DNA from: Anaerovibrio lipolyticus LB2005
GTDB taxonomy: Bacteria; Bacillota; Negativicutes; Selenomonadales; Selenomonadaceae
Length of the DNA: 64,000 nucleotides
Assembly: GCF_000621545.1 (NCBI RefSeq)
Contig: NZ_JHYA01000010.1
Coordinates: forward strand, 62,001 to 126,000
Reading direction: 5' to 3'
Shown here piece by piece: positions 1 to 64,000 of this stretch; the stretch's first letter is position 1, and each line of letters opens with the position of its first letter. The translations under genes and the position numbers were made by a program. The notes under the pieces are model-generated. The model was not told where the DNA came from, ran no database searches, and saw nothing but the letters and a program-made list of their open reading frames with translations.

Positions 1-698
1 ACAGTGGCAATGATACATAATTGTGGGAAATACGCCTGGGGATATGGACTGAAATTCATCACCGTACTAAATGTTATTTTATCATTTCTCTTTATACTCA
101 TTAACTCATATATTTCCTCATCCGGTATTGCCGACAAATGAGGCTTATTTTTTTTCAGCAAATTAATATATTCAGCTACGCGCTCTTGATTTAATGAAGC
201 AAAAGTGGCTCTTTCAATAACTCTAATATCATCCTGATATTTTTTTCGATAGGCTTCATAGCTATAGATTCCATATTCAGTCATTGGCTCGTCACTATCC
301 CCCACCCTGATAAACGAACCTTTTAATCTGCCTTTTCCTTTATAAAACACAGGCCTTTCTGTAATATCTGCTCCCGGTATTTCAGCGGACAGAAATATTT
401 TTTCGTTTTTTTCAACGACTGTAAATAGCGGCCTCACAGCCGGTTCCATCTGCAAGCACTGCTCGTTCACTTTTTTCTGCAAATCCTGTGGGTCGTATAT
501 ACCAACTTCTTTAAATCCCTGTGTTTCATCAACACCAAAAATAATTATTCCGCCCTCATCCTGATTGGAAAAACTTGACAATGTATCATACAAACGCTTA
601 GGGCATCCACCTGCGGCACTCTTGACTTCCAAATTTGATGTTTCACATTTTATTTTCTGCAACATCTCTAATTTTTCAAATAATTCTTCAGTTGTCAT
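1..698 (-). CDS. AlbA_2-domain putative DNA-binding/ATPase regulator, C-terminus beyond window
   Basis: The frame starts at the ATG ending at 698 and stays open to the window edge, so about 232 N-terminal residues are visible and the rest is missing. A GGAGAAA ribosome-binding site lies just upstream. Residues 22-28 (NLEVKSA) and 41-58 (containing SSFSNQDEGG and IIIFGVDE) match the AlbA_2 fold, a putative nucleic-acid-binding domain. In complete relatives it is followed by a HATPase_c_4 domain and a winged helix. Such proteins are usually annotated as transcriptional regulators or ATP-binding proteins, and their biological role is largely unknown. A full relative lies at 57454-58857, and three decayed relatives lie at 53.6-57.3 kb. 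The family call is fairly secure; the function is not. Confidence 0.75.
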   Translation of the reverse strand, partial: MTTEELFEKLEMLQKIKCETSNLEVKSAAGGCPKRLYDTLSSFSNQDEGGIIIFGVDETQGFKEVGIYDPQDLQKKVNEQCLQMEPAVRPLFTVVEKNEKIFLSAEIPGADITERPVFYKGKGRLKGSFIRVGDSDEPMTEYGIYSYEAYRKKYQDDIRVIERATFASLNQERVAEYINLLKKNKPHLSAIPDEEIYELMSIKRNDKITFSTVMNFSPYPQAYFPQLCIIAT

Positions 699-785
699 TT
701 TAGTTTCTCCTTTCTCTATTTGCTATTCTATCAATATTTTTAAGTTTAATCAAGAATCTAAAATGACTTTTCAAAAATAAAAAGA

Positions 786-808
786 GGAACTCAAATGATT
801 TGAGTTCC
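786..808 (-). terminator. Intrinsic terminator downstream of glf
   Basis: A perfect 10-bp inverted repeat (GGAACTCAAA / TTTGAGTTCC) has a 3-base loop and is followed on the minus strand by a T-rich run. It would end transcription coming through glf and, upstream of that, the Wadjet operon. Confidence 0.75.
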
Positions 809-829
809 CTACACTCTTCGTTTTAACCT

Positions 830-853
830 TTATTGCAGCAAGCTCAATACAGC
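830..853 (-). pseudogene. Possible relic of a flagellin 3' end
   Basis: Read on the minus strand, these 24 bases encode AVLSLLQ followed by a stop, the same C-terminal end as the flagellin at 21099-22889. The frame is closed immediately upstream, so nothing else of a flagellin is left. It sits between glf and the terminator at 786-808, which may have been that flagellin's terminator. The match is short, and chance similarity cannot be excluded. Confidence 0.35.
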
Positions 854-914
854 CTGATAATATTACTTGGTTCTATCCGAGTCGAGTTTGGCCGGGTAAA
901 CTAACTCAGTTATA

Positions 915-2036
915 CTATTTCTTCCCCAGCTCAGCCTCTGCCGTTTCCAAGGCCTTAGCGATAGTCACATCCATATCGTAATAGGAATATGTACCCAGGC
1001 GGCCGCCGAATACTACATTAGTCAGCTTAGCTGCCTCTTCCTTATAACGGGCGTATAATACACTGTTCTTCTCATCATTAACAGGATAATAAGGCTCATC
1101 ACCCTTTTTCCATTCGGAGGAGTATTCCCTTGAAATAACAGTCTTCGGCAATTCGTTGCCATTTTCATCTTTGCCAAATTCAAACCACTTATGCTCAATT
1201 ATTCTGGTCCAAGCCGTCTCCCGGTCGGTGTAATTCACTGCCGCATTTCCCTGAAAGCTTGGCTTATTAAGCAGCTCATTTTCAAAGCGAACAGAACGAT
1301 ACTCCAAGGTTCCCAGCTTGTAATCGAAAAATTCATCTATTGGACCTGTGTAAATAATCTTTTCAGCCACCTGCTCATAGTCGGAGCGATGCCTCAGATA
1401 ATCCACTCCAAGACGCACCTCAATACCATCAAGAAGCTTTTTTATGAGCTTGGTATAGCCACCCATAGGAATCCCCTGATAGAGGGCATTGAAATAATTA
1501 TTGTCGTAGGTGTAGCGCACTGGAAGTCGCTTAATTATGAAAGCAGGCAAATCCTTGCAATCACGCCCCCACTGCTTTTCCGTATAGCCTTTAATGAGCT
1601 TTTCAAAAATATCACGGCCCACCAGGGAAATGGCCTGTTCCTCCAGATTTTTAGGCTCACCCTTTATCTCCTGACGCTGCTCAGCAATTTTTGCCGCCGC
1701 TTCCTCAGGAGTCACCACACCCCACATTTTATTGAAGGTGTACATGTTAAACGGCAGAGAATAAATCTCCCCCTTGTAGTTAGCCACCGGAGAATTGGTG
1801 AAGCGGTTAAACTCCCCAAATTTTGTTATATACTGCCAAACCTTTTTATCATTGGTGTGAAAAATATGGGCGCCGTACTTATGGACATTAATGCCCTCCA
1901 CCTTTTCAGTGTATACATTGCCCCCAATATGATCCCGCCGGTCGATAACCAATACCTTTTTCCCTGCTTCCTTGGCCTGCTGGGCAAACACAGCCCCAAA
2001 AAGGCCAGAGCCTACTATTAAATAATCGTATTTCAT
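915..2036 (-). CDS. glf: UDP-galactopyranose mutase
   Basis: This flavoenzyme interconverts UDP-galactopyranose and UDP-galactofuranose, supplying galactofuranose for cell-surface glycans. The 373 residues match the usual family length. The N-terminal FAD-binding loop is visible (LIVGSGLFGAV, residues 6-16), as is the conserved C-terminal stretch GGRLGTYSYYDMD. A GAAGGGA ribosome-binding site precedes the ATG. The gene starts 16 bases after the stop of jetD on the same strand, so it may be transcribed with the Wadjet operon, although the two functions are not known to be related. A terminator follows at 786-808. Its sugar product would fit the glycan gene clusters further along the window. 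Confidence 0.93.
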   Translation of the reverse strand: MKYDYLIVGSGLFGAVFAQQAKEAGKKVLVIDRRDHIGGNVYTEKVEGINVHKYGAHIFHTNDKKVWQYITKFGEFNRFTNSPVANYKGEIYSLPFNMYTFNKMWGVVTPEEAAAKIAEQRQEIKGEPKNLEEQAISLVGRDIFEKLIKGYTEKQWGRDCKDLPAFIIKRLPVRYTYDNNYFNALYQGIPMGGYTKLIKKLLDGIEVRLGVDYLRHRSDYEQVAEKIIYTGPIDEFFDYKLGTLEYRSVRFENELLNKPSFQGNAAVNYTDRETAWTRIIEHKWFEFGKDENGNELPKTVISREYSSEWKKGDEPYYPVNDEKNSVLYARYKEEAAKLTNVVFGGRLGTYSYYDMDVTIAKALETAEAELGKK

Positions 2037-2052
2037 AAGATAATCCCTTCTA

Positions 2053-3309
2053 TTAAGTCAACTCATGTACCATTTTATCCAGTAAGCTTTCCTGATAAAG
2101 AACCTTTTTACATATACTCATTTCCTGAACCAAGTGTACCAGTTTAGGATGCACAAGGGAAGGCAGCTTTTTCAGTCTCCCCTCCGGCAAGTCGGTAACT
2201 GCTTCTTTGTAATCCTCCACTGACATATGCCACAATTCCACGTTATCATAACGTGACAAAATATGCTGGGCTATACTGATACCTTCCGGATCCAAATCGC
2301 CAGCATAAAGGATTTTCGCCCCACTCCTGCCAAGACCATCAAGAATAGCCCAAGAGGCCGCCTTAAGCTGACCATGAAACGCTATCAAGGGACGGACCTT
2401 GCCTATAGCTGTCAATGTATCCAGCAAAGCAGAAAATATTCCTGAATTTTCCACAATATAAACAGGTGTATCTATTCCACCTACAGGCTCTATTTTATGG
2501 GCCTGAATTATTTCCCGCAAAGGGATGTTTAACGGAGCAAATGATTTGGCACTCTCCCGCCAATAGGTAATTTCTTCCCCGTTTTCCCTATAGGCCACCA
2601 AACCGTACACCGTGGCAAAATTTAATATATCGTCCCGAATAACATGATATTGATATAATAAGCTGGTTCGCTCATGAGCTGCCACTGGCAAAGTGGAGCC
2701 ACTGATAAAGGCCATGGCCTGTAGCAGCAGCCGTCCGGCGGGCTGGTCAAAATCAAAGGCATGGGGATTGCCAGTGGCCCGATTGGCTAATACTGGCAAC
2801 CGTTCATATACATTGGTAATAAGATCAAGACCAGTTGCCACATCATTCAGCAGCTCAAAATTGTAATATAATACCCCTTGGGACAACCTTAACTGACCAT
2901 TTTTAAGGGCATATAGCCATTTTGCAGCCAATTCGGAGGAATGGGCGTCCAAAAGCTGGTCAAGAATCAGCTGACGTTTATCATGCTGTTGTCGACGTTC
3001 TTCCTGCTTGCTTACAAAATTGTCTGGCAACAACGATAATATAAACTTCTGTAGGTCAATCCCCTCAAAGCGGGTTTTAGCCCAGGCACTGGAAAACTCC
3101 CGAAAGGACACTCTGTCCTGCCCCTTAATTTCACGCCGCAGAAAGGCCCCCAAATCCCGCTGTTCCCTGTCTGATAACTGACTTAGGCTGGCAATACCAC
3201 CGAAATGGCCCAGACTACGATATTTATGAGAAAAGGACCTCACCAGCCTTAGGAGGACCGGATGGCTATTAAAATATTTGATTGCCTCTTCCTGTAAACC
3301 ATCATCCAT
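2053..3309 (-). CDS. jetD: Wadjet subunit JetD, type II (DUF2399/TOPRIM)
   Basis: JetD is the nuclease subunit of Wadjet systems, which recognise and cut closed circular plasmid DNA together with the SMC-like JetABC complex. The 418-residue protein has a C-terminal TOPRIM-like motif, ILYAGDLDPEG, around residues 333-343. Its acidic residues would bind the metal for DNA cleavage. Its size and place as the last gene of a jetA-jetB-jetC-jetD order fit the TIGR02679/DUF2399 type II subunit. The start codon overlaps the end of jetC by 8 bases (ATGGATGA), indicating translational coupling. The subunit identity is well supported by context; the type assignment rests mainly on JetA and JetB. Confidence 0.88.
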   Translation of the reverse strand: MDDGLQEEAIKYFNSHPVLLRLVRSFSHKYRSLGHFGGIASLSQLSDREQRDLGAFLRREIKGQDRVSFREFSSAWAKTRFEGIDLQKFILSLLPDNFVSKQEERRQQHDKRQLILDQLLDAHSSELAAKWLYALKNGQLRLSQGVLYYNFELLNDVATGLDLITNVYERLPVLANRATGNPHAFDFDQPAGRLLLQAMAFISGSTLPVAAHERTSLLYQYHVIRDDILNFATVYGLVAYRENGEEITYWRESAKSFAPLNIPLREIIQAHKIEPVGGIDTPVYIVENSGIFSALLDTLTAIGKVRPLIAFHGQLKAASWAILDGLGRSGAKILYAGDLDPEGISIAQHILSRYDNVELWHMSVEDYKEAVTDLPEGRLKKLPSLVHPKLVHLVQEMSICKKVLYQESLLDKMVHELT

Positions 3310-6300
3310 TTGCTGTATCCTCCATCATTACCTGCTTGGTATTGCCATCCCAATGGTAGCCCAACACCGAAACGTAATTGGCATTGAGAGGCCGGAGCAA
3401 TTCATATATATTCAGGCTTGGCACCACATCATAATCCCCCCATATCGCCTGGGAATTCATAATGTAATTAAAGCCCATTTGCTCCACCAATCTAAACATA
3501 TCCCGCATATTTTGCTCATCTCCCCCGGCAAAGGCCTCATCCAGAGTAATAAGCCGCGGTGCATCCTTCCCGGCATCCAAATACCGGGAATAGGCTGCAG
3601 AAAACAGTGGCACATACATAGCCATGGCCTTTTCACCGCCACTAAGCCGGAAAAAGGCCTTATCCGTAAGCTCCCGTCGCTTTATTTGTTCTCCCTTATC
3701 ATAATACAGACGGAATCTAAACCACTGGCGATAATCCAATTGCTCCTTCACAGAAGCCTGGAAGGCATCGGCATCCTTTTCCATGATTTCCGCCGCCTCC
3801 TGGGCCTTTCTGATGCGGTAGGAAAAATGCTGCTCCAATCGCTGCATATCCTCTTCCTTCATCAGCTCCGGATCGCTGTGAAGCAACTCCACAAGCTCTG
3901 CCGTATCCAGCTCATCCTCGTCGTCGCCTATTAATGGCTTCCACTCCAGTCTAAACCTTAGGGCACTGGATGTTTCACTCTTATCCATAAGCTTATTCAT
4001 CTTCTTTATCCAGTCCTCAGCACCATATATTCTTTCGCTGATGGTACGACCAATACTGTTGAGAATAATCTCCTGATAAATTTGCTTATCCTGCTCCGAC
4101 AACAAATTTTCCTGCTCCAGCAAATGTTTTTTTAGCTGCTCCAGCTGCTCGTAGGGACTTAATCCCTTGCCACCTATATCAGTAACCGCCAGTTGACGAA
4201 CGGCATGATCCCTTAGGGCTTCCCAAGGAGGTAAAAACTGTTGCTCCTCCTCAGGGGAAAGGGGAATAAATTCTCCCACATCATCCATGGCCTCCCGTAG
4301 AGAGAAGCGATATTCAGCAATTTCATCCCTATGCTGCGCATATTGATTTTCCACCCGTTGCGCCAACGAATGAAGACTTTGGGTCGCACGACTTTTCTGA
4401 CGGTCCTGAATTATTTTCCGCAAATCCTTCTTGTCCCCCGTAAAAAAGCCCCGTTGCAGCTCGGCCTGTAAAAGGTCATTCCACCTTTCCCTCAGCTGTC
4501 TATAAACAGTCTGATGCCGGGTCAAAAGATTTAACTCGATGGTAATATTGGTTTTATTCCTTTCGTTTTCCCCCTCCAACCTAGAGGCCGTCATCAGCTC
4601 CTGAGGTATTTTGCCCAACCGGGAAATAACCGCACTAATGCGGGCCTCAACAGCAGCTGCATCCATGACCTCCAGCTGTCTGGTCAAGGCCTCGATGGTT
4701 TTCTTTAACTGCAAAATAGTAGTTTCCTGATTTTGCAGCTCACCCTTCAATATATCCACTTCACCACTGACATATTCCACATCCTGCTTGTGCTGACTTA
4801 GCAGCTCTGCCGTATGGGCATAGTCAGCCTGCAACAGGGTTAGGCTGTTATATGCCTCCCCGTATTCATTCATAATGGCCAATGCTTCCTCATAGGCTTG
4901 GGCAGAAAATCCTAATGCCGTTTCTCCCCGCATTTCCGTTATATCCAACCGTTCCCGTCGCAGCTCCAAAGTTAGCTTTTTTTGCTGCTCATCCTTTTCC
5001 TGAAGGCGAAGCCGCTGTTGCTCTATTTCATTGGCCTTACCCCTGGACTTATCATAAAGCTGCTGGGCTTCTTGATGGGATGGAAATTCCAGCTTTGCCC
5101 GACCTAATTTTTCATTCTTCAGCAGCAGCTCCTGCTCCCGGCACTGTTGCCTGGTTAACTGGTCAGTCAGTCCAGCTATTTCCTGCTCCTTAGTCTCGAT
5201 TTGCTGGCGACGATACCTTTCCCGGGCCTGCTTGCCGATAAATAACGCCTCTGACCGCTCAGCAGCCCGTCCGGCAATGCTGCCCAGACAATAACCTCCC
5301 TTTTCCAGATTCAAGGCAGTGCCACCATGGGAGGGATACAGATTATCATCCACCACAATACTGGACAGAATATCGGCAATACGGGCTGATGACAGACCGC
5401 TATCCCCAGGAACAGGCTCCAAATAATTAATCAGAGAATCCGCCAGCATGACCACTTCACCACTAAACAGCACATTGCCCCGCATATTATCCGGCAGTTT
5501 ATTGGCCATTTCATTGGTTTCCAGAATAATGGCATTTAACAGGCCAGCCTCCAATAAAGCCGATTCCAGGCGTTCACGGACATGAGCCGGAACCTGGGAC
5601 CGAAATTCCGTAGCCTCATATAAAGGTAGAAAGGCAATATTATTTTCCTTAAGAGAGGCTCTGGCCAGCTTATAAGCCTCACCTAGGTCCGGTTCCGCCT
5701 CCTTCTTCTCCCGCAGGAGGCGCAATTCCTCCCTCTCACTGGCTAAATTTTCTTCAAGATGCTGAATATCGGCCCGCACCTGGCCTATGGCACCATCTAA
5801 CTCCCGCTGATGGTGGCTGACCACATCACTTAAATGCTTTTCCACCTCCAGCCATTGACTGGAGGAATACAGCTCCCGGAGACAGCCCACCAACTGGTTT
5901 TCCTGCTCCCCAGTAAAGGAAATAACCTCCTGCCAGCTGGTTTTCCATTCATAAAAAGCCTTAATAATGTTTTCCCGTTCCCGCTCCAGTGCCTCCATTA
6001 ATTGCTGATATTCGTAGGAATACTGGTCGAGACGCTTATTTTCTTCACCCAGCTCCTGTTCATTTTGCTGAACCCGTTGCTGAATATTTTCGTAGGCCAA
6101 CAGCCTTTTGTGCAGCTGCTGTAAGGTCTTAATATGATTTTGCCGCTCATTGCGCCACAGCATAAAATGACCAGCGGCATCTTTATCAGTTAGCTTAAAG
6201 CCATGACTGATGGCTGCATGGGCCGAAAAATTCGCCTCCTGTGCCAGACCTTCTAAATTATCCAACACCTCAGCCACCTGCTCTTCCACCTCAAATAGCT

Positions 6301-7465
6301 TATATTCCTCGGCTTTAACCTGTTCCGATAAGGACAGCTCCCGTCGCCGCTTATCCGACAGCATCTGTTCCCGATGACTCCGCTCCCGTTCTTCACGTTC
6401 CAGCGTCAGCTGAGTCTCCTTTTTCTTCTCTGCTGCTTTATATGCCTCATTTTCCTGCAAATCAGACTGCTCCTGGCGCAAGGTCCGTTCCTCCACTGCC
6501 AGCTCCTGTTGTTTGTTTCTGGCATTTTCCGCCTGCTCTGAAGCCTTTGCCAGTAATTCCCGTTGCTGCTGCTCCTTATGTTCCAGATTGTTCAGTATAT
6601 CATCGCATCTGTCTACTCCCATGGCCCGTTCAGCCAATACAGCTGTGTTATAGGTGGTATAAGCATTACAAATAGCCTGAAAGGCCCCCTGCTCCCGCTT
6701 TAGCTGTTCGATGGCCAGGCGGGTTTTCTCCATATTTTCCAGGGTTTCCGCCAACGGGCGCAAATCATCATCAGAAAGGGTTGGCAAGGAACCATTTAAG
6801 ATTTCATATATTACACTTGGCTTGAAATCCCGGGACAATTTAGGGCTTCGTAGCTGAATCAGCAGCTTCATAAGCTCCTCATATTTCTGGATATCCTTGT
6901 AGCCAAAGATATATTGATTTACCATGGCCATATATTCCCGCTGTTCCGTAGTCACCCGACCATCCTGGCCAATGGCGTTTTCCAATTCCCTTTTCGTCAG
7001 GGGTAGCTTTTGCTCCTGGCCATTTTCCGGATTTTTGCTGACGTGATACAGCTGAATATCATGACCTATACGGCGGCCATTTTGCAATATAAAGCCCCAA
7101 AAATCCACCTTGGATGAGCCACGGCGGGCATGAAGTCCCATGCCAGTAGTAATATATTGGTCGCTGTTTTCCCGCTTATATTCCAAAAACAGATAGCCGG
7201 TACGCTCATCATAATCGCTTATTTCCTTTTCCCCCAACAGATAATCATCCATGGTACGTGACTTGGAGCCAAAGCTATCCAGCCTGTCCGCCCGTTTCAC
7301 CCCATCCAGCAGAACAGTCACCAGACTTTGCATGGTTACTGATTTACCAGAGCCGTTACTGCCCCGCAGCAGCAGTCGGCCATCGGCAAAATAGAATTCC
7401 GCCTCATCGTAATACCAATAATTTAAAATACCCGCTCTATACGCCTGCCATCTATTTTCACTCAT
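3302..7465 (-). CDS. jetC: Wadjet subunit JetC, type II (SMC/SbcC-like ATPase)
   Basis: This is the SMC-like motor of the Wadjet complex, proposed to extrude DNA loops and present plasmid DNA to JetD. The 1387 residues match the long type II JetC (TIGR02680). The Walker A loop GSNGSGKS is at residues 35-42. Long charged Glu/Gln/Arg-rich coiled-coil segments follow, then a central hinge-like globular stretch around residues 600-760, a second coiled coil, the ABC signature LSGGE near 1274 and Walker B LITLDEAF near 1305. Head-coil-hinge-coil-head is the SMC layout. It begins 23 bases after jetB and overlaps jetD. All catalytic motifs are intact, so the system is probably functional. Confidence 0.92.
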   Translation of the reverse strand: MSENRWQAYRAGILNYWYYDEAEFYFADGRLLLRGSNGSGKSVTMQSLVTVLLDGVKRADRLDSFGSKSRTMDDYLLGEKEISDYDERTGYLFLEYKRENSDQYITTGMGLHARRGSSKVDFWGFILQNGRRIGHDIQLYHVSKNPENGQEQKLPLTKRELENAIGQDGRVTTEQREYMAMVNQYIFGYKDIQKYEELMKLLIQLRSPKLSRDFKPSVIYEILNGSLPTLSDDDLRPLAETLENMEKTRLAIEQLKREQGAFQAICNAYTTYNTAVLAERAMGVDRCDDILNNLEHKEQQQRELLAKASEQAENARNKQQELAVEERTLRQEQSDLQENEAYKAAEKKKETQLTLEREERERSHREQMLSDKRRRELSLSEQVKAEEYKLFEVEEQVAEVLDNLEGLAQEANFSAHAAISHGFKLTDKDAAGHFMLWRNERQNHIKTLQQLHKRLLAYENIQQRVQQNEQELGEENKRLDQYSYEYQQLMEALERERENIIKAFYEWKTSWQEVISFTGEQENQLVGCLRELYSSSQWLEVEKHLSDVVSHHQRELDGAIGQVRADIQHLEENLASEREELRLLREKKEAEPDLGEAYKLARASLKENNIAFLPLYEATEFRSQVPAHVRERLESALLEAGLLNAIILETNEMANKLPDNMRGNVLFSGEVVMLADSLINYLEPVPGDSGLSSARIADILSSIVVDDNLYPSHGGTALNLEKGGYCLGSIAGRAAERSEALFIGKQARERYRRQQIETKEQEIAGLTDQLTRQQCREQELLLKNEKLGRAKLEFPSHQEAQQLYDKSRGKANEIEQQRLRLQEKDEQQKKLTLELRRERLDITEMRGETALGFSAQAYEEALAIMNEYGEAYNSLTLLQADYAHTAELLSQHKQDVEYVSGEVDILKGELQNQETTILQLKKTIEALTRQLEVMDAAAVEARISAVISRLGKIPQELMTASRLEGENERNKTNITIELNLLTRHQTVYRQLRERWNDLLQAELQRGFFTGDKKDLRKIIQDRQKSRATQSLHSLAQRVENQYAQHRDEIAEYRFSLREAMDDVGEFIPLSPEEEQQFLPPWEALRDHAVRQLAVTDIGGKGLSPYEQLEQLKKHLLEQENLLSEQDKQIYQEIILNSIGRTISERIYGAEDWIKKMNKLMDKSETSSALRFRLEWKPLIGDDEDELDTAELVELLHSDPELMKEEDMQRLEQHFSYRIRKAQEAAEIMEKDADAFQASVKEQLDYRQWFRFRLYYDKGEQIKRRELTDKAFFRLSGGEKAMAMYVPLFSAAYSRYLDAGKDAPRLITLDEAFAGGDEQNMRDMFRLVEQMGFNYIMNSQAIWGDYDVVPSLNIYELLRPLNANYVSVLGYHWDGNTKQVMMEDTANG

Positions 7466-7488
7466 TCTTCGTCCCCCGATTTGCTCTT

Positions 7489-8676
7489 TTACTTTTTGCC
7501 AGTATAATCCGCAGGATATACCCCTTCATGGCGAAACAGAGCCGACTGCACAGTAATCAGACCATCTTCATCGACCTTCACCATACCCCAGGAAGTCATT
7601 TCCTCCAGCAATCTTTCTGATAGGCGTTTCAAACTCATCTCACGATACTCCTTTGTCCAGCCGGCTTTAGTATTTTTAGATAACTGCTCCAAATGCCCTT
7701 GCCATTGATTAATAGTCATGGCCTGTTTCACCTGCTCTGGAGAAAGCTCTCGTAAATAATGGGATAAGTGCAAAATAATATCGTGAATTCCACGAAAACG
7801 TACAGGAAATACGTCATTAAACCAAGTGGACTGCTCATGGGATACCGCCATAACCCCATTTTGATACAGCTCCAAATGAAGACCAAACCAATCCTGAATA
7901 ATCTCCTCAAGCCTGCCCCATCTGTTGCGCAAATAGGCAAAGTCAGCCTCATACTCCCCCTGGCGATAAAACACCGGCTTCAATAACAATTCCCGATAAA
8001 TCCGATTGCGACGATGACGCAGGGATCGGGCCTCCTCATTAGTGTCCGTGACGTAATCAGCCTCCAGCAAATCCTGCCATGAAACGTAATCCGACAGTTC
8101 CTTTGGAAATGACCGCAAAAAATAGCGGGCCAAATTAGTTACCTCATATAACGCCTCACCCGCAATAGCCCCATCGGCATTAAAGCCTTGACTTATAAAT
8201 CCCGTGCTTTCATCGTCCACAATATTTATAATGCCTTCCTCCGCCAAAAAATTCAGCACTCTTATAAGGGACTTGCGCCAATTATAGGATTCCCAATTCA
8301 ATCGTGGTGTATGAGCTTCCTGAGGATAGTAGGCCAACAGGGCCTCCGCCAAATCACCTAACAAAAACTGTCCCCCGGATTCATACTCCTCTAAAAAAGC
8401 CATCACACAGGCCAACAGAACATAATCCTCTATGCTTTGCATGGCAGCTATCCCCATAAAGCCCCATGGATTGGCAGGGATTTTTTCCAGCTTATAAAAA
8501 TTCGCCGTTACCAATAGTGGCCAGCCACATTTTTCACGAAAAAATTGCCGTAGTGCTTTCTCATTACGGCGTATCAACAAATATTCATCCGGCATTTCCC
8601 GACGGCTAACCCAACGATTTTCCAGCAAAATCTGGGCCCCCCGCCGCAGCTCCTCCTGCTCACTAGCCTCTACCAT
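7489..8676 (-). CDS. jetB: Wadjet subunit JetB, type II (DUF2398)
   Basis: JetB is the kleisin-associated accessory (KITE-like) subunit of the SMC complex. At 395 residues it is much longer than the roughly 200-residue type I DUF4194 JetB and fits the type II DUF2398/TIGR02678 subunit. Visible features are N-terminal helices (ILLENRWVSR, then LRQFFREKCGWPL) and a winged-helix-like centre. No catalytic motif is expected or seen. The start codon is 3 bases after the jetA stop, so the two are translationally linked. The identity depends on operon position and length as much as on sequence. Confidence 0.87.
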   Translation of the reverse strand: MVEASEQEELRRGAQILLENRWVSRREMPDEYLLIRRNEKALRQFFREKCGWPLLVTANFYKLEKIPANPWGFMGIAAMQSIEDYVLLACVMAFLEEYESGGQFLLGDLAEALLAYYPQEAHTPRLNWESYNWRKSLIRVLNFLAEEGIINIVDDESTGFISQGFNADGAIAGEALYEVTNLARYFLRSFPKELSDYVSWQDLLEADYVTDTNEEARSLRHRRNRIYRELLLKPVFYRQGEYEADFAYLRNRWGRLEEIIQDWFGLHLELYQNGVMAVSHEQSTWFNDVFPVRFRGIHDIILHLSHYLRELSPEQVKQAMTINQWQGHLEQLSKNTKAGWTKEYREMSLKRLSERLLEEMTSWGMVKVDEDGLITVQSALFRHEGVYPADYTGKK

Positions 8677-8679
8677 AAA

Positions 8680-10161
8680 TCACTGCTGTCCTTTCCTAAT
8701 ATAAAACTTCATGGCCGGCATGGAAAAATTCCCATCATCACAGTGAAGCACAATGGAAGCAGGATTTTGTTTATCGTAAGCCAGCTCAACCAAGGTGCCC
8801 AGCTCAGTGCGGACAGGATTTCTGTGCAATGCCCTTGCTACCCACCCAAGGAGAATCTGCCTTACCTCCCGACTTAGCACCGGCAAATCAGCAAAATCAA
8901 TGACTCCATCTGAAGCAAGGTCATTTATGGTTTCCACCAATTTTCTTTGCTCGTCCAAATAGGCCTGTCGCACCGCGCTTTTTGCCTGTCCATGATCCCT
9001 GATCGGCACCTGACGCTGACGTTCCCGGTAGGTGCTCACCCTGGGCTTAAGCTCAAGGCGAGTTGGTGGCTCCTCCTCAATATGACTGTTCAGGTCCTCC
9101 ATTTCCCGACTTTCCACATAAAAATGACGTCCGCCTGCAGGTCCAAAAACAATCGCGCTTAAGCAGTCAGCCTCATTCTTGGTATTAACCTGGGAAAACC
9201 AATGGGCCAAATGCAGGTACTCCGCCTTGCGGCTGCGGGAAACCTGCCTTTGCTCCGCTAAGCGTTGGGCGAATTTGGTAATACGGCGAATGGTATCCAC
9301 CGTCTCCTTGGACAGCACCGACAGCTCACTTTCCCGATAATTGGTGCCCATAAACCATTCCCGCATAACCAAAAAGCTTTCCTGAAAATCATCAAAATAT
9401 TCTTGGGCACTTTTTTCCTCACCCAAGCGGGGTATGGATAACTGATAATCCGTCAGCCGCTGAAACAGGCTATCTTCCAGCTCTGAATTACTGCCTTTGA
9501 ATAAATTCTCCATTTTCTGAGCTGAACGCTGCAGCCCGATGACGAAATTCTGCAGATATTGAGTAAAACGGTCCTTGTATACTATAAAGGCCACTGTCTG
9601 CATCCGTTCCTCCACCTTGGTGCTTTTTAAATGGGCCAGATAATCAGAGGAGTTTTCCACCAGTGTATGAAAATAATGCTGTAAATCCTTCCAAATCTGA
9701 TGCAGCTCCTCATCAGTTACCGGATTATCCGGTATCAAAAATTCCCGTAATGCCCGTAGAATGCGATCAAACTGGGTGGTCTCCAGAGAACCGCTAAATT
9801 CCTCGCCAATGGATTTAAGCTTTTCCACCATGCGCTCTATCTCTACGGTATATGGCGTACACTGATAGCGATATCGCTTCTTCTTAAAATCCACTATGGT
9901 TTTGGCCCTACTGGTCTCCTGATGGGGAATTAGGTTTTTCCAGCCCACCAATGTGGCCAGATCTTGCTCCAGCTGCTCAAAGGAATACTCCCGAAAATTA
10001 GGATCTCGCTTTAATTCATGAAATATATCCTCGGGATAAACATAGGTCTGCATGTGCTCATGGCGCTCAAAACAAAAATGCAATATTGAGCGATAACGCC
10101 AGGTATTTTCCGTATTAAGATAGCTTATTTCGGAAATTCGCCGATAATCCTGCTCGTCCAT
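8680..10161 (-). CDS. jetA: Wadjet subunit JetA, type II (DUF2397)
   Basis: JetA is the kleisin-like subunit that bridges the SMC heads. The 493 residues begin with the recognisable DUF2397/TIGR02677 pattern: SYLNTENTWRYRSILHF (residues 13-29), then YVYPEDIFHELKRD, LATLVGWKNLIPHQE and RYRYQCTPYTVEIERM. It is the first gene of the operon. The 127 bases upstream separate it from the HEPN-MNT pair and must hold the promoter; a poor -10-like TATAAG is visible, but I could not define the promoter firmly. DUF2397 followed by DUF2398, an SMC and a TOPRIM gene is diagnostic for type II Wadjet. Confidence 0.9.
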   Translation of the reverse strand: MDEQDYRRISEISYLNTENTWRYRSILHFCFERHEHMQTYVYPEDIFHELKRDPNFREYSFEQLEQDLATLVGWKNLIPHQETSRAKTIVDFKKKRYRYQCTPYTVEIERMVEKLKSIGEEFSGSLETTQFDRILRALREFLIPDNPVTDEELHQIWKDLQHYFHTLVENSSDYLAHLKSTKVEERMQTVAFIVYKDRFTQYLQNFVIGLQRSAQKMENLFKGSNSELEDSLFQRLTDYQLSIPRLGEEKSAQEYFDDFQESFLVMREWFMGTNYRESELSVLSKETVDTIRRITKFAQRLAEQRQVSRSRKAEYLHLAHWFSQVNTKNEADCLSAIVFGPAGGRHFYVESREMEDLNSHIEEEPPTRLELKPRVSTYRERQRQVPIRDHGQAKSAVRQAYLDEQRKLVETINDLASDGVIDFADLPVLSREVRQILLGWVARALHRNPVRTELGTLVELAYDKQNPASIVLHCDDGNFSMPAMKFYIRKGQQ

Positions 10162-10288
10162 TTATTCTCCTATCATAAAAAACTCTTTCATAGCCTTATA
10201 GCAGAGAGATAGTGTAACACATAACGATCACATTTTCGTCATTAAAACTACTGAACCACACTCGTACAGCAGTATATTCCTGCACGTA

Positions 10289-10576
10289 TCATTCTTCGTA
10301 TAGCACAACTCCGTCCCGCTTTATCGACTCCAGTAAGTCCTCATTACATGGCTCATCCAAGTCCACCACATCAAACATCAATAACGTAGGGACTATGTCA
10401 GATTCATCAACATCCAGAGTAAAGCGGACTCTATCTCCACCGGATATGGCCAAATCAATATCGCTGCGCTCCCAATTATCACCACGGGCGCGGCTGCCAA
10501 ATAAAATCACCTTTTTTACTCCACATTTCCTGGCAAGCTCTATTATCTTATCCTTAACCTTTTCAGGCAAATTCAT
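10289..10576 (-). CDS. MNT-domain nucleotidyltransferase, partner of HEPN gene
   Basis: This small minimal nucleotidyltransferase (95 residues from the chosen start) has the signature GSRARGDNWERSDIDLAISG, which holds the GS and DxD metal-binding residues. In characterised HEPN-MNT (type VII) modules the MNT antitoxin adds AMP groups to the HEPN RNase toxin and neutralises it. I choose the internal ATG ending at 10576, which has a GAGGTG ribosome-binding site 7 bases upstream. The upstream in-frame ATG would overlap the HEPN gene. The pair is almost duplicated at 51882-52617, and a dead third copy of this gene's 3' end lies at 15131-15191. Confidence 0.85.
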   Translation of the reverse strand: MNLPEKVKDKIIELARKCGVKKVILFGSRARGDNWERSDIDLAISGGDRVRFTLDVDESDIVPTLLMFDVVDLDEPCNEDLLESIKRDGVVLYEE

Positions 10577-10586
10577 TGCCGGCACC

Positions 10587-11018
10587 TCACAACCAATTTT
10601 CAATCAACTCTTGACGTAGTTTTTCAAACATAACTATAAATTTGCTCTGGGTGTCTTTTATTATGGACAATGCTATTTCATCACTATAGGAATGCACCAC
10701 ATTATTTCGTGCCCTTAACGCCGCGCTCCAAAGCTCTTCATCATCAATCATTTCAGCCTGAAAGGCAAGCTTAATTATGGCATTAGGTGAACCTAATTTC
10801 CGTTCTCCATAACCATTAAATTCCAACCGCTCCTTCATAGCCTTCCATGCCTGTTCAAAACAAATCTCAAACAAAGACACCATTCCAGCCTCAGTAATGG
10901 TATCATAGGGTGGTGTTTTTCCTTCAATTGTTTTTAAATTATCCAATGCTTTAAGGAAATTACAAACTTTTTTATGAATATCCGGTTGCAAATCAACCAT
11001 TTGCTTTTCTTCAAACAT
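10587..11018 (-). CDS. HEPN-domain protein, HI0074-like partner of MNT
   Basis: This 143-residue helical protein is of the nucleotidyltransferase-substrate-binding (HI0074/HEPN) type. Typical stretches are LFEICFEQAWKAMKERLEF and, near the C-terminus, RARNNVVHSYSDE, which contains the Rx4H motif that forms the RNase centre in HEPN toxins. It precedes its MNT partner by 10 bases. Whether the pair acts as an active toxin-antitoxin system or as a housekeeping nucleotidyltransferase complex cannot be told from sequence. A palindrome upstream (11043-11057) could serve autoregulation. Confidence 0.83.
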   Translation of the reverse strand: MFEEKQMVDLQPDIHKKVCNFLKALDNLKTIEGKTPPYDTITEAGMVSLFEICFEQAWKAMKERLEFNGYGERKLGSPNAIIKLAFQAEMIDDEELWSAALRARNNVVHSYSDEIALSIIKDTQSKFIVMFEKLRQELIENWL

Positions 11019-11042
11019 ATATTTTCCCTTTCATCCAGTTCA

Positions 11043-11057
11043 CTATACACTGTATAG
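11043..11057. promoter_or_regulatory. Palindrome upstream of HEPN-MNT pair
   Basis: A perfect dyad CTATACA-C-TGTATAG lies 25 bases before the HEPN start and just downstream of a TATAAT-like -10 (minus strand). This is where an autoregulatory operator would be expected. The paralogous pair at 52 kb lacks it. Confidence 0.4.
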
Positions 11058-11260
11058 CTCCATTATATCTGGATCTTTTTTCAATTATACCGATTTATGG
11101 AAATAATATAGCTTACGGCCCATTTTCCCAAAGAAATCAGCAAGTAAAATCTCAAAAATAACTCTATTTTATCCTAATAAAGCGACAAGACTTTTTCAAG
11201 GGACTTTTATGATAATATTGCGACTTTTAAAAACGACTTTTATGCCCATAAGGTGATTTT

Positions 11261-11298
11261 TATAGAATTCTATCATCCTCTGGCGTACTCCTGCAAAA
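11261..11298. repeat. Short dispersed repeat, copy 1 of 3
   Basis: The stretch around TAGAATTCTATCATC and CTCCTGCAAAAG resembles the sequences at 14315-14353 and 55965-56003, and this is the most diverged copy. Here it immediately follows the stop of the DUF4143 ATPase gene and contains the dyad ATAGAATTCTAT. I see nothing else in the 200 bases between it and the HEPN promoter region. Confidence 0.4.
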
Positions 11299-11300
11299 GA

Positions 11301-12671
11301 TCAAAGGCATATTGTCATATACGGCGGTATACAAATTATTCCATCATTAACTACCAAGTTTCTTGGATGAATAACATAGCATTCGCCTATCCGTTTTTGA
11401 TATTTTTCTCTAAAACGTTTCAAAGAATTCGCCTGATACCTTTTTCCTGACTTTACCTCAATAGGATATATTTTATACTTCATTTTGCTATTATTCGAAA
11501 TAATGAAATCTATTTCCATATCATTTCTGTGCTTTTCATTAGAATAATGGGTGTAAAAATATAATTTATGACCATTAGCCGTAAGCATTTGCGCTATCGC
11601 ATTTTCATAAAGCATCCCCGAATTAATCGAAAGCTTGTCATTTAGAATCTGATTATATACCTCATCTTCAAGAAGCTCATTTTCATTAAATGCATGGCTT
11701 AGCAAAAGGCCTGTATCTCCCATGTAGCATTTCACATAGGTACGAACCTCATTAATTGCCAACCCAACATTAGGGTCGTTGCATAAAAAACACTCATTGG
11801 AAATCATAGAATCAGACAGCCAGAAAAAAGTGTCACTATACTGCTCTGCATAGCTTCCCTCAACTATATTCTTGAATACCACTCGTTTTTCATGCTGCGA
11901 TAAAAGGCCTGGTATCTGGTCGAAAATCGCCAACACTTTGCTTCGGTATGCAGATTTAATTTTCATAATATCGTTACGGTATAGTTTTAAAATATCTCTT
12001 TTTTCAATGTCCGCCGCCGAAAAATCTTTGCCTTGTGACACAAAAAGAACCACTGGCTTTGGCATTCCACCAATCAGAAGATATTGTTTAAATAGAAGCA
12101 TCGCCTTGTTGTGCATTCCCCTATCCAGTGGCACCCTTTGTTCAAAACAAGTCCTTATGTACTGAATTAATGGTTCCTCACCTAATGCCCAGGCAAATTC
12201 CTCCAAATCCAAAGGATACATTTTTATGCTTCTTTCCTCGGACGGAATTACTATATCCTTAACATTTTCCTTTACGGAAATTAATGATCCCGTTTCAATA
12301 TAATCATATCTGCCATCAGCCACCAAATATTTAATTGCCGCCCTAGCTTGCGGAAACATTTGAACTTCATCAAAAATAAACAATGTATCACGATTATGTA
12401 ATTTTACTCCAAAATGCGTGGAAAGCATCATAAACAGTGTATCCAAATCGCTCAAATACTTATTAAAATATCCCTCTACCGTTTTATCTTGTTTGGCAAA
12501 ATCAATAAGCACATAGCTACTATATTCATTTTTGCCAAATTCTTCACATATTGTCGACTTCCCTATTCGCCTGGCACCTTCAATCAGTATTGCCTTTGTG
12601 CCTCTGGTCTCTTTCTTCCAAGCAAGCAATTTTTCATATATTTTGCGCTTTAAAACCATGCTCTCCTCCAA
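11301..12671 (-). CDS. DUF4143-family AAA ATPase
   Basis: This predicted ATPase of the AAA_14 + DUF4143 type is 456 residues, the usual family length. Walker A is IEGARRIGKSTICEEFG (residues 30-46) and Walker B is LFIFDEVQMFPQA near residue 100. The C-terminal part has the PD-(D/E)XK-nuclease-like pattern DMEIDFIISNN followed by YPIEVKSGK. The physiological role of the family is poorly known; it is common and often found in multiple copies in anaerobes. Three direct repeats containing TGCGTATAAT lie directly upstream, and the ribosome-binding site GGAGGAG abuts the last one. A dead relative on the opposite strand lies at 15192-15550. Confidence 0.85.
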   Translation of the reverse strand: MEESMVLKRKIYEKLLAWKKETRGTKAILIEGARRIGKSTICEEFGKNEYSSYVLIDFAKQDKTVEGYFNKYLSDLDTLFMMLSTHFGVKLHNRDTLFIFDEVQMFPQARAAIKYLVADGRYDYIETGSLISVKENVKDIVIPSEERSIKMYPLDLEEFAWALGEEPLIQYIRTCFEQRVPLDRGMHNKAMLLFKQYLLIGGMPKPVVLFVSQGKDFSAADIEKRDILKLYRNDIMKIKSAYRSKVLAIFDQIPGLLSQHEKRVVFKNIVEGSYAEQYSDTFFWLSDSMISNECFLCNDPNVGLAINEVRTYVKCYMGDTGLLLSHAFNENELLEDEVYNQILNDKLSINSGMLYENAIAQMLTANGHKLYFYTHYSNEKHRNDMEIDFIISNNSKMKYKIYPIEVKSGKRYQANSLKRFREKYQKRIGECYVIHPRNLVVNDGIICIPPYMTICL

Positions 12672-12741
12672 TTATACGCATATAATTGAATTATCATTTC
12701 TTTGATTATACGCAGTTTACCACGTTATTTGATTATACGCA
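12671..12741 (-). promoter_or_regulatory. Triplicated TGCGTATAAT repeats upstream of DUF4143 gene
   Basis: Minus-strand copies of TGCGTATAAT occur at 12671-12680, 12701-12714 and 12728-12741. The last two extend to TGCGTATAATCAAA. Each contains a TATAAT, so they could be overlapping -10 elements or operators bound by a regulator, possibly the ATPase itself. The nearest copy touches the ribosome-binding site. Confidence 0.55.
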
Positions 12742-12788
12742 AGTATATAATCCATATAATAACTTATTATACATACGTAAATATCATA

Positions 12789-12844
12789 GTGCGTCCATGC
12801 TGGGCGCACCACGAACAGTGGAGGGCGCAGATGCCCCCCGCTGT
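12789..12844. repeat. Two adjacent GC-rich hairpins (REP-like)
   Basis: The first hairpin (12789-12809) pairs GTGCGTCC with GGGCGCAC around a 5-base loop. The second (12815-12844) pairs 11 of 12 positions of ACAGTGGAGGGC with GCCCCCCGCTGT around GCAGAT. The stretch is much richer in G+C than its surroundings. It lies after the stop of the gene at 12876 and has no T-run, so it is not a standard terminator. A repetitive extragenic palindromic element is a reasonable guess. Confidence 0.5.
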
Positions 12845-12875
12845 TTCAATGAGCCACTGGTTAGACCTTAGCTGG

Positions 12876-14207
12876 TTATTTACCCAAAAATCTCCCATAT
12901 TCTTCCCTACAGAAGACATGACGATAACCTGCGGAATAACCGCCTTTTTCACCTTTACCTACAGACAGTTTAAAACCGGATTTGCCTTCAAACAGCATTA
13001 CACAGTCAGAACCGCCGAATAAGAAATAGCCCAGCTCGTCCCCCTTTTTCACTTTTGTCCCAGGCTTTATGGTTTCAATAAAATTAACACTGGAAACCTG
13101 CCCCATCCCCACTGGAATAACGGCCACCATTCCATAGTCTGTCTTTATAAGAACACAGCCTCTTGTTTCCACACTTTGCCATGAAAGGGAATTTGATTCC
13201 AAAACATACAACTCTTTATTCTTGTCCCAATAAACAATTCCTCCAACCGCATTGGCATAAGGAATTTTATATACTGCTTCAACGACTCCGGACACAGGGA
13301 AATGATATCTGTGATAATCATCATAATTTAGATACGTATGTGTCAATATTCCGTTGTGAAATAATTTCGCGTACTCAGCTCCCGGCTCCCCCAGCAGCTG
13401 CTCAACAGACACAAAAGTGGAATCCTTAATTATTACACCGTCTTCCCTTTTAATAGAATCAGCATAGAACCTTCCGGATTCATCGATATTCCACACGCCC
13501 TGGGGAAGGGAATCCGCAGGTGAAACAATAACCCTATCGTCGTTAGGTTCGGCAATCGGACGGGAATTTCCATTTGACAGCTTTCTGGAGAAAAATTCGT
13601 TGAATGAATGCCAGTTATCCGGTGATTCATACCAACCCTTATCAAGATTCCAGGATGGGTCCCGAATAAGCATATCCAAATACTCCTGTTTCCACGATGC
13701 TTCTGAATCCAGGAAATCCCGCCATGTATTGTTGTACTCTGTCAACCACGTGTATATTGGTTCAAGGTATTCTACAGACGGATAGAACAGCTCTTTGTCC
13801 TTAAGCTCTTCCAGTGGTTGATCCAAAAGCCAGTACACATAGAGGATGCTTTGATCACATTTTGTGGAAAAGTTTCCGTATCGTTCCTCTGGCATGATAT
13901 TCCAAGGCATGCAGGTTACTGTATAGTCCAGGAAACCATAGAGCTCATTCAAAGATTGTACTGGATTGGTTTTCCTGTCCGGATTGATAATTGATGCCTG
14001 TTTAATAGACTTTTCCACCAATATTCGTATGTCAGGATTGTTAATCATTACCTCCCTAAAGCTTGTGGAAGCTTTTGGCCTCCCTACAGCCGTCGAAATA
14101 CCTGATGGTGGTTCAGCTTGCGCAGCTATAGCCTCGCTTATCCACAGCGTACTCATTGCCAGCAATAAAGTACAAAACCATATTGCCACAAAGTTTTTCC
14201 TTTTCAT
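12876..14207 (-). CDS. Exported phosphatidylserine decarboxylase-like protein
   Basis: The 443-residue protein begins with a cleavable signal peptide (MKRKNF, a hydrophobic core, and an SEAIAAQA cleavage region near residue 30), so it should work in the periplasm. The second half matches the phosphatidylserine decarboxylase family: DDYHRYHFPVSG and, near the C-terminus, LGYFLFGGSDCVMLFEG. There the GGS serine corresponds to the self-cleavage site (usually GST) that yields the pyruvoyl cofactor. The classical enzyme acts at the inner membrane in phosphatidylethanolamine synthesis, and an exported form with a roughly 150-residue N-terminal extension is atypical. It may decarboxylate another substrate. 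The ribosome-binding site is GAGGAGGAT. Confidence 0.8.
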   Translation of the reverse strand: MKRKNFVAIWFCTLLLAMSTLWISEAIAAQAEPPSGISTAVGRPKASTSFREVMINNPDIRILVEKSIKQASIINPDRKTNPVQSLNELYGFLDYTVTCMPWNIMPEERYGNFSTKCDQSILYVYWLLDQPLEELKDKELFYPSVEYLEPIYTWLTEYNNTWRDFLDSEASWKQEYLDMLIRDPSWNLDKGWYESPDNWHSFNEFFSRKLSNGNSRPIAEPNDDRVIVSPADSLPQGVWNIDESGRFYADSIKREDGVIIKDSTFVSVEQLLGEPGAEYAKLFHNGILTHTYLNYDDYHRYHFPVSGVVEAVYKIPYANAVGGIVYWDKNKELYVLESNSLSWQSVETRGCVLIKTDYGMVAVIPVGMGQVSSVNFIETIKPGTKVKKGDELGYFLFGGSDCVMLFEGKSGFKLSVGKGEKGGYSAGYRHVFCREEYGRFLGK

Positions 14208-14314
14208 AATAAAATCCTCCTCATGTAATCTTGCGACATCTCTTTAACACTCCGGTTTTATCAGTTTTTCATAATTATATAATTATCTAATGTCTGCTGA
14301 ATTATACCTTGTCC

Positions 14315-14353
14315 TATACAATTCTATTATCCCACAGCGTAATCCTGCAAAAA
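14315..14353. repeat. Short dispersed repeat, copy 2 of 3
   Basis: TATACAATTCTATTATC and CGTAATCCTGCAAAAA are shared with 55965-56003. In both places the repeat is followed some 40-60 bases later by a CTGC-rich terminator hairpin, so the repeated unit may include the terminator. Confidence 0.5.
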
Positions 14354-14389
14354 GAGGATATTTCTTTCCGGCTGCGCCAAATTTCGGGC

Positions 14390-14420
14390 AAAAGAAAACT
14401 GCTGCACTCTTGTACAGCAG
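14390..14420 (-). terminator. Intrinsic terminator after RelE-type toxin gene
   Basis: CTGCTG and CAGCAG pair around a short loop, followed on the minus strand by TTTTCTTTTG. It lies 29 bases beyond the stop of the toxin gene. Confidence 0.6.
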
Positions 14421-14448
14421 AACTAAGACTATTCCTTTAACTATCGAC

Positions 14449-14769
14449 TTATTCTTCCGTTCTAAAATTCAATTTTCGCATATAGTCGCTTGCACCATAA
14501 AGGACTCTATCAACAAGTATTTCACTTTTATCTAAGCGGTAAAATGCAATGTAGACCTTATATGTAACAAAATAATACCCCGTAAAGCCATTTTCATAAT
14601 ATAGTGGGGAGCCAGACCTTGAATAATCCGCCTTAGCTTCAATTTTTTCTATAACCTCATCCATATATTTTTGAGTTATCTCAAAATCATTTGATGCGTC
14701 AAGCACCTCTCTCCATACACGGTCGAGATCACGGAGCGCAGTTGGTGAATATTTTATAACATGTTTCAT
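14449..14769 (-). CDS. RelE/ParE-family toxin
   Basis: This 106-residue protein has the RelE/ParE plasmid-stabilisation fold pattern: an N-terminal YSPTALRDLDRVWREVLD, then GSPLYYENGFTGYYFVTY, and the C-terminal strand EILVDRVLYGASDY. RelE-type toxins cut mRNA in the ribosome, whereas ParE poisons gyrase; the sequence alone does not decide which. Its ATG overlaps the stop of the antitoxin gene by 4 bases, the usual arrangement for a type II pair. A terminator follows. Confidence 0.85.
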   Translation of the reverse strand: MKHVIKYSPTALRDLDRVWREVLDASNDFEITQKYMDEVIEKIEAKADYSRSGSPLYYENGFTGYYFVTYKVYIAFYRLDKSEILVDRVLYGASDYMRKLNFRTEE

Positions 14770-15029
14770 GGACGCTTACCACGGAAATATGCTCGTACAT
14801 CTTCAGAGGAAATATATCCTTCTTCCTCTCCAGAGCATCGTCCTTCATTTAATTCACACATGAGCCTTAGCATGGCCTTGGTTTTTTCGAATTCTTCATC
14901 TTCTGCTATATCGCGAATTGTATATCTCCCCCGACCGTTTACGGTCAAATGTACTGGAGAGCCAACAGAGACTTTATCCAATATTGTATTATAATTGCGC
15001 AAATCTGAAACTGGACTGATATTAGCCAT
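14766..15029 (-). CDS. Phd/YefM-family antitoxin
   Basis: This 87-residue protein has the Phd/YefM-like DNA-binding N-terminus (SDLRNYNTILDKVSVGSPVH, then LTVNGRGRYTI). It is followed by a charged C-terminal tail that would wrap the toxin. It is first in the operon and would repress its own promoter, alone or with the toxin. Confidence 0.83.
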   Translation of the reverse strand: MANISPVSDLRNYNTILDKVSVGSPVHLTVNGRGRYTIRDIAEDEEFEKTKAMLRLMCELNEGRCSGEEEGYISSEDVRAYFRGKRP

Positions 15030-15130
15030 ATACTCACACCCTCTATTTTTTCTTTAATAGTATCATTCATGACTATTTTACGCAATATTTTAAGAAAAAT
15101 TATTCGACTTAAAGAAAACTGCTGCACATT

Positions 15131-15191
15131 TATAGATTCCAGCAAGTCCTCATTGCAAGACTCATCCAAGTCCACTACATCAAACATTAAC
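15131..15191 (-). pseudogene. Relic of a third MNT nucleotidyltransferase gene
   Basis: Minus-strand translation gives LMFDVVDLDESCNEDLLESI, nearly identical to the C-terminal part of the MNT proteins at 10.3 and 51.9 kb. The N-terminal catalytic part is absent and no HEPN partner remains. It abuts the DUF4143 relic on the other strand. Confidence 0.75.
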
Positions 15192-15550
15192 GCTTGCTCT
15201 TTACGATTATTTGTACATCCCAATGTTGATTTAATCGCAAATGCAGCTGGTATTGACACCCGCACCTGTAAAAAATGGATTTCCGTGCTGGAAACCTCTG
15301 GCATCATATATCTTCTACAACCTTATATGGCAAAAATATCCAAACGAATCATCAAAGCACCAAAAATATACTTCTTGGATACAGGTCTTTGCTCGTAAGG
15401 CGTTGCCTCAAATAAACCGAAAAAAAATTTCTCTGTACTAAAAAAATATGACCAGGACATCCAGCCTGGTCTTGTAATTGATACCTGTGACAAAATCCGC
15501 CCCATAAATGAGGAAGCATGGACTTATCCAGTCTATATGTTAGGATTGTA
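15192..15550 (+). pseudogene. DUF4143 ATPase relic, the only plus-strand coding trace
   Basis: A first segment (to about 15398) reads VDLIANAAGIDTRTCKKW and APKIYFLDTGLCS, typical of the winged-helix and start of the DUF4143 region. After a stop and a frame change, a second open segment (about 15400-15550) reads NFSVLKKYDQDIQPG and ends WTYPVYMLGL, the family's C-terminus. The Walker motifs and the middle of the nuclease-like domain are gone, so this is a 5'-truncated, internally deleted gene. Its orientation opposes all neighbours, suggesting insertion and decay. Confidence 0.75.
15440..15471 (-). terminator. Intrinsic terminator for flagellin gene
   Basis: GACCAGG pairs with CCTGGTC around an 8-base loop, and the minus strand continues ATATTTTTTT. 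It lies about 80 bases beyond the stop of the flagellin at 15553, inside the dead DUF4143 gene. Confidence 0.55.
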
Positions 15551-15552
15551 AG

Positions 15553-18510
15553 TTATTGCAACAGACTCAATACATTGCTGCTGTTTTGGTTGGACTGGCT
15601 AAGCATGGTCTGGCCAGCCTGGGACAGAATCTGGGCTGTGGCCAGCTCCAAAGAGCTCTTTGCCATATCTGCATCACGGATAACGGACTCGGCTGACATG
15701 GTGCTTTCCTGATCTGTTATAATATTTGCTTCCGCAAACTCCATGTGAACTATTTGGGCACCTATAAGGGTATTGGCATCAATAAGATACTGGAGTCCCT
15801 TGTCCAAGGTTCCTTCCACTTTTGGCGGGCCATCTGTCCCTAAAAGCTTCTCTCGCTTTTCAGATGTGAGGACGCTGTAGTCCTCCAAGGAATAGGTTCC
15901 TACTTTGTAGCCAAATATATGGTCCATGGTGGTCTGTGGAATCCGCACATGGATATTGGCACTGGAGCGATCTGTGTGATGAATAACTAGGTCGTTGACA
16001 TATACATTACGCTTGGACTGGATTACGTTATCCATTACACCGTCAGCAATCTTGGCACCAAAAGAGTTTGCTGTATACCTAGAAGCATAATTTCCCCCCT
16101 TTACATTGAACAGACGATTGTCATAGATAGTCAATGTTCCCTCATCATAGTCTGCAGCAACATGAAAAAAATGTTTGTATGTACTGGTAAGCCAATTCTC
16201 CAAGCCTTGTGGATTTCTGTTACCGTCACCTTCATATATAGTTTTCAGCAAAGACTCTACATCAGTAACGTCAGCTACGTCCACCACAAATGTCTTTATA
16301 TCCAGAGTCTCTGTACCACTGGCTGGACGGTCGTCATCATCAGGACTTATACCATTGACAAACTGTACATTTACCCATTGAGATTTATCTGTGGCACAAT
16401 AAAATCTTATCCCCTTACCATCAAGGGTAGTAGGAATGTCCTTGCCGGCAAGGGCAGTAGCAAAATCAATAGTATAATCTCTAAGACTTGGCTCCTTGAA
16501 AATTATAGCCTGGCTATTTCCTGCTGTTCCAGGTGTTGTTGCTTTAATTTTCACCCCTGTAATTTCATCAGAACCATTTTTTATTACCTCTGACAAAACT
16601 GAACCTACCTTTGAAGTTATGAGATTAGCAAAAGCCTCCGCAACGGTTTGACCAGACGCCACACTTTCACGGACAGTATTCAAATCCACCTTGGTCGAGT
16701 TTCTAAGCTTGGCTATACTGTCCACAGAAGGAGCTTTCCCCGTATCAATGAACTCATAGTTATAAGAACCATAACTAGCAGGATAGTCATAATTATAATA
16801 CTCATCCCCATAATTATATGCACTATGAAGAAATGCCTTTCCAACAAGTTTTTCTATGAGTTCATTAGCTTTGCTTACGTCAGACACTTTATAATCCGCT
16901 AAATCCCAATCCCAATGAGCTGTTTCACCATTTGTTGCCTCCGTTACCAGCGTAGCATCAGCTAGTGCAGTAGCTGATGAATAGGTAGTGCTACTTTTAG
17001 ATGAAGCAGAAACTGTTTCTGTGGCACCATAATTATCACCAGAGGTTCCTGCGACTAACGATGTCAATTTCATAGAACCATTAGAAAATTCTACCTTCAT
17101 GCCACCATAAGAACTATTTCCAAAAGAAAAGCTACCAGCCGGGCAATTTTTACCTACAGTATAGTAATATTGCCCCTTAGTTGAATCCCGTTGAGGGGCA
17201 CTAGTTCCATCGACAAATACCAAATACGCAGTATAAGAGCCAGCAGTTAAAGTAATCCCTGATCCTGCTGGCACACTACTTATGTCTTTTGTAATAGTTG
17301 CATAAGTAGCTGGAGTAACCAGCACAGAGGTCGGAGTCGTCATATCAGTAGTCGGATCATACACGTCTATTGTATCATAAACTGCATTTTTGCCCTGAGT
17401 GCCATCACCAAGCTTAAAATTCCCTAATCCCGTTGCTGGTGCTGCGTCCCTATCATAACCAGTCGTGGACGTTCCACCTGTCTTTGTAATGCCGGTTACA
17501 TTATAATAGTTTGTATTGTTGGTAGCAGTACCGGTATCCTTGGTTGTAAAAGTCACCTTTTCGCCAGAAGCACTGGCAGTATAATAACCGCTCAAATTCG
17601 AATTAACTCTGCTGGCTATAGCAGAAGCGATTTGTGATTTATCCATACCAGATATGTTTATTGTTGCAGCACTACTAAACTTTTTGCTTGAATCTGTTGT
17701 AAGAACATAATCAGCATAAGTCGAACTACTACTGCTATATTTATATCTTACCCGAAATGCTGTATTATCCAAAGCAGACACATTATAGCTGGACAAATCC
17801 AATTCCTTTACATTCGCTGTATTGGCTGTACCTCCATGAAAAGTAGATTGTGAAGTAGTAGTGGTAGCTGCCGTATCATGTCCTGGAATGGTTGTTGCAC
17901 TAATTCGATTTACATTATATCCATCATAAGCATATTTTTCAGTAGTAGAAGCAGCAGTTCCAAATGTATCAAAAGGTCCTGGCTCTTCATCTAAATCCCC
18001 CAAAACATTAGGTATCAAATCCAAGCTGTCACTGTCTTCTACCAACACAGCATAATCAAGTACTTCCCAGCTCTTCACCACTTCCTGGACAGTATTCCCC
18101 AGCAATAACAGTTTCTTATTAAAGGTCGTCTCAGCAGCAATATCATTTATCTCATCATAATACTGGCTGATTTCCTTCTGAATAATCATCCTGTCAGTAT
18201 CCGTATTGGTATCATTATGCGCGTCAATAACCTTCTCTTTTATAGTACGGAGAAGGTTAATCTGGCTCTGTATTGCTCCCTCGGCTGTCCGAAGCATAGA
18301 GGCACCATTTTTTACATTGGCTTCGTCCTGCCCCAAAGCACGGATGCGAACCCGCATTTTCTCAGATATAGCAAGACCAGAAGCATCGTCTCCAGCATTG
18401 CGTATCTTTTCACCCAAAGCTAACTGGGCGGAGGCCTTATCTTTCTTCTTAGTATTCTTATGTAGTTCTCCCAGAATCATATTAGAAGAAATATTATTGA
18501 CAATGCTCAT
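15553..18510 (-). CDS. Flagellin with very long variable region (985 aa)
   Basis: This is a structural protein of the flagellar filament. The conserved N-terminal D0/D1 helices (MSIVNNISSN, then EKIRNAGDDASGLAISEKMR) and C-terminal D1/D0 helices (AESVIRDADMAKSSLELATA, ending NVLSLLQ) flank a Ser/Thr/Tyr-rich centre of more than 700 residues, a likely O-glycosylation target. I use the ATG ending at 18510 because a GGGAG ribosome-binding site precedes it; the upstream in-frame ATG lacks one. Compared with the 769-residue paralogue next door, it has an extra insertion of roughly 200 residues and, unusually for a flagellin, cysteines (for example in GKNCPAG and FYCATD). It has a sigma-28-like promoter at 18568-18596 and a terminator at 15440-15471. 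Confidence 0.92.
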   Translation of the reverse strand: MSIVNNISSNMILGELHKNTKKKDKASAQLALGEKIRNAGDDASGLAISEKMRVRIRALGQDEANVKNGASMLRTAEGAIQSQINLLRTIKEKVIDAHNDTNTDTDRMIIQKEISQYYDEINDIAAETTFNKKLLLLGNTVQEVVKSWEVLDYAVLVEDSDSLDLIPNVLGDLDEEPGPFDTFGTAASTTEKYAYDGYNVNRISATTIPGHDTAATTTTSQSTFHGGTANTANVKELDLSSYNVSALDNTAFRVRYKYSSSSSTYADYVLTTDSSKKFSSAATINISGMDKSQIASAIASRVNSNLSGYYTASASGEKVTFTTKDTGTATNNTNYYNVTGITKTGGTSTTGYDRDAAPATGLGNFKLGDGTQGKNAVYDTIDVYDPTTDMTTPTSVLVTPATYATITKDISSVPAGSGITLTAGSYTAYLVFVDGTSAPQRDSTKGQYYYTVGKNCPAGSFSFGNSSYGGMKVEFSNGSMKLTSLVAGTSGDNYGATETVSASSKSSTTYSSATALADATLVTEATNGETAHWDWDLADYKVSDVSKANELIEKLVGKAFLHSAYNYGDEYYNYDYPASYGSYNYEFIDTGKAPSVDSIAKLRNSTKVDLNTVRESVASGQTVAEAFANLITSKVGSVLSEVIKNGSDEITGVKIKATTPGTAGNSQAIIFKEPSLRDYTIDFATALAGKDIPTTLDGKGIRFYCATDKSQWVNVQFVNGISPDDDDRPASGTETLDIKTFVVDVADVTDVESLLKTIYEGDGNRNPQGLENWLTSTYKHFFHVAADYDEGTLTIYDNRLFNVKGGNYASRYTANSFGAKIADGVMDNVIQSKRNVYVNDLVIHHTDRSSANIHVRIPQTTMDHIFGYKVGTYSLEDYSVLTSEKREKLLGTDGPPKVEGTLDKGLQYLIDANTLIGAQIVHMEFAEANIITDQESTMSAESVIRDADMAKSSLELATAQILSQAGQTMLSQSNQNSSNVLSLLQ

Positions 18511-18567
18511 TTTAACCACTCCCAAAATAGAAATATCCCAATTCAAAGCATTACATATTCCACTTAG

Positions 18568-18596
18568 TATATCGTTAAATTAATTTTCTTTCTGAA
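18568..18596 (-). promoter_or_regulatory. Sigma-28-like promoter of flagellin gene
   Basis: On the minus strand TTCAGA is followed after 16 bases by CGATAT, the same geometry as at 22941, 38552 and 51822. It lies about 58 bases before the start codon. Confidence 0.5.
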
Positions 18597-18660
18597 GTGA
18601 AATTAAAAGTTTTTTACTGTTATTAAAAATATTAATTGCAACACTGACATCATCGAAAAA

Positions 18661-18694
18661 AATAACTGCCACGCTCAATAGCACGACAGTTATT
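18661..18694 (-). terminator. Intrinsic terminator between flagellin genes
   Basis: AATAACTG and CAGTTATT form the stem, with an inner GCT/AGC pairing, followed by seven T residues on the minus strand. It separates the 769-residue flagellin gene from the next one. Confidence 0.75.
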
Positions 18695-18714
18695 AATCAT
18701 ATTTTTAAACACTA

Positions 18715-21024
18715 TTATTGTAACAAACCAAGTACATCTGAAGAACTATGATTAAATTGACTGAGCATAGCCATGGTAGACTGGCTCAAAATATTGGCAG
18801 TTGCATGATCCATAGCACTCTTGGCAATATCGGCATCGCGAATGGTGGACTCTGCCGCCGTGGTATTTTCCTGCTCGGTAATGATATTAGCATCAGCACT
18901 TTCCATATGGACAATCTGGGCACCAATTAAAGTATTGGCGTCAATAAGATACTGAATCCCCTTATCCAATGCCCCCTTTATAGGGGTAGGATAATCCTGT
19001 CCCAAAAGGAACTCTCTGTTTTCCGAGGTCAACACAGTATAATCATCCAAGGAGCCAGCACCTACCTTGTATCCAAAAACTTGATCTAGTGTAGTCTGAG
19101 GAATCCGCACATGAATATTGGCAGAAGATTTATCAGTATGCTGAATAACCAAATCATTAACATAAGTGTTGCGGTAGTCATTTACGACATCATCCATTAT
19201 ACCATTTGCGATTGTATCTCTCTTCTCCGTAGAACCATCATAAAGATCATATTTTCTCGTATCATAAATTGTTATAGTACCACTATCAAAATCCGCTGCT
19301 GCACGAAAATTCTGATCTGATTTTCCTAGAAATTGGGACAAGCCTTGTTTATTTTTTTCTCCATCCCCTTTATAAAGAGTCTTAAGTAGAGAATTAACGC
19401 TATCCACATCCGATACATCAATTACTAAGGTATCAATATCCATACCACTGCCACCGCTAGCAGGACGTGGATCATCATTTTGATTTACACCATTTACAAA
19501 TAGAACGTTAACCCACTTATTAGCATCCAAGGCATCATAAACTCTAAAACCTTGACCATCAAGCTTACCAGGGATATCAGCACCAGTTACGCCACCTAAC
19601 AGTGACTTAAAGTCTATAGTATATTCTTGAAGATTCCCTTCTACAATAGAAATTTTCTGACTATTTCCCTCAGTACCACGAACAGTTGCATTAAAGTTAA
19701 CACCTGTGACCTGACCAGAACCATTGGTAACAGACGTCACCAATGATGAACCCATTTTAGATATCATAAGATTAGCAAAGGCCTCAGCCACAGTTTTTCC
19801 AGAATTAACAGCACTACGAAGATTATTTAAATCAATAATTGTCGAACCATTAATTTTAGAAATACTATCCATTTTAGGTGATGCACTGCTATCAATAAAT
19901 TCATAGTACTTATCATTACCACTATGATGAATAGCCTTACCAGCATATTCAGAAATAAAATTATCCACTGCACTTGAGCTTGATACATTATAATTGGACA
20001 AATCCATAGTCCAAGAAGCCGTTGCACCATTTTTACCACTTTGTGAATTAGTAATCATAGACGATGGCAACGGAGACGTAGCTGTATAACCGTCACCACC
20101 AGCCAAGGACACACCAACTACATCATATAAACTTTTATCATTTGTTATATCTCCACCGGCAACAGTGGTCAAAACGATTCTTCTATTCGTTCTATCAGTA
20201 GGTGACGGATCATAATCTACATGCAATAAACTGCTGATTTTATTTCTCAATGTATTTATTGCATCACTCAAAGCACTTACATGCTCTATATCGATTACCG
20301 TTAAGTTATCACCCCTAAAATGTTGATTTGGGTTTCTAGTAAAAACGAAAGTTTGACTACCGCCAGGATATAGAATATTAAATGACGTGTTGTCTATTGT
20401 ACTTTCACTTGTATATCTACCAATAGTAATAGAAATAACATTATGTGCATCAGGCGTACCTCCTGACATAGCATTAGAACTTAACTGTTTCACATTATAT
20501 CCATCAAAAGAATCCGCCGTACCAGAAACAAAACTGAACTTATCGCTACCATCCAGCTTTTCCGCATGGTCCAATCTATACCAGCTCTTTACAGCCTCAC
20601 TAACCTCAGTGCCAAGCAAAAGATGCTTGCCGTTAAAGGTAGTTTCTGCAGCAATATCATTTATTTCATTATAGTACTCGGTGATTTCCTTTTGGATAAT
20701 CGCCCTGTCTGTATCAGTATTAGTATCATTATGAGCATCAATAACCTTCTCCTTAACTGTACGAAGAAGATTAATCTGACTCTGAATAGCTCCCTCTGCA
20801 ACCCGCAGCATAGAAGCACCATTTTGAACATTGGCATCCGACTGGCCCAAGGCACGGATACGCACTCTCATTCTCTCTGAAATGGCATAACCTGAAGCAT
20901 CGTCTCCCGCATTACGGATTTTCTCCCCTAAAGCCAACTGGCTGGAAGCCTTGTTTTTCTTATTTATATTTTTATTTAAAGTACCCAAGATAAATCCTGC
21001 GGTAGCATTGTTCGATATTACCAT
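18715..21024 (-). CDS. Flagellin (769 aa)
   Basis: This is the second filament protein. It shares D0/D1 ends with its neighbours (LGEKIRNAGDDASGYAISER near residue 28; AESTIRDADIAKSAMDHATA and a DVLGLLQ end). Its variable centre is clearly related to the second half of the central region of the 985-residue flagellin: both contain a GT-GNSQ stretch followed by YTIDF, and a shared VNDLVI-HTD-SSANIHVRI block. The ribosome-binding site is AGGTGG. No promoter of the sigma-28 type is visible in the 74 bases upstream, so it probably depends on readthrough from the flagellin-protease gene. Confidence 0.92.
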   Translation of the reverse strand: MVISNNATAGFILGTLNKNINKKNKASSQLALGEKIRNAGDDASGYAISERMRVRIRALGQSDANVQNGASMLRVAEGAIQSQINLLRTVKEKVIDAHNDTNTDTDRAIIQKEITEYYNEINDIAAETTFNGKHLLLGTEVSEAVKSWYRLDHAEKLDGSDKFSFVSGTADSFDGYNVKQLSSNAMSGGTPDAHNVISITIGRYTSESTIDNTSFNILYPGGSQTFVFTRNPNQHFRGDNLTVIDIEHVSALSDAINTLRNKISSLLHVDYDPSPTDRTNRRIVLTTVAGGDITNDKSLYDVVGVSLAGGDGYTATSPLPSSMITNSQSGKNGATASWTMDLSNYNVSSSSAVDNFISEYAGKAIHHSGNDKYYEFIDSSASPKMDSISKINGSTIIDLNNLRSAVNSGKTVAEAFANLMISKMGSSLVTSVTNGSGQVTGVNFNATVRGTEGNSQKISIVEGNLQEYTIDFKSLLGGVTGADIPGKLDGQGFRVYDALDANKWVNVLFVNGVNQNDDPRPASGGSGMDIDTLVIDVSDVDSVNSLLKTLYKGDGEKNKQGLSQFLGKSDQNFRAAADFDSGTITIYDTRKYDLYDGSTEKRDTIANGIMDDVVNDYRNTYVNDLVIQHTDKSSANIHVRIPQTTLDQVFGYKVGAGSLDDYTVLTSENREFLLGQDYPTPIKGALDKGIQYLIDANTLIGAQIVHMESADANIITEQENTTAAESTIRDADIAKSAMDHATANILSQSTMAMLSQFNHSSSDVLGLLQ

Positions 21025-21098
21025 TTAGTCTCACCACCTAGCATCCTTGCTATTTTGACATCCATGAAAGATATCCTCTCCCTCCCACGGGCGAGGTA

Positions 21099-22889
21099 TT
21101 ATTGCAGCAGGCTCAACACCGCTGAAGAATTCTGATTTGCTTGACTAAGCATGGACTGAGCCGCCTGAAGCAATACATTATTCTTGGCATACCCAGTCAT
21201 TTCCTTTGCCATATCACTATCTCTTATTACGCTTTCCGCCGAAGTAACATTCTCCGACGCCGTAATAATATTCGCATCTGTATATTCAAGACGGCTGCTC
21301 AATGCACCAATCTTAGTCAACTGATTTAATGCCCGCTCAATAGACTTGTCCAACTGATCAATGGCATTTTCCGCATCCCCCTGGGTTTGGACGCTGAGGT
21401 TCTTGCCATCCTTATCCTGAAGGCCCAAAGCCTGAGCATCCACATTTGAGAATACAGCATGTATATTTTGGGCAGCCTTGGTTCCTATCTGGAAGAGCAG
21501 GCCACCACGAATATCCATATATTCCATTGGCCATTTAACTTCAAGACCATTTATAAAAGTGGAATCACTGTCCGGGTTAGTCCAGAATTTCACCGAACCG
21601 CCCTCTGGCACAACTGACTCAGCTGTCTTGTTTACACGGCTAACACCAGCATCGCGACCAGTAATAGCTCCAGTATCCTTGTTTGGCAGGATAATATTGC
21701 AATAATCCTTCAAGAACTTAGTGCCATCTCCAGCCTTTGCCTCATCAGCCGACATCTGAGTTTTCATTGCCTGAAAGCTTTTAAATTTACCCTGAGTTGC
21801 AACACTCACTGCCGCATCTATCCGTTCCGTTGTCATGGCTCCCTTGCCACCGGACAGTGATTCCATGAAATTACTTAAAACGTGTTCTGCAGTGAAACCA
21901 CTCTGAGCCGCCATGTAGCGAAACATTACGTAGCCAGCAGCATAAGTATCGTTACCTTCCGCAGATGTACTTGCGGTAAGCTTCGAAGCGATCTCCTTAT
22001 TATCCGCCAAATTTTGAATTCTAGTTCTGCGCACATCATCTATACCATGAATGACCTCAGCAGCGCCTTCCTTTATGCAGGCGTATAAACCACCAAAGCC
22101 CTCAATATTAGCTGACATGGTCGCATGAGTCATTTCATGAGCAATAGTACGGTCGAGATAACCCGCCCCTGGCGTTGTAGTAGAGCCATTAACGTCTCCA
22201 TCTACCAGATTTTTATAGTAGCTCATATTAACAGTCATCTCGAGCTTGGTAGTTTTATTCCCTGTAAAATACGAAGTAACCCACGCTAAGGCATTTGCCT
22301 GCTCACCACTTGTTACTTCTTCAAATTTTACGTTCATTTCCTTCACACTAGGATCGCCTTTTTCAAAGCTAAGCCCCGTGGACCGAGCAATCAAATCAAG
22401 GCTGTTTCCAATCCACTCAGTATTGAGAGCAGCTATAATGGTCTGTTCCTTGCTGTAGGTATGATCAGCAGAGCCGTCGAACAAATACTTGCCGTTGAAA
22501 GTAACGAGAGAATTATCATTGAGCTGGTCAATCTGCTGATCCAGCTGCTTTTGGATAATGGCACGGTCACTGTCCGTATTGGTATCATTGGCCGCATCAA
22601 TAGCCTTTTCTTTCATAGTACGCATAATGGCAACAGAATTAGCCAGCACACCATCAGCCACCTTCAAAAGACTCTGGGCATTTTGGGCATTCCTGCTATC
22701 CTGATCCAGGCTACGAATCTGTGCCCGCATCTTTTCCGAAATACTATATTCAGAAGCACCGTCACCAGCACTATTAATCTTCATTCCAGAGCTTAGCTTC
22801 TCCAAGCTCTTTCCTAAAGCCTTGCTATTTTTATTTGTTTCCCCCAAAATGGTCATTGCCGCTATGTTATTATTGATAACCATTGCCAT
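21099..22889 (-). CDS. Flagellinolysin-type flagellin with HEXXH metalloprotease domain
   Basis: This 596-residue flagellin has normal D0/D1 ends (KLSSGMKINSAGDGASEYSI near residue 32; AESVIRDSDMAKEMTGYAKN and AVLSLLQ at the end). Its variable region contains HEMTH (residues 251-255) followed 19 residues later by EGAAE, the gluzincin zinc-protease signature. Such proteolytic flagellins (flagellinolysins) are known in Clostridium and other motile bacteria and give the filament surface protease activity. I choose the ATG ending at 22889, which has an AGGTGA ribosome-binding site, over an upstream GTG. A sigma-28-like promoter lies upstream. It is the first flagellin gene transcribed in the cluster. 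Confidence 0.92.
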   Translation of the reverse strand: MAMVINNNIAAMTILGETNKNSKALGKSLEKLSSGMKINSAGDGASEYSISEKMRAQIRSLDQDSRNAQNAQSLLKVADGVLANSVAIMRTMKEKAIDAANDTNTDSDRAIIQKQLDQQIDQLNDNSLVTFNGKYLFDGSADHTYSKEQTIIAALNTEWIGNSLDLIARSTGLSFEKGDPSVKEMNVKFEEVTSGEQANALAWVTSYFTGNKTTKLEMTVNMSYYKNLVDGDVNGSTTTPGAGYLDRTIAHEMTHATMSANIEGFGGLYACIKEGAAEVIHGIDDVRRTRIQNLADNKEIASKLTASTSAEGNDTYAAGYVMFRYMAAQSGFTAEHVLSNFMESLSGGKGAMTTERIDAAVSVATQGKFKSFQAMKTQMSADEAKAGDGTKFLKDYCNIILPNKDTGAITGRDAGVSRVNKTAESVVPEGGSVKFWTNPDSDSTFINGLEVKWPMEYMDIRGGLLFQIGTKAAQNIHAVFSNVDAQALGLQDKDGKNLSVQTQGDAENAIDQLDKSIERALNQLTKIGALSSRLEYTDANIITASENVTSAESVIRDSDMAKEMTGYAKNNVLLQAAQSMLSQANQNSSAVLSLLQ

Positions 22890-22940
22890 AATAATCACCT
22901 ATATCTTTGCACACAAAACAAGAATAATAGACTTCAATTA

Positions 22941-22970
22941 GTTAATCGGAAAAATGAGGGGATTTCTAAA
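22941..22970 (-). promoter_or_regulatory. Sigma-28-like promoter of flagellin-protease gene
   Basis: The minus strand reads TTTAGAAATC, 10 bases, then TCCGATTAA. The -10 resembles the sigma-28 GCCGATAA consensus (6 of 8) and lies about 52 bases from the start codon. The -35 is a weak match to TAAAG. Confidence 0.55.
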
Positions 22971-23002
22971 GTAGAAGAAGGATTTTTTCTGAAGGCAAGA
23001 AA

Positions 23003-23037
23003 AAAGCGACAAAGGTCTTAGTATCCCCCGCCGCTTT
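23003..23037 (-). terminator. Intrinsic terminator after the glycan operon
   Basis: AAAGCG and CGCTTT form the stem around a 23-base loop, followed by TTTTTTC on the minus strand. It lies 50 bases past the stop of the aminotransferase gene and insulates the flagellin genes. Confidence 0.55.
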
Positions 23038-23088
23038 GGTTAGTTTCAAATTCATCAACAGGTCGTTGACGATTTCTTTATTTAACTT

Positions 23089-24177
23089 TTACTGATTAAC
23101 AGCCTGCACTTCCTCTATTGCCGCCTTCATTTTTTCTATAAGCATATCATTATCTTCTTTGCTAGTCTGACCTATATGGGCAATGCGCAAAGAATAGTCC
23201 GCCATCATGCCACCAGTTGGATTGACAAAAATACCATACTTATCCTTCAGTATTTCAAAGACCTTATAAGCAATTGGCTCTTTAAAAATAATCGGTGTTA
23301 TGGCATTGGACAACGGAAAATTTGGCAATGACACTGGCAGCGCCTTTATCTTCTCCCTGAAATCCGTCGCCACATCTGCAATATGTTTTAAATGGTTTGC
23401 CAAACCGACCCGCTCTATCATCTTTAAGGAAGCAGACAACTCAATACATATTCCCACCGCTGGAGTATATGGTGTCTGCCCCCGCTCAAAGTTCTTAAAG
23501 TAATCTTTGAAATCAAAATACAGGGAGCGAATATCACTTTTCATCACCCGTTCTTCGATAATTCGCTTACTAAGCACCACCATGGACAGTCCCGGAGATA
23601 TGCAAGCCCCCTTCTGAGAGCTGGCAATCATCACATCAACGCAATGACCTGCTATATCAAATTCGTCGCACAAGAAGGAGCTGATGGCATCAACTACCAG
23701 ATACATGCCTTTTCTCTTGCAAAAATCTGACAACAGCTTTATATCGTAAAGCTGCCCCGTGGAAGTTTCATCAATATTTACCAGGAGGCCTGTATAGGTT
23801 GTGTCCTCGTATTGGTTTAGCATCTCACCATCCAAAGTTTCACCATATTCAACCTTTACCACATCATGTGGTATCCTATGAATTTCACAAATATCCACAA
23901 AGCGTTTACCAAAGGAACCGCCAGCAATAACCAGCAGCCTGTCCTTCTCAGTGAAGCAATTCATTACTGTAGCTTCCATAGCCGCCGTTCCAGAGGCCGT
24001 AAGGTAAACCGTCTTGGCCTCGTCCCCAGCATTGGCAAACTTTCGTAGCAATTCGTCCGTTTCCAGCATCAGCTCAGAAAATTCCTTAGTACGAAAATAA
24101 GGCACACTGTCCGCCTGGGCCCGAACAACCTTCACCTCGTCAAACATTTCAACTGGTCCAACCGTAAATAATTTCAT
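23089..24177 (-). CDS. Class V aminotransferase (PhnW/alanine-glyoxylate type)
   Basis: This PLP-dependent enzyme of fold type I, class V is 362 residues long. The PLP lysine lies in ASSQKGACISPG, and LYLTASGTAAMEA is the cofactor-phosphate region. The closest known activities are 2-aminoethylphosphonate-pyruvate and alanine-glyoxylate transaminases. It is the last gene of the glycosyltransferase operon, 29 bases after a LicD-family gene. LicD proteins transfer phosphocholine-like groups, so this enzyme may make or use an amino group on such a substituent. No phosphoenolpyruvate mutase is in the window, so a phosphonate role is unproven. A terminator follows. Confidence 0.8.
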   Translation of the reverse strand: MKLFTVGPVEMFDEVKVVRAQADSVPYFRTKEFSELMLETDELLRKFANAGDEAKTVYLTASGTAAMEATVMNCFTEKDRLLVIAGGSFGKRFVDICEIHRIPHDVVKVEYGETLDGEMLNQYEDTTYTGLLVNIDETSTGQLYDIKLLSDFCKRKGMYLVVDAISSFLCDEFDIAGHCVDVMIASSQKGACISPGLSMVVLSKRIIEERVMKSDIRSLYFDFKDYFKNFERGQTPYTPAVGICIELSASLKMIERVGLANHLKHIADVATDFREKIKALPVSLPNFPLSNAITPIIFKEPIAYKVFEILKDKYGIFVNPTGGMMADYSLRIAHIGQTSKEDNDMLIEKMKAAIEEVQAVNQ

Positions 24178-24206
24178 TTATTTCATCTCCAATATATTTC
24201 ATCTCT

Positions 24207-25043
24207 TTACTTCATATCTTCTGGGAATTTAAGTTTTATTAACGGGAAACCAACTCGATCCTCTTCTGGTGGCAGAGTCATATAATCTCCGTACATACAA
24301 GTTAAAAAAGAATCATAATCCTTAAATGTTCTAAAGGTATACCCCTCAAAGTCCCTATCCTCGTATTCATCAAAACACTTCCGTGGCATCCCATACTTTG
24401 CCTCTTTGCGTTCTGGATATGTCAAGTTTCTGGCTAATTCATGACGATTTAAATTTGACAGCTTTACCATTATATTTAGCCAACTAATCCAACAGCTACG
24501 AGGAATAGTATACAATGCTTTATACCACAATCTCATAAATAGGCTATCAGCGTTATACCGTCCAAAAAATGAATACAATCCTTTTCTTATGCAATAGCAT
24601 ATGAACAGGTGAATGCGTCGCAAAAAGTAATTATCCGGCACACCATCATAAACAAAAATATCAACAAAAATCCCCTTATGCCAGTTGGTCCTTTCCTGAC
24701 CTGGCATAAGATACACACTATTATTATATCGAAGTTTAGAAAACCCCCAACGGTAATTTTCATCAGTGCGAAATTCTTGTAAAAAGAATTTTTCGGTATT
24801 TAAATCTTTTTTGCAGGCCTCAAAAAACTTTTCGTATTCTTCTCGCAGCATATTTACGTCAGCATCATTATCCCAGGGGATAAATCCTCCATGACGCACA
24901 GCTCCAATAAGGGTCCCGCTGCACAAAGAATACTTTATGTTGTTCTTCCTGCAAATTCTATCTATTTCCTGAAGCATCTCCAAATTAATCTTACGTAGCT
25001 TTTGGAGGACCTCATCTGTCATTTCTACCATTTTTCTTGCCAA
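24207..25043 (-). CDS. LicD-family phosphotransferase
   Basis: The 278-residue protein contains the LicD nucleotidyltransferase-fold motif SLCSGTLIGAVRHGGFIPWD followed by NDADVNM (residues 38-64), with the Asp residues that bind metal. LicD proteins transfer phosphocholine or related phospho-groups from a CDP carrier to a sugar. The start is a TTG with an AAAGGA ribosome-binding site, 3 bases after the stop of the preceding gene. It would add a phosphodiester-linked group to the glycan built by the operon. A second LicD-like gene runs off the right edge of the window. Confidence 0.88.
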   Translation of the reverse strand: MARKMVEMTDEVLQKLRKINLEMLQEIDRICRKNNIKYSLCSGTLIGAVRHGGFIPWDNDADVNMLREEYEKFFEACKKDLNTEKFFLQEFRTDENYRWGFSKLRYNNSVYLMPGQERTNWHKGIFVDIFVYDGVPDNYFLRRIHLFICYCIRKGLYSFFGRYNADSLFMRLWYKALYTIPRSCWISWLNIMVKLSNLNRHELARNLTYPERKEAKYGMPRKCFDEYEDRDFEGYTFRTFKDYDSFLTCMYGDYMTLPPEEDRVGFPLIKLKFPEDMK

Positions 25044-25046
25044 AGA

Positions 25047-26228
25047 TTATCCTTTCATCCATGTATATATTCCAAAATACTCTTGAATGAGTGTATCTGC
25101 AATGCTACTGTATTTTATAAAATCATCGTATTCGACTAATCCTTTTGCCTCTAAATCATCGGCTATTACATCTTCATAAGCAAAAGGTGTAATCACTATA
25201 CAATAATTATGGCTTGCAATAATGCTATCATCTGGTTGTTTTATAGAAATCCCTTTTATATCACATCTTTGCGGTTTTCTATCAAAACAGCATTCTATAG
25301 TAATACCAGTGTACTCCAACATATCCTTGCATTTAATACCAAAGGTTCCGCCCCCCCAGATAATTACAGGTCTTCGGATTATACGCTTCAGTATATCACC
25401 CAAAATTTTATAATTATACCTAACACACCTATCTATAATATATGCACTAAGATATGTCTTTATCATTTTAAGATAGTCATAAAGCATACCTTCTTTTGGC
25501 ACTACATATCCACATTTATTGATTTGTTCCAAACAATAATCTATACACCCACTTTTATTCCAACCGTGCAATGCAAATGGAATATCCCTTTTTTTAAAAC
25601 ATTTTAAGGCCATCGGTAAATCAGTCGGGAAATCTAAGCAAAACTTTCTAGCAACTGGGATGGCTGGAACTTTAAAATTGAGATTTTCTTTACTGCCACA
25701 AAATGAAAAGAAATAATCCTCCACCTTCAAAAACATATTTTCCAAATGATATGTTTTTATAATTTTTTCCTTCTGTTCCAACAACTTTATGGTTGAAGAT
25801 ATCTTTCTCAACGATACTCCACCATTTCCAATTTTTGCCCGTCTACGGCCTATAGTATACCTATGATTCATCGGCCAGGCAGAGCCAATATAATCAAATC
25901 CTAACTCACAAAATTCAAATAATCTATCGGAAAACACGAAGCCATCCAATTGATAAATAAGCATATATTCATAATCAGAAAATTTTCGATAAAAATCCAC
26001 TGATAATAGCAGACTACTATAGGATACAGTCCCTGTAAAGTAGTCCTTATCAAGCTCCACGACATCCCACATTTCACAAAAACTGCCATAGGAAAATTCC
26101 AGTCCACGAGGAGCAATAAAAACCTTCGGATAAGCATATAGCACCTTATCTAGCTGTTTTAGAGCTATTAATTCTACATCAGATATTTTTTCACTATATA
26201 TCGGTATAACTATAACCACTTTATTCAT
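25047..26228 (-). CDS. DUF5672 glycosyltransferase with C-terminal Rossmann-like domain
   Basis: Residues 1 to about 235 match the DUF5672 family of presumed glycosyltransferases: YMLIYQLDGFVFSD, then DYIGSAWP and KIGNGGVSLRK. Residues 283-393 form a separate small domain starting PVIIWGGGTFGIKCKDML, with the acidic CCFDRKPQ after the second strand. This is the same Rossmann-like module found in eight other proteins of this operon. The module's role is unknown. Neighbours place the enzyme in glycan assembly, probably on flagellin. Confidence 0.8.
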   Translation of the reverse strand: MNKVVIVIPIYSEKISDVELIALKQLDKVLYAYPKVFIAPRGLEFSYGSFCEMWDVVELDKDYFTGTVSYSSLLLSVDFYRKFSDYEYMLIYQLDGFVFSDRLFEFCELGFDYIGSAWPMNHRYTIGRRRAKIGNGGVSLRKISSTIKLLEQKEKIIKTYHLENMFLKVEDYFFSFCGSKENLNFKVPAIPVARKFCLDFPTDLPMALKCFKKRDIPFALHGWNKSGCIDYCLEQINKCGYVVPKEGMLYDYLKMIKTYLSAYIIDRCVRYNYKILGDILKRIIRRPVIIWGGGTFGIKCKDMLEYTGITIECCFDRKPQRCDIKGISIKQPDDSIIASHNYCIVITPFAYEDVIADDLEAKGLVEYDDFIKYSSIADTLIQEYFGIYTWMKG

Positions 26229-26244
26229 GCTATGCTCCTAGTCA

Positions 26245-27339
26245 TCACATTAACGACTTCTCATCCCAATATATCTTATCCTGTGGCACACCAAGGTCCA
26301 ACAATGTTTTTTTCATTTCACCAGCTACTGCTCTGTTACAAACTGCCAACAACACAAAATCAATTTCTTTCTCATTAATCTGTTGAGGACTGATGATTTC
26401 TTGGGCTGGAGTCGACAATCTTTCATAGTTTCTATCTATCCAAGCAGACAATTTATAGTTATCACTATTCTTTAAATAACCTACATAGTCCCGTCCCACA
26501 TCACCGGCACCATATACAGCCACCCTGGTATTATCTGGTATAACATCCACTGGAAATACGTACTGATACTCGGTTTCTTTGCAATTATCATTGTATACTG
26601 CCTTTAAGAAATGACTGCCTAGAGTTCTGTAATCTATCCCTTTATCATCAAGTGAAATATAATCATAAAAATGTGCCACCATTTTATCATATTTTTCACA
26701 ATTAACCGCTTTTATTCCTGCCAAAGAAAGCATTTTCCCCAGCATAGCTTTATCATAATGCTTTTTGCAAAATAGTCTAATTGTATAATACTGGATAAAT
26801 TCTACAGGAATGGTAAAATCAAAAACCCACTCGGTATCGACCACCTTATAGCTATTCTGATCCTTATTCAATAAAATATTCTCTGCCGAACAATCAAGAT
26901 TAGATAGGTCTGTAGCTGATTCTCCTTCAAGAACAGTACCTGAAGTACCAAAATACTGTTTAAACTGTGCTGAATTATCAAAAGAAACCAGATTAGCATT
27001 GCCAACAATAATACTCTTCCACTTTTGAAGCAATAACTCAACTTTGGCCCAATCACCGGAATCAACAGTATTTTTTAATAAATCATCAAAGCTAATTGCA
27101 TTCTCCAAATACTCATAAAATAAGCTACCATCTTTATATTCACATGAAGCATAACTATCACCGAATACTTTTTTAACCTTCTCGATTATAGAAGCAATAC
27201 GCGAAATATTAGCTTTACCAACATCATAGGTGTTGGTCTTCACTACTACCTTTTCTCCGTTATCCAACGCAAGCATTTTAGTTGTTATCTGAAAAAAAGG
27301 ATTTCGATATGGAGTTGTTTTACAAAAGAAACAATACAT
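26245..27339 (-). CDS. Kinase-fold protein with C-terminal Rossmann-like domain
   Basis: The N-terminal 250 residues look like a choline/aminoglycoside-kinase fold. There is a basic strand EKVVVKTNTY, a catalytic-loop-like LDCSAENILLN, and KVVDTEWVFDF in the DFG position. The C-terminal roughly 98 residues (RVAVYGAGDVGRDYVGYL, then SAWIDRNYE) are the Rossmann-like module shared across the operon. I choose the ATG ending at 27339, preceded by AGGTGAG, rather than an upstream start that overlaps the methyltransferase gene. With the adjacent methyltransferase it recalls WbdD, a kinase-methyltransferase that caps O-antigen chains. That comparison is inference. Confidence 0.65.
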   Translation of the reverse strand: MYCFFCKTTPYRNPFFQITTKMLALDNGEKVVVKTNTYDVGKANISRIASIIEKVKKVFGDSYASCEYKDGSLFYEYLENAISFDDLLKNTVDSGDWAKVELLLQKWKSIIVGNANLVSFDNSAQFKQYFGTSGTVLEGESATDLSNLDCSAENILLNKDQNSYKVVDTEWVFDFTIPVEFIQYYTIRLFCKKHYDKAMLGKMLSLAGIKAVNCEKYDKMVAHFYDYISLDDKGIDYRTLGSHFLKAVYNDNCKETEYQYVFPVDVIPDNTRVAVYGAGDVGRDYVGYLKNSDNYKLSAWIDRNYERLSTPAQEIISPQQINEKEIDFVLLAVCNRAVAGEMKKTLLDLGVPQDKIYWDEKSLM

Positions 27340-27356
27340 ATACTCACCTGCATATT

Positions 27357-28256
27357 CTACTTGGTTATACAAATCAAATACGAATTTGCAAACAGCTTAA
27401 ACTCGTTTTTCATATCTAAACTATTTAAAAATTGAATTTCATCCAGTGACTTGCCTCTCTTTTTATAATAATTACTTGATGGTTCTACGAAATCTCCTAC
27501 ACTAGGCAAAAAATCATCTGAATATATTACTCGCGGAAACTTATAGTCAGGATGAGGATACATAAACCTATATTTTTTTATCCCACATTTTTCCAGTAAA
27601 TTAATCCATTCGTTATATGAAAATGTTTTGGCATTTTTATACTTTGGGTAGCCGTTAATACCTTCATAGGCGTAGCCCGCATGGTCTTCGATACATCCAG
27701 ATAAATACTTTGCACCCAGGCGATTTTCAATGGCGATATACAATTGTCCGCCCTCTTTCACTTTACCGAGAACATCCAACAAAAAATCCACATAAGGATT
27801 ATCTGAATGGAAATAATGCATTGCATATTCGAACACACCTATAAGGGTAACAACATCGTATTGTCTGTCCAGATGCACATCCTGATAACTACCCACATAT
27901 ATTTCCACATTATCACAGGAATGGTTTTTATAAGCATTTATCATGGACCGTCTCTCAGACAACTCCACACAATTAACCACTGCTGCCCGTTTAGCTAATG
28001 CCCCTGTAATTGCACCACATCCAGAACCAATTTCCAGCACTGTATCATTCTTGGAAATCATCATTGGTTCCACAATACATTCACGCTCTTTTGACAAATG
28101 ATAAAAAATCGGAAAGCTGTCCGTCGCTGCTGCAATTGCATCGTATTGTTCATTCTCTTTAACAAATTGCAACAATGTTTCTTCCACATCACCATCAGAG
28201 TATGTATCCGATGTGTGGTTATATTCATAATTTAACTTTACTAAAGTTTCTTTCAT
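27357..28256 (-). CDS. Class I SAM-dependent methyltransferase
   Basis: Motif I is VLEIGSGCGAITGALAKRA, followed by an acidic VNCVELSERR (motif II) and DVVTLIGVFEYA (motif IV). The 299 residues fit a small-molecule or sugar O-methyltransferase. The long C-terminal region with ENRLGAKYLSG and ARVIYSDDF-like segments resembles methyltransferases paired with glycan-chain kinases. It lies 17 bases before the kinase-fold gene. A role in methylating the glycan end is plausible. Confidence 0.8.
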   Translation of the reverse strand: MKETLVKLNYEYNHTSDTYSDGDVEETLLQFVKENEQYDAIAAATDSFPIFYHLSKERECIVEPMMISKNDTVLEIGSGCGAITGALAKRAAVVNCVELSERRSMINAYKNHSCDNVEIYVGSYQDVHLDRQYDVVTLIGVFEYAMHYFHSDNPYVDFLLDVLGKVKEGGQLYIAIENRLGAKYLSGCIEDHAGYAYEGINGYPKYKNAKTFSYNEWINLLEKCGIKKYRFMYPHPDYKFPRVIYSDDFLPSVGDFVEPSSNYYKKRGKSLDEIQFLNSLDMKNEFKLFANSYLICITK

Positions 28257-28273
28257 ACAGCTATCATCCTAAA

Positions 28274-29497
28274 CTACAATATCTTCGCTATAATCTGACC
28301 GTAATATTTGGGATCATCAATATCCAGAATTTCCTGATCAGCAATTTGGGAAACATACTTATATTTATTGCTCACCTTATACCCCAATCCCGCTTTGTAC
28401 CAATCATAATCCATATCAATTTGCCCAATATCAACCACTTGATACCCTGCCTTAAATAAATCATAGGCCAAAACCTTACCCGCCGGCCCTAAAACCATCA
28501 GTATCAGTTTATCTTTGGGCAAGTTCATAGCTTTATTTTTTATCTCATTATACCTGTCAAAAGCATTCTTGGTAGGAGCCAACACTCGCTCTATTGTTGC
28601 AGCGTTATCCAGTAAATCATTTCCGGCCCCAGTACGTGTCTTATCCCCTTCGATAATTACAATGTTTTTATTGTCCCAAATCCGCTTTATATTAGCAATT
28701 CGCCTTGGTGTATTTTCCTTGTCCTTGTATGGCATATAAGGTTTAAACATATAGGCGTCATAATATGTCATGGACATATTCAATACTGATAAATGAAACC
28801 TCCTAACATCTTCTGTCATGTACTCTCTTATACCATCTGCTATATCTTCAGTATATTTGTCCAATTCACCGTAGTTATCCGCTATACCTAGCAATAAATT
28901 TTTTTCATTGACCTGTACAATTTCTCTAAGACGTAACCCCAATTCATCCGAACATCTTTGGAAAGGTGCCCTGTTTTTGCCAGCCATTATTTCGAATTCA
29001 CCATCACCAAAACGAATAAATGAACAGCCCCCATCAGCCATTTTATTTATTGCCTCACTTGTGTCACCAAGCTTAGGGAATGTCACTGAGTAACCTCTAT
29101 AAGCATCAAGAACTTCATATTTATTATTGCGTAACCTAAGCTTTATTTTTTTATTTTCCTCTTTAAGTAAAACATTCTCCCACGTATATCTGTCCAATAT
29201 TCCTATATCTGCGTATTGGGCAAAAGACTCAGAATCGAAGAAACAAATCAATTTATCCGGCACTTTACCCGACTCTCTATATTGGTGAATTACCGCGTAA
29301 TACTCCCTAATAGAGGCAATAATATAGTCATACTCCAGCACCATCCCCAAACTAAAAATTGGCAAATTATCAACCGTTTGCCCAATTTTATCAGGATTAT
29401 TATCAATATATCCCTTCAGTTCGCATTTATCGGTGTTCAATGCCTCACGAATCATTATCCTTGCAGCACCTACGCCCCAAATGTACACTTTAATCAT
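28274..29497 (-). CDS. GT-D fold glycosyltransferase with N-terminal Rossmann-like domain
   Basis: Residues 1 to about 115 are the shared Rossmann-like module (VYIWGVGAARIMIREAL, then GYIDNNPDKIG). The rest matches the DUF1792/GT-D glycosyltransferase family (SP_1767 type): SFIRFGDGEFEIMAG carries the DxE metal-binding motif, and IIEGDKTRTGAGNDLLD is also diagnostic. The GT-D fold was described for streptococcal adhesin glycosylation, where the enzyme adds glucose to a growing O-glycan. The 407 residues are well conserved end to end. It likely extends the flagellin glycan. Confidence 0.87.
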   Translation of the reverse strand: MIKVYIWGVGAARIMIREALNTDKCELKGYIDNNPDKIGQTVDNLPIFSLGMVLEYDYIIASIREYYAVIHQYRESGKVPDKLICFFDSESFAQYADIGILDRYTWENVLLKEENKKIKLRLRNNKYEVLDAYRGYSVTFPKLGDTSEAINKMADGGCSFIRFGDGEFEIMAGKNRAPFQRCSDELGLRLREIVQVNEKNLLLGIADNYGELDKYTEDIADGIREYMTEDVRRFHLSVLNMSMTYYDAYMFKPYMPYKDKENTPRRIANIKRIWDNKNIVIIEGDKTRTGAGNDLLDNAATIERVLAPTKNAFDRYNEIKNKAMNLPKDKLILMVLGPAGKVLAYDLFKAGYQVVDIGQIDMDYDWYKAGLGYKVSNKYKYVSQIADQEILDIDDPKYYGQIIAKIL

Positions 29498-29519
29498 ACC
29501 AAAGCCCTCATTTTAAGCC

Positions 29520-30656
29520 TTATTTACCAAATACAACCTTTGATATTATATATCGTCCCCAGTCCGTAAAGGAGAACACATCTATCTTATTGTCAATCTC
29601 CATACTATTAATCTGAGAAAGTATCTCTCCAGAATACATATAGTTAGCAATCAAGACCATACCATAAGTCAAGCTATTCAATATATTAGGTGATTGAATA
29701 GTAATGCCAAAGAAATCTTCACCTTGCCGTTTCGTGCTATTATCGACAACAAGTACCTCGCAATTAGATTTTTTAAGCATACTTACAACTTTTTCACCAA
29801 TTTCTCCAGCACCAAATACTACTATTCTTTTGTTTTTCTTTATGTAAAAATCACTATTTAATACCTGCGATAGGATGACACTTTTCTTCTCAATAATGTA
29901 ATCGACTATCTTGAATATTCTTTTATTATGAACCTGTTTTCTAATATCATCATTTAGCTTAACACAATACTTCTTGAGGGTGCTTTTTAGAACCTTCCGA
30001 TATTCCCTATACCCCAACCACTTTTGAGATGTCGAGACTCCACCATCGCGAAAATAGCTAGCAATGCCTTCACCAATATACTGAAATGAATATCCTTCAA
30101 GTATTAAACTCATAATCAACTCATAGTCAGATACCATTTTATTATGAGTATTAAACATCTTTTCTTTTAAAATATTACTTTTTACTAAGGTGGTTGGGTG
30201 TGGGATCACCATGCCCGTATAAATATGAGTGAAATCTACATCCTTATACTTAAGTATTTGCTGTATTTTACCATTATTATCCGTAATAGCTAAATCACCA
30301 TATATTACATCCGCATTTGTACAGGAAAATACCTTTGCATACCTAGCCAAAGTAGTGGTTTCATACCAATCATCACTATTTATAAAGCCAATCAAATCTC
30401 CCGTTGCAACCTTTATCCCCTTATTCATGGCATCATAAATACCCTTATCAGGCTCACTAACCCAATAAGAAATATATGGCTCATATTTTTTTATTACATC
30501 TAGTGTCCCATCTGTAGAGCCGCCATCAATGATGATATACTCTATATTCTTGTAGCTTTGATTTATAACACTTTTTATAGTCTGTTCAATGGTCTTGGCA
30601 CTATTGAAACTGACTGTGACGATAGAGATTTTTACCACAAATTTTGTTTCCGCCAT
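29520..30656 (-). CDS. GT2 glycosyltransferase with C-terminal Rossmann-like domain
   Basis: The N-terminal 220 residues are a classical GT-A family 2 transferase: ISIVTVSFNSAKTIEQTIKS, YIIIDGGSTDGT, DKGIYDAMNKGI and INSDDWY, the last being the DxD-like metal site. Residues 273-378 (RIVVFGAGEIGEKVVSML) are the operon's shared Rossmann-like module. It is probably cytoplasmic and uses an NDP-sugar donor whose identity cannot be read from sequence. Confidence 0.9.
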   Translation of the reverse strand: MAETKFVVKISIVTVSFNSAKTIEQTIKSVINQSYKNIEYIIIDGGSTDGTLDVIKKYEPYISYWVSEPDKGIYDAMNKGIKVATGDLIGFINSDDWYETTTLARYAKVFSCTNADVIYGDLAITDNNGKIQQILKYKDVDFTHIYTGMVIPHPTTLVKSNILKEKMFNTHNKMVSDYELIMSLILEGYSFQYIGEGIASYFRDGGVSTSQKWLGYREYRKVLKSTLKKYCVKLNDDIRKQVHNKRIFKIVDYIIEKKSVILSQVLNSDFYIKKNKRIVVFGAGEIGEKVVSMLKKSNCEVLVVDNSTKRQGEDFFGITIQSPNILNSLTYGMVLIANYMYSGEILSQINSMEIDNKIDVFSFTDWGRYIISKVVFGK

Positions 30657-30686
30657 GATTACACCACCTGAACACTTATTATTTAC

Positions 30687-32231
30687 TTAAAAAATGCACG
30701 GATTATCTTCAAGCAAATAATAATCTTCATTTTGTATTAAATCAAACGATTTTAATACTTTAACAATCTCAGAACACGCAGACAATCCAGATGCTGAAAC
30801 CAAAATATAATCTACAGATAATAACACATCTGACTTTGGATAAAAAATAGGATAATCTAAATGTTTTCCCTTTCGATGAGAATCAACAAATCCTTTAAAA
30901 TCCAAATCAAAAAGCTTACATATTGCCAAAGCAACCTCCGAAAGTTCACCCGTTCCCCATATTAAAGTTTTTTGTGATTTTTTTATTTTTTTATTCCAAA
31001 AATATAACAACCATAATCTACTGGCAAGATAGTCCATGTTAATGTATTCCTTGCATTCAGTTGTAAAATCACAAAAAACTTTCTTTAAATATTCGTACCC
31101 ATCTAACTGCTTATGTTTAGGATTAAATCCACTTTGAAAAACTTCTTCATATAACGCCAGTAATTGCTTGCCAACACTCTCAAAAGAATGATTGTTATTA
31201 TATGTTATTATCCCATTTGTAATGATTGCATTAATTTTACCGCATGTCGTGTAATCTATAAACCGTAAAAATGTTCTATAGATATCCATGGCCCCGTGTC
31301 CTTCAATTACAAAACCATTAAATTCATTTTTGACCAGTTCTGTTATTCCACCTGCTGGTGATACTAGCACGGGGATACCGTTTGCCATGGCTTCTACTAT
31401 AACTCCTGGATAAGATTCGACATGACTCGCATGTATTAAAGCGTCCGCTTTTTGTAAATACGCTTCAACATGAGTGACCTCACCCTGAAAATTAACATAG
31501 TCATCTAATTTGTGAGATATTACATACTCTTTACACTTAATGGCATACGCCCCTTGATTATTACCAACTAAGTTTAAATAAACCTCTTCACCCTTTTTTT
31601 TACAGAACTCAATAAACTTTATTATTTCTAACTGATTTTTATGTGCAGCTAAAGTACCAATACATATCAGATTGTACTTCGATTTAATAGTGCAATCATT
31701 TTCTGTCGAAACAGGAAGTGCATTATAGGCCACTCGAACACATCTAGATATAATATCCAACCCATTTTCCCATTTTTTACAAAAAAACAATGAATCACAG
31801 CTATGATACTGCGGGAAAATATCAAACCACTCGTAATCAAAAGAATGCTCTTTTACAGGATATATATTCATAATATGCGGAATTTTGCATTCTCGTGATA
31901 CCAACTCCACTGTTATATTTAACTGTACACTATGCAAAATATCAGGATTAAAATCCCTTACGCATTGCAGCACATCATCATAACTATCCAAGCAACCTAA
32001 TATATCAATCCCCTCAATACTTGTTGAAATTGGATACTGCAACGCCATATGCTCCAATTGATTTTCGGTGCATAAAATATCATAAATCTTAGAATGATTG
32101 CCATTTACATCATTCTGAATAACAACCTTAATACAATGTCCCATACATTGCATAATAAGGGCTTGATTTAATAAAACTTTTGCGGCTCCACCAATATTAT
32201 TAGGATGTGCTAAAAAATACAATATTTTCAT
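30687..32231 (-). CDS. GT4 glycosyltransferase with C-terminal Rossmann-like domain
   Basis: This is a GT-B fold family 4 transferase of 514 residues. It has an N-terminal FLAHPNNIGGAAKVLL, and the donor-binding domain has YNLICIGTLAAHKNQLEIIK and ADALIHASHVESYPGVIVEA, the latter holding the conserved E-x7-E pattern. Residues 417-514 (TLIWGTGELSEVALAICK) are the shared Rossmann-like module. It starts 10 bases after the small stand-alone version of that module. Confidence 0.88.
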   Translation of the reverse strand: MKILYFLAHPNNIGGAAKVLLNQALIMQCMGHCIKVVIQNDVNGNHSKIYDILCTENQLEHMALQYPISTSIEGIDILGCLDSYDDVLQCVRDFNPDILHSVQLNITVELVSRECKIPHIMNIYPVKEHSFDYEWFDIFPQYHSCDSLFFCKKWENGLDIISRCVRVAYNALPVSTENDCTIKSKYNLICIGTLAAHKNQLEIIKFIEFCKKKGEEVYLNLVGNNQGAYAIKCKEYVISHKLDDYVNFQGEVTHVEAYLQKADALIHASHVESYPGVIVEAMANGIPVLVSPAGGITELVKNEFNGFVIEGHGAMDIYRTFLRFIDYTTCGKINAIITNGIITYNNNHSFESVGKQLLALYEEVFQSGFNPKHKQLDGYEYLKKVFCDFTTECKEYINMDYLASRLWLLYFWNKKIKKSQKTLIWGTGELSEVALAICKLFDLDFKGFVDSHRKGKHLDYPIFYPKSDVLLSVDYILVSASGLSACSEIVKVLKSFDLIQNEDYYLLEDNPCIF

Positions 32232-32241
32232 AGTCTTTTTC

Positions 32242-32571
32242 TCACAGATTTCTGATTAAATGAATATTATTAATTTTTTCCTTTACCAATTGATAAAAAA
32301 TATCCTTTGAATAATAATTGTATACTATGTAATCTAAATCTGAATATTTTTCCACAAGTTCATTATAAGACTGAACTACTACTCCATTTATCTCTGTTCC
32401 CCATTTGGCTGGATCATTATCTGCAATAGCCCTTACTCTGTTATAAAGCTTTCTTTCCTTAAGATGATATACCAACTTATCGAGCATACTACCTGCACCG
32501 CAAATAATAATCCCCGAAGTCTGCCCTAATACATCATCATTATTTATTTTACCAATAAACTTAATGCACAC
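32242..32571 (-). CDS. Stand-alone Rossmann-like module
   Basis: The whole 109-residue protein is the module that its neighbours carry as a fused domain: GIIICGAGSMLDKLVYHL, then AIADNDPAKWG and DLDYIVYNY. No transferase domain is attached. It lies between the deacetylase gene (one base away) and the GT4 gene (10 bases). A free copy in the same operon supports the idea that the module works as an independent unit, perhaps for nucleotide binding or complex formation. Function is unknown. Confidence 0.75.
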   Translation of the reverse strand: MCIKFIGKINNDDVLGQTSGIIICGAGSMLDKLVYHLKERKLYNRVRAIADNDPAKWGTEINGVVVQSYNELVEKYSDLDYIVYNYYSKDIFYQLVKEKINNIHLIRNL

Positions 32572-32572
32572 A

Positions 32573-33478
32573 TTATGCCTCCCAAAATTCTTTTATCTTA
32601 TTTTTAAAAATCTCGATAGGCCAATCTCTTATAATATTCCTGGGAACTTGGTAATTATCCATTCCATCTGTCCAAACGCCTGGATAATTTGCAGCCACCC
32701 GCTTAAAATCTAATTGTTTACATATATTAACACTTTCATTAGTATAATCCATTTTTCCACCAAATGGATATGAAAAAGTGGTTACTTCATAACCTAATAA
32801 TTGCTCTAATTTCTCTTTGGATTTACTTATCTCCTCAAATTGTTCCTCATTATTTAGTGTGGATAACCGTGGATGATGTATAGTATGTGCCCCTATATGA
32901 ATAATCTTATGATTAACTATCTTCAATTCTTCCGAACTACAAAGCATATTATCTTTCCTACCAGTCTCATCTATCCCATTCCATGTTCGTAGAGCACCAA
33001 GCCACTTCTCCCTTTTATCAACAGTGACAAAATCCTTCATCAACCAATGAAGCGATTTGTATGTTTCAAGCCTTTGTGCGTTATCATATGTAGCAAAGTG
33101 ATAACCAAATACGTCATCTTCCAACACGAATTCTTTAGGACAATTACGTGGTATCAACAAATTCCGTTCTAATTCATCCCACCACAATTCACGATCTGTA
33201 TCAATATTTCCTGTTGACACAAAAATTGTTGCTGGGGCATTATATCTTTCCAATATAGGTGCAGCATACAAAATATTATCCCTATATCCGTCATCAAAAG
33301 TTATACAAACAGCCTCACCATCAATATTATCCCAGTCATCATCAAAACTAACCACATTATAATTCGTTGTTAGCCATTTTATCTGTTCTGAAAAATTATC
33401 GACTTTTACTGATAACAGTTGAGGATCGTCATTATAATCTCTAACCCTATGATAAAGCAAAACCAAAACCTTCCCCAT
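32573..33478 (-). CDS. NodB-type polysaccharide deacetylase
   Basis: This is a carbohydrate esterase family 4 homologue of 301 residues. Motif 1 is AVCITFDDGYRDN (metal-binding DD), motif 2 is HIGAHTIHHPRLS, and motif 3 lies near TFSYPFGGK. No signal peptide or membrane segment is visible, so it should act in the cytoplasm, deacetylating a sugar nucleotide or lipid-linked glycan. Within the operon it would expose an amine on an N-acetylated sugar. Confidence 0.85.
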   Translation of the reverse strand: MGKVLVLLYHRVRDYNDDPQLLSVKVDNFSEQIKWLTTNYNVVSFDDDWDNIDGEAVCITFDDGYRDNILYAAPILERYNAPATIFVSTGNIDTDRELWWDELERNLLIPRNCPKEFVLEDDVFGYHFATYDNAQRLETYKSLHWLMKDFVTVDKREKWLGALRTWNGIDETGRKDNMLCSSEELKIVNHKIIHIGAHTIHHPRLSTLNNEEQFEEISKSKEKLEQLLGYEVTTFSYPFGGKMDYTNESVNICKQLDFKRVAANYPGVWTDGMDNYQVPRNIIRDWPIEIFKNKIKEFWEA

Positions 33479-33524
33479 AGTTCCCCCTTATGATGTTGCT
33501 CCAACATTAATATTTTTAGTAGTA

Positions 33525-34739
33525 TCACGGCCTATCTACAACTTTATCTATTGGTATAATTTTGCACCTAATTTGTTGTGACACCTTAGACTTGATACGT
33601 TCCAAATCATACCCCGGTATCACAAGCACCGCATCCAATTCATTGGAAATTGCCTCAGGCACGACTACTGGTATCCCTTTATAATCTTCTGAAATAGGAT
33701 GTGATTCAATTACTGAAGTAACCTTTATAGAATTACTAAAACTATCAATTAATAAATCACATATTTTTCCTGTACCCCAAATTCCTATTCTCGATATATT
33801 TTTTTTACACAACCATTCTTCAATACTGCCATGTTGTAAGGTTACTTCTACCCATTTACTTAAGAAATCACGATAGTATTTTTCTCTTATAACAGGGTCC
33901 ACCCATGGATAATAGTCAGCAAAAACCTCTTTATAATTTGGAACGACTTCTACTACATCTGGCAACACAAAACTATCCACACTATCAGGTAACAATTCCC
34001 TTCCGTCTTTAGCTACTCCACAATGTACTCCTGTTCCATCAAGGCCAATGTTTTTCACTAACGATCTATACGCTTCCAAGCATAATCCACGCTCTTGTAT
34101 TACTGACAAAGCCCAGAAAGCTGCCCAAGAATCTGTTTTGCCCTGCACATTCCCAATCAATGTTGCTTCCAGATCCTGCCCCCAAATCTGACACCATTCA
34201 TATAAACTGTCATCTTGTTTTATTCTTGCAACTATGCGATAATCTCGTTTAAAAAATTGCCACCTATCTTTCCAAGTACCCCAACCCCACGACTCAATTC
34301 TCCCACCGAAGTAAGCATCACACCCATTGGGTGGAACCATAACTTCTTCAGAAGAAGCACCTATACTAAATACCTGTTTTTTATCCTTATATTTTTCTAG
34401 TGCTGCATTCATGTAATCCATAAACAAGTGATGAGTCACGCAATCATCCTCTAACACAATTACAGCATCAAAGTAATTGAAGACATAATTCACACCATCT
34501 ACAATTGAGTCACTCAATCCTTTATTGTTTTTATTACTTATTATTTCCGTATCACACCACTTCACGTCATGTATTATATTCTCTACCTGATTCCACTTAT
34601 CGACATCAGTACCATCCTTCATTCCATCGTGAAAAATAAATAATTTTTCTGGCAACTGGTCATTATTTTTTAAAGAATCAAGCACTAATTTAGTGTGCTC
34701 AGGCCGATTATATGTAAATAAAATGGTTGCTATCTTCAT
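33525..34739 (-). CDS. GT-A type glycosyltransferase with C-terminal Rossmann-like domain
   Basis: The N-terminus is TILFTYNRPEHTKLVLDSL, with IVLEDDCVTHHLF as the metal-binding acidic cluster and GGRIESWGWGTWKDRW further on. This is the pattern of GT2/GT13-like transferases (GNT-I-like). Residues 313-404 (RIGIWGTGKICDLLID) are the shared Rossmann-like module in a somewhat diverged form. The protein is 404 residues. The donor and acceptor are unknown. Confidence 0.83.
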   Translation of the reverse strand: MKIATILFTYNRPEHTKLVLDSLKNNDQLPEKLFIFHDGMKDGTDVDKWNQVENIIHDVKWCDTEIISNKNNKGLSDSIVDGVNYVFNYFDAVIVLEDDCVTHHLFMDYMNAALEKYKDKKQVFSIGASSEEVMVPPNGCDAYFGGRIESWGWGTWKDRWQFFKRDYRIVARIKQDDSLYEWCQIWGQDLEATLIGNVQGKTDSWAAFWALSVIQERGLCLEAYRSLVKNIGLDGTGVHCGVAKDGRELLPDSVDSFVLPDVVEVVPNYKEVFADYYPWVDPVIREKYYRDFLSKWVEVTLQHGSIEEWLCKKNISRIGIWGTGKICDLLIDSFSNSIKVTSVIESHPISEDYKGIPVVVPEAISNELDAVLVIPGYDLERIKSKVSQQIRCKIIPIDKVVDRP

Positions 34740-34799
34740 ACCTATCTCCCAAACTTCAATACGTCAATTCAGTATCAACTAAAACACATTTTTTATTAA

Positions 34800-34966
34800 C
34801 TATTTTTTTATCTCATAATATAAAATCTTGGTCGTACATATTCCTATATATAATTCATTATGGCACCTTTCTGCATCTGACCAAGTTGTAAACTGCTTAA
34901 CCTCAACTAATAACAATCCGTCCCATAATTTCTCCCCAAAGGTTCCAAGCACCCAACCGCAACTCA
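34800..34966 (-). pseudogene. Frame-shifted tail after the propeller gene, possible decayed Rossmann-like module
   Basis: Directly after the stop at 34967 another minus-strand frame stays open to a stop at 34800. It reads WVLGTFGEKLWDGLLL and EVKQFTTWSDAERCHNEL. The G-x-F-G-E-x-L pattern resembles the shared module, and a one-base slip in a T/A run would fuse it to the preceding protein. No start codon or ribosome-binding site of its own is evident. Confidence 0.4.
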
Positions 34967-36046
34967 CTACAAAATATTTAAAAATGTTTCTAAAGGTAGC
35001 ATTTTTTCTGTAACAACACCAACTTTACTTTTTTGGTATAATGCCACAAATTCTTCCATTGAAGGTCCATTAATTTTTAACCACTCAGCCTTACCATCTT
35101 CTTTATTAATATAAAGCATGTGGCTGGTCGCACACATTGAAAAATATTCAATGCTATCTTCTTCACAGCTAAGATAAAATCTCGATTGTCTCTCATTTTC
35201 TTCGTTAAAAGCGAATCCTTCTGGATAATCTAAATATTTCTCAACCCTATTTTTTTTATAATTATAAACTAAAATTTCGTTATATCTACTAGGTAATATC
35301 CAGAGATTGACTTTTGTAGCAACAATTCTGGAAAAACCACTTTCAATACTGGAATAATCCAGTATTTTTTTTGCTAGCAGCTCACTTTCTTTCCAGCAAT
35401 ATATCTCATTTTTTTTAGTTAATGCAAAAAAAATGTTATCAAAAATAGTAATATCTAGGCATTCACTCAAATTTGAAGGCAATGAATCATACCGTATTTG
35501 TTTATTGGATAAATTAAATGTGTACACTCTCTTTAAGTTCGGTGAATACAGCCTGACTTCTAAATCTTTTTTTAGTGCCTTAATAAACACTACCTCTCCT
35601 TTACAATCTAACTTCTCTTGTTCGTTTATTCCAATATCATATTCTAAAACTTCGTTTTTATCTATATCAAAAGCATATATTATCGATTCGTATTTTGGGA
35701 ACACCCACACATATCCATCAAAAATAAACGCTAATAGATAATTTAAGTCACTGCAATTATAATGCCCCTTCATAAATGCATAGCATTGCGTTGACTCCAG
35801 TTTATAATTATATTTTAAAAGTCTTCTACCGGTTAATTCTACCAAAAAAAGAAATTCATCTTTTATTAAAAAAATGTTACTCCCAGCCCATCCCATGACA
35901 GAAAATCCTGATGGACCATCTATTAAGTGACTTTCTCCTGTTTCCAGATTAACAGAAGCAAGTGCTTTCTCATTAAACGTACAAATCCATAGTTCAGTAC
36001 TACTTTTTTTTTGGCAGGCGACAAAGTGAAACAAATCCCCAATCAT
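34967..36046 (-). CDS. Hypothetical protein, probable beta-propeller
   Basis: I do not recognise a named family. The 359 residues show regularly spaced aromatic and hydrophobic strands with turn motifs (ELWICTFNEKALASVNLETG, WAGSNIFLIKDEF, DGYVWVFPKYES, IFFALTKKNEIYCW), suggesting a six- or seven-bladed propeller. No signal peptide is seen. It lies inside the glycosyltransferase operon between the GT56-like and GT-A genes, so it may be a scaffold or binding protein for glycan assembly. Its C-terminus may have been lost to a frameshift. Confidence 0.55.
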   Translation of the reverse strand: MIGDLFHFVACQKKSSTELWICTFNEKALASVNLETGESHLIDGPSGFSVMGWAGSNIFLIKDEFLFLVELTGRRLLKYNYKLESTQCYAFMKGHYNCSDLNYLLAFIFDGYVWVFPKYESIIYAFDIDKNEVLEYDIGINEQEKLDCKGEVVFIKALKKDLEVRLYSPNLKRVYTFNLSNKQIRYDSLPSNLSECLDITIFDNIFFALTKKNEIYCWKESELLAKKILDYSSIESGFSRIVATKVNLWILPSRYNEILVYNYKKNRVEKYLDYPEGFAFNEENERQSRFYLSCEEDSIEYFSMCATSHMLYINKEDGKAEWLKINGPSMEEFVALYQKSKVGVVTEKMLPLETFLNIL

Positions 36047-36073
36047 ATTACAGTCCCCACTTTATAATACCAT

Positions 36074-37447
36074 TTAATCATTTTCGTCTAATACTAGTTT
36101 CCATTTTTTTGCAATAGTAGCATTAGAATAATATGCCTTAATAATATCCATATTCCTTTTTTTTACATCATCTGGGAGGAATAAAATTTCCTCTATGCTT
36201 TCCCGAGATAATTTAATCACATCATAAGTTTTTATCCCTATTCTTTTGAAAAAAGATGCCATCGATGTATTTTGTCTAATGTATACCTTTCTACCAAAAT
36301 ACAACAATGCAATAATATTTCCCAACGCTTGCTGTCTATCATTATTGTAAATACCAACATCACAATTTGCTAAATACTGCAAATATTGACCAAATGGAAT
36401 GAATTTGCACATTGGATAAAATATATCTCCTAAAATTTCTTTCCCACATTGTATGACTTCCAACCGATAATGTTCTTCCCCATAAGATAACGGCACACAA
36501 ATTCTAACTTTTTCACGAACTAAGTGCTTTAGCAATGCAAAAGCTTCTCTATGATTATTCTCCTGCGTAGCAGAGTTCCCCAATGTTATTGTTATGTCCC
36601 CTTTTTGTTTTTCATATTTGTATTTCTCATCAATAAAGTTATAGTGTGATGGCATTGGTACTTCGTAGAATTTAGTTGTTTCCAATCCTAATATTGCTTT
36701 AATTGCCAAAGAGTCTTCATGTATTAGATTTAATACTCCAGCACATGAATCAATGGCAGTACTAAACGTTTTTAATATTTTCCTTTTATTCGCATCATAT
36801 CTAAAAACATAAAAATCTCCGCCCCAAAATTGCATATATGTTTTTTTTAGTAATTTAGGGGGATACAATAAAATCATGTCCGTATCAAATATACCTGACA
36901 ATATTATTTTTTTTACAGGCTGTAATAAGTCTAAAACCAACTTATGGTTTAAAAACTCTCTCATGTTAATAATTTCATACACTTGTTTCTTCTTAGCACT
37001 TTTCCTAAAAGAATTTCTGTACACAAAAAATATATGGTTATATCCTTGTAAGTCTTTTTGCATAAAATCAATGTAGCCATTCGTGAACTTATCATTGGTC
37101 AAAATATGTAAAACTGCCCCATTAAAGTTATTATTTCTAATTTTTTGATATTCATCAAGAACAAGAACTTGTTCTTGGAGTTTATTCTCCTCATATAGGC
37201 TTATAATATTTAACCCTAAATTCCCTATTTGCTGTCTGATATTAGCAACATTTTCAGCATCCATATTTGATATATATAAAACATCAAACTCAATATTATT
37301 AATTTTGTCACTTTTATATACCTTAACACCCTCAACTGTCTCTTCTGACAAAAAATTATCAAAAAAACACACTACCTCATGCTCATTTTCAAAATGCTCT
37401 TTCAATATTTTCCCGTAAAAACCCGCTCCCCATATCGCAATTTTCAT
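36074..37447 (-). CDS. GT56-like (TDP-Fuc4NAc transferase type) with N-terminal Rossmann-like domain
   Basis: The first 100 residues are the shared module (IAIWGAGFYGKILKEHF, then CFFDNFLSEE). The remainder resembles WecF/RffT, which transfers 4-acetamido-4,6-dideoxygalactose from TDP onto a lipid-linked acceptor. Characteristic stretches are YMQFWGGDFYVFRYD, ITLGNSATQENNHREAF, VPLSYGEEHYRLEV and NNDRQQALGNIIALL. The protein is 457 residues, longer than WecF because of the fusion. It suggests the glycan contains a 4-amino-4,6-dideoxyhexose, consistent with the DegT aminotransferase and GNAT in the adjoining operon. Confidence 0.83.
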   Translation of the reverse strand: MKIAIWGAGFYGKILKEHFENEHEVVCFFDNFLSEETVEGVKVYKSDKINNIEFDVLYISNMDAENVANIRQQIGNLGLNIISLYEENKLQEQVLVLDEYQKIRNNNFNGAVLHILTNDKFTNGYIDFMQKDLQGYNHIFFVYRNSFRKSAKKKQVYEIINMREFLNHKLVLDLLQPVKKIILSGIFDTDMILLYPPKLLKKTYMQFWGGDFYVFRYDANKRKILKTFSTAIDSCAGVLNLIHEDSLAIKAILGLETTKFYEVPMPSHYNFIDEKYKYEKQKGDITITLGNSATQENNHREAFALLKHLVREKVRICVPLSYGEEHYRLEVIQCGKEILGDIFYPMCKFIPFGQYLQYLANCDVGIYNNDRQQALGNIIALLYFGRKVYIRQNTSMASFFKRIGIKTYDVIKLSRESIEEILFLPDDVKKRNMDIIKAYYSNATIAKKWKLVLDEND

Positions 37448-37460
37448 ATATCCTCCCTAT

Positions 37461-38495
37461 TTATTCTACATATAAAACAGTCTCTGAAGCGTATGTGGTA
37501 TAATGTCTTATTTTCATTTTACATTCCGGCCAAATACTTATAATATAAGAGCCTATATCATAAATATCCGATTTTTTATGATAAATACAAATGGCCAGCT
37601 TAGGTTTATCCCTGATAATTATCTTTTCTGCACCATGTAGTGCTTTTAGCTCCGCCCCCTCTATATCCATTTTTATAAAGGAAACCTTTTCTTTTATAGT
37701 ATCATCAATGGTGGTACATTTTATAACCATCTGCCCAGTGGAAACGATTGAAGAACCAGCACCAGAAACATTAAAATTCAATTCTTCTATTGAATCCCAC
37801 AACCCAGCATTTATCACTTCAATATTCTCCAATCCCTCTTTTTCTATCTTTTGTTTTATATTTTCAGCTTGCCTTGGTTCAGGCTCATAACAAATGATTT
37901 TGGAATAATTACCTTGACCGACCCAATTCATAAATATCTTGGCAGTTGCTCCATCATAAGCACCACCATCTATCAAAACACCATCAGACGGAGCTGAAAA
38001 AACATCAATATACTGTTTTTCCCAGTTTGAGCCTATCACAATTCCATTCCACGGTATATATATTTGCTTCTCTGGTACATTATTAATAATCAATTTTTGA
38101 AACATCGATATCCCATACTTTTCAGACCCCACAATAAATAAATGGTTAGGATATTGTTCTATAGCATTTTCAACGCTAATAACCTCCACGCCATCAACTT
38201 CGATATTATTTTTGTATGTATCACAAAAACAATCTATACTGTAACCACAACAATCAAGCGCTACTTTAGACAATCGTCCTTCTTCCCCACAACCATATAT
38301 AATAATCCCTTCACAATCTTTAATTTTGTTAACTAATCTCTCATCAAGTTTAGGCTTATGACAATATTTAGCCAATTCTGGAGTAAATTCCATCTGGTGA
38401 TCAGACATACTTTTCTTAATCATTAGTGTGAAAAGGTGTTTTGATTCTTCATCCTGTAATCTATTAAATATTTCTATATAATTCTCAAATACCAT
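37461..38495 (-). CDS. FkbM-family methyltransferase with N-terminal Rossmann-like domain
   Basis: Residues about 58-150 are the shared module (GIIIYGCGEEGRLSKVAL, then CFCDTYKN). The C-terminal half is an FkbM O-methyltransferase: VLIDGGAYDGATAKIF (motif I), ICYEPEPRQAENI and FIKMDIEGAELKALHG. It is the first gene of the glycosyltransferase operon, with a GGGGG ribosome-binding site and a sigma-28-like promoter at 38552-38580. It probably methylates a sugar of the flagellin glycan. Confidence 0.87.
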   Translation of the reverse strand: MVFENYIEIFNRLQDEESKHLFTLMIKKSMSDHQMEFTPELAKYCHKPKLDERLVNKIKDCEGIIIYGCGEEGRLSKVALDCCGYSIDCFCDTYKNNIEVDGVEVISVENAIEQYPNHLFIVGSEKYGISMFQKLIINNVPEKQIYIPWNGIVIGSNWEKQYIDVFSAPSDGVLIDGGAYDGATAKIFMNWVGQGNYSKIICYEPEPRQAENIKQKIEKEGLENIEVINAGLWDSIEELNFNVSGAGSSIVSTGQMVIKCTTIDDTIKEKVSFIKMDIEGAELKALHGAEKIIIRDKPKLAICIYHKKSDIYDIGSYIISIWPECKMKIRHYTTYASETVLYVE

Positions 38496-38551
38496 TATTA
38501 TCCCCCTTTATTTTTCAAAACCCTTGAAATAATCAACATTTCTTAGTTATA

Positions 38552-38580
38552 GTATCGAAGATTGTATAAATTATCTAAAG
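38552..38580 (-). promoter_or_regulatory. Sigma-28-like promoter of the glycosyltransferase operon
   Basis: The minus strand reads TTTAGATAAT, 10 bases, then TTCGATACT, about 57 bases before the first start codon. It is identical in its -35 decamer and spacing to the element upstream of ugd. Confidence 0.55.
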
Positions 38581-38608
38581 TTAACTTTTTCCTTTAAAGT
38601 AGTAAAAA

Positions 38609-38638
38609 GCCACCACACATTTATTTATGTACAGCAGC
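38609..38638 (-). terminator. Intrinsic terminator after the acyl operon
   Basis: GCTGCTGTACAT pairs along its whole 12 bases with ATGTGTGGTGGC on the minus strand (including G-U pairs) around a 6-base loop, followed by TTTTTAC. It lies just past the stop of the DegT aminotransferase gene and separates the two operons. Confidence 0.7.
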
Positions 38639-38643
38639 CCGCA

Positions 38644-39744
38644 TTATTGCTCTAGTATTATCTTGCATATTGATTCCACAACAACATCATCCAAATCACC
38701 GTACATCGGCAATGTCAGCACCTGCTGACTTATACGGTGTGCTATTGGAGTATCCCCTACATACCCTTTACCTACATAGCAATCAAACTCATTGGTCAAT
38801 GGGTAGAAATATTTTCTGACAAAAATGTCATGCTCCGCTAATTTATCAATCACATCATCTCTGGTAGCACCATATTCATCCGGATTAATAACTATTGGGT
38901 AATATGCATAATTAGAGTGGACATTTTCCTTGATTTTGTTAAAGCGTATACCAGGTATACCAGTCAATCCTTGACAATATAGTTCATATATTTTCCTGCG
39001 TTTCTCAATCTCGTCATCAACATGACGAAGGTTACACAATCCCATCGCAGCACAAAATTCATTCAACTTGGCATTGGCACCCACGGCTTCCACTGATTCT
39101 GGACCATGAATACCAAAATTCTTTAGATTATATAGCTTCTGGCCCAAAACCTGATCCTTGAAACAGGCTGCTCCGCCCTCAATGGTGTTAAAAACTTTTG
39201 TAGCATGAAAGCTAAAGCAGGAAACATCACCAAAATTAGCTGTTCCAACGCCCTTATACTTAACTCCAAATGTATGACAAGCATCATAAACCACTTTTAA
39301 ATTATATTTTTGCGCAATTTTTTCTATAGCCTCCACATCACACACATTGCCATACACATGAACAGGCATTATTGCACATGTTTTATCAGTTATCAGGCTT
39401 TCAATTTTATTTACATCAATGGTAAAATCATCAGGATTGATGTCACAAAATACTGGAGTAAGGCCATTGCGTACTATAGCGTGGGTAGTGGACGCAAAGG
39501 TAAATGGAGTAGTTATTACCTCTCCTTGTAAATCCAGAGCTTGTAAAGCCATCTCCAGTGCCATATGCCCATTAGTAAAAAGCTCAATATTCTCTGCTTC
39601 TAAATATTCCTTCAGTTCTTTTTGTAAAGCTTGATGTTTAACTCCCATATTGGTTAGCCAATGAGATTTCCAAATATCTTTTATCTCATTAGTAAATTCA
39701 TCAAACTCTGGCAACGTCGCCTTGGTAACCAATATCTTTTCCAT
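38644..39744 (-). CDS. DegT/DnrJ/EryC1 sugar aminotransferase
   Basis: This PLP-dependent aminotransferase is of the type that makes 3- or 4-amino-deoxysugars on a nucleotide carrier (WecE, VioA, FdtB). The PLP lysine is in CFSFHATKVFNTIEGGAA, with VVYDACHTFGVKY before it. The length is 366 residues, normal for the family. It is the last gene of the acyl operon. With a GT56-like transferase next door, a TDP-4-amino-4,6-dideoxyhexose is the most likely product. A role in aminating an aldehyde made by LuxC cannot be ruled out. Confidence 0.87.
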   Translation of the reverse strand: MEKILVTKATLPEFDEFTNEIKDIWKSHWLTNMGVKHQALQKELKEYLEAENIELFTNGHMALEMALQALDLQGEVITTPFTFASTTHAIVRNGLTPVFCDINPDDFTIDVNKIESLITDKTCAIMPVHVYGNVCDVEAIEKIAQKYNLKVVYDACHTFGVKYKGVGTANFGDVSCFSFHATKVFNTIEGGAACFKDQVLGQKLYNLKNFGIHGPESVEAVGANAKLNEFCAAMGLCNLRHVDDEIEKRRKIYELYCQGLTGIPGIRFNKIKENVHSNYAYYPIVINPDEYGATRDDVIDKLAEHDIFVRKYFYPLTNEFDCYVGKGYVGDTPIAHRISQQVLTLPMYGDLDDVVVESICKIILEQ

Positions 39745-39773
39745 AAGATCACCTGCTGTAAATAAATCAAAAA

Positions 39774-40544
39774 TTAAACAATCAAATTTGAACCTGTAAT
39801 CTTTCCGCCATCAACGCGAACAATCTGCCCAGTTATATAACTTGATAAATCTGAAGCTAAAAATAAAACTGTATTTGCTACTTCTATCGATTTTCCCCAA
39901 CGTCCCAAAGAAGAACGTTTTATAATAGCTTCTGCATGTTTTACATCTAACCCTTTACCCATATCTGTAGCTATCAAACCTGGTGCAACAATATTAACAC
40001 GGATATTATTTCTGCCTAGCTCAGCTGCCAATGTTCTCCCCGAACCAACCAAGGCGGCTTTTGCACCGGCATAACCTAACTGGCCCGACACTCCATCAAG
40101 AGCTGCTATGGAAGAAATAAAAACTATACTGCCACCAGTGCTGTTTCTCATCATAAGACGAGAAATATACTGTGTAAAATGTATTTGTGCAAAAAAATTT
40201 ACATCAAATCCTTTTTTTAAATTTTGTATTGAGTCCATTTGAAAAAGCACATTTTCTGACATTACGCCAGCATTGTTGACTAAAATATCTATTGGCATTC
40301 TTTTTGCCCTAATTTCCATTACAGCTGTTTTCATTCCCCGCTCATCAAGAAGATCAAAACCAACCGGAAAAATTTTTACAGAATTCTGTTTAGATAATTC
40401 TAAAGCATACTGCAAGAAATCGTCATTTACATTTCGTACACAAGCGAATACGTTAGCCCCATTATTGGCGAATACCTTTAATATTTCCTTGCCAATACCT
40501 CGATTACAGCCCGTGATTACAGCATTTTTCCCACGCAACAACAT
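39774..40544 (-). CDS. SDR-family 3-oxoacyl-ACP reductase-like protein
   Basis: This short-chain dehydrogenase/reductase has 256 residues. The NAD(P)-binding motif is TGCNRGIGKEI (residues 11-21), NNAG is at VNNAGVMSE, and the catalytic Ser and Tyr-x3-Lys lie in VFISSIAAL and YAGAKAAL. The C-terminal TGQIVRVDGG is typical of FabG. It lies among ACP and ketosynthase genes, so reduction of a 3-ketoacyl-ACP is likely; sugar-nucleotide reduction is the alternative. Confidence 0.87.
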   Translation of the reverse strand: MLLRGKNAVITGCNRGIGKEILKVFANNGANVFACVRNVNDDFLQYALELSKQNSVKIFPVGFDLLDERGMKTAVMEIRAKRMPIDILVNNAGVMSENVLFQMDSIQNLKKGFDVNFFAQIHFTQYISRLMMRNSTGGSIVFISSIAALDGVSGQLGYAGAKAALVGSGRTLAAELGRNNIRVNIVAPGLIATDMGKGLDVKHAEAIIKRSSLGRWGKSIEVANTVLFLASDLSSYITGQIVRVDGGKITGSNLIV

Positions 40545-40550
40545 TACAAT

Positions 40551-41741
40551 TTACCTCACATCCACAATTCTTGACATTTCACGAATGAAATCATACCCAT
40601 CCCATAACAAATCCATATCAAGAGCCCTGCCCATTGGCACAATCCTGTCGATTCCCAACCATTGATTATGTAACACCATCTTTACCAACAGCTCCTTATC
40701 AACACCGTAATATGTTAAAGTCTGATACTTCTCATTCACTATTAATGAAAGCTCTGCCAGCTCCCTGGAATCGTATTCATAAAACAGCCCAAATTGACCA
40801 CGCAGTTCATCACAATTAACTGGTAACTTTTCCAACTGTACACGATAAAGATAATTATCAGATGACACAAGCTGTCCAGTTTGTGGATATTTTATTGCAT
40901 TAACACAAAAATTAAGATACTTACTGGTTGCTTTTATTGCTGGAAAATCATATTGGTCAACCACTAACCTTTTTATTGCATCCCAAAACTTTCTTTTTGC
41001 GTATACAATCGCATCTTTTTCACCTTGCCATACAATCAGCTGCGGTGATGAGCAGGCATTCTGATCCATAAGATAAGTATCATTATAAAAATTCTGTGCT
41101 AATCGACAAAGTTCATTAGTGCCAACTTCAGCCACTATCTCTGCCGATAAAATTGCCAAGGAATATCTGTCAGGAAAAACTAATTCTATCGCTCTTGGTG
41201 GTAACGGACATTGTCGAATTTGAGCAATGGTCTCGTCTCCCCCCCATATTAGCCGGACATGGCATTTTTCCGAAAACTGTTTTGTATAGTCACTTTCTCT
41301 CGGATAACGAACAATACATGTCATAGAACGGATTACACTGAATTCGTCCATATTAAGCACTTTATTTAATACATCACAAATAAGTGTAATCTGAGAAAAC
41401 TCTTTCGAAGTAACCCGCACGATATTAGCATTGCCCGCCAAAAGTCCAAACATATACGAAAAAATAAACTGAACGGGAATATTGGACGGTGTTATATGAA
41501 AAGCTACGCCACGTCCTAAACGAAGCTCATTTAAATTTGTGCGTTCCTTCCACTTATTTATATTGCCTTTTCTTGCCCAAAATGCTACAGCTGTAATATC
41601 TGGATAGTTTTTACATGACTGGTCATGCAATAATTCAGAAGAAAAAACATCTAAAAAACGGCAGACAACATCGCAAAAAGGGGGCAGTGGTTTAACGTTA
41701 TGAATCACGTTCCCTGCCAAATATGTCAACTCATTGGCCAT
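40551..41741 (-). CDS. LuxC-like acyl-CoA/acyl-protein reductase
   Basis: This homologue of the reductase subunit of the fatty-acid reductase complex reduces an activated acyl group to an aldehyde with NADPH. The family's catalytic cysteine lies in LMDQNACSSPQLIVWQG, and GRGVAFHITPSNIPVQF and RLIWGGDETIAQIR are typical. I use the ATG ending at 41741 (GGGGG ribosome-binding site) rather than an upstream GTG. It follows luxE-like by overlap. No luciferase genes are present, so the aldehyde must serve another purpose, presumably glycan modification. Confidence 0.87.
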   Translation of the reverse strand: MANELTYLAGNVIHNVKPLPPFCDVVCRFLDVFSSELLHDQSCKNYPDITAVAFWARKGNINKWKERTNLNELRLGRGVAFHITPSNIPVQFIFSYMFGLLAGNANIVRVTSKEFSQITLICDVLNKVLNMDEFSVIRSMTCIVRYPRESDYTKQFSEKCHVRLIWGGDETIAQIRQCPLPPRAIELVFPDRYSLAILSAEIVAEVGTNELCRLAQNFYNDTYLMDQNACSSPQLIVWQGEKDAIVYAKRKFWDAIKRLVVDQYDFPAIKATSKYLNFCVNAIKYPQTGQLVSSDNYLYRVQLEKLPVNCDELRGQFGLFYEYDSRELAELSLIVNEKYQTLTYYGVDKELLVKMVLHNQWLGIDRIVPMGRALDMDLLWDGYDFIREMSRIVDVR

Positions 41742-42810
41742 AAGTATCACTGCACCCCCTAATTTCTGCCTTTTTTATGCGTCCCTGCAACTCAAAATAT
41801 TTCCCCTTACGGCCACACGGACAATCATCCTCACCCATAATGCGTCCCCAATCTTCTGTAAGCAACACATGACCTGGATAACTAGAAGGAAGTACAGAAA
41901 TAAGCTCCACTAAACCTTCTTCCCCTATGCCACAAGCCCGAAAATCCTTTGGATCACGAATAATAACGTCAGAAAAAACAGAACAATGCATATGCCCATT
42001 TTCACACTCGACAAATACTGAGCCAAGCTGTTCGGCCATACCATAATAATTATGAATATCTATATCTCCACATACATCCTTAAGAGCTTGATTATAGGTC
42101 TGAGCACTTACACTTTCAGCCTGTAATTTTTTCCATCCGCCGATATGAAATAAAGTACCATCCGTTAATCCCATGTTTTTTTTCTTATTTTGCATAGCTT
42201 TTACAATATACTGCCATATTATGTAGGTATAACCAAATAAAACAATACGCTCACCAGAATGTCGTTCTATATATTCCTGCAAATCTTTCCAGCGAATTTC
42301 CATATTATCGTCAAGAGCAAAAAAAACATCCCTGCCAAACAATGAAAAACCTATAATACCCGCTCCTCTGGCCGAAAACATCCGCGGATCCTTCTTGGCC
42401 AATTCTGTATCCAGAATTATCATCGGCAATCGTTTTTTCCCTATAAATGATGCCATTATATTGGATAAGCATCTTGACTGTGCCATAGCAGTTGGCCTAT
42501 CCAGAAAAACCTTAGAGCGTTTTTGTCCACTGGTTCCAGATGACATCATTGTCTTTACAACTGCCGACTTTGGCACACTCATCAATTCAAATTCTTTAAA
42601 AAGCTGCACCGGCAAAAACGGCAAATCTTCCAGTTCCTTCGCACTTGAATCATCATACGCCAATGCCTCTAAAACACGGGCATATTCCGAACAATTATCT
42701 CTATGATGTATAATGAGGTCCTGCAAACATTTCCTTAAATATTCCTGTTTTGCCTCCCTGGCCATACCGTATGGATCCTGGGACAAATATTCTAAATGCT
42801 TTTCCAGCAC
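41731..42810 (-). CDS. LuxE-like acyl-protein synthetase
   Basis: This is an ATP-dependent acyl-activating protein. In luminous bacteria LuxE forms acyl-AMP, transfers the acyl group to its own cysteine and hands it to LuxC. The family's TMMSSGTSGQKRSKVFLDR loop (residues about 87-105) is intact, as is YYGMAEQLGSVFVEC. It has 359 residues and starts with GTG behind GGAGATGAGG. Pairing with LuxC argues that carboxylic acid or acyl-ACP is reduced to an aldehyde here. Confidence 0.87.
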   Translation of the reverse strand: MLEKHLEYLSQDPYGMAREAKQEYLRKCLQDLIIHHRDNCSEYARVLEALAYDDSSAKELEDLPFLPVQLFKEFELMSVPKSAVVKTMMSSGTSGQKRSKVFLDRPTAMAQSRCLSNIMASFIGKKRLPMIILDTELAKKDPRMFSARGAGIIGFSLFGRDVFFALDDNMEIRWKDLQEYIERHSGERIVLFGYTYIIWQYIVKAMQNKKKNMGLTDGTLFHIGGWKKLQAESVSAQTYNQALKDVCGDIDIHNYYGMAEQLGSVFVECENGHMHCSVFSDVIIRDPKDFRACGIGEEGLVELISVLPSSYPGHVLLTEDWGRIMGEDDCPCGRKGKYFELQGRIKKAEIRGCSDTYGQ

Positions 42811-42814
42811 GACC

Positions 42815-43459
42815 TCATCTCCTTACATATATATCCAATGGCAACGAAAAATAGGCGCCTAATGCCACATAAAGATTAAGCACTGACATATTACGACTGG
42901 ATATACGCCCCCATAGTTTCTGTATTCCTTTTTCACGACAAACCTCTGCCACTCCAGCATACATAGACAGTGCCACTCCTGCCGGTCTATACTTTTCATC
43001 CACTGCTGCCAACCTAATCTCCGCACTTGTATTTGGCTTATCCCTATCAGGAACCACTTCCAAAAAACCGGCAATCTCATCTTTAAAACAACATACATAA
43101 TATGATTGCACTAAATCCACATATGATATTATTTGCTGACAAATATCTTCTACTAAAGGATAACTCTGAGTATAGAAACGTGTATCCCATAAAAACGCTG
43201 CTTCAGATATCTCGTAAATCCGTGGTGTAAGCGCATCTTTTTTTTCTACAGGTATACGACAAAATCTATGAAAATCTATGGACTTCTTCAAGGAAATTGT
43301 TGCTTGCATAGTCCTATCAATCATAAACCAACCGTGTTGACGTAGATATTCAGCTAATTCCTGTTGTTCCGGCACAATAGCTAAACGCACAGTGTCACGG
43401 GGAATTTCCGAATACCTATCAGCATTACGCAAAAAAACTGTATTCTTCCATTGCTTCAT
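42815..43459 (-). CDS. GNAT-family acyltransferase
   Basis: The 214-residue protein has a C-terminal GNAT domain: EIRLAAVDEKYRPAGVALSM (acyl-CoA pyrophosphate loop region) and SSRNMSVLNLYVALGAYFS, as in WecD-type sugar N-acyltransferases. The N-terminal 100 residues are less conserved. Its ATG overlaps the stop of the ligase gene by 4 bases. It most likely transfers an acyl group to the amino sugar made by the DegT aminotransferase. Confidence 0.8.
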   Translation of the reverse strand: MKQWKNTVFLRNADRYSEIPRDTVRLAIVPEQQELAEYLRQHGWFMIDRTMQATISLKKSIDFHRFCRIPVEKKDALTPRIYEISEAAFLWDTRFYTQSYPLVEDICQQIISYVDLVQSYYVCCFKDEIAGFLEVVPDRDKPNTSAEIRLAAVDEKYRPAGVALSMYAGVAEVCREKGIQKLWGRISSRNMSVLNLYVALGAYFSLPLDIYVRR

Positions 43460-44859
43460 AACTTCATATCCTTAAGTTTTTCATAAAGAATTTTGCCTGC
43501 ATTATTTCTGGGAATCTCACTGACGAATTTCACAGAAAAAGCTGATGAGTGTATATGCGTGTATTCGCTAAGTAGTCCACACACTTCCTTTGCATCTATT
43601 TTATCCTCAGAGTAAACTGTCAATTTATCATCCACACCAGCACAAGCACAAGATAAATACCCCTTACTCTTCAGATAATCTTCTACAGAATCAAGGCTGA
43701 CTCGATTTCCAAATATCTTTAAAAATCTTTTTTTACGGCCTGTAATATAAAAATACCCATCTTCATCTTTAAACGCTATATCACCTGTATGAAGTATACC
43801 TTTATTTTCATCGCCCTTTAGTAAATCTTCCCTACACACAGCATACCCCATAGTAACATTGTCACCATAATACACAAGTTCACCATTATCACCAAACGAT
43901 GTTACGATATTTCCCTCAACATCTTCAAGCTCAAAACGTCCTCCTGGTATTGCAATGCCAATGCTTCCAGCTTTTTCTTCTGCCTTATCGGCTGGCAAAT
44001 AGCTCATTCTTGCCGTAGCCTCACTAGCACCATACATGGTAATATATGCTATTCCTTTTTGGGCACAAACACGCGCAAAATCAGCTGATATATCAGGAGA
44101 CAACTTACCACCAGCTTGAGTAATGAACCTTAACGATGGAATTTCCATACGAGAAAACCTCAATCTTTTTAGCATTTCATAAGTATATGGAACACCACCG
44201 AAGTTAGTAACTTCATATTTTATTAATAAATCCCAAAATTTACGTTCAAAAATCGATGCCTCTGTTAAGACAATACTGCCACCAGAAACAAGTTGTGTCT
44301 GTAAAATTGATAATCCGTAAGTATAATAAAGTGGCAACGTTGTAATTGCCCGATCTTTAGGTGTTAATTTTAAATAATTTATAATTGCAGTAGTATTTGA
44401 TTCTATATTTTTTACTGATTGCCTTACCAATTTAGGACTGCCAGTAGTACCTGACGTCGATAATAAAACTGCCAAGTTCTCATGAATATCGAAAGGTTGA
44501 AATTCTGTTTGCAACAGTTGATATTCATCATTAGAGAATATGATATTTCCAGCCAACTCTACACTGTTTTTCTCCCCCCAAATATATTGCGGTTTGTAAA
44601 TATCAACCAAATTATTCAGCAATTCTATCTGAATGTCTGCACTCAAAAGTAGTGGCACAACTCCTTTTCTAAGTGCCCCGACATAAGCTGCCACTACTTG
44701 AATATGGTTTTTAGAAAGAATAAACATCAACGTTCTTGAATCCATATAGTCTGCAATCTTATCTGATTGATCAACTAAGTCTATAAACGACCATCTCTTT
44801 TCAGCACAATCAATTACGGCCGTGTTATCACCAAAACGCTCTAATTGATCAAAAATCAT
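43456..44859 (-). CDS. AMP-forming acyl-CoA/acyl-ACP ligase
   Basis: This member of the ANL adenylating superfamily has 467 residues. The phosphate loop LLSTSGTTGSPKLVRQS, the adenine motif ITMYGASEATARMSY, and the hinge motif GDIAFKDEDGYFYITGRKKR are visible, as is the late catalytic Lys in IPRNNAGKILYEKL. It directly follows an ACP gene, so loading an acid onto that ACP is a likely reaction. The substrate cannot be read from sequence. Confidence 0.88.
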   Translation of the reverse strand: MIFDQLERFGDNTAVIDCAEKRWSFIDLVDQSDKIADYMDSRTLMFILSKNHIQVVAAYVGALRKGVVPLLLSADIQIELLNNLVDIYKPQYIWGEKNSVELAGNIIFSNDEYQLLQTEFQPFDIHENLAVLLSTSGTTGSPKLVRQSVKNIESNTTAIINYLKLTPKDRAITTLPLYYTYGLSILQTQLVSGGSIVLTEASIFERKFWDLLIKYEVTNFGGVPYTYEMLKRLRFSRMEIPSLRFITQAGGKLSPDISADFARVCAQKGIAYITMYGASEATARMSYLPADKAEEKAGSIGIAIPGGRFELEDVEGNIVTSFGDNGELVYYGDNVTMGYAVCREDLLKGDENKGILHTGDIAFKDEDGYFYITGRKKRFLKIFGNRVSLDSVEDYLKSKGYLSCACAGVDDKLTVYSEDKIDAKEVCGLLSEYTHIHSSAFSVKFVSEIPRNNAGKILYEKLKDMKL

Positions 44860-44875
44860 AATTATTCTCCACCAA

Positions 44876-45115
44876 TTACAAATCTACATTATACTTTTTC
44901 AATATTTCCTTACCTTTTCCTAATGAACTAAAATCCATTATATCCTCAGTTTCAAACATAATATCGAAAGTGTCTTCCAAAGAAGCCATTAGGCGCATAT
45001 GCCCCACCGAATCCCATTCTGGAATACTATCAAAAGCCAGTTCGTCTGTAATAATTGAATCATCTATCTCCAATGATTCCTTGAAAGCATTTATATATTT
45101 TTCCATGTTAGTCAT
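44876..45115 (-). CDS. Acyl carrier protein
   Basis: This 79-residue ACP has the phosphopantetheine-attachment serine in IPEWDSVGHMRLM (residue about 36). It overlaps the upstream ketosynthase gene by 8 bases and precedes the ligase. It is a dedicated carrier for this pathway, distinct from housekeeping AcpP (which usually has a DSLD motif). Confidence 0.85.
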   Translation of the reverse strand: MTNMEKYINAFKESLEIDDSIITDELAFDSIPEWDSVGHMRLMASLEDTFDIMFETEDIMDFSSLGKGKEILKKYNVDL

Positions 45116-46199
45116 TAATATCTCTCCTCATTTTAACCAGTTCATCTCGTGATATTTCCCATGAGTTATGAATTATAGTATCAGACAAATCAGTTGCAAC
45201 CCCTCCCCAAGAAAGGCCTATCCCAAAACCACAAAGGATTGTCTTTTTTAGCTTTTCTGTTGAAAAATTTTCTTTTACATTGGTTAATAACAAAGGAATT
45301 GAAGCCGATACTGTATTTCCTGTATATTTCAAAGAAACTGGCATACGTTCTTTGGAAACTTTCAAACGTTTCGCTAAAAACTGAATAATAAGCTGATTCG
45401 CCTGATGCATGGCAAACAACCCTACCTGCTCTTTGCTCCACCCCACATCTGCCAGCATTTCTTCTACTAATAGCGGGACCCGACTCAAAGCAAAATTCAT
45501 TATCTCCATTCCATCCATATATAGGTATTCTGGCCAACGATTATGTCCATAAACATCCTGCACTGGCTTGGCAGTTTCTGTAGATACCGGTAACCTAAAA
45601 CCACCAGCTTCCATAATTAGATATGAATATCCGCTTCCGTCAGAATGAATCTGGAACATTAACTCATTCTTACCTTGTTCGACTATAGTAACTGAAAAAC
45701 CATCTCCAAGCACCATACGATTTGCCCTATCCATTGGATGAATAGTGCGGATATTCGTTTCGCCTACACAAACTAATACTTTTTTGCAACTACCAGATGA
45801 TACCAATAAAGATGCCTGATATAAGCCATAAATATAACCAGAACATCCATAATTAATGTCAAATGTCACAGCACTATTAGGTAATCCTAAACGATGTTGC
45901 ATTATACAACTAGTTGCAGGAAGAATATAGTCAGGTGTTTGAGTCACCAATACCAAACCATCGAAATCTTTTCCTGAAGAACCACACTCTTTCATCAGAC
46001 GCTTTGCAATAGCAACTAAATAATCTGATGTACACATATCTTTTTCAGCCATGTGAACACTTTCTACTCCAGTTGACTTTATTATACGCTTGACTTCATC
46101 ATCGCCAAAATCTATGCCATATTCGAACATCGAAATAGTCCGTTCCGGTAAGCCTGACGATATGTGAGATATGCTTAAATTAGAAAGTCGCCTCTTCAT
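45108..46199 (-). CDS. KAS III-like 3-oxoacyl-ACP synthase (first)
   Basis: This FabH-fold condensing enzyme has the full triad: Cys in FDINYGCSGYIYG, His in LFAMHQANQLII and Asn in LKYTGNTVSASIP. It would condense an acyl thioester with malonyl-ACP. I choose the ATG ending at 46199. A TTG at 46223 is possible but would overlap the preceding ACP gene. Confidence 0.87.
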   Translation of the reverse strand: MKRRLSNLSISHISSGLPERTISMFEYGIDFGDDEVKRIIKSTGVESVHMAEKDMCTSDYLVAIAKRLMKECGSSGKDFDGLVLVTQTPDYILPATSCIMQHRLGLPNSAVTFDINYGCSGYIYGLYQASLLVSSGSCKKVLVCVGETNIRTIHPMDRANRMVLGDGFSVTIVEQGKNELMFQIHSDGSGYSYLIMEAGGFRLPVSTETAKPVQDVYGHNRWPEYLYMDGMEIMNFALSRVPLLVEEMLADVGWSKEQVGLFAMHQANQLIIQFLAKRLKVSKERMPVSLKYTGNTVSASIPLLLTNVKENFSTEKLKKTILCGFGIGLSWGGVATDLSDTIIHNSWEISRDELVKMRRDIND

Positions 46200-46212
46200 A
46201 TCGTATAATAAC

Positions 46213-46434
46213 TCACTTTCCAAAAGCTAAATCAAAAAGATTTTGTACTGTCTTTGCCTCCCTCACTTGAGTAGGAGTAACTTTATTTTCAGATAAAGTC
46301 GAGCAAAAAGCCAAAAAAGAAACCAAACTCAATGAATCCCAATCCTCAAAATTTGCCAGAACTGAATCCATTCTCACATCATCTTCAGTATCCATTATTT
46401 CTACTATTTTCTCAATAAAATCTTGTTCATTCAT
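46213..46434 (-). CDS. Acyl carrier protein (second)
   Basis: This 73-residue protein has the attachment motif FEDWDSLSLVSFL (Ser near residue 34). It is followed 13 bases later by the KAS III gene. Two different ACPs in one operon suggest separate channels for different acyl intermediates, or a starter and an extender carrier. Confidence 0.83.
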   Translation of the reverse strand: MNEQDFIEKIVEIMDTEDDVRMDSVLANFEDWDSLSLVSFLAFCSTLSENKVTPTQVREAKTVQNLFDLAFGK

Positions 46435-46463
46435 GTTACTTCATTCCTTTTCTATCGATAATT

Positions 46464-47231
46464 TTAATCTCTTCCTAAAAGGCATCCTCCATCAACCACG
46501 CAATCAGTTCCAGTTATCCATCTGGCTGAGTCACTCAACAAAAACAACACCATACCACTTACATCTTCAGGATGCCCTAAACCTAGGGGATGTGCGTCAA
46601 CTACACTTTGTGCAATACCACCATTATCTTTCTTAAACTCCTCTGTCATCTCACTTTCTACCCAACCAGGACTTACACTGTTAAATCTGTATGGTATACT
46701 AGCAAATTCCTTGGCGAATGTACGTATAACTGTCTTAACAGCTGACTTAGCAGCAGAATAAGCAAATTGACCTTTATTACCAATATAAGCTGCTGTAGAT
46801 GAAAATAGTACGTACGATGCACCTTTTTCTGTATATTTTTTTTTTGTAGCTATCTTAAGAAAATTTATCATCCCCCAAAAACTTGTATTTAATATTTTTT
46901 TTGCCAGTATATCATCAAAAGATCTCAACGGTGTCATACCTGTAATTCCCGCTGTATAGACAGCACCATTAATTTTACCATATTTATTCACAAAAGAACC
47001 TAAAATATTACTCCACTCATCAGCTCCTGCTACTAAAACATCCAGACAACCTATGGTAACATTATCAGGATACTCATTGTGCAGTTCATTAAGTCGCTCT
47101 TCACTTCGTGCTACAGCGAGCACTCGAGCATCAGACATTGCCAATTCTTTGGCTATCTGTCGACCAATACCAGATGATGCTCCAACAACAATAAAATTCT
47201 TATTGACATAATTATATGTTATATCGCTCAT
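46464..47231 (-). CDS. SDR-family reductase (FabG-like)
   Basis: This short-chain dehydrogenase has 255 residues: VVGASSGIGRQIAKE, the catalytic YSAAKSAVKTV, and the C-terminal WITGTDCVVDGG. It overlaps the upstream KAS III gene by 4 bases, so ketoacyl reduction right after condensation is the natural reading. Confidence 0.87.
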   Translation of the reverse strand: MSDITYNYVNKNFIVVGASSGIGRQIAKELAMSDARVLAVARSEERLNELHNEYPDNVTIGCLDVLVAGADEWSNILGSFVNKYGKINGAVYTAGITGMTPLRSFDDILAKKILNTSFWGMINFLKIATKKKYTEKGASYVLFSSTAAYIGNKGQFAYSAAKSAVKTVIRTFAKEFASIPYRFNSVSPGWVESEMTEEFKKDNGGIAQSVVDAHPLGLGHPEDVSGMVLFLLSDSARWITGTDCVVDGGCLLGRD

Positions 47232-48268
47232 AAATAACTCGTCTCCATAACCATCATATCACTAAAATCTATTAACATAGAGGCTACTGCAAGTCCAGCA
47301 CCAAATCCAGATAGCAACACCTTGTGGTATGGTTTCCATTCACCAAGTCGTTTTAATTCTGTAATACAAACTGGTATTGACGCCATATCCGTATTACCAA
47401 TCATACCACAACGAAATGGCACTCGTTCTATTGGTAACCCTAATTTGACTGCAAGATTCTCCACTATCATCCGATTTGCCTGATGAAATAACGCAATCTC
47501 AACATCGTCTCTCGTTATATTAGCAAACCGAAACAACGAATTAATATCATCTGGCACTTCGTTTAAAGTAAAATCCATCACCCCCATACCATCCATTTTA
47601 GAATAGTTTTCCTTTTCCTGTACCATTAATCCATCAATACCATAATTTTTCTTTTTTCTCTCTCCTCCACGCACTTCAATAATTGCCTGATATCGTTCAC
47701 CATAAGTGTGGAAACTATATAAACACTCGCTACTTGATTTTCTTTTTTCTACAACTGCTACGCCGCCGCCATCACCAATAATTGACATAAATGTTAACTC
47801 ACCAGGAAACGCTTTCCTTGATGTTGTATCGCCAAAGCATAACAGTACTTTCTTGCCTAGATTCGATAGTAATGAAGCAGCAATATATATTCCATAAACA
47901 AATCCCGCACAACTTTGATTTACATCAAATGCCAATAGTGTTTTAGGTAATCCAAGCCGATCCTGTATTATATGGCTAGTTGCTGGAATTGTATAATCAG
48001 GTGTCTGTGTAACAAAGATGACTGCCCCAATATCTTCTGGGTGAAGAGCTCCCACTTCCATAAGTTTCTTAGCTGCATGTACACAAAAATCCGAGGCACA
48101 AACACCATCTGGTGCAATACTAAAAGCTGCAAATCCTGTGCCATTCGCCAACCTCTTTATTTTTTTCTCTGGCAAAAGATTAACACATCTCTCTTCTACA
48201 GGAATACGCTGACGCATAACCGTTGTCGCCAAAGACTCTACATGTATACCAGCTATTTTTCCTTGCAA
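47228..48268 (-). CDS. KAS III-like 3-oxoacyl-ACP synthase (second)
   Basis: This second FabH-like enzyme has its triad intact: Cys in FDVNQSCAGFVYG, His in ALFHQANRMIV and Asn in GMIGNTDMASIP. The best start is a TTG ending at 48268 with a GGGAGGAAT ribosome-binding site, giving 346 residues; the upstream ATG would overlap the PglD-like gene by 41 bases. Two different KAS III enzymes suggest two rounds or two starter types. Confidence 0.87.
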   Translation of the reverse strand: MQGKIAGIHVESLATTVMRQRIPVEERCVNLLPEKKIKRLANGTGFAAFSIAPDGVCASDFCVHAAKKLMEVGALHPEDIGAVIFVTQTPDYTIPATSHIIQDRLGLPKTLLAFDVNQSCAGFVYGIYIAASLLSNLGKKVLLCFGDTTSRKAFPGELTFMSIIGDGGGVAVVEKRKSSSECLYSFHTYGERYQAIIEVRGGERKKKNYGIDGLMVQEKENYSKMDGMGVMDFTLNEVPDDINSLFRFANITRDDVEIALFHQANRMIVENLAVKLGLPIERVPFRCGMIGNTDMASIPVCITELKRLGEWKPYHKVLLSGFGAGLAVASMLIDFSDMMVMETSYL

Positions 48269-48281
48269 TATTATTCCTCCC

Positions 48282-48917
48282 TCATATAGGCATTGCCGGA
48301 TTACCAAACACTTTTTGGCCATCCTTAACCCTTTTAAAAACTATACTACCTGCCCCTATGTAGCAACCGTCTCCAATCTGACTATGAGGAAGTGCAACAG
48401 AATAAGTAGCCATAAAGCTATTTTTTCCTATTTTGGCATAACCACACAAACCGGCTCCCCCCATAAAACTGGTATAGCTGCCAACTTGACTATCATGTCC
48501 TATACCCGATCTCACATTAAAAATAACGAAATCACCAACAACTGAACGATCATTAATGTTTACAAATGGACAAACAATATTTCCTTCTCCCATCCTTACA
48601 TTTCCATGAATAATAGCTGACGTACTAATGATATTTATAAAATGTCCCCCTTTTTGGCGAATTTTATCTGTTAGCCTCTTTCTTACTAGTGAATCTGCAA
48701 TAGCGCAAATAAAAACGTCATCAGGCTGTAACTCATAATCATCAACGTTTCCCAAAAGAGGCAATTCTAATTTTTCATATTCATAATCAGGAAGCACAAC
48801 ATCGCCATCTAAAAAACCCTTTAAAATCCACTCTTCTCCATACCCACGTGACGCCATCGAATATCGAAACACTTCTCTAGCGAAGCCACCTACCCCTATT
48901 ATAACCAAATGTTTCAA
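48282..48917 (-). CDS. PglD-like hexapeptide acetyl/acyltransferase
   Basis: The N-terminal PglD-type domain (HLVIIGVGGFAREVFRYS) is followed by left-handed beta-helix hexapeptide repeats (IIHGNVRMGEGNIVCPFVNI and IGDGCYIGAGSIVF). PglD-like enzymes N-acetylate 4-amino sugars on UDP. The TTG ending at 48917 has a GGAGGG ribosome-binding site and starts at LKHLVII. It leads the acyl operon. With a GNAT in the same operon, two acylations of the sugar are possible. Confidence 0.87.
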   Translation of the reverse strand: MKHLVIIGVGGFAREVFRYSMASRGYGEEWILKGFLDGDVVLPDYEYEKLELPLLGNVDDYELQPDDVFICAIADSLVRKRLTDKIRQKGGHFINIISTSAIIHGNVRMGEGNIVCPFVNINDRSVVGDFVIFNVRSGIGHDSQVGSYTSFMGGAGLCGYAKIGKNSFMATYSVALPHSQIGDGCYIGAGSIVFKRVKDGQKVFGNPAMPI

Positions 48918-48948
48918 AAAATATCCCTCCACTTATCTCAAATTTGCT

Positions 48949-49717
48949 CTAAAACTTAACATTCAAATTATTCATAGCTTCCATAAAGGTCATCACACGC
49001 ATAATCTTATCTTTCCATCTTGTAGTAAATTTAACATCACCAATCGTTATTCCATACATATTCTCAAACTTATGCTGCTGTGCTATAAACAAGAATTTAT
49101 ATAGTTCATCAAATCTTTCCCTTAACGAAACCTTTACCATATCGCCGTTAGAGTCACCAAAACTCTCTCCCTGTGAAAGAAATACATGACAGTACCTGTC
49201 CGGTCCTCCATATATAGCAAATTTAATAAAAGGCTCCGAATTTCTACCTTTAATAAAATCTCCATATAAGTTTATATCATACATTTTCAAGCCCATCATA
49301 AAAGGTATCAAAACCTCAAAATAAAAACAGAGATCTTGAGCATGTTCCTGATATATATCGGGAATTATTGTCCGTATGGTGTGAATATACCTAGTAATAT
49401 CTCTCATACTAAACTTATACATATCTATTGCTGTTTTAGCAGCATAATCCCTGAACATTGCATTTGATAAGAACTTTTAGCGAGTTGTAGAACTCATTCA
49501 TGACCAGTGATGGCTGCGAAATAGAAAAATCAAAAAATCGATTTAAATATTTACTCGCATAAAAATCATTTCCATTGTGCTTTTTGATAGTATGTTGCAA
49601 CTCTAATGAATCCAGAAACGCTTTTAAATCCAAACCACTACCAGCTTCCACAACCAAGTCAAAAGCCGATTTAAAACTTTTCCACCATTCACTATCTGAT
49701 ACATAGCAGCTAGATAA
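48949..49717 (-). pseudogene. KAP-family P-loop NTPase, 5'-truncated and frameshifted
   Basis: Minus-strand frames together read the C-terminal half of a KAP NTPase: HTIKKHNGNDFYASKYLNRF in one frame, then DYAAKTAIDMYKFSMRDI and FYFEVLIPFMMGLKMYD in another. The break is near 49460 in an AAAA run, and adding one base would restore the frame. The N-terminal Walker domain is missing; the fragment starts right at the end of the zeta-like gene. KAP NTPases are often found in defence contexts. A shorter copy of the same C-terminus lies at 53145-53525. Confidence 0.75.
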
Positions 49718-49722
49718 TTAAC

Positions 49723-50307
49723 TTACGCCTGAAAAGCACTTATACCAGTCAACCGAGTTATATCATCATTACTCCAGTACTTATTATACCATCTATAAAA
49801 AATATCTTTTCTTTTTTTGAATATTCTAAATGGGTCCTTGGTATTATCATAAATGTGTAATATATCACATATATCCACCAACTTAGGAATCAAATTGAGT
49901 GCCTTAATGTACCTCGACCTGATTTTATCCTCAGGTACCCCATGGCCCCCCAGAGCTTCCCTTGCACTTACTCTAGCAACATTAATATTAACATTCGATG
50001 TCAAAACATATATACCACGAACAAAGTATCCTTTTTCCTTAGCTTTTCTTAACAACAGTAAGTTACGTTCTGTTGATAAAACAGTTTCAAATGTAAAATT
50101 CTTTTGTTCAGCAATCATCTTCTCGCGCAACTCTTCTGCTTTAATTGCTGCCTCCAGATCTGAACACAATGTTGTCCTTTTTATATCATCAGCGTTAATA
50201 TACTCGCCAACCACCTTAGCCATACGCGTTATTGTTGTTTTGCCACTTCCGTTAGGGCCAGCAAATACTACCACCTCTGGTAATTTTATGGTATTATTCT
50301 CCGACAT
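49723..50307 (-). CDS. Zeta-toxin-family P-loop kinase
   Basis: The protein has 194 residues from the ATG ending at 50307, which has a GGGAGG ribosome-binding site. Walker A is VFAGPNGSGKTTITRM, followed by YINADDIKR and FTFETVLSTERNL, the pattern of zeta toxins and related UDP-sugar/nucleotide kinases. Zeta toxins phosphorylate UDP-GlcNAc and block wall synthesis. The preceding 64-residue gene overlaps it and is the natural antitoxin candidate. Confidence 0.8.
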   Translation of the reverse strand: MSENNTIKLPEVVVFAGPNGSGKTTITRMAKVVGEYINADDIKRTTLCSDLEAAIKAEELREKMIAEQKNFTFETVLSTERNLLLLRKAKEKGYFVRGIYVLTSNVNINVARVSAREALGGHGVPEDKIRSRYIKALNLIPKLVDICDILHIYDNTKDPFRIFKKRKDIFYRWYNKYWSNDDITRLTGISAFQA

Positions 50308-50488
50308 ATTCGCGCCTCCCATCAGGATATTCTAAATATGCCCTTTGGGTTTCATCATCATATCTTGCCACAGGAAGGCCTTTTATTTTTCTTACTTCGT
50401 CATCTATTCTGATAGACTCTTTAAAGCGATGTGTTAACTCTTCATCAGAAATACCACACATAGAGTCTAATTCATTTGTCACTGTCAT
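50294..50488 (-). CDS. Small protein, probable antitoxin for zeta-like kinase
   Basis: This 64-residue acidic protein (MTVTNELDSMCGISDEELTH..., with RAYLEYPDGRREYVGE at the end) starts at the ATG ending at 50488 behind GGAAGGTGA. It overlaps the kinase gene by 14 bases. I recognise no named family; the antitoxin role rests on position and size. Confidence 0.6.
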   Translation of the reverse strand: MTVTNELDSMCGISDEELTHRFKESIRIDDEVRKIKGLPVARYDDETQRAYLEYPDGRREYVGE

Positions 50489-50528
50489 AGCTATCACCTT
50501 CCACAATATATATTATGTCCAATACTCT

Positions 50529-51776
50529 TCAATCTCTCCCAAACAAATCCCGTGTATATACCTTATCTGTCACATCACTCAAGCATTTATCAAACCTATT
50601 TGCAATGATACAATGACACATATCCTTAAACTCATCAAGATTACCAATTACTTTGCTTCCAAAGAATGTAGTACCAGCCTCCAGGGTTGGTTCATAGATA
50701 ACCACAGTAGCCCCTTTGGCCTTAATACGCTTCATTATCCCCTGAATTGCCGACTGTCGGAAATTATCTGAGTGGCTTTTCATGGTAAGCCGATAAACAC
50801 CAATTATGCATTCTTTTTCTGAGGCACTACTATAATCACCATTACTATAATAATCGTAATATCCAGCCCTTTTGAGTACCTGATCGGCAATAAAATCTTT
50901 TCTTGTACGATTACTTTCCACGATGGCACTTATCATATTCTGAGGTACATCTGAATAATTCGCCAAAAGCTGCTTAGTATCCTTTGGCAGACAGTAGCCG
51001 CCATATCCGAAGGAAGGGTTATTATAGTGAGTACCAATACGCGGATCTAATCCAATCCCCTGAATTATATCCTTTGTAGTTAAACCTTTCATCTCCGCAT
51101 AAGTATCCAATTCATTAAAATATGAAACCCGCAGTGCCAAATATGTATTGGCGAAAAGTTTTACTGCTTCTGCCTCAGCAAATCCCATAAATAATGTATC
51201 TATATTTTCTTTCTCCGCCCCATCTTGCAATAGTCTGGCAAATATTTCTGCCCACACTCTGCTGCTGTCATCGCAGCCCACAATAATACGAGAAGGATAG
51301 AGGTTATCATATAATGCCTTGGATTCCCGCAGAAATTCCGGAGAAAAAATGATTCTATCGGTTCCGAACTTTTCCCTTATTCGTGCTGTATAGCCTACAG
51401 GAATTGTACTCTTTATCACCATCACCGCGGTGTCACTATTTTTTAAAACCAGTTCAATAACGGCCTCCACTGATGAACAGTCAAAATGCTGGGTTATCGG
51501 GTCATAATTTGTTGGTGTTGCAATCACAACAAAATCAGCCTCTTTATACGCACTGGCTCCATCCAATGTAGCTGATAATCTAAGAGGCTTATCCTTCAAA
51601 TATTTTTCAATATACTCATCCTGAATAGGGGATACCTTACTATTTAGTTTCCTTACTTTATCTTCCACCACATCCACAGCTACCACATCATGATGCTGAG
51701 ATAATAATACCGCCATGGACAAGCCCACATATCCTGTGCCGGCTACGGCTATTTTCATATTTTCATAATCTCTCAT
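50529..51776 (-). CDS. ugd: UDP-glucose 6-dehydrogenase family
   Basis: This enzyme oxidises a UDP-sugar (glucose or a relative) to the uronic acid. The NAD motif is [18 protein letters not shown], the catalytic Cys lies in [15 protein letters not shown], and [10 protein letters not shown] and [17 protein letters not shown] are typical. The ATG ending at 51776 has a GGTGAG ribosome-binding site. A sigma-28-like promoter lies upstream. A fragment of a second copy survives at 57332-57447. Confidence 0.9.
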
Positions 51777-51821
51777 ATACTCACCATATATTGTTACCCA
51801 AACATCCATCCTACATCTAGT

Positions 51822-51850
51822 CTATCGAATAATGACTGTATTATCTAAAA
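51822..51850 (-). promoter_or_regulatory. Sigma-28-like promoter of ugd
   Basis: The minus strand reads TTTAGATAAT, 10 bases, then TTCGATAGA, about 46 bases before the start codon. Its -35 decamer is identical to that at 38552-38580. The surrounding 23 bases recur almost exactly at 55908-55930. Confidence 0.55.
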
Positions 51851-51881
51851 CATGATGTTCTCCAGCGTATCCATGCACTAA

Positions 51882-52169
51882 TCATTCTTCGTATAGCACA
51901 ACCCCATCTTGCTTTATTGACTCTAGCAATTCCTCATTACAAGGGCCATCCAAATCCACCACATCAAACATCAAAAGCGTAGGAACTATTTCTATTTCAT
52001 CCACATCCAGTGTAAATCGTACTCTATCCCCACCAGATATAGCCAAATCAATATCACTACGTTCCCAATTATCCCCTCTGGCGCGGCTGCCAAATAAAAT
52101 TACCTTTTTTATTCCATATTTCTTGGCAAGCTCTATGATTTTATCCCTAAGCTTTTCAGGCAAATTCAT
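51882..52169 (-). CDS. MNT-domain nucleotidyltransferase (second copy)
   Basis: Nearly identical to the protein at 10289-10576, with the same GSRARGDNWERSDIDLAISG motif and the same internal ATG with a GAGGTG ribosome-binding site. The two loci also share the sequence around their stop codons (CATTCTTCGTATAGCAC), so the copying included flanking DNA. Confidence 0.85.
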   Translation of the reverse strand: MNLPEKLRDKIIELAKKYGIKKVILFGSRARGDNWERSDIDLAISGGDRVRFTLDVDEIEIVPTLLMFDVVDLDGPCNEELLESIKQDGVVLYEE

Positions 52170-52179
52170 TGCCAGCACC

Positions 52180-52617
52180 TCACAACCAATTATCAATCAA
52201 CTCTTGACGCAGTTTTTCAAACATAACAATAAATTTATCTTGGGTATCTTTGATTATGGACAAGGCAATCTCATCACTATAAGAATGCACTACATTATTG
52301 CGTGCCTTCAATGCCTCACTCCATATATCCTCATCATCAATCATTTCAGCCTGATAGGCTAGCTTAATTATTGCATTTGGGGAACCCAATTTTCGTTCTC
52401 CATAACCATTAAACTCCAGCCGCTCTTTCATAGCCTTCCATGCCTGTTCAAAGCATATCTCAAACAAGGACACCATTCCCGCCTCTGTAATAGCGTCATA
52501 TGGAGGCATCTTCCCTTTTATGGTCTTTAAATTATCCAATGCTTTAAAGAAGTTACATACCTTCTTATGAACATCAGGCTGTAATCCTTCTACCGAGTAT
52601 GTGCCTTTTACTTCCAT
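52180..52617 (-). CDS. HEPN-domain partner (second copy)
   Basis: This 145-residue paralogue of the protein at 10587-11018 differs mainly at its first dozen residues (MEVKGTYSVEGLQPD). The HEPN motif KARNNVVHSYSDE is intact. It follows the end of a dead CDP-glycerol-transferase-like fragment by a few bases and lacks the palindrome seen at the other locus. Confidence 0.83.
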   Translation of the reverse strand: MEVKGTYSVEGLQPDVHKKVCNFFKALDNLKTIKGKMPPYDAITEAGMVSLFEICFEQAWKAMKERLEFNGYGERKLGSPNAIIKLAYQAEMIDDEDIWSEALKARNNVVHSYSDEIALSIIKDTQDKFIVMFEKLRQELIDNWL

Positions 52618-52629
52618 CTTTCTTTCCTT

Positions 52630-52913
52630 TCAATTCCTTATCTCCACATCCTCCACCATCACTGGCTTATCCGCCCCCTGAAAAAGCTGGATAACGCTAC
52701 TGTCATCGCCATAATAGGCATCGCAAATGGCTATGGAACGGTTTAAGTCCGTGGCCTCATCAAACATCCCCCAGTCAGCCTTTTTATAGTCGTCCACAAT
52801 TTTGGCGTAACGGTCAGCCAACTCCGGACGCATTGAATCCAATGTACATAGCTGTTGTTAGCACCGGACTCTATAGCCTTGCTAAAGGCCACCAGTTCAT
52901 ATCTGATACCTTC
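52630..52913 (-). pseudogene. Fused relic of Gfo/Idh oxidoreductase and CDP-glycerol-transferase-like genes
   Basis: The 5' part reads GIRYELVAFSKAIESGANNS, the C-terminus of the oxidoreductase encoded at 60255-61520. It then joins directly to SMRPELADRYAKIVDDY and AYYGDDSSVIQLFQ, the C-terminus of the protein at 58939-60258. About 1.3 kb of intervening sequence is missing, so a duplicate of that gene pair suffered one internal deletion. The 230 bases from here to 53144 show nothing I recognise. Confidence 0.85.
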
Positions 52914-53144
52914 ACTAAATGAATTCTACTATTGAACTTTATACTAAGTTATTATATTAGGGGGCGTAAAAACCGGACTACCATTTTTTATCAACGCATA
53001 CTTTAAATCCATTTTCTCAACTTTCATTAGCTGTTTGGCAAATTATTACCCATCATAAATAGATGATGAATCTCCATACGCTCCCATCTCCCTTTTTATT
53101 ATTTTAGACGATAGTTTGCATTATTTTCCCATTAAGCAACTTGT

Positions 53145-53525
53145 TTACTGACTATTCACATTCAAATTATTCATAGTTTCCATAAAGTTCATCACACGCA
53201 TAATCATATCTTTCCATCTTGTAGTAAATTTAACATCACCAATCGTTATTCCATACATATTTTCAAACTTTTGTTGCTGTGCTGTAAACAAGTATTTATA
53301 TAGCTCATCAAATCTTTCCTTTAATGAAACCTTTACCATATCGCCGTTAGACTCATCAAAACTCTCTCCCGTTGAAAGAAATATATGACAGTACCTGTCT
53401 GCTCCTCCATACAGGGCAAATTTAATAAATGGTTCCGAATTTCTGCCTCTGATAAACTCTTCATACTGAGTTATATCATGAATTTTCAAACCTATCATAA
53501 ATGGTATTAAAACTTCAAAATAGCT
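53145..53525 (-). pseudogene. KAP-family NTPase C-terminal fragment
   Basis: It encodes YFEVLIPFMIGLKIHD through the C-terminus, closely matching the end of the broken KAP gene at 48949-49717. Everything upstream, including the nucleotide-binding part, is absent, and the open frame begins without a ribosome-binding site. Confidence 0.7.
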
Positions 53526-53609
53526 ACAGAATATTTTCCCTATCCATTTCTTTGGGTGACATCTTAAGCGACATTTATATCATCGGGGGCAACCTAATGA
53601 AGCTTTAAG

Positions 53610-54025
53610 TCATTTCAACCTATATCTTCTATTCTTATTGCCACCTACAGTTTCAACAACATCATCATTCCCAAGAGCTCCCGGGTTCTGAACACTACCA
53701 AGCCAATATGCTCCGCAATGTCTCTCGTCCTCATTTCAGCATGTCGCATGAGAAAAGCCCTAATCTTGGCTATATTATTCTCTATCTTGGAAATTTTATC
53801 GCCGATTTTTTATCGCCGATTTTTTATCGCCGATTTTTTATCACCGATTTTTTATCACCGATTTTTTATCTTGCTTTTCAAATGAAAGCAATAAAGAAAC
53901 CTGATCGAGTACGGCATTTTCTACCAATTTGGGTTCTACCCACCCATTATCCTTCCATGTTTTCAATATAGTCGGAAATCCCTAACCAGCATCATCTCCA
54001 AAACCTACCATCCTAGCATAGTAGA
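53610..54025 (-). pseudogene. Decayed AlbA_2/HATPase regulator, C-terminal part
   Basis: In-frame pieces read GFGDDAG, stop, GFPTILKTWKDNGWVEPKL, then AVLDQVSLLLSFEKQDK, a 14-bp tandem repeat, KIRAFLMRHAEMRTRDIAEH and, in a third frame, VGGNKNRRYRLK and a stop. The order matches the end of the HATPase domain, hinge and winged helix of the intact relative at 57454-58857. There are at least one nonsense and two frame changes. Confidence 0.7.
53798..53867. repeat. 14-bp tandem repeat, five units
   Basis: The unit is ATCGCCGATTTTTT. The last two units have ATCACC. It lies at the hinge position of the dead AlbA_2/HATPase gene, and its length is not a multiple of three. Confidence 0.9.
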
Positions 54026-54172
54026 AACTTTAGCAATAATTATCTTTGTCACTGGTGTCTAAGTTAGTGCCTATGTTGGTGCCTAAGTTAATTAGAGAAA
54101 AAATAGATCGTTCATTGCTTTTCTTCAGCCATTAACTCTTTCAATTGTTATAACAAAACAGGTAACTCCTCA

Positions 54173-54553
54173 TTATAAATTAGCATTAATCCAAGCTTCT
54201 AGAGAGTCCTTCCGACACGGAATAACTGGCACCTTAAGCTCATTCAATTCACTGTTATCGTATTGCGTTATCCTCACTGCAACGATAGGCTTATTCAAAG
54301 AGTGAGCAAATTTTATTTCCTCAATAGCCATCCCCCCTGATAAAGCAGGTCTATTAGAGCACACAATAACAGAGGACCACTTAATTTTTGATTGAATTTG
54401 AGGATCTACATTATACCGTCTATCAATATATTCAAGTTGTTTCTGTTCCGGAACAGAATAATCTCTTACATCATATTTTGTTTTGCTAAGTAACTCATTT
54501 ATTTTTCCAAAATCCTCTGTTTTCCAACGATGTGGGATAAAAATGTTAATCAT
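54173..54553 (-). CDS. TIR-like domain protein (MTH538/ThsB type)
   Basis: This 126-residue protein is essentially one domain: MINIFIPHRWKTEDF, KYDVRDYSVPEQ, SSVIVCSNRPA, AIEEIKFAHSLNKPIVAVRI and a C-terminal LEAWI. This is the pattern of the DUF1863/MTH538 TIR-like family that includes Thoeris ThsB, where such proteins make a nucleotide signal after phage infection. The ATG ending at 54553 has a GGGGGAG ribosome-binding site and overlaps the upstream stop as ATGA, so it is coupled to the TIR-membrane gene. Confidence 0.7.
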   Translation of the reverse strand: MINIFIPHRWKTEDFGKINELLSKTKYDVRDYSVPEQKQLEYIDRRYNVDPQIQSKIKWSSVIVCSNRPALSGGMAIEEIKFAHSLNKPIVAVRITQYDNSELNELKVPVIPCRKDSLEAWINANL

Positions 54554-55437
54554 GCTAAAAACTCCCCCAAAAAAATATACAAACACCCAATAACGACAAA
54601 TATCGTATATATAATCATTAATATATTCGGTATATTTTGTTCATTTACTGTAAATGATAAATATACTTTCTTATCCTTTCCCTCTCTCAAAGCCTGCCAC
54701 TCTGCCGTAAAAATTGCCGCTGGTAACCATTCTTCCATTTTATTTATAATCTTAAACTTGCCGCTACTTAACTGCCGATATGATACTATCTGCTTTTCCC
54801 ATGAATATGATGACATGTACCCAACTAATGATATAAAAACAATAATGCAAGCGGTCCCACGTGAAATGTTGTGAAAATCCGAAATATTTTTTGCAACGAT
54901 ACCAAATCCAGAGAATAATCCACCGTTTATAATCACAAAAAAATTATGCATATTCTGTCTTCGTTTGCTTAGCGTTTCTACTGTATTAACTATAATTTTA
55001 TATTGTTCAAATAAAAACTCAAATTTCTTTTTATCATCAACATCAAAAATTGATTTTCCACTTAAAAGAGTGTTAGTTATATTTTCATCATTATATTTCT
55101 TTACCGCGTTGTATATGTCTCGAGTTCTAATCACTACCCCGTTTTTTAATAGTATGTCAGGGATTACAGCATTCAGCTCATGTATATAATAAAAAATAGT
55201 TTTCCCATTAGTTATTGCGGTATTGATCTCCCATTCAATATTTCCGCTATAAATTGTATTTCTGGTAACAATACAAACCAAACAATCTGATTTAATTATT
55301 TTTTCCTTAGCTAGCCATTTCCATAATACCGGGATATGACATTCCCTAAGAAAAATCAACTTGTCATTAGCAGTTTCAGAAAAAATTTCCATAGGAAGGA
55401 TTTTGTCTTTAAATGAATAACTAACAAATATGTCCAT
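54550..55437 (-). CDS. TIR-like domain fused to membrane domain (RipA-like)
   Basis: The N-terminal 110 residues look like a TIR-type domain (MDIFVSYSFKDK, DCLVCIVTRNTIYSGNIEWE, AITNGKTIFYYI, with Glu70 in the usual active-site region). The C-terminal half has three hydrophobic segments (about 166-183, 194-212 and 270-291) and a soluble stretch between them. It resembles the RipA-like octameric membrane family. It is followed in an ATGA overlap by a second TIR-like gene. A sensor/effector pair of a membrane-acting immune system is the most interesting reading. Confidence 0.6.
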   Translation of the reverse strand: MDIFVSYSFKDKILPMEIFSETANDKLIFLRECHIPVLWKWLAKEKIIKSDCLVCIVTRNTIYSGNIEWEINTAITNGKTIFYYIHELNAVIPDILLKNGVVIRTRDIYNAVKKYNDENITNTLLSGKSIFDVDDKKKFEFLFEQYKIIVNTVETLSKRRQNMHNFFVIINGGLFSGFGIVAKNISDFHNISRGTACIIVFISLVGYMSSYSWEKQIVSYRQLSSGKFKIINKMEEWLPAAIFTAEWQALREGKDKKVYLSFTVNEQNIPNILMIIYTIFVVIGCLYIFLGEFLA

Positions 55438-55516
55438 TTTCCCCTCATAATAGTAAGTTTTGCAAGCAAGAAATCTGCCTTGTCTACAAAACTTATTTTT
55501 TACGTTTTTATATTAT

Positions 55517-55681
55517 TTACAAAACTAGATTCCCTGAAAACATGATACTGTGAAAATTGTCAAGCATATCTGAGAGTTGCTTACTCTTGAATCTGGTCCG
55601 AAGGATAATTTCAATAACGCTGTTATCAAATATATTCTTTAGTATTATCTCCGCTCCTCTATATAGTATTTTATTTTCCAT
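55517..55681 (-). CDS. Small hypothetical ORF (54 aa)
   Basis: It reads MENKILYRGAEIILKNIFDN then SKQLSDMLDNFHSIMFSG and stops. There is no strong ribosome-binding site. The start faintly recalls Bud32-like kinases, but the frame is far too short. It may be a fragment rather than a gene. Confidence 0.3.
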   Translation of the reverse strand: MENKILYRGAEIILKNIFDNSVIEIILRTRFKSKQLSDMLDNFHSIMFSGNLVL

Positions 55682-55722
55682 TTATGTATTTTGTTATTAT
55701 TAAATAGTATATTAGTTTTTCC

Positions 55723-55905
55723 TTAAAAACTTTCACAATGCGCTTTAATTCGCTTTATAATATTTGGTATTTCATCAAACTCTTCAACCCATATTACATT
55801 CACACCTAATTCTTTAAAAAACGATTCCTGTAATGATTCATGTCCCAGTTCGAATCTGCTTATTGTTTCACTTCTTGGTAACTCGTTTAGTTTAGAACGC
55901 CGCAT
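55723..55905 (-). CDS. Small hypothetical ORF (60 aa)
   Basis: It encodes RSETISRFELGHESLQESFF and VNVIWVEEFDEIPNIIKRIK. I do not recognise a family. It looks like the C-terminal piece of a larger protein whose upstream part was replaced by the ugd-promoter-like sequence at 55908-55946. Confidence 0.35.
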   Translation of the reverse strand: MRRSKLNELPRSETISRFELGHESLQESFFKELGVNVIWVEEFDEIPNIIKRIKAHCESF

Positions 55906-55907
55906 CT

Positions 55908-55946
55908 TACATCTAGTCTATCGGATAATGTCTATTTAAATCTGAA
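55908..55946 (-). promoter_or_regulatory. Copy of the ugd promoter region
   Basis: TACATCTAGTCTATCG and ATAATG are shared with 51812-51834 with one mismatch in 23 bases. The -10-like CCGATAG remains, but the spacing to TTCAGA is one base longer than in the four other elements, so activity is doubtful. Confidence 0.45.
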
Positions 55947-55964
55947 TATACAAAGCCCTCATGT

Positions 55965-56003
55965 TATACAATTCTATTATCGCCCAACGGAATCCTGCAA
56001 AAA
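55965..56003. repeat. Short dispersed repeat, copy 3 of 3
   Basis: TATACAATTCTATTATC and GGAATCCTGCAAAAA match the copy at 14315-14353. A terminator hairpin of related sequence follows in both places. Confidence 0.5.
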
Positions 56004-56056
56004 TGAATATAAATGAATAATTTCTTACCAGTAAATATAATTATGACAAAAGAAAG

Positions 56057-56079
56057 CTGCCGCACCTCGTGCAGCAGCA
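56057..56079 (-). terminator. Intrinsic terminator
   Basis: GCTGCTGCAC pairs with GTGCGGCAGC (9 of 10) around a 3-base loop, followed by TTTCTTTTG on the minus strand. It lies 7 bases beyond the stop at 56086. Confidence 0.7.
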
Positions 56080-56085
56080 ATAATA

Positions 56086-56395
56086 CTATTTCTTTATCTC
56101 CCAATAACCTCCACGTGCTGGGCCACATCGTTCAATAACGCCTTCATCACGCAACTTTTTGATAATTCTTTCCACGGTTCTCTTAGAGCTTTTTATTGTC
56201 TGAGCAATTTGAGAGGCGGACATGGTATTATCATACTTAATTACTTCCAAAATTTGTTCATGAATATCACCGCCAATCACCGCCATTTTACCGTCAATTT
56301 CACCGCCAACAATTATCTCTGTTTTTTTCTCTTGACTTTCAAATAAAAGCAATAAAGAAACCTGATTGAGTACAGTATTTCTGCCAATTGAGGAT
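56086..56395 (-). pseudogene. Winged-helix end of an AlbA_2/HATPase-type gene
   Basis: The last 88 codons are open and contain MSASQIAQTIKSSKRTVERI and KKLRDEGVIERCG, a winged helix. Upstream, after a one-base slip, TVLNQVSLLLLFESQEKK matches the hinge region of the dead gene at 53610-54025. The domains that would normally precede it are absent. It is a fragment, though a free winged-helix protein could still be translated. Confidence 0.6.
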
Positions 56396-56426
56396 ACATC
56401 ACCGGCATTTTGCCTCTAATACGCCA

Positions 56427-56453
56427 CTTAATCCGCAATTTGGGCGGATTAAG
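56427..56453. repeat. 10-bp inverted repeat
   Basis: CTTAATCCGC and GCGGATTAAG flank a 7-base loop, with TTTTATAG following on the plus strand. It would be a plus-strand terminator, but no plus-strand gene leads to it. Nothing else is evident between 56454 and 56651. Confidence 0.5.
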
Positions 56454-56651
56454 TTTTATAGGTCTTATCTGCCACATATTTCTGTATTCTACTCTTAGTT
56501 TTTATCTGGAATCGTTCTGTGTGATTTCTCAGATACCAGTAACGGTTTTAAATAATATCTAAATTTAAATAATATCTAAAAAAATGTTTTCTATCCGTTA
56601 AACTCAGGTACTCCATTATTTCTTGCCGACTTCAGGAGCAAAATAAAAAAA

Positions 56652-57331
56652 TTATTTTATTACAACCCGACTTCCACTTTTCTTCGATCCTATTCGCTCG
56701 ATTCTTCCTTTCTCCCGTAAACTTGCCAAGGAACGTTCTATGGTTCTCTTTGTAACTCCGACTTTAACAGACAAATCATCCGCTGTCTCATCTGGATTCA
56801 CCAACAATAAACCTAATATTGTTTTTTCTGTCTTATTTAAACCGACATTTATACCGACATTTATACCGACATTTTTATTACTCAATTCTAATACTTTCTC
56901 ATCGAAAGGTATTTTACATTTGATATAGTTGTCTGAAATTTCAAATGCTCCCTTACCATATTTCCTAATGATTGTAGGAACACCATGTCCGGTGTGTTCA
57001 GTCAAACCAATATTCAAGAATACTCTCATTAATGTAGAATTTCTTGGATGGCTGATCCCTTCATAAAAATCTTCCATTGCCATACCATTAGGAAGACCAC
57101 CATAAGACAATATTTCCATTCTATCACTAAAGAAAGAAATTTATGGTTCCGTAACAGTCCAATCATTATGTACCAATGCATTTAATACTGCTTCATTTAC
57201 AGCATCATAATCAAATAAATACATGTCCTTCCTTGGCCTAACGGTAGTATCAGAAATACAAACATTTTCCGCCGACAATCTTGCCTTTATCTTCTCATAA
57301 ACCGATAATATACAACCATATCCATAATCGT
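56652..57331 (-). pseudogene. AlbA_2/HATPase regulator, 5'-truncated with nonsense codon
   Basis: From the 5' side it reads [34 protein letters not shown] (ATPase N box), TVTEP, a TAA stop at 57141-57143, then FFSDRMEILSYGGLPNGM and a C-terminal winged helix (DDLSVKVGVTKRTIERSLAS). One nonsense change in the ATPase domain and loss of the AlbA_2 part make it inactive as a full protein. The 3' 155 codons remain open. Its 5' end is fused to a ugd fragment. Confidence 0.75.
56841..56876. repeat. 12-bp tandem repeat, three units
   Basis: The unit ACCGACATTTAT encodes NVGI-type tetrapeptides on the minus strand (NVGINVGINVGL). It sits at the hinge between the ATPase and winged-helix domains and stays in frame because the unit is a multiple of three. 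Confidence 0.9.
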
Positions 57332-57447
57332 ACCGTTCTGAATAACCTTACTTCCAAAGAAGGTAGTGCCATGCTCCAAGGTCGGTTCATAAATAACCAT
57401 GGTAGCACCTTTGGCCTTGATACGCTCATCCCCCTTAAATTGTCGAC
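57332..57447 (-). pseudogene. Fragment of a second ugd gene
   Basis: It corresponds to the ugd segment at about 50640-50760: minus-strand codons give [16 protein letters not shown]-like sequence followed by FFGSKVI before the junction with the AlbA_2-type relic. The rest of the gene is missing. Confidence 0.75.
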
Positions 57448-57453
57448 TGGTGT

Positions 57454-58857
57454 CTATTTCAGTCTGTACCTTCTAGCATTAGTAGCCCCCACAGCCTCTA
57501 TTTCTTCTATTTGGGCAAGAATAGCTCGCGTTCTCGCAGGACTCAAGCCTAGTCTTGCTGCAATTTCAGCCGTGGTTGCCTCACCTGTTTCTGCCATATA
57601 GCGCATAATAACATCTATATGTTTATTGGTTTTTTTGTTCGCTTGTTCGCTTGTTCGCTTGTTCGCTTGTTTGCTTGTTCGCTTGTTCGCTTGTTGCCTA
57701 TACAAAGTAACCTTAATTCCGTCTCCAAACTCTTCGAATAACGGATCAGGCAGTTTATATTGTTTACAAGCAGCTATCATTCTTGGAATACCGGTCCCCC
57801 ATGCTTCTACTATCTTCATATATTGGAAAATATCTGCAATTGCCTGATTACGACATTTAGATCTACCAGCTTTCATAGTATCAAAATCCATTCCTCCGTA
57901 AAGCATTCCTGGAGAAACGACTTCCAGTCTGTCATCAAAAATAGATACTTGAATTTTTGAATCAATTAAATAACTTCTATGAATAATAGCATTTGCCAAC
58001 AATTCTCTTATTGATTTTAATGGCAATTCATAAATATCTTCCCGAAATAATCCATCTACTTGAGCGCCCATATTAATATGTCTTAAAACAAAATTATACG
58101 CATTGGTCAGTTGTTCATAGATAGGACCATCAAATTCCTTCTTATCAAGAAAAACATCCCGATTATTCCCCTTAAATAACGCACACTGAGTTTTGGCAAA
58201 TCTTGATTTATTACTTGTAAGCAACATAAAAGCATTCGTAGGAGCTAGTGAGTTACCGTTTCTGCAAACAATCCCCATATCTTCCAATTTACCGATCGTC
58301 ATATCCTTAACATTCATCTTCTCATCATCGTTTTTACAATTAGCGAGTGCAATCTCGTTGGCTTTGCGACAAAAATCAAGTGCCATATCTTCGTCAAAAT
58401 CGGCTCCTATTTCCACCATACAATCATACGATAAATTATTTCCCTGTAGCTCCAACTCTTTTAAAGTAATCTGATCAGCCAATCTACTTGTACCATTTAC
58501 TCTAATATAAGTTGAACATTCTTTACCTTTGGACACAATATAATATGGTCTGTGTTTACCTGGAAATACATCAATCACTACGACTGTTTTATCTTCAACT
58601 GTAGCAGGATAAATGTCATGTTCTATATATGGAGTACACGCATCCGATATCATAGTAGAAATGGTATCAGACATCTTAAAAGGGCTCCGTTCTCCAATAC
58701 CTACTACTTCCAAAGTCTTATCGTCTATTCCTATTATACATTTACCACCATTTGTATTCGCAAACGCAATGATATCTTTTAGAAGTTTATCATGTCTTGC
58801 CGGAATCTCCCGTTTGAATTCTATATTCTTGCTTTCTCCAAAATAATCCCTTAACAT
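57454..58857 (-). CDS. AlbA_2-HATPase_c_4-winged-helix regulator with frame-sensitive hinge repeat
   Basis: This complete 467-residue member has an AlbA_2 domain at residues 1-130 ([29 protein letters not shown]), then a HATPase_c_4 region ([46 protein letters not shown]), a Lys/Gln/Asn-rich hinge, and a C-terminal winged helix ([19 protein letters not shown], ending ARRYRLK). The hinge is encoded by seven copies of an 8-bp repeat. Gain or loss of a unit would shift the frame and remove the winged helix. The biochemical role of the family is not established. Confidence 0.85.
57637..57692. repeat. 8-bp tandem repeat, seven units, inside coding sequence
   Basis: The unit is GTTCGCTT; the fifth unit is GTTTGCTT. 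It encodes the ANKRTSKQ-type hinge on the minus strand. An 8-bp unit changes the reading frame with every copy gained or lost, the hallmark of phase-variable genes. Confidence 0.92.
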
Positions 58858-58938
58858 TAACCCACCCCCAAGATGAAAACATTTGATAGTTTTCTATCTC
58901 AACTTCGCTTCTACCATTTTGTGATTTTAAAGCGACTC

Positions 58939-60258
58939 CTAATTCATTATTTCTACATCTTCAATCATCACAGGCTTTTCTGCTCCCTGGAAAAGTTGGA
59001 TGACGCTGCTGTCATCACCGTAGTATGCATTACAAATAGCGATGGAGCGGTTCAGGTCCGGGGTGTCATCAAAAATACCCCAGTCAGCTTTCTTGAAGTT
59101 TTCCACGATACCAGCATATCTGGTTGAAAGGTCTGGACGCATAGAATCTAAGGTAGCCGGTATTAGTGGATGCGGGCGCCATAGCAGCATTACATCATCT
59201 GTTTTACCCTTAAAATAATCCAATACATTTTCTATTTTATCCAAAAGCTTTTCTTCTGACTTTAGCATTTCTCCCAAGCCGCTGCCGTACATGATGACTT
59301 TTTTCCATGTACCATCGGCCTTCTTTATTTTGTGCAGCCATTCTTCTGGAACATTCTGATCCTCCAGCTTGGTATGGCGAACCTTGTCAAGCTTTGGAGA
59401 GCCCCAGCCCTTTATCTTCTGTTCCCAAATATGGCGGGTATTCTCTCCGTAAAGATTAACTAATGCTTGAATATATATTTTCCGCATTTTTTCTGACTGC
59501 TGAACTATAATATCCGCATTAACATACACCGGCATTCTGGCATGGGTTTCTGCCCACTTTGGTGTAGCTCCATTCTCATCGGACACAAAGTAAGGAATAT
59601 ATACCAGTTGGTCAGTACACTGCTTTAATTTATCACTGTAATATTCAGGTGCCACTGAAGTGACTAAATTATAACCATCATAGGGGTTATGAATATATAT
59701 TTGGTCGGGATGTACCGCCGCCAAATCCACATCTTGGTATTTCGTTATAGGCACATATTCAGGAAATTCATTTCCCTCCCAATGCCATTCTCTCGCAGTG
59801 CCATCAGGATTGCGGTCACAATAGGGTATTGGCATTACTATCGCGTCGCATTTCTCATCTTTATTTGCTTTCTCCCAAACGCTTTCGAGACTGTCCCACA
59901 TAGAGGCTTTATAGGGCAGGAAATATACTAATTTCTTGCCAGCAGGCAGCTTTTCTTCAAGTATATTTCTTACCCGTACCAGCTTAGCCAGCATCATATC
60001 AACAGGCATACGAAGAGGCTTGTCAACTTCATTAGCTAACCGTATTTTTTCGATATTGGCAACCAAATCTTCCAGAACAGCTATTAAATCTGCTCCCAGA
60101 TTACCGTATTCCACCAGCAACTCACCAATACCAATCACCTCATCGGCCATGCTATCCAAAGCAATGTTAACATCACCAGCACTCAATAATGCCTTTGCTG
60201 CCAATGACAGATTATCAATTTTTCGTAATATACTATTTTTATTGCTTCCATGCGTCAT
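58939..60258 (-). CDS. CDP-glycerol glycerophosphotransferase-like protein
   Basis: The 439 residues have a helical N-terminal 150 residues, then a GT-B-like part with KKLVYFLPYKASMWDSLES, WGSPKLDKV, KKVIMYGSGLGEML, DVMLLWRPHPLIPA and AYYGDDSSVIQLFQ. The RPHP and SS/DSS features match the TagB/TagF family, which transfers polyol-phosphate from CDP. Its start overlaps the stop of the cytidylyltransferase-oxidoreductase fusion by 4 bases, so that fusion likely makes its donor. There is no signal peptide. A deleted duplicate lies at 52630-52913. Confidence 0.72.
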   Translation of the reverse strand: MTHGSNKNSILRKIDNLSLAAKALLSAGDVNIALDSMADEVIGIGELLVEYGNLGADLIAVLEDLVANIEKIRLANEVDKPLRMPVDMMLAKLVRVRNILEEKLPAGKKLVYFLPYKASMWDSLESVWEKANKDEKCDAIVMPIPYCDRNPDGTAREWHWEGNEFPEYVPITKYQDVDLAAVHPDQIYIHNPYDGYNLVTSVAPEYYSDKLKQCTDQLVYIPYFVSDENGATPKWAETHARMPVYVNADIIVQQSEKMRKIYIQALVNLYGENTRHIWEQKIKGWGSPKLDKVRHTKLEDQNVPEEWLHKIKKADGTWKKVIMYGSGLGEMLKSEEKLLDKIENVLDYFKGKTDDVMLLWRPHPLIPATLDSMRPDLSTRYAGIVENFKKADWGIFDDTPDLNRSIAICNAYYGDDSSVIQLFQGAEKPVMIEDVEIMN

Positions 60259-61520
60259 ATTTCTCTTACCTTCTTTGCAGCCCAGTCTTCCATAACCTTA
60301 GCTATAGCCACGGAAATATCCTCGCTGACATAGCTATTATTTATACCAGATTCAATAGCCTTACTAAAGGCTACCAATTCATATCTGATACCTTCGCCCT
60401 CCAACTGATAGAAAAACCTTTTATTTTTATTTTGATCCTCATACTTTATCTCAAAATAATCAGTTTTCCACCAAGGAGACGGCACGTAGATATACCCTTG
60501 AGTACCAGTAATTACCATACTACCCTCGGATTTTGCCGCCTTCGCAATTTTCACCGATGCCACAGCTCCAGGATAGACAAAATCTATTTTGGTAAATCCA
60601 TCAAAGTTTTTATCCTCATCAATGTACTTTGAAGCTATAAACTTATCAGTATAATCAGTCCCTAATATCTGAAATACAGGCAGAAGTGCCGTTGGTCCCC
60701 AAGCTGTAATACTGCTCCAAACACCTTTAAGTTTTTTGGAATCATAATTCCCCATCAAACTGGTACATGTGGCATCTACAGAAATAACCTTACCAATAGC
60801 ACCAGATTTTACAAGTAATAACAAACGATTATACGCTGTACCATAAGCCGTCTTTATGGCATCCATCAGCACCACATTTCTTTTATGGGCCAAATCAAAT
60901 AATTCCACACATTGAGATTCATTCATGGTAAGAGGCGATTCGCAAAGTACATGTTTCCCTTCATTTATTGCTTTCTTAATCAACTCATAATGACGTTCCG
61001 GCATGGATAGAAGATAAATAGCATCTTCCTTCTCCCAAGAATCTGAAGATAATACATCTACACCATTTACAAAGGTACTTTCTCTGGCAAATTTGCTACC
61101 AATACCTTTATCTTCAATGATTTTTATAGCTATTTTCCTTTTATCCGAACGAACTTTAGAGCTGGAAACCCCCTCAGTCCGTGGCAAATATACTACTCGA
61201 CAGTATTCCTCCAGATAATCAAACTTCCCTACCCAGTCAGAACCTACGGTAAAAATATCTACACCATACCGGCGAATATCATCGATCTTCTGGCCCTCAT
61301 ATTCCTCTATGATAATTTCATCAGCCAGCCCCGTTGCACGTACCCCCTCAATCCGCTCCATAAGAGACTGCTGCACATTGATTTTGCCACGACTTTTATC
61401 AAAGCTGTCAGCAGTTACTCCCACAATAAGATAATCTCCCAAAGCCTTAGCTCTCTCCAGAAGTCTCCTATGACCATAATGAAGCAAATCATAGGTACCA
61501 TAGGTTATAACCTTTACCAT
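60255..61520 (-). CDS. Fusion: TagD-like cytidylyltransferase + Gfo/Idh/MocA oxidoreductase
   Basis: Residues 1 to about 130 are a nucleotidyltransferase of the glycerol-3-phosphate cytidylyltransferase type: TYGTYDLLHYGHRRLLERAK (HxGH) and GVSSSKVRSDKR (the C-terminal signature). Residues from about 130 to 421 resemble a Gfo/Idh/MocA dehydrogenase: INEGKHVLCESPLTMNESQ (the EKP-like motif is ESP), SGAIGKVISVD and a C-terminal helix. The canonical N-terminal GxGxxG of the oxidoreductase is poorly preserved, so the fold there may be altered. Reduction plus CTP activation in one chain suggests a CDP-polyol or similar donor, analogous to fused CDP-ribitol enzymes. Confidence 0.82.
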   Translation of the reverse strand: MVKVITYGTYDLLHYGHRRLLERAKALGDYLIVGVTADSFDKSRGKINVQQSLMERIEGVRATGLADEIIIEEYEGQKIDDIRRYGVDIFTVGSDWVGKFDYLEEYCRVVYLPRTEGVSSSKVRSDKRKIAIKIIEDKGIGSKFARESTFVNGVDVLSSDSWEKEDAIYLLSMPERHYELIKKAINEGKHVLCESPLTMNESQCVELFDLAHKRNVVLMDAIKTAYGTAYNRLLLLVKSGAIGKVISVDATCTSLMGNYDSKKLKGVWSSITAWGPTALLPVFQILGTDYTDKFIASKYIDEDKNFDGFTKIDFVYPGAVASVKIAKAAKSEGSMVITGTQGYIYVPSPWWKTDYFEIKYEDQNKNKRFFYQLEGEGIRYELVAFSKAIESGINNSYVSEDISVAIAKVMEDWAAKKVREI

Positions 61521-61556
61521 CTATCTCACCTGCCTCTATTTTTAAAAGCCAATCTT

Positions 61557-62192
61557 TTATTTCCAACCTTTAATAAACTCAATAGCCCGCTGATAATCCC
61601 CATAAGTATCAATATCACATGCTCTAACCTTAACCCCCGGAAGCGGGATATAAGGTTCCAATACATTAAACACATTCCCAGACGTGTATTGTATTCTGTC
61701 CCGGTGCAGACAGCACGGCCCTGTCCATTCATAATCTCCATGTTCACGGGAGAAGCCAGTTACTTCCCCCTTCTCATTCAAGGACAGATACACCGCATCC
61801 TCTGACCGCTTGTCGGCGTACGCAACCCATTCTCCTTCTTTTTCCAGAAGCATTTGCACATCGTCAGGATGAACCAACAAATCCCCATCATATTCCAAGG
61901 CATATTCGTTACCATCCTTGGCCCCCAAATAGTAAGAAGTACCCGTCTTTGTATTGAAATAATCGTGATTGTAGACAAAAATGGCATCTGGGCGATATTT
62001 CCGCACTTCATCAATAACCCGGTTGGCCTCAAAGCCTACAACAATGCGAATATCTTCCACATCCTTGAATAAATCAAGCTGCCAATGAATAAGGGTCTTG
62101 CCATTGATATCTATAAGTGCCTTGGTGGTTCCCAACCCTAACCGTGAACCAATACCAGCACAAGTTATAACAACTGATTTAGCTGTCTGCAT
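61557..62192 (-). CDS. LicC-like nucleotidyltransferase
   Basis: This 211-residue NTP_transferase-fold protein has VVITCAGIGSRLGLGTTKAL (the GxGxRxG-like loop with K) and LEYDGDLLVHPDDV as the metal site. Relatives activate phosphocholine or 2-aminoethylphosphonate with CTP, or sugar phosphates. With a LicD-type gene at the edge of the same operon, making a CDP-linked substituent is likely. It overlaps the HAD gene by 28 bases. Confidence 0.8.
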   Translation of the reverse strand: MQTAKSVVITCAGIGSRLGLGTTKALIDINGKTLIHWQLDLFKDVEDIRIVVGFEANRVIDEVRKYRPDAIFVYNHDYFNTKTGTSYYLGAKDGNEYALEYDGDLLVHPDDVQMLLEKEGEWVAYADKRSEDAVYLSLNEKGEVTGFSREHGDYEWTGPCCLHRDRIQYTSGNVFNVLEPYIPLPGVKVRACDIDTYGDYQRAIEFIKGWK

Positions 62193-62770
62193 AATGCCAC
62201 CTCATTTAAAACAAGATAATTGGCCACAGATATGGCACCTGGTGCAGGACTATGAGTAAGACCGGAAGCAATGGCCACATCAGCCATTCGCATAGCTTCC
62301 ACATCATTATTGCCATCACCAATAAATACCACCCGATGACCTTCATCCTTATATTTCCTGACAATATCTTCCTTCTTGAGAATCCTGGTTAGTTTTATGA
62401 CATTGTCATTTTCCATCTGTCCTGAAGAACAAAAGCACTCACAGCCAATCTTCCCCGACAATTTCTCTATCCAGCAATCCAAATTACCTGTGGCAATACT
62501 ACAGTTTTCCTTATGCTGCTGTATAAATTCGACTACCTTACTATAGGTTTCCACGCCACTCAACAGCTCATTTATTTCACTGGCTGGCAATTTACCCAAT
62601 ATATACACGCGTCTTATAAAGGACTCTATAAATGGCACCTGCCCAGCCACCGTTGCTTTGGTCAATTCATTTATTTGTTCTTCTACCTTGAAATGACTGG
62701 CGATTAATGGCAGTGTTTCACATTTGGTAATCGTCCCATCCAAATCAAATATAAACTTCGTCATAATCAT
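62165..62770 (-). CDS. HAD-family phosphatase (SerB-like)
   Basis: The 201 residues carry the HAD motifs: FIFDLDGTITK (motif I nucleophile Asp), CSIATGNLD (motif II) and RVVFIGDGNNDVEAM (motif IV). The C1-cap type is like phosphoserine phosphatase. It overlaps the methyltransferase gene by 4 bases. It may remove a phosphate from the precursor of the substituent activated by the next enzyme. Confidence 0.83.
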   Translation of the reverse strand: MIMTKFIFDLDGTITKCETLPLIASHFKVEEQINELTKATVAGQVPFIESFIRRVYILGKLPASEINELLSGVETYSKVVEFIQQHKENCSIATGNLDCWIEKLSGKIGCECFCSSGQMENDNVIKLTRILKKEDIVRKYKDEGHRVVFIGDGNNDVEAMRMADVAIASGLTHSPAPGAISVANYLVLNEVALCRQLNQLL

Positions 62771-63507
62771 CTCTCCAATATGAAATAGTACTGTGACGTT
62801 TCTTTGCGATTATTCAATGAATCATCAAATAAAAAGGCCTCTTCCTTGACCCTAAACCCTTGCTTAAGTAAGCTCTTATTCAAGCAATCCATTATTTCAT
62901 CCCTAGTTCTGTATATGGCATTATAGGTATCATCCAATTCCTCAGAAAAATGTTCCTTTAATGTTAAACGTTCTTCAAGACCAATTGGTTCCCTTATTAC
63001 AACGATACCCTTGTCTTCCACCGCTTGACCAATTCCTGCAAAAACGCTGTCCACATCCTGGTCATTAAGGTATACTAATGCACCTATCAAGAGGACACGA
63101 TTGAACTTATCCTCCCAGTTATTCTTTGCCAAACAATCAGATATTTCATTACTTTTACCAGTATAAAAATGTCTGTTTTTCTTATCCTTGTTCAACTCCC
63201 TGGCCTTAAGGATAAAGTCCTCGCAAAAATCAATACCACAATACTTATCAATATCCATGGTAATAGCATCAGACCAGCGACCAATACCACAGGCAATATC
63301 CAGTACCTTGGATTTGTTATCCAATTTCAACAATGGTAATAACTTCTCTACTTCCTTGGCATTACGCTGCTTCACCAGCTCCGGATGATTATCCTGATAC
63401 ATGGTCACAGAATAAGGATTGTCCTTATTATATTTTCCTGCCCGATTATTGAAAAATGCCTGGGTAGCATCATAATTAATCTCTTCATGACCACCTTTTA
63501 ACCGCAT
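62767..63507 (-). CDS. Class I SAM-dependent methyltransferase
   Basis: Motif I is KVLDIACGIGRWSDAI, followed by YCGIDFCEDFI and RVLLIGALVYL. The protein is 246 residues. In a LicD/LicC-type operon an N-methyltransferase acting on an ethanolamine-like or amino-sugar group is plausible; O-methylation of a sugar is the alternative. Confidence 0.8.
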   Translation of the reverse strand: MRLKGGHEEINYDATQAFFNNRAGKYNKDNPYSVTMYQDNHPELVKQRNAKEVEKLLPLLKLDNKSKVLDIACGIGRWSDAITMDIDKYCGIDFCEDFILKARELNKDKKNRHFYTGKSNEISDCLAKNNWEDKFNRVLLIGALVYLNDQDVDSVFAGIGQAVEDKGIVVIREPIGLEERLTLKEHFSEELDDTYNAIYRTRDEIMDCLNKSLLKQGFRVKEEAFLFDDSLNNRKETSQYYFILER

Positions 63508-63536
63508 AGTTCTTCTCCACCTTTATTTTTGAAATA

Positions 63537-64000
63537 TTATCTTTCTGCTTCTTTTAAAACATGATTTATCTGCGCCTGTATGTCCGTATAACTGATATCA
63601 GCACTCATATATTGAACTTCATGAAATGATTTGGACCGAACAAATTTCCGCCAATCACCAAACTCAGCCTCCAGCACCTTTTCATATTCTATTGGTACCG
63701 GCACCTTAATCCCCTCAAAAGGCAAATAGGTTATATCACGATAATACTCAGCTTTGAGATTTCCCTTAATTCCCATTATTTTACTGAATTGATAGCCTAC
63801 ATTTGCAGACTCCCCAAAATGATTGGCACAAAATTTTTCATATTCCTGAAATTTATCTACTGGAGGCAACATAATAAATTGTTTGATAAACTCATTGGAT
63901 GGCTTACATTGCAGTCCCTTTTCCATTTCCTGCAATAATCCATTAGGATTCATAATAGCTCCAATAAGGCTTTGGCGAATATCCCATATTTCTCCACAGC
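63537..64000 (-). CDS. LicD-family protein, C-terminal part, start beyond window
   Basis: The frame is open to the right edge, so at least 154 residues are visible without the N-terminus. The stretch DITYLPFEGIKVPVPIEYEK and EAEFGDWRKF is the characteristic C-terminal half of LicD phosphotransferases. An internal ATG (ending at 63953) is not a convincing start because the upstream codons (EIWDIRQSLIGAI) continue the domain. It heads or continues the operon that runs to 58.9 kb. Confidence 0.8.
   Translation of the reverse strand, partial: CGEIWDIRQSLIGAIMNPNGLLQEMEKGLQCKPSNEFIKQFIMLPPVDKFQEYEKFCANHFGESANVGYQFSKIMGIKGNLKAEYYRDITYLPFEGIKVPVPIEYEKVLEAEFGDWRKFVRSKSFHEVQYMSADISYTDIQAQINHVLKEAER

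Follow-up and report, generated by a model that had tools for sequence, protein, structure and literature searches.

A predicted Rossmann-like module recurs across the enzymes of a putative flagellin-glycosylation locus in Anaerovibrio lipolyticus

Eight enzymes and one stand-alone protein encoded by a single locus of Anaerovibrio lipolyticus LB2005 carry, as judged by profile comparison, a homologous Rossmann-like module of ~90 residues. The locus (25047-38495) lies in a window of 64,000 nt (GCF_000621545.1, NZ_JHYA01000010.1, positions 62,001-126,000, forward strand), which is the whole stretch of DNA analysed and to whose positions all coordinates refer unless another contig is named. Single fusions of such a domain are already known, but its locus-wide use is apparently new: we found it described nowhere in the full-text literature, as judged from search listings, and the initial annotation of this DNA had likewise known of no system of this design.

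Nine modules in one locus

Among the twelve genes of the locus, nine bear the module and three do not (Table 1). The eight fused modules are located where the initial annotation had placed them, as is the stand-alone one, which begins at residue 17 of a 109-residue protein; the "kinase-fold" assigned to the partner at 26245-27372, by contrast, found no matching kinase family in Pfam or NCBIfam. The reported variation in the side of fusion holds for five C-terminal modules and two N-terminal ones, while the FkbM module lies at neither end, occupying residues 60-158 ahead of the methyltransferase. Homologues in the fetched loci extend this picture: those of the DUF5672 protein have the module on the same side in 5 of 5 cases, both homologues of the module-less SAM methyltransferase are longer and carry a module, and the module-less deacetylase, whose stop is separated by 1 base from the GTG start of the stand-alone module, has four homologues, of which the three nearest bear an N-terminal module and the fourth (L098) does not. 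The adjacent module-free precursor block encodes a DegT aminotransferase, two SDRs, LuxC, LuxE, an AMP-binding enzyme, a carrier protein (44876-45115), two KAS III enzymes, and a NeuD-type acetyltransferase; a second carrier-like frame (46213-46434) was recognised there by eye. Separately, a tenth, degenerate fusion (module and DUF4422) was seen outside the window, at 128651-130150 of contig C9.

Table 1. Features of the locus and its surroundings, in window positions; E-values are for the module, searched with a profile of modules from outside the window.
Feature	Position	Strand	Module	Family match	Module E-value
Three flagellin genes adjoining the module locus	15553..22898	-		Flagellin_N/C in 21099-22898 and 18715-21024	
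DUF5672 protein	25047..26228	-	C-terminal, 25050-25376	PF18922, 138 bits	1.2e-11
Protein with N-terminal part without family	26245..27372	-	C-terminal, 26248-26535		5.1e-19
SAM methyltransferase	27357..28256	-	none	PF13649, above cut-off	
GT-D glycosyltransferase	28274..29497	-	N-terminal, 29198-29497	PF08759, 290.7 bits	7.3e-11
GT2 glycosyltransferase	29520..30656	-	C-terminal, 29523-29840	PF00535, 100.7 bits	4.1e-17
GT4 glycosyltransferase	30687..32231	-	C-terminal, 30690-30980	PF00534, 88.1 bits	5.4e-7
Stand-alone module	32242..32571	-	stand-alone	PF02629 CoA_binding, 29.1 bits (cut-off 22.3)	1.6e-12
Polysaccharide deacetylase	32573..33478	-	none	PF01522, 82.9 bits	
GT-A-like glycosyltransferase	33525..34739	-	C-terminal, 33528-33794	PF00535, 23.2, barely below cut-off 23.3	8e-7
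Protein without family above cut-off	34967..36046	-	none	weak beta-propeller-type matches only	
GT56/WecF-like transferase	36074..37447	-	N-terminal, 37163-37447	PF07429, 60.4 bits; NF002756, 243.7 bits, below its cut-off	8.9e-14
FkbM methyltransferase	37461..38495	-	ahead of methyltransferase, 38022-38318	PF05050, 44.6 bits; TIGR01444, above cut-off	3.4e-11
Precursor block	38644..48932	-	none		best frame no higher than shuffled controls

That a single homologous unit is common to the nine proteins, as first proposed from the sequence, was borne out by leave-one-out searches, a non-window profile, and hhalign. Pairwise BLASTP similarities among the nine modules are weak (best E 1.6e-6; E <0.01 in 6 of 36 pairs), so they are not recent copies. 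When a profile built without one module was searched against the 386 frames of the window (E at Z=10,000), each omitted module ranked ninth, behind eight better matches, at E = 3.7e-9 to 1.2e-3 for eight modules and 1.1 for the weakest, that of GT4. A profile built from 126 modules of other genomes, gathered by iteration starting from the window modules, recovered each of the nine, with E-values between 5e-19 and 8e-7; next came a shuffled frame at E 0.42, the top scorer among 7,720 such frames. In the profile-profile comparison against 60 non-window modules, hhalign gave 96.8% (score 49.7) for the GT4 module and 96.3% (45.0) for the GT-A module, above all three controls chosen from ordinary Rossmann proteins of the window (NeuD, 74.9%, 30.5; UDP-glucose dehydrogenase-like, 56.8%, 30.0; SDR, 78.9%, 32.3). 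Searched against the whole genome, the 60-row profile found seven modules with E-values of at most 6.1e-8, whereas GT4 (3.2e-5) and GT-A (1.0e-4) were intermixed with Rossmann proteins of other kinds (5.5e-6 to 7.8e-4), so that the assignment of these two needs the hhalign and 126-module results as well.

Fold, conserved residues and known relatives

The stand-alone module, the only one to be modelled well, gave an AF2 model with pLDDT 84.8 and pTM 0.76; a single-sequence model of the GT4 module was uninformative. The module is thereby predicted to be a Rossmann-like domain of alternating beta and alpha elements, and the unrelated folds that the initial annotation had named as grounds for rejection did not appear in this single good model. 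Among the 50 matches listed, the model aligned over 82-100 residues with families of the CoA_binding, PglD_N, Rex, and WbaP types at Z 8.3-10.5: 2g6t residues 1-94 (10.5), SucD (9.9), and WbaP 8t53 (9.6), and further 3nkl, Rex (up to 9.5), FkbM 2py6 (8.6), TcaB9, and WeeI/PerB, where Z differences under 1 are ties. The structural matches also include 7txp, a VioB complex with a TDP-sugar. The matches to SucD and to PglD-type domains agree with the relatives first suggested, namely PglD_N and CoA-binding folds.

At the level of sequence families, CoA_binding (PF02629) recognises the stand-alone protein above its cut-off, the GT-D module below it (17.7 bits), and the other seven not at all up to E 1. 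The best window score for PglD_N (PF17836) is 20.3 bits (GT56-like; cut-off 23.4) and that for C2185-like_N (PF22674) is 21.6 bits (26245-27372; cut-off 27), and the WbaP/PglF accessory domain PF13727 has no match up to E 1 in any of the nine proteins. The module profile matched the WbaP sequence at E 2e-5 and, in a PDB sequence search, matched Rex best (E 1.8e-10, positions 3-86 of 97).

All nine window modules have a GxG motif and a strand 2 that is followed by an acidic residue, as first noticed, but the full GxGxxG start is found in only five. Over 135 aligned modules, both glycines occur in 127 and an aromatic residue ahead of them in 132, while GxG together with the acidic residue is present in 103 and missing from 32 by the column criterion. 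Four of the nine window modules, and 48 of all 135, lack the third glycine, which makes classical dinucleotide binding doubtful for many of them. Outside GxG and the acidic residue, polar positions reach at most 63% conservation, in an Asp before strand 4; conserved catalytic residues particular to each module, which would have spoken for a set of different enzymes, were not found.

The accessory domain of WbaP (PF13727, CoA_binding_3; also in PglF/CapD dehydratases) resembles the modelled module (Foldseek rank 1, E 3.3e-3; Z 9.6) and is likewise a non-catalytic passenger of glycan enzymes; it sits, however, within one membrane enzyme and has a beta-hairpin for dimerisation, whereas here the carriers are soluble enzymes of a whole locus. 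According to the WbaP structure report, UMP, UDP, and UTP stabilise the domain, UMP inhibits WbaP at 4.1 uM, and the domain makes up most of the dimer interface; its authors find it puzzling that enzymes of unrelated function have conserved the domain, and propose that it senses nucleotides (PMC10942596). A relative in EpsZ is also placed in a dimer interface (PMC12802240). C2185 of Clostridium acetobutylicum (2g6t, PF22674), which matches the full length of the module and heads the structural list, has its domain at the N terminus of a longer protein, and no paper found in a full-text literature search names CAC2185. The FkbM protein of Methylobacillus flagellatus (2py6) shares with 37461-38495 the order of module, then FkbM domain; it is a single solved protein, while 37461-38495 belongs to a locus-wide set, and we know of no locus-wide module pattern for 2py6. 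The N-terminal domain of PglD, NeuD, VioB, and PerB (PF17836), similar to the module in fold and motif, binds a nucleotide sugar beside the active site and is attached to a hexapeptide acetyltransferase; the window modules fall below its Pfam cut-off.

Distribution and flagellin setting

In the genomes tested, modules occupy only one or two loci per genome. Of the 95 modules in eight relatives, 94 fall within 11 loci; inside these loci 19 of 25 GT2 ORFs carry the module and 6 do not, whereas outside them none of 101 does. In the window's own genome, one GT2 ORF out of 10 and one GT4 ORF out of 10 coincide with a module match, both in the 25047-38495 locus. The pattern recurs in other genomes, with at least three module matches at E 1e-6 in 42 of 151 family genomes, some of these matches possibly being other Rossmann proteins. 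Across 20 chosen loci, 123 of 257 operon-strand genes bear the module, which is spread over some twenty enzyme families, most commonly GT2, FkbM, radical-SAM, GT4, and other transferases (62 of the 123 scanned; best 25 of 35 families). Nucleotide-sugar dehydratases/epimerases and DegT lead the module-free genes (103 of 134 scanned; best 25 of 100 families), which also include GT2 (7 of 103) and FkbM (3 of 103). This split between transfer and precursor enzymes is not absolute, since 2 of the 62 module-bearing proteins carry CTP_transf_like, nor is the module obligatory, given the 6 of 25 in-locus GT2 ORFs and 3 of the 12 genes here that lack it.

We read the locus as a cytoplasmic flagellin-glycosylation island because it adjoins flagellin genes in the window and in three congeners. 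The first module gene lies 2.1 kb from the flagellins of the window (matches at contig C9 80094-84877), and the distance is 0.1-2.1 kb in all four same-genus genomes examined; in other genera, flagellin is 29-92 kb away or none was found on the same contig. The flagellin gene at 21099-22898 contains a HEMTH motif and is presumably flagellinolysin-like. By simple hydropathy, no flippase-like protein was detected in 20 regions of relatives (0 of 271 genes with at least six predicted membrane stretches), and the 39 genes checked in the window have one such stretch at most. An LpxC gene is present, and the host is a diderm Firmicute-like bacterium. The gene complement of the window, DegT-LuxC-LuxE-ACP-FabG-NeuD-FkbM, matches that given for enterobacterial flagellin glycosylation islands (DegT, FkbM, NeuD, ACP, LuxE, LuxC, FabG) in the available text of PMC4875605, and flagellin-linked islands occur in Geobacillus as well (PMC4875605, PMC5109656); these sources share the kinds of gene and, in their available parts, leave the module unmentioned.

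Possible roles of the module

We tentatively favour, at somewhat under an even chance, the view that most transfer and decorating enzymes of a flagellin-glycosylation island carry the module as a control domain that responds to nucleotides and probably dimerises. It would bind a small nucleotide-type ligand, with UMP/UDP-type nucleotides or nucleotide sugars as first candidates and NAD(H) as second, and the ligand would alter how the host enzyme dimerises or how active it is, as proposed for WbaP. With a sensor of one kind on most transfer steps, a single nucleotide, either released or limiting, could through its level throttle or release all module-bearing transfer enzymes together, and the glycan would be built on flagellin only when the precursor supply is right. 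The initial annotation had left the choice between a docking complex and a shared cofactor, and the latter appears to fit better, since the conserved residues are those of the predicted nucleotide pocket and the WbaP domain, the nearest one for which binding has been tested, is stabilised by uridine nucleotides (PMC10942596). A common control input of this kind would amount to a simple post-translational co-regulation of a whole bacterial glycan pathway. The puzzle of a passenger domain moves from single enzymes to a testable question about a pathway, because the module occurs on 123 of 257 genes and some twenty families, yet is absent from the outside GT2 enzymes of the genomes tested.

Docking is a possible though less than likely alternative, in which modules bind each other or a partner shared by all (flagellin, an export chaperone, or a scaffold with several modules) to form an assembly line, with the pocket as a relic or an interface; the module would then be a general tag for building such lines. 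Its locus-wide use, with none on GT2 ORFs elsewhere, is consistent with this, and so are the recurring proteins of little more than a module (e.g., 93 and 115 residues in G045) and a 562-residue protein of a relative with three tandem modules (about 256 residues; Pfam matches to Rossmann-type families only). The module-less deacetylase directly before the stand-alone module looks as if it were served in trans, its three nearest homologues being fused, and in WbaP and EpsZ the related domain lies in a dimer interface (PMC10942596, PMC12802240). However, modules that share a genome but not a partner resemble each other little more than modules from separate genomes do (mean identity 0.209 vs 0.203; a small effect, reached by 1 of 300 shuffles), so there is no strong locus-specific pairing code, while a common docking surface may exist. 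An identity of about 20% is low for a shared docking surface, and the most conserved residues are, by sequence, those of the pocket and core. A ligand-gated cytoplasmic assembly line, in which modules oligomerise only with the shared nucleotide bound and the stand-alone and multi-module proteins act as hubs, is unlikely; a soluble glycan factory would then form on flagellin before export, and a whole pathway would be organised by one shared tag, with a logic comparable to that of polyketide synthase docking domains.

The N-terminal domains of PglD/NeuD and the C-terminal domain of TcaB9 help the catalytic domain to hold donor or acceptor, and the module could similarly be a substrate-binding accessory, inherited enzyme by enzyme and without any joint role. 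Module sequence indeed tracks the partner family (BLOSUM per column 0.94 for the same partner in another genome vs 0.60; reached by 0 of 300 shuffles), partner and module divergence are correlated (r 0.76, 209 pairs), and the side of fusion is constant in many partner families. Such inheritance would, however, predict modules on the same GT families genome-wide, whereas all 101 outside GT2 ORFs lack them; some partner clusters of related enzymes mix sides (5 N and 4 C in one of nine), and 59 of 134 modules are nearest to a module on another partner in another genome. We regard this reading as quite unlikely.

A Rex-type NAD(H)-redox sensor that couples glycan building to redox state is improbable. 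Rex is the best PDB sequence match across most of the module, but structurally it ties with SucD, WbaP, and C2185, and the third glycine is absent in about a third of modules. Rex, a repressor that binds DNA, has a winged-helix domain ahead of its Rossmann domain; the stand-alone protein has no such domain, and matches to the Rex model span the Rossmann part only. Finally, it is very improbable that each module is a separate small enzyme: about 90 residues with no substrate domain and no catalytic-type residue conserved beyond GxG and the acidic residue argue against it, even though the Rossmann fold and dinucleotide-type motif would suit an oxidoreductase.

Homology and fold of the repeated module

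The initial annotation had described one small Rossmann-like domain shared by nine proteins of a single operon (hereafter the module, ~90 residues, present in eight enzymes and one stand-alone protein), and this sharing proved to be real. Pairwise similarity among the nine modules was very low, and in leave-one-out profiles each omitted module ranked ninth, behind eight better matches, with the GT4 module weakest (E = 1.1). A profile built from 126 modules of other genomes recovered all nine at E-values of 5e-19 to 8e-7, where none of 7,720 shuffled frames did better than 0.42; because iterative searches that began with the window modules had yielded these 126, the test is independent at the sequence level, not in discovery. 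Three ordinary Rossmann proteins encoded in the window served as controls for hhalign, which set the GT4 and GT-A modules apart from them; genome-wide, the two modules were inseparable from other Rossmann proteins on E-value alone. Together, the non-window profile with its shuffled controls and hhalign establish homology and rule out a chance likeness of Rossmann folds. Recent duplication inside the operon is likewise ruled out, as the modules are ~20% identical and barely closer within one genome. Because the sharing holds as a rule at locus level across several genomes (next section), the observation is stronger than first stated.

The stand-alone protein, modelled from an alignment of 70 modules (pLDDT 84.8), gave Rossmann-like matches and not unrelated folds. 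Structural comparison placed C. acetobutylicum C2185 (2g6t residues 1-94) first (Z = 10.5), followed by SucD, WbaP, 3nkl, Rex, FkbM 2py6, WeeI, TcaB9, and PerB (Z = 8.3-9.9). In Foldseek, WbaP and Rex came on top, then 3nkl and SucD, mostly at probability 0.98-1.00, with no match below E = 0.001. For the GT4 module, prediction from the single sequence yielded a poor model (pLDDT 47). A sequence-profile search of the PDB matched Rex, 3nkl, C2185, VioB, and WbaP best; the stand-alone sequence by itself found nothing noteworthy there (three matches, E = 0.8-0.98), and a contig search for close relatives of the stand-alone protein yielded one weak locus, in Bacteroides sp. 224.

Among 135 aligned modules, both glycines of the loop after strand 1 (GxG) were kept in 127 and the preceding aromatic in 132; 87 had the third glycine, and 103 had GxG plus the acidic residue after strand 2. 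In the window these numbers were nine, eight, five, and nine of nine, the stand-alone module having Cys at the aromatic position. No single Pfam model fits: of 70 modules, 28 matched PglD_N, 17 C2185-like_N, and 8 CoA_binding (at E = 0.01, not the curated cut-offs).

Features of the window, with the place of the module in each protein
Feature	Positions	Strand	Module
Four Jet genes	2053-10161
Three flagellin genes	15553-22898	minus
Flagellin with insert	21099-22898	minus
Aminotransferase, then LicD protein	higher coordinates than flagellin genes, before 25047	minus
Twelve-gene block	25047-38495	minus	in nine genes
Unassigned protein of the block	26245-27372	minus	C-terminus
DUF5672, GT2, GT4, and GT-A proteins	within the block	minus	C-terminus
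GT-D and GT56/WecF-like proteins	within the block	minus	N-terminus
FkbM protein	within the block	minus	ahead of methyltransferase domain
SAM methyltransferase	27357-28256	minus	none
109-residue protein	32242-32571	minus	module alone
Deacetylase	32573-33478	minus	none
359-residue protein, no family over cut-off	34967-36046	minus	none
Precursor block: DegT aminotransferase, SDRs, LuxC, LuxE, AMP-binding enzyme, carrier protein, two KAS III enzymes, NeuD-type acetyltransferase	beyond 38495, to 48932	minus
Second modification block	58939-62770
Protein without family	58939-60258
Glycerol-3-phosphate cytidylyltransferase-like domain joined to oxidoreductase-like domain	60255-61520
NTP-transferase-like protein	61557-62192
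HAD hydrolase	62165-62770

Use of the module across loci and partners

A window-only profile at E = 1e-6 matched 63 of 151 family genomes, 42 of them at least three times. Across 20 regions of 14 family genomes, 123 of 257 operon-strand genes bore the module (not an unbiased rate, as regions were picked because they held clusters), ten of them consecutively in one region. When eight relatives were searched whole, 94 of 95 modules were confined to 11 clusters, each genome having one or two. The 132 module-bearing proteins of the 20 regions and the window formed 49 BLAST clusters, and a scan of 62 of the 123 module genes (every second one under 1000 residues; first 25 of 35 families) gave, among the matches listed, GT2, FkbM, radical SAM, GT4, WbsX, DUF5672, deacetylase, cytidylyltransferase, TylF, GT9, TupA-like ATP-grasp, GT11, PIG-L, DUF4422, and MptE-like partners.

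Of 126 GT2 ORFs in the eight relatives, 25 lay inside the loci, 19 with and 6 without the module, and none of the 101 outside had one; defining loci by their modules makes the comparison partly circular, though this does not touch the zero outside. The module is thereby ruled out as an accessory that GT2 enzymes carry in general. In the window's genome, a module match coincided with one of ten GT2 and one of ten GT4 ORFs. Among 103 of the 134 module-less genes of the regions (omitting genes of up to about 120 residues, genes at the end of a region, and genes with a 17-30-bit module match, with L066:8197, a partial 26-bit match, retained), nucleotide-sugar dehydratases/epimerases came first (7 of 103), and GT2 (7), DegT (5), and FkbM (3) were among the families listed (first 25 of 100).

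Similar clusters occur in other families of the phylum, with 30 kb of one genome (G291) containing 14 module genes that score above 20 bits. The phylum search count of 124 of 398 is not a count of modules, as many single matches are Rex-like frames of ~210-240 residues and at most 12 candidates were scored per listed genome. Such Rex-like frames are present in many genomes of the phylum. The domain and single fusions are already known; its locus-wide use is undescribed as far as our literature search of open-access full texts reached, which found no description.

Modules on the same partner in other genomes were more alike than those on different partners in other genomes (BLOSUM per column 0.94 versus 0.60; 0 of 300 shuffles reached the difference), and the genome effect was small (0.64 versus 0.60; 1 of 300 shuffles reached it), in a comparison limited to pairs that shared at least 50 columns and did not involve the window's stand-alone module. 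Partner and module divergence correlated (mean identity 35.4% and 29.1%; r = 0.76, 209 pairs). The tie is loose, because 59 of 134 modules were closest to one that sits on a different partner in another genome. We read these sequence patterns as islands that would recruit enzymes already bearing the module, with no strong code for pairing specific to a locus.

In the window, the start of the stand-alone module immediately follows the deacetylase stop. The three nearest of the latter's four homologues have an N-terminal module; the fourth, missing from a stricter homologue listing, has none. The pair is possibly a split fusion working in trans, with its order reversed.

Three further proteins were observed. 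A family relative encodes a 562-residue protein in which three modules stand in tandem and whose Pfam matches are all Rossmann-type (L062:6243-7931), a candidate scaffold or multi-sensor. In the window's own genome, 2.6 kb past the right end of the window and on the opposite strand, a tenth, degenerate module is fused to DUF4422 (L083:2651-4150; contig C9 128651-130150). On contig C4 of this same genome, a PglF/CapD-type dehydratase, recognised by eye, has a weak module-like match at residues 169-217, where a WbaP-type domain would be expected (L084:7414-9333).

Possible role of the module

The nearest tested relative of the module is the WbaP domain. It is reported that this domain is stabilised by UMP, UDP, and UTP and destabilised by UDP-Gal, UMP inhibits WbaP at 4.1 uM, and the accessory domain makes most of the dimer interface (PMC10942596); in EpsZ, a domain of this kind is modelled at a dimer interface for which control by a response regulator is proposed (PMC12802240). 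Because of this precedent, the likeness to EpsZ, and module residues that are conserved at pocket positions, as judged from sequence, we tentatively favour, by analogy, a nucleotide-responsive, dimerising control domain common to the transfer steps, in which the module would bind a ligand, dimerise, and regulate. Docking, which the initial annotation had offered beside ligand sensing, appears somewhat unlikely, binding of each enzyme's own substrate a fainter prospect, and redox sensing quite improbable. Catalysis by the module can be practically dismissed, as the modules have no conserved catalytic-type residues, which also rules out nine different enzymes.

Flagellar setting and neighbouring features

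Flagellin lies 0.1-2.1 kb from the module locus in four genomes, that of the window and those of three congeners (two measured gene to gene, two match to match). Among the matches listed for 20 genomes searched, it was on the same contig 29-47 kb away in seven and 72-92 kb away in two, and none was seen on the module-locus contig in seven, several with short contigs; G045, G035, and G077 each had one match beyond those listed. None of six flagellin-less genomes was among the 63 module-positive ones of 151 (p ~0.04 by hand; weak, with only three genera). No protein predicted to have at least six membrane stretches was encoded among the 271 genes of the 20 regions; a second set of 241 genes held one, in L084, the comparison locus. 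Published enterobacterial flagellin islands share their kinds of precursor and acyl genes with the window locus (DegT, FkbM, NeuD, ACP, LuxE, LuxC, and FabG; PMC4875605). From flagellin proximity, the lack of such membrane proteins in the 20 regions, and these shared gene kinds, the module locus is therefore likely a cytoplasmic flagellin-glycosylation island in the window's genus, and less surely so in other genera.

A second carrier protein was recognised by eye in the precursor block. The window covers contig C9 62001-126000 of a 2.68 Mb genome. The host cell is probably diderm, because LpxC is present in its genome; taken with the Rex-like frames of its phylum, this suggests a Negativicute-like bacterium. 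In one flagellin, Pfam sees the flagellin ends only, and the inserted region contains HEMTH; we take this protein to be a likely flagellinolysin. Near the start of the window, four consecutive genes match components of the second Jet (Wadjet) type in PADLOC, namely JetD, JetC, JetB, and JetA (best E-values 5e-115 to 0) and, by this similarity, constitute a Wadjet defence system.
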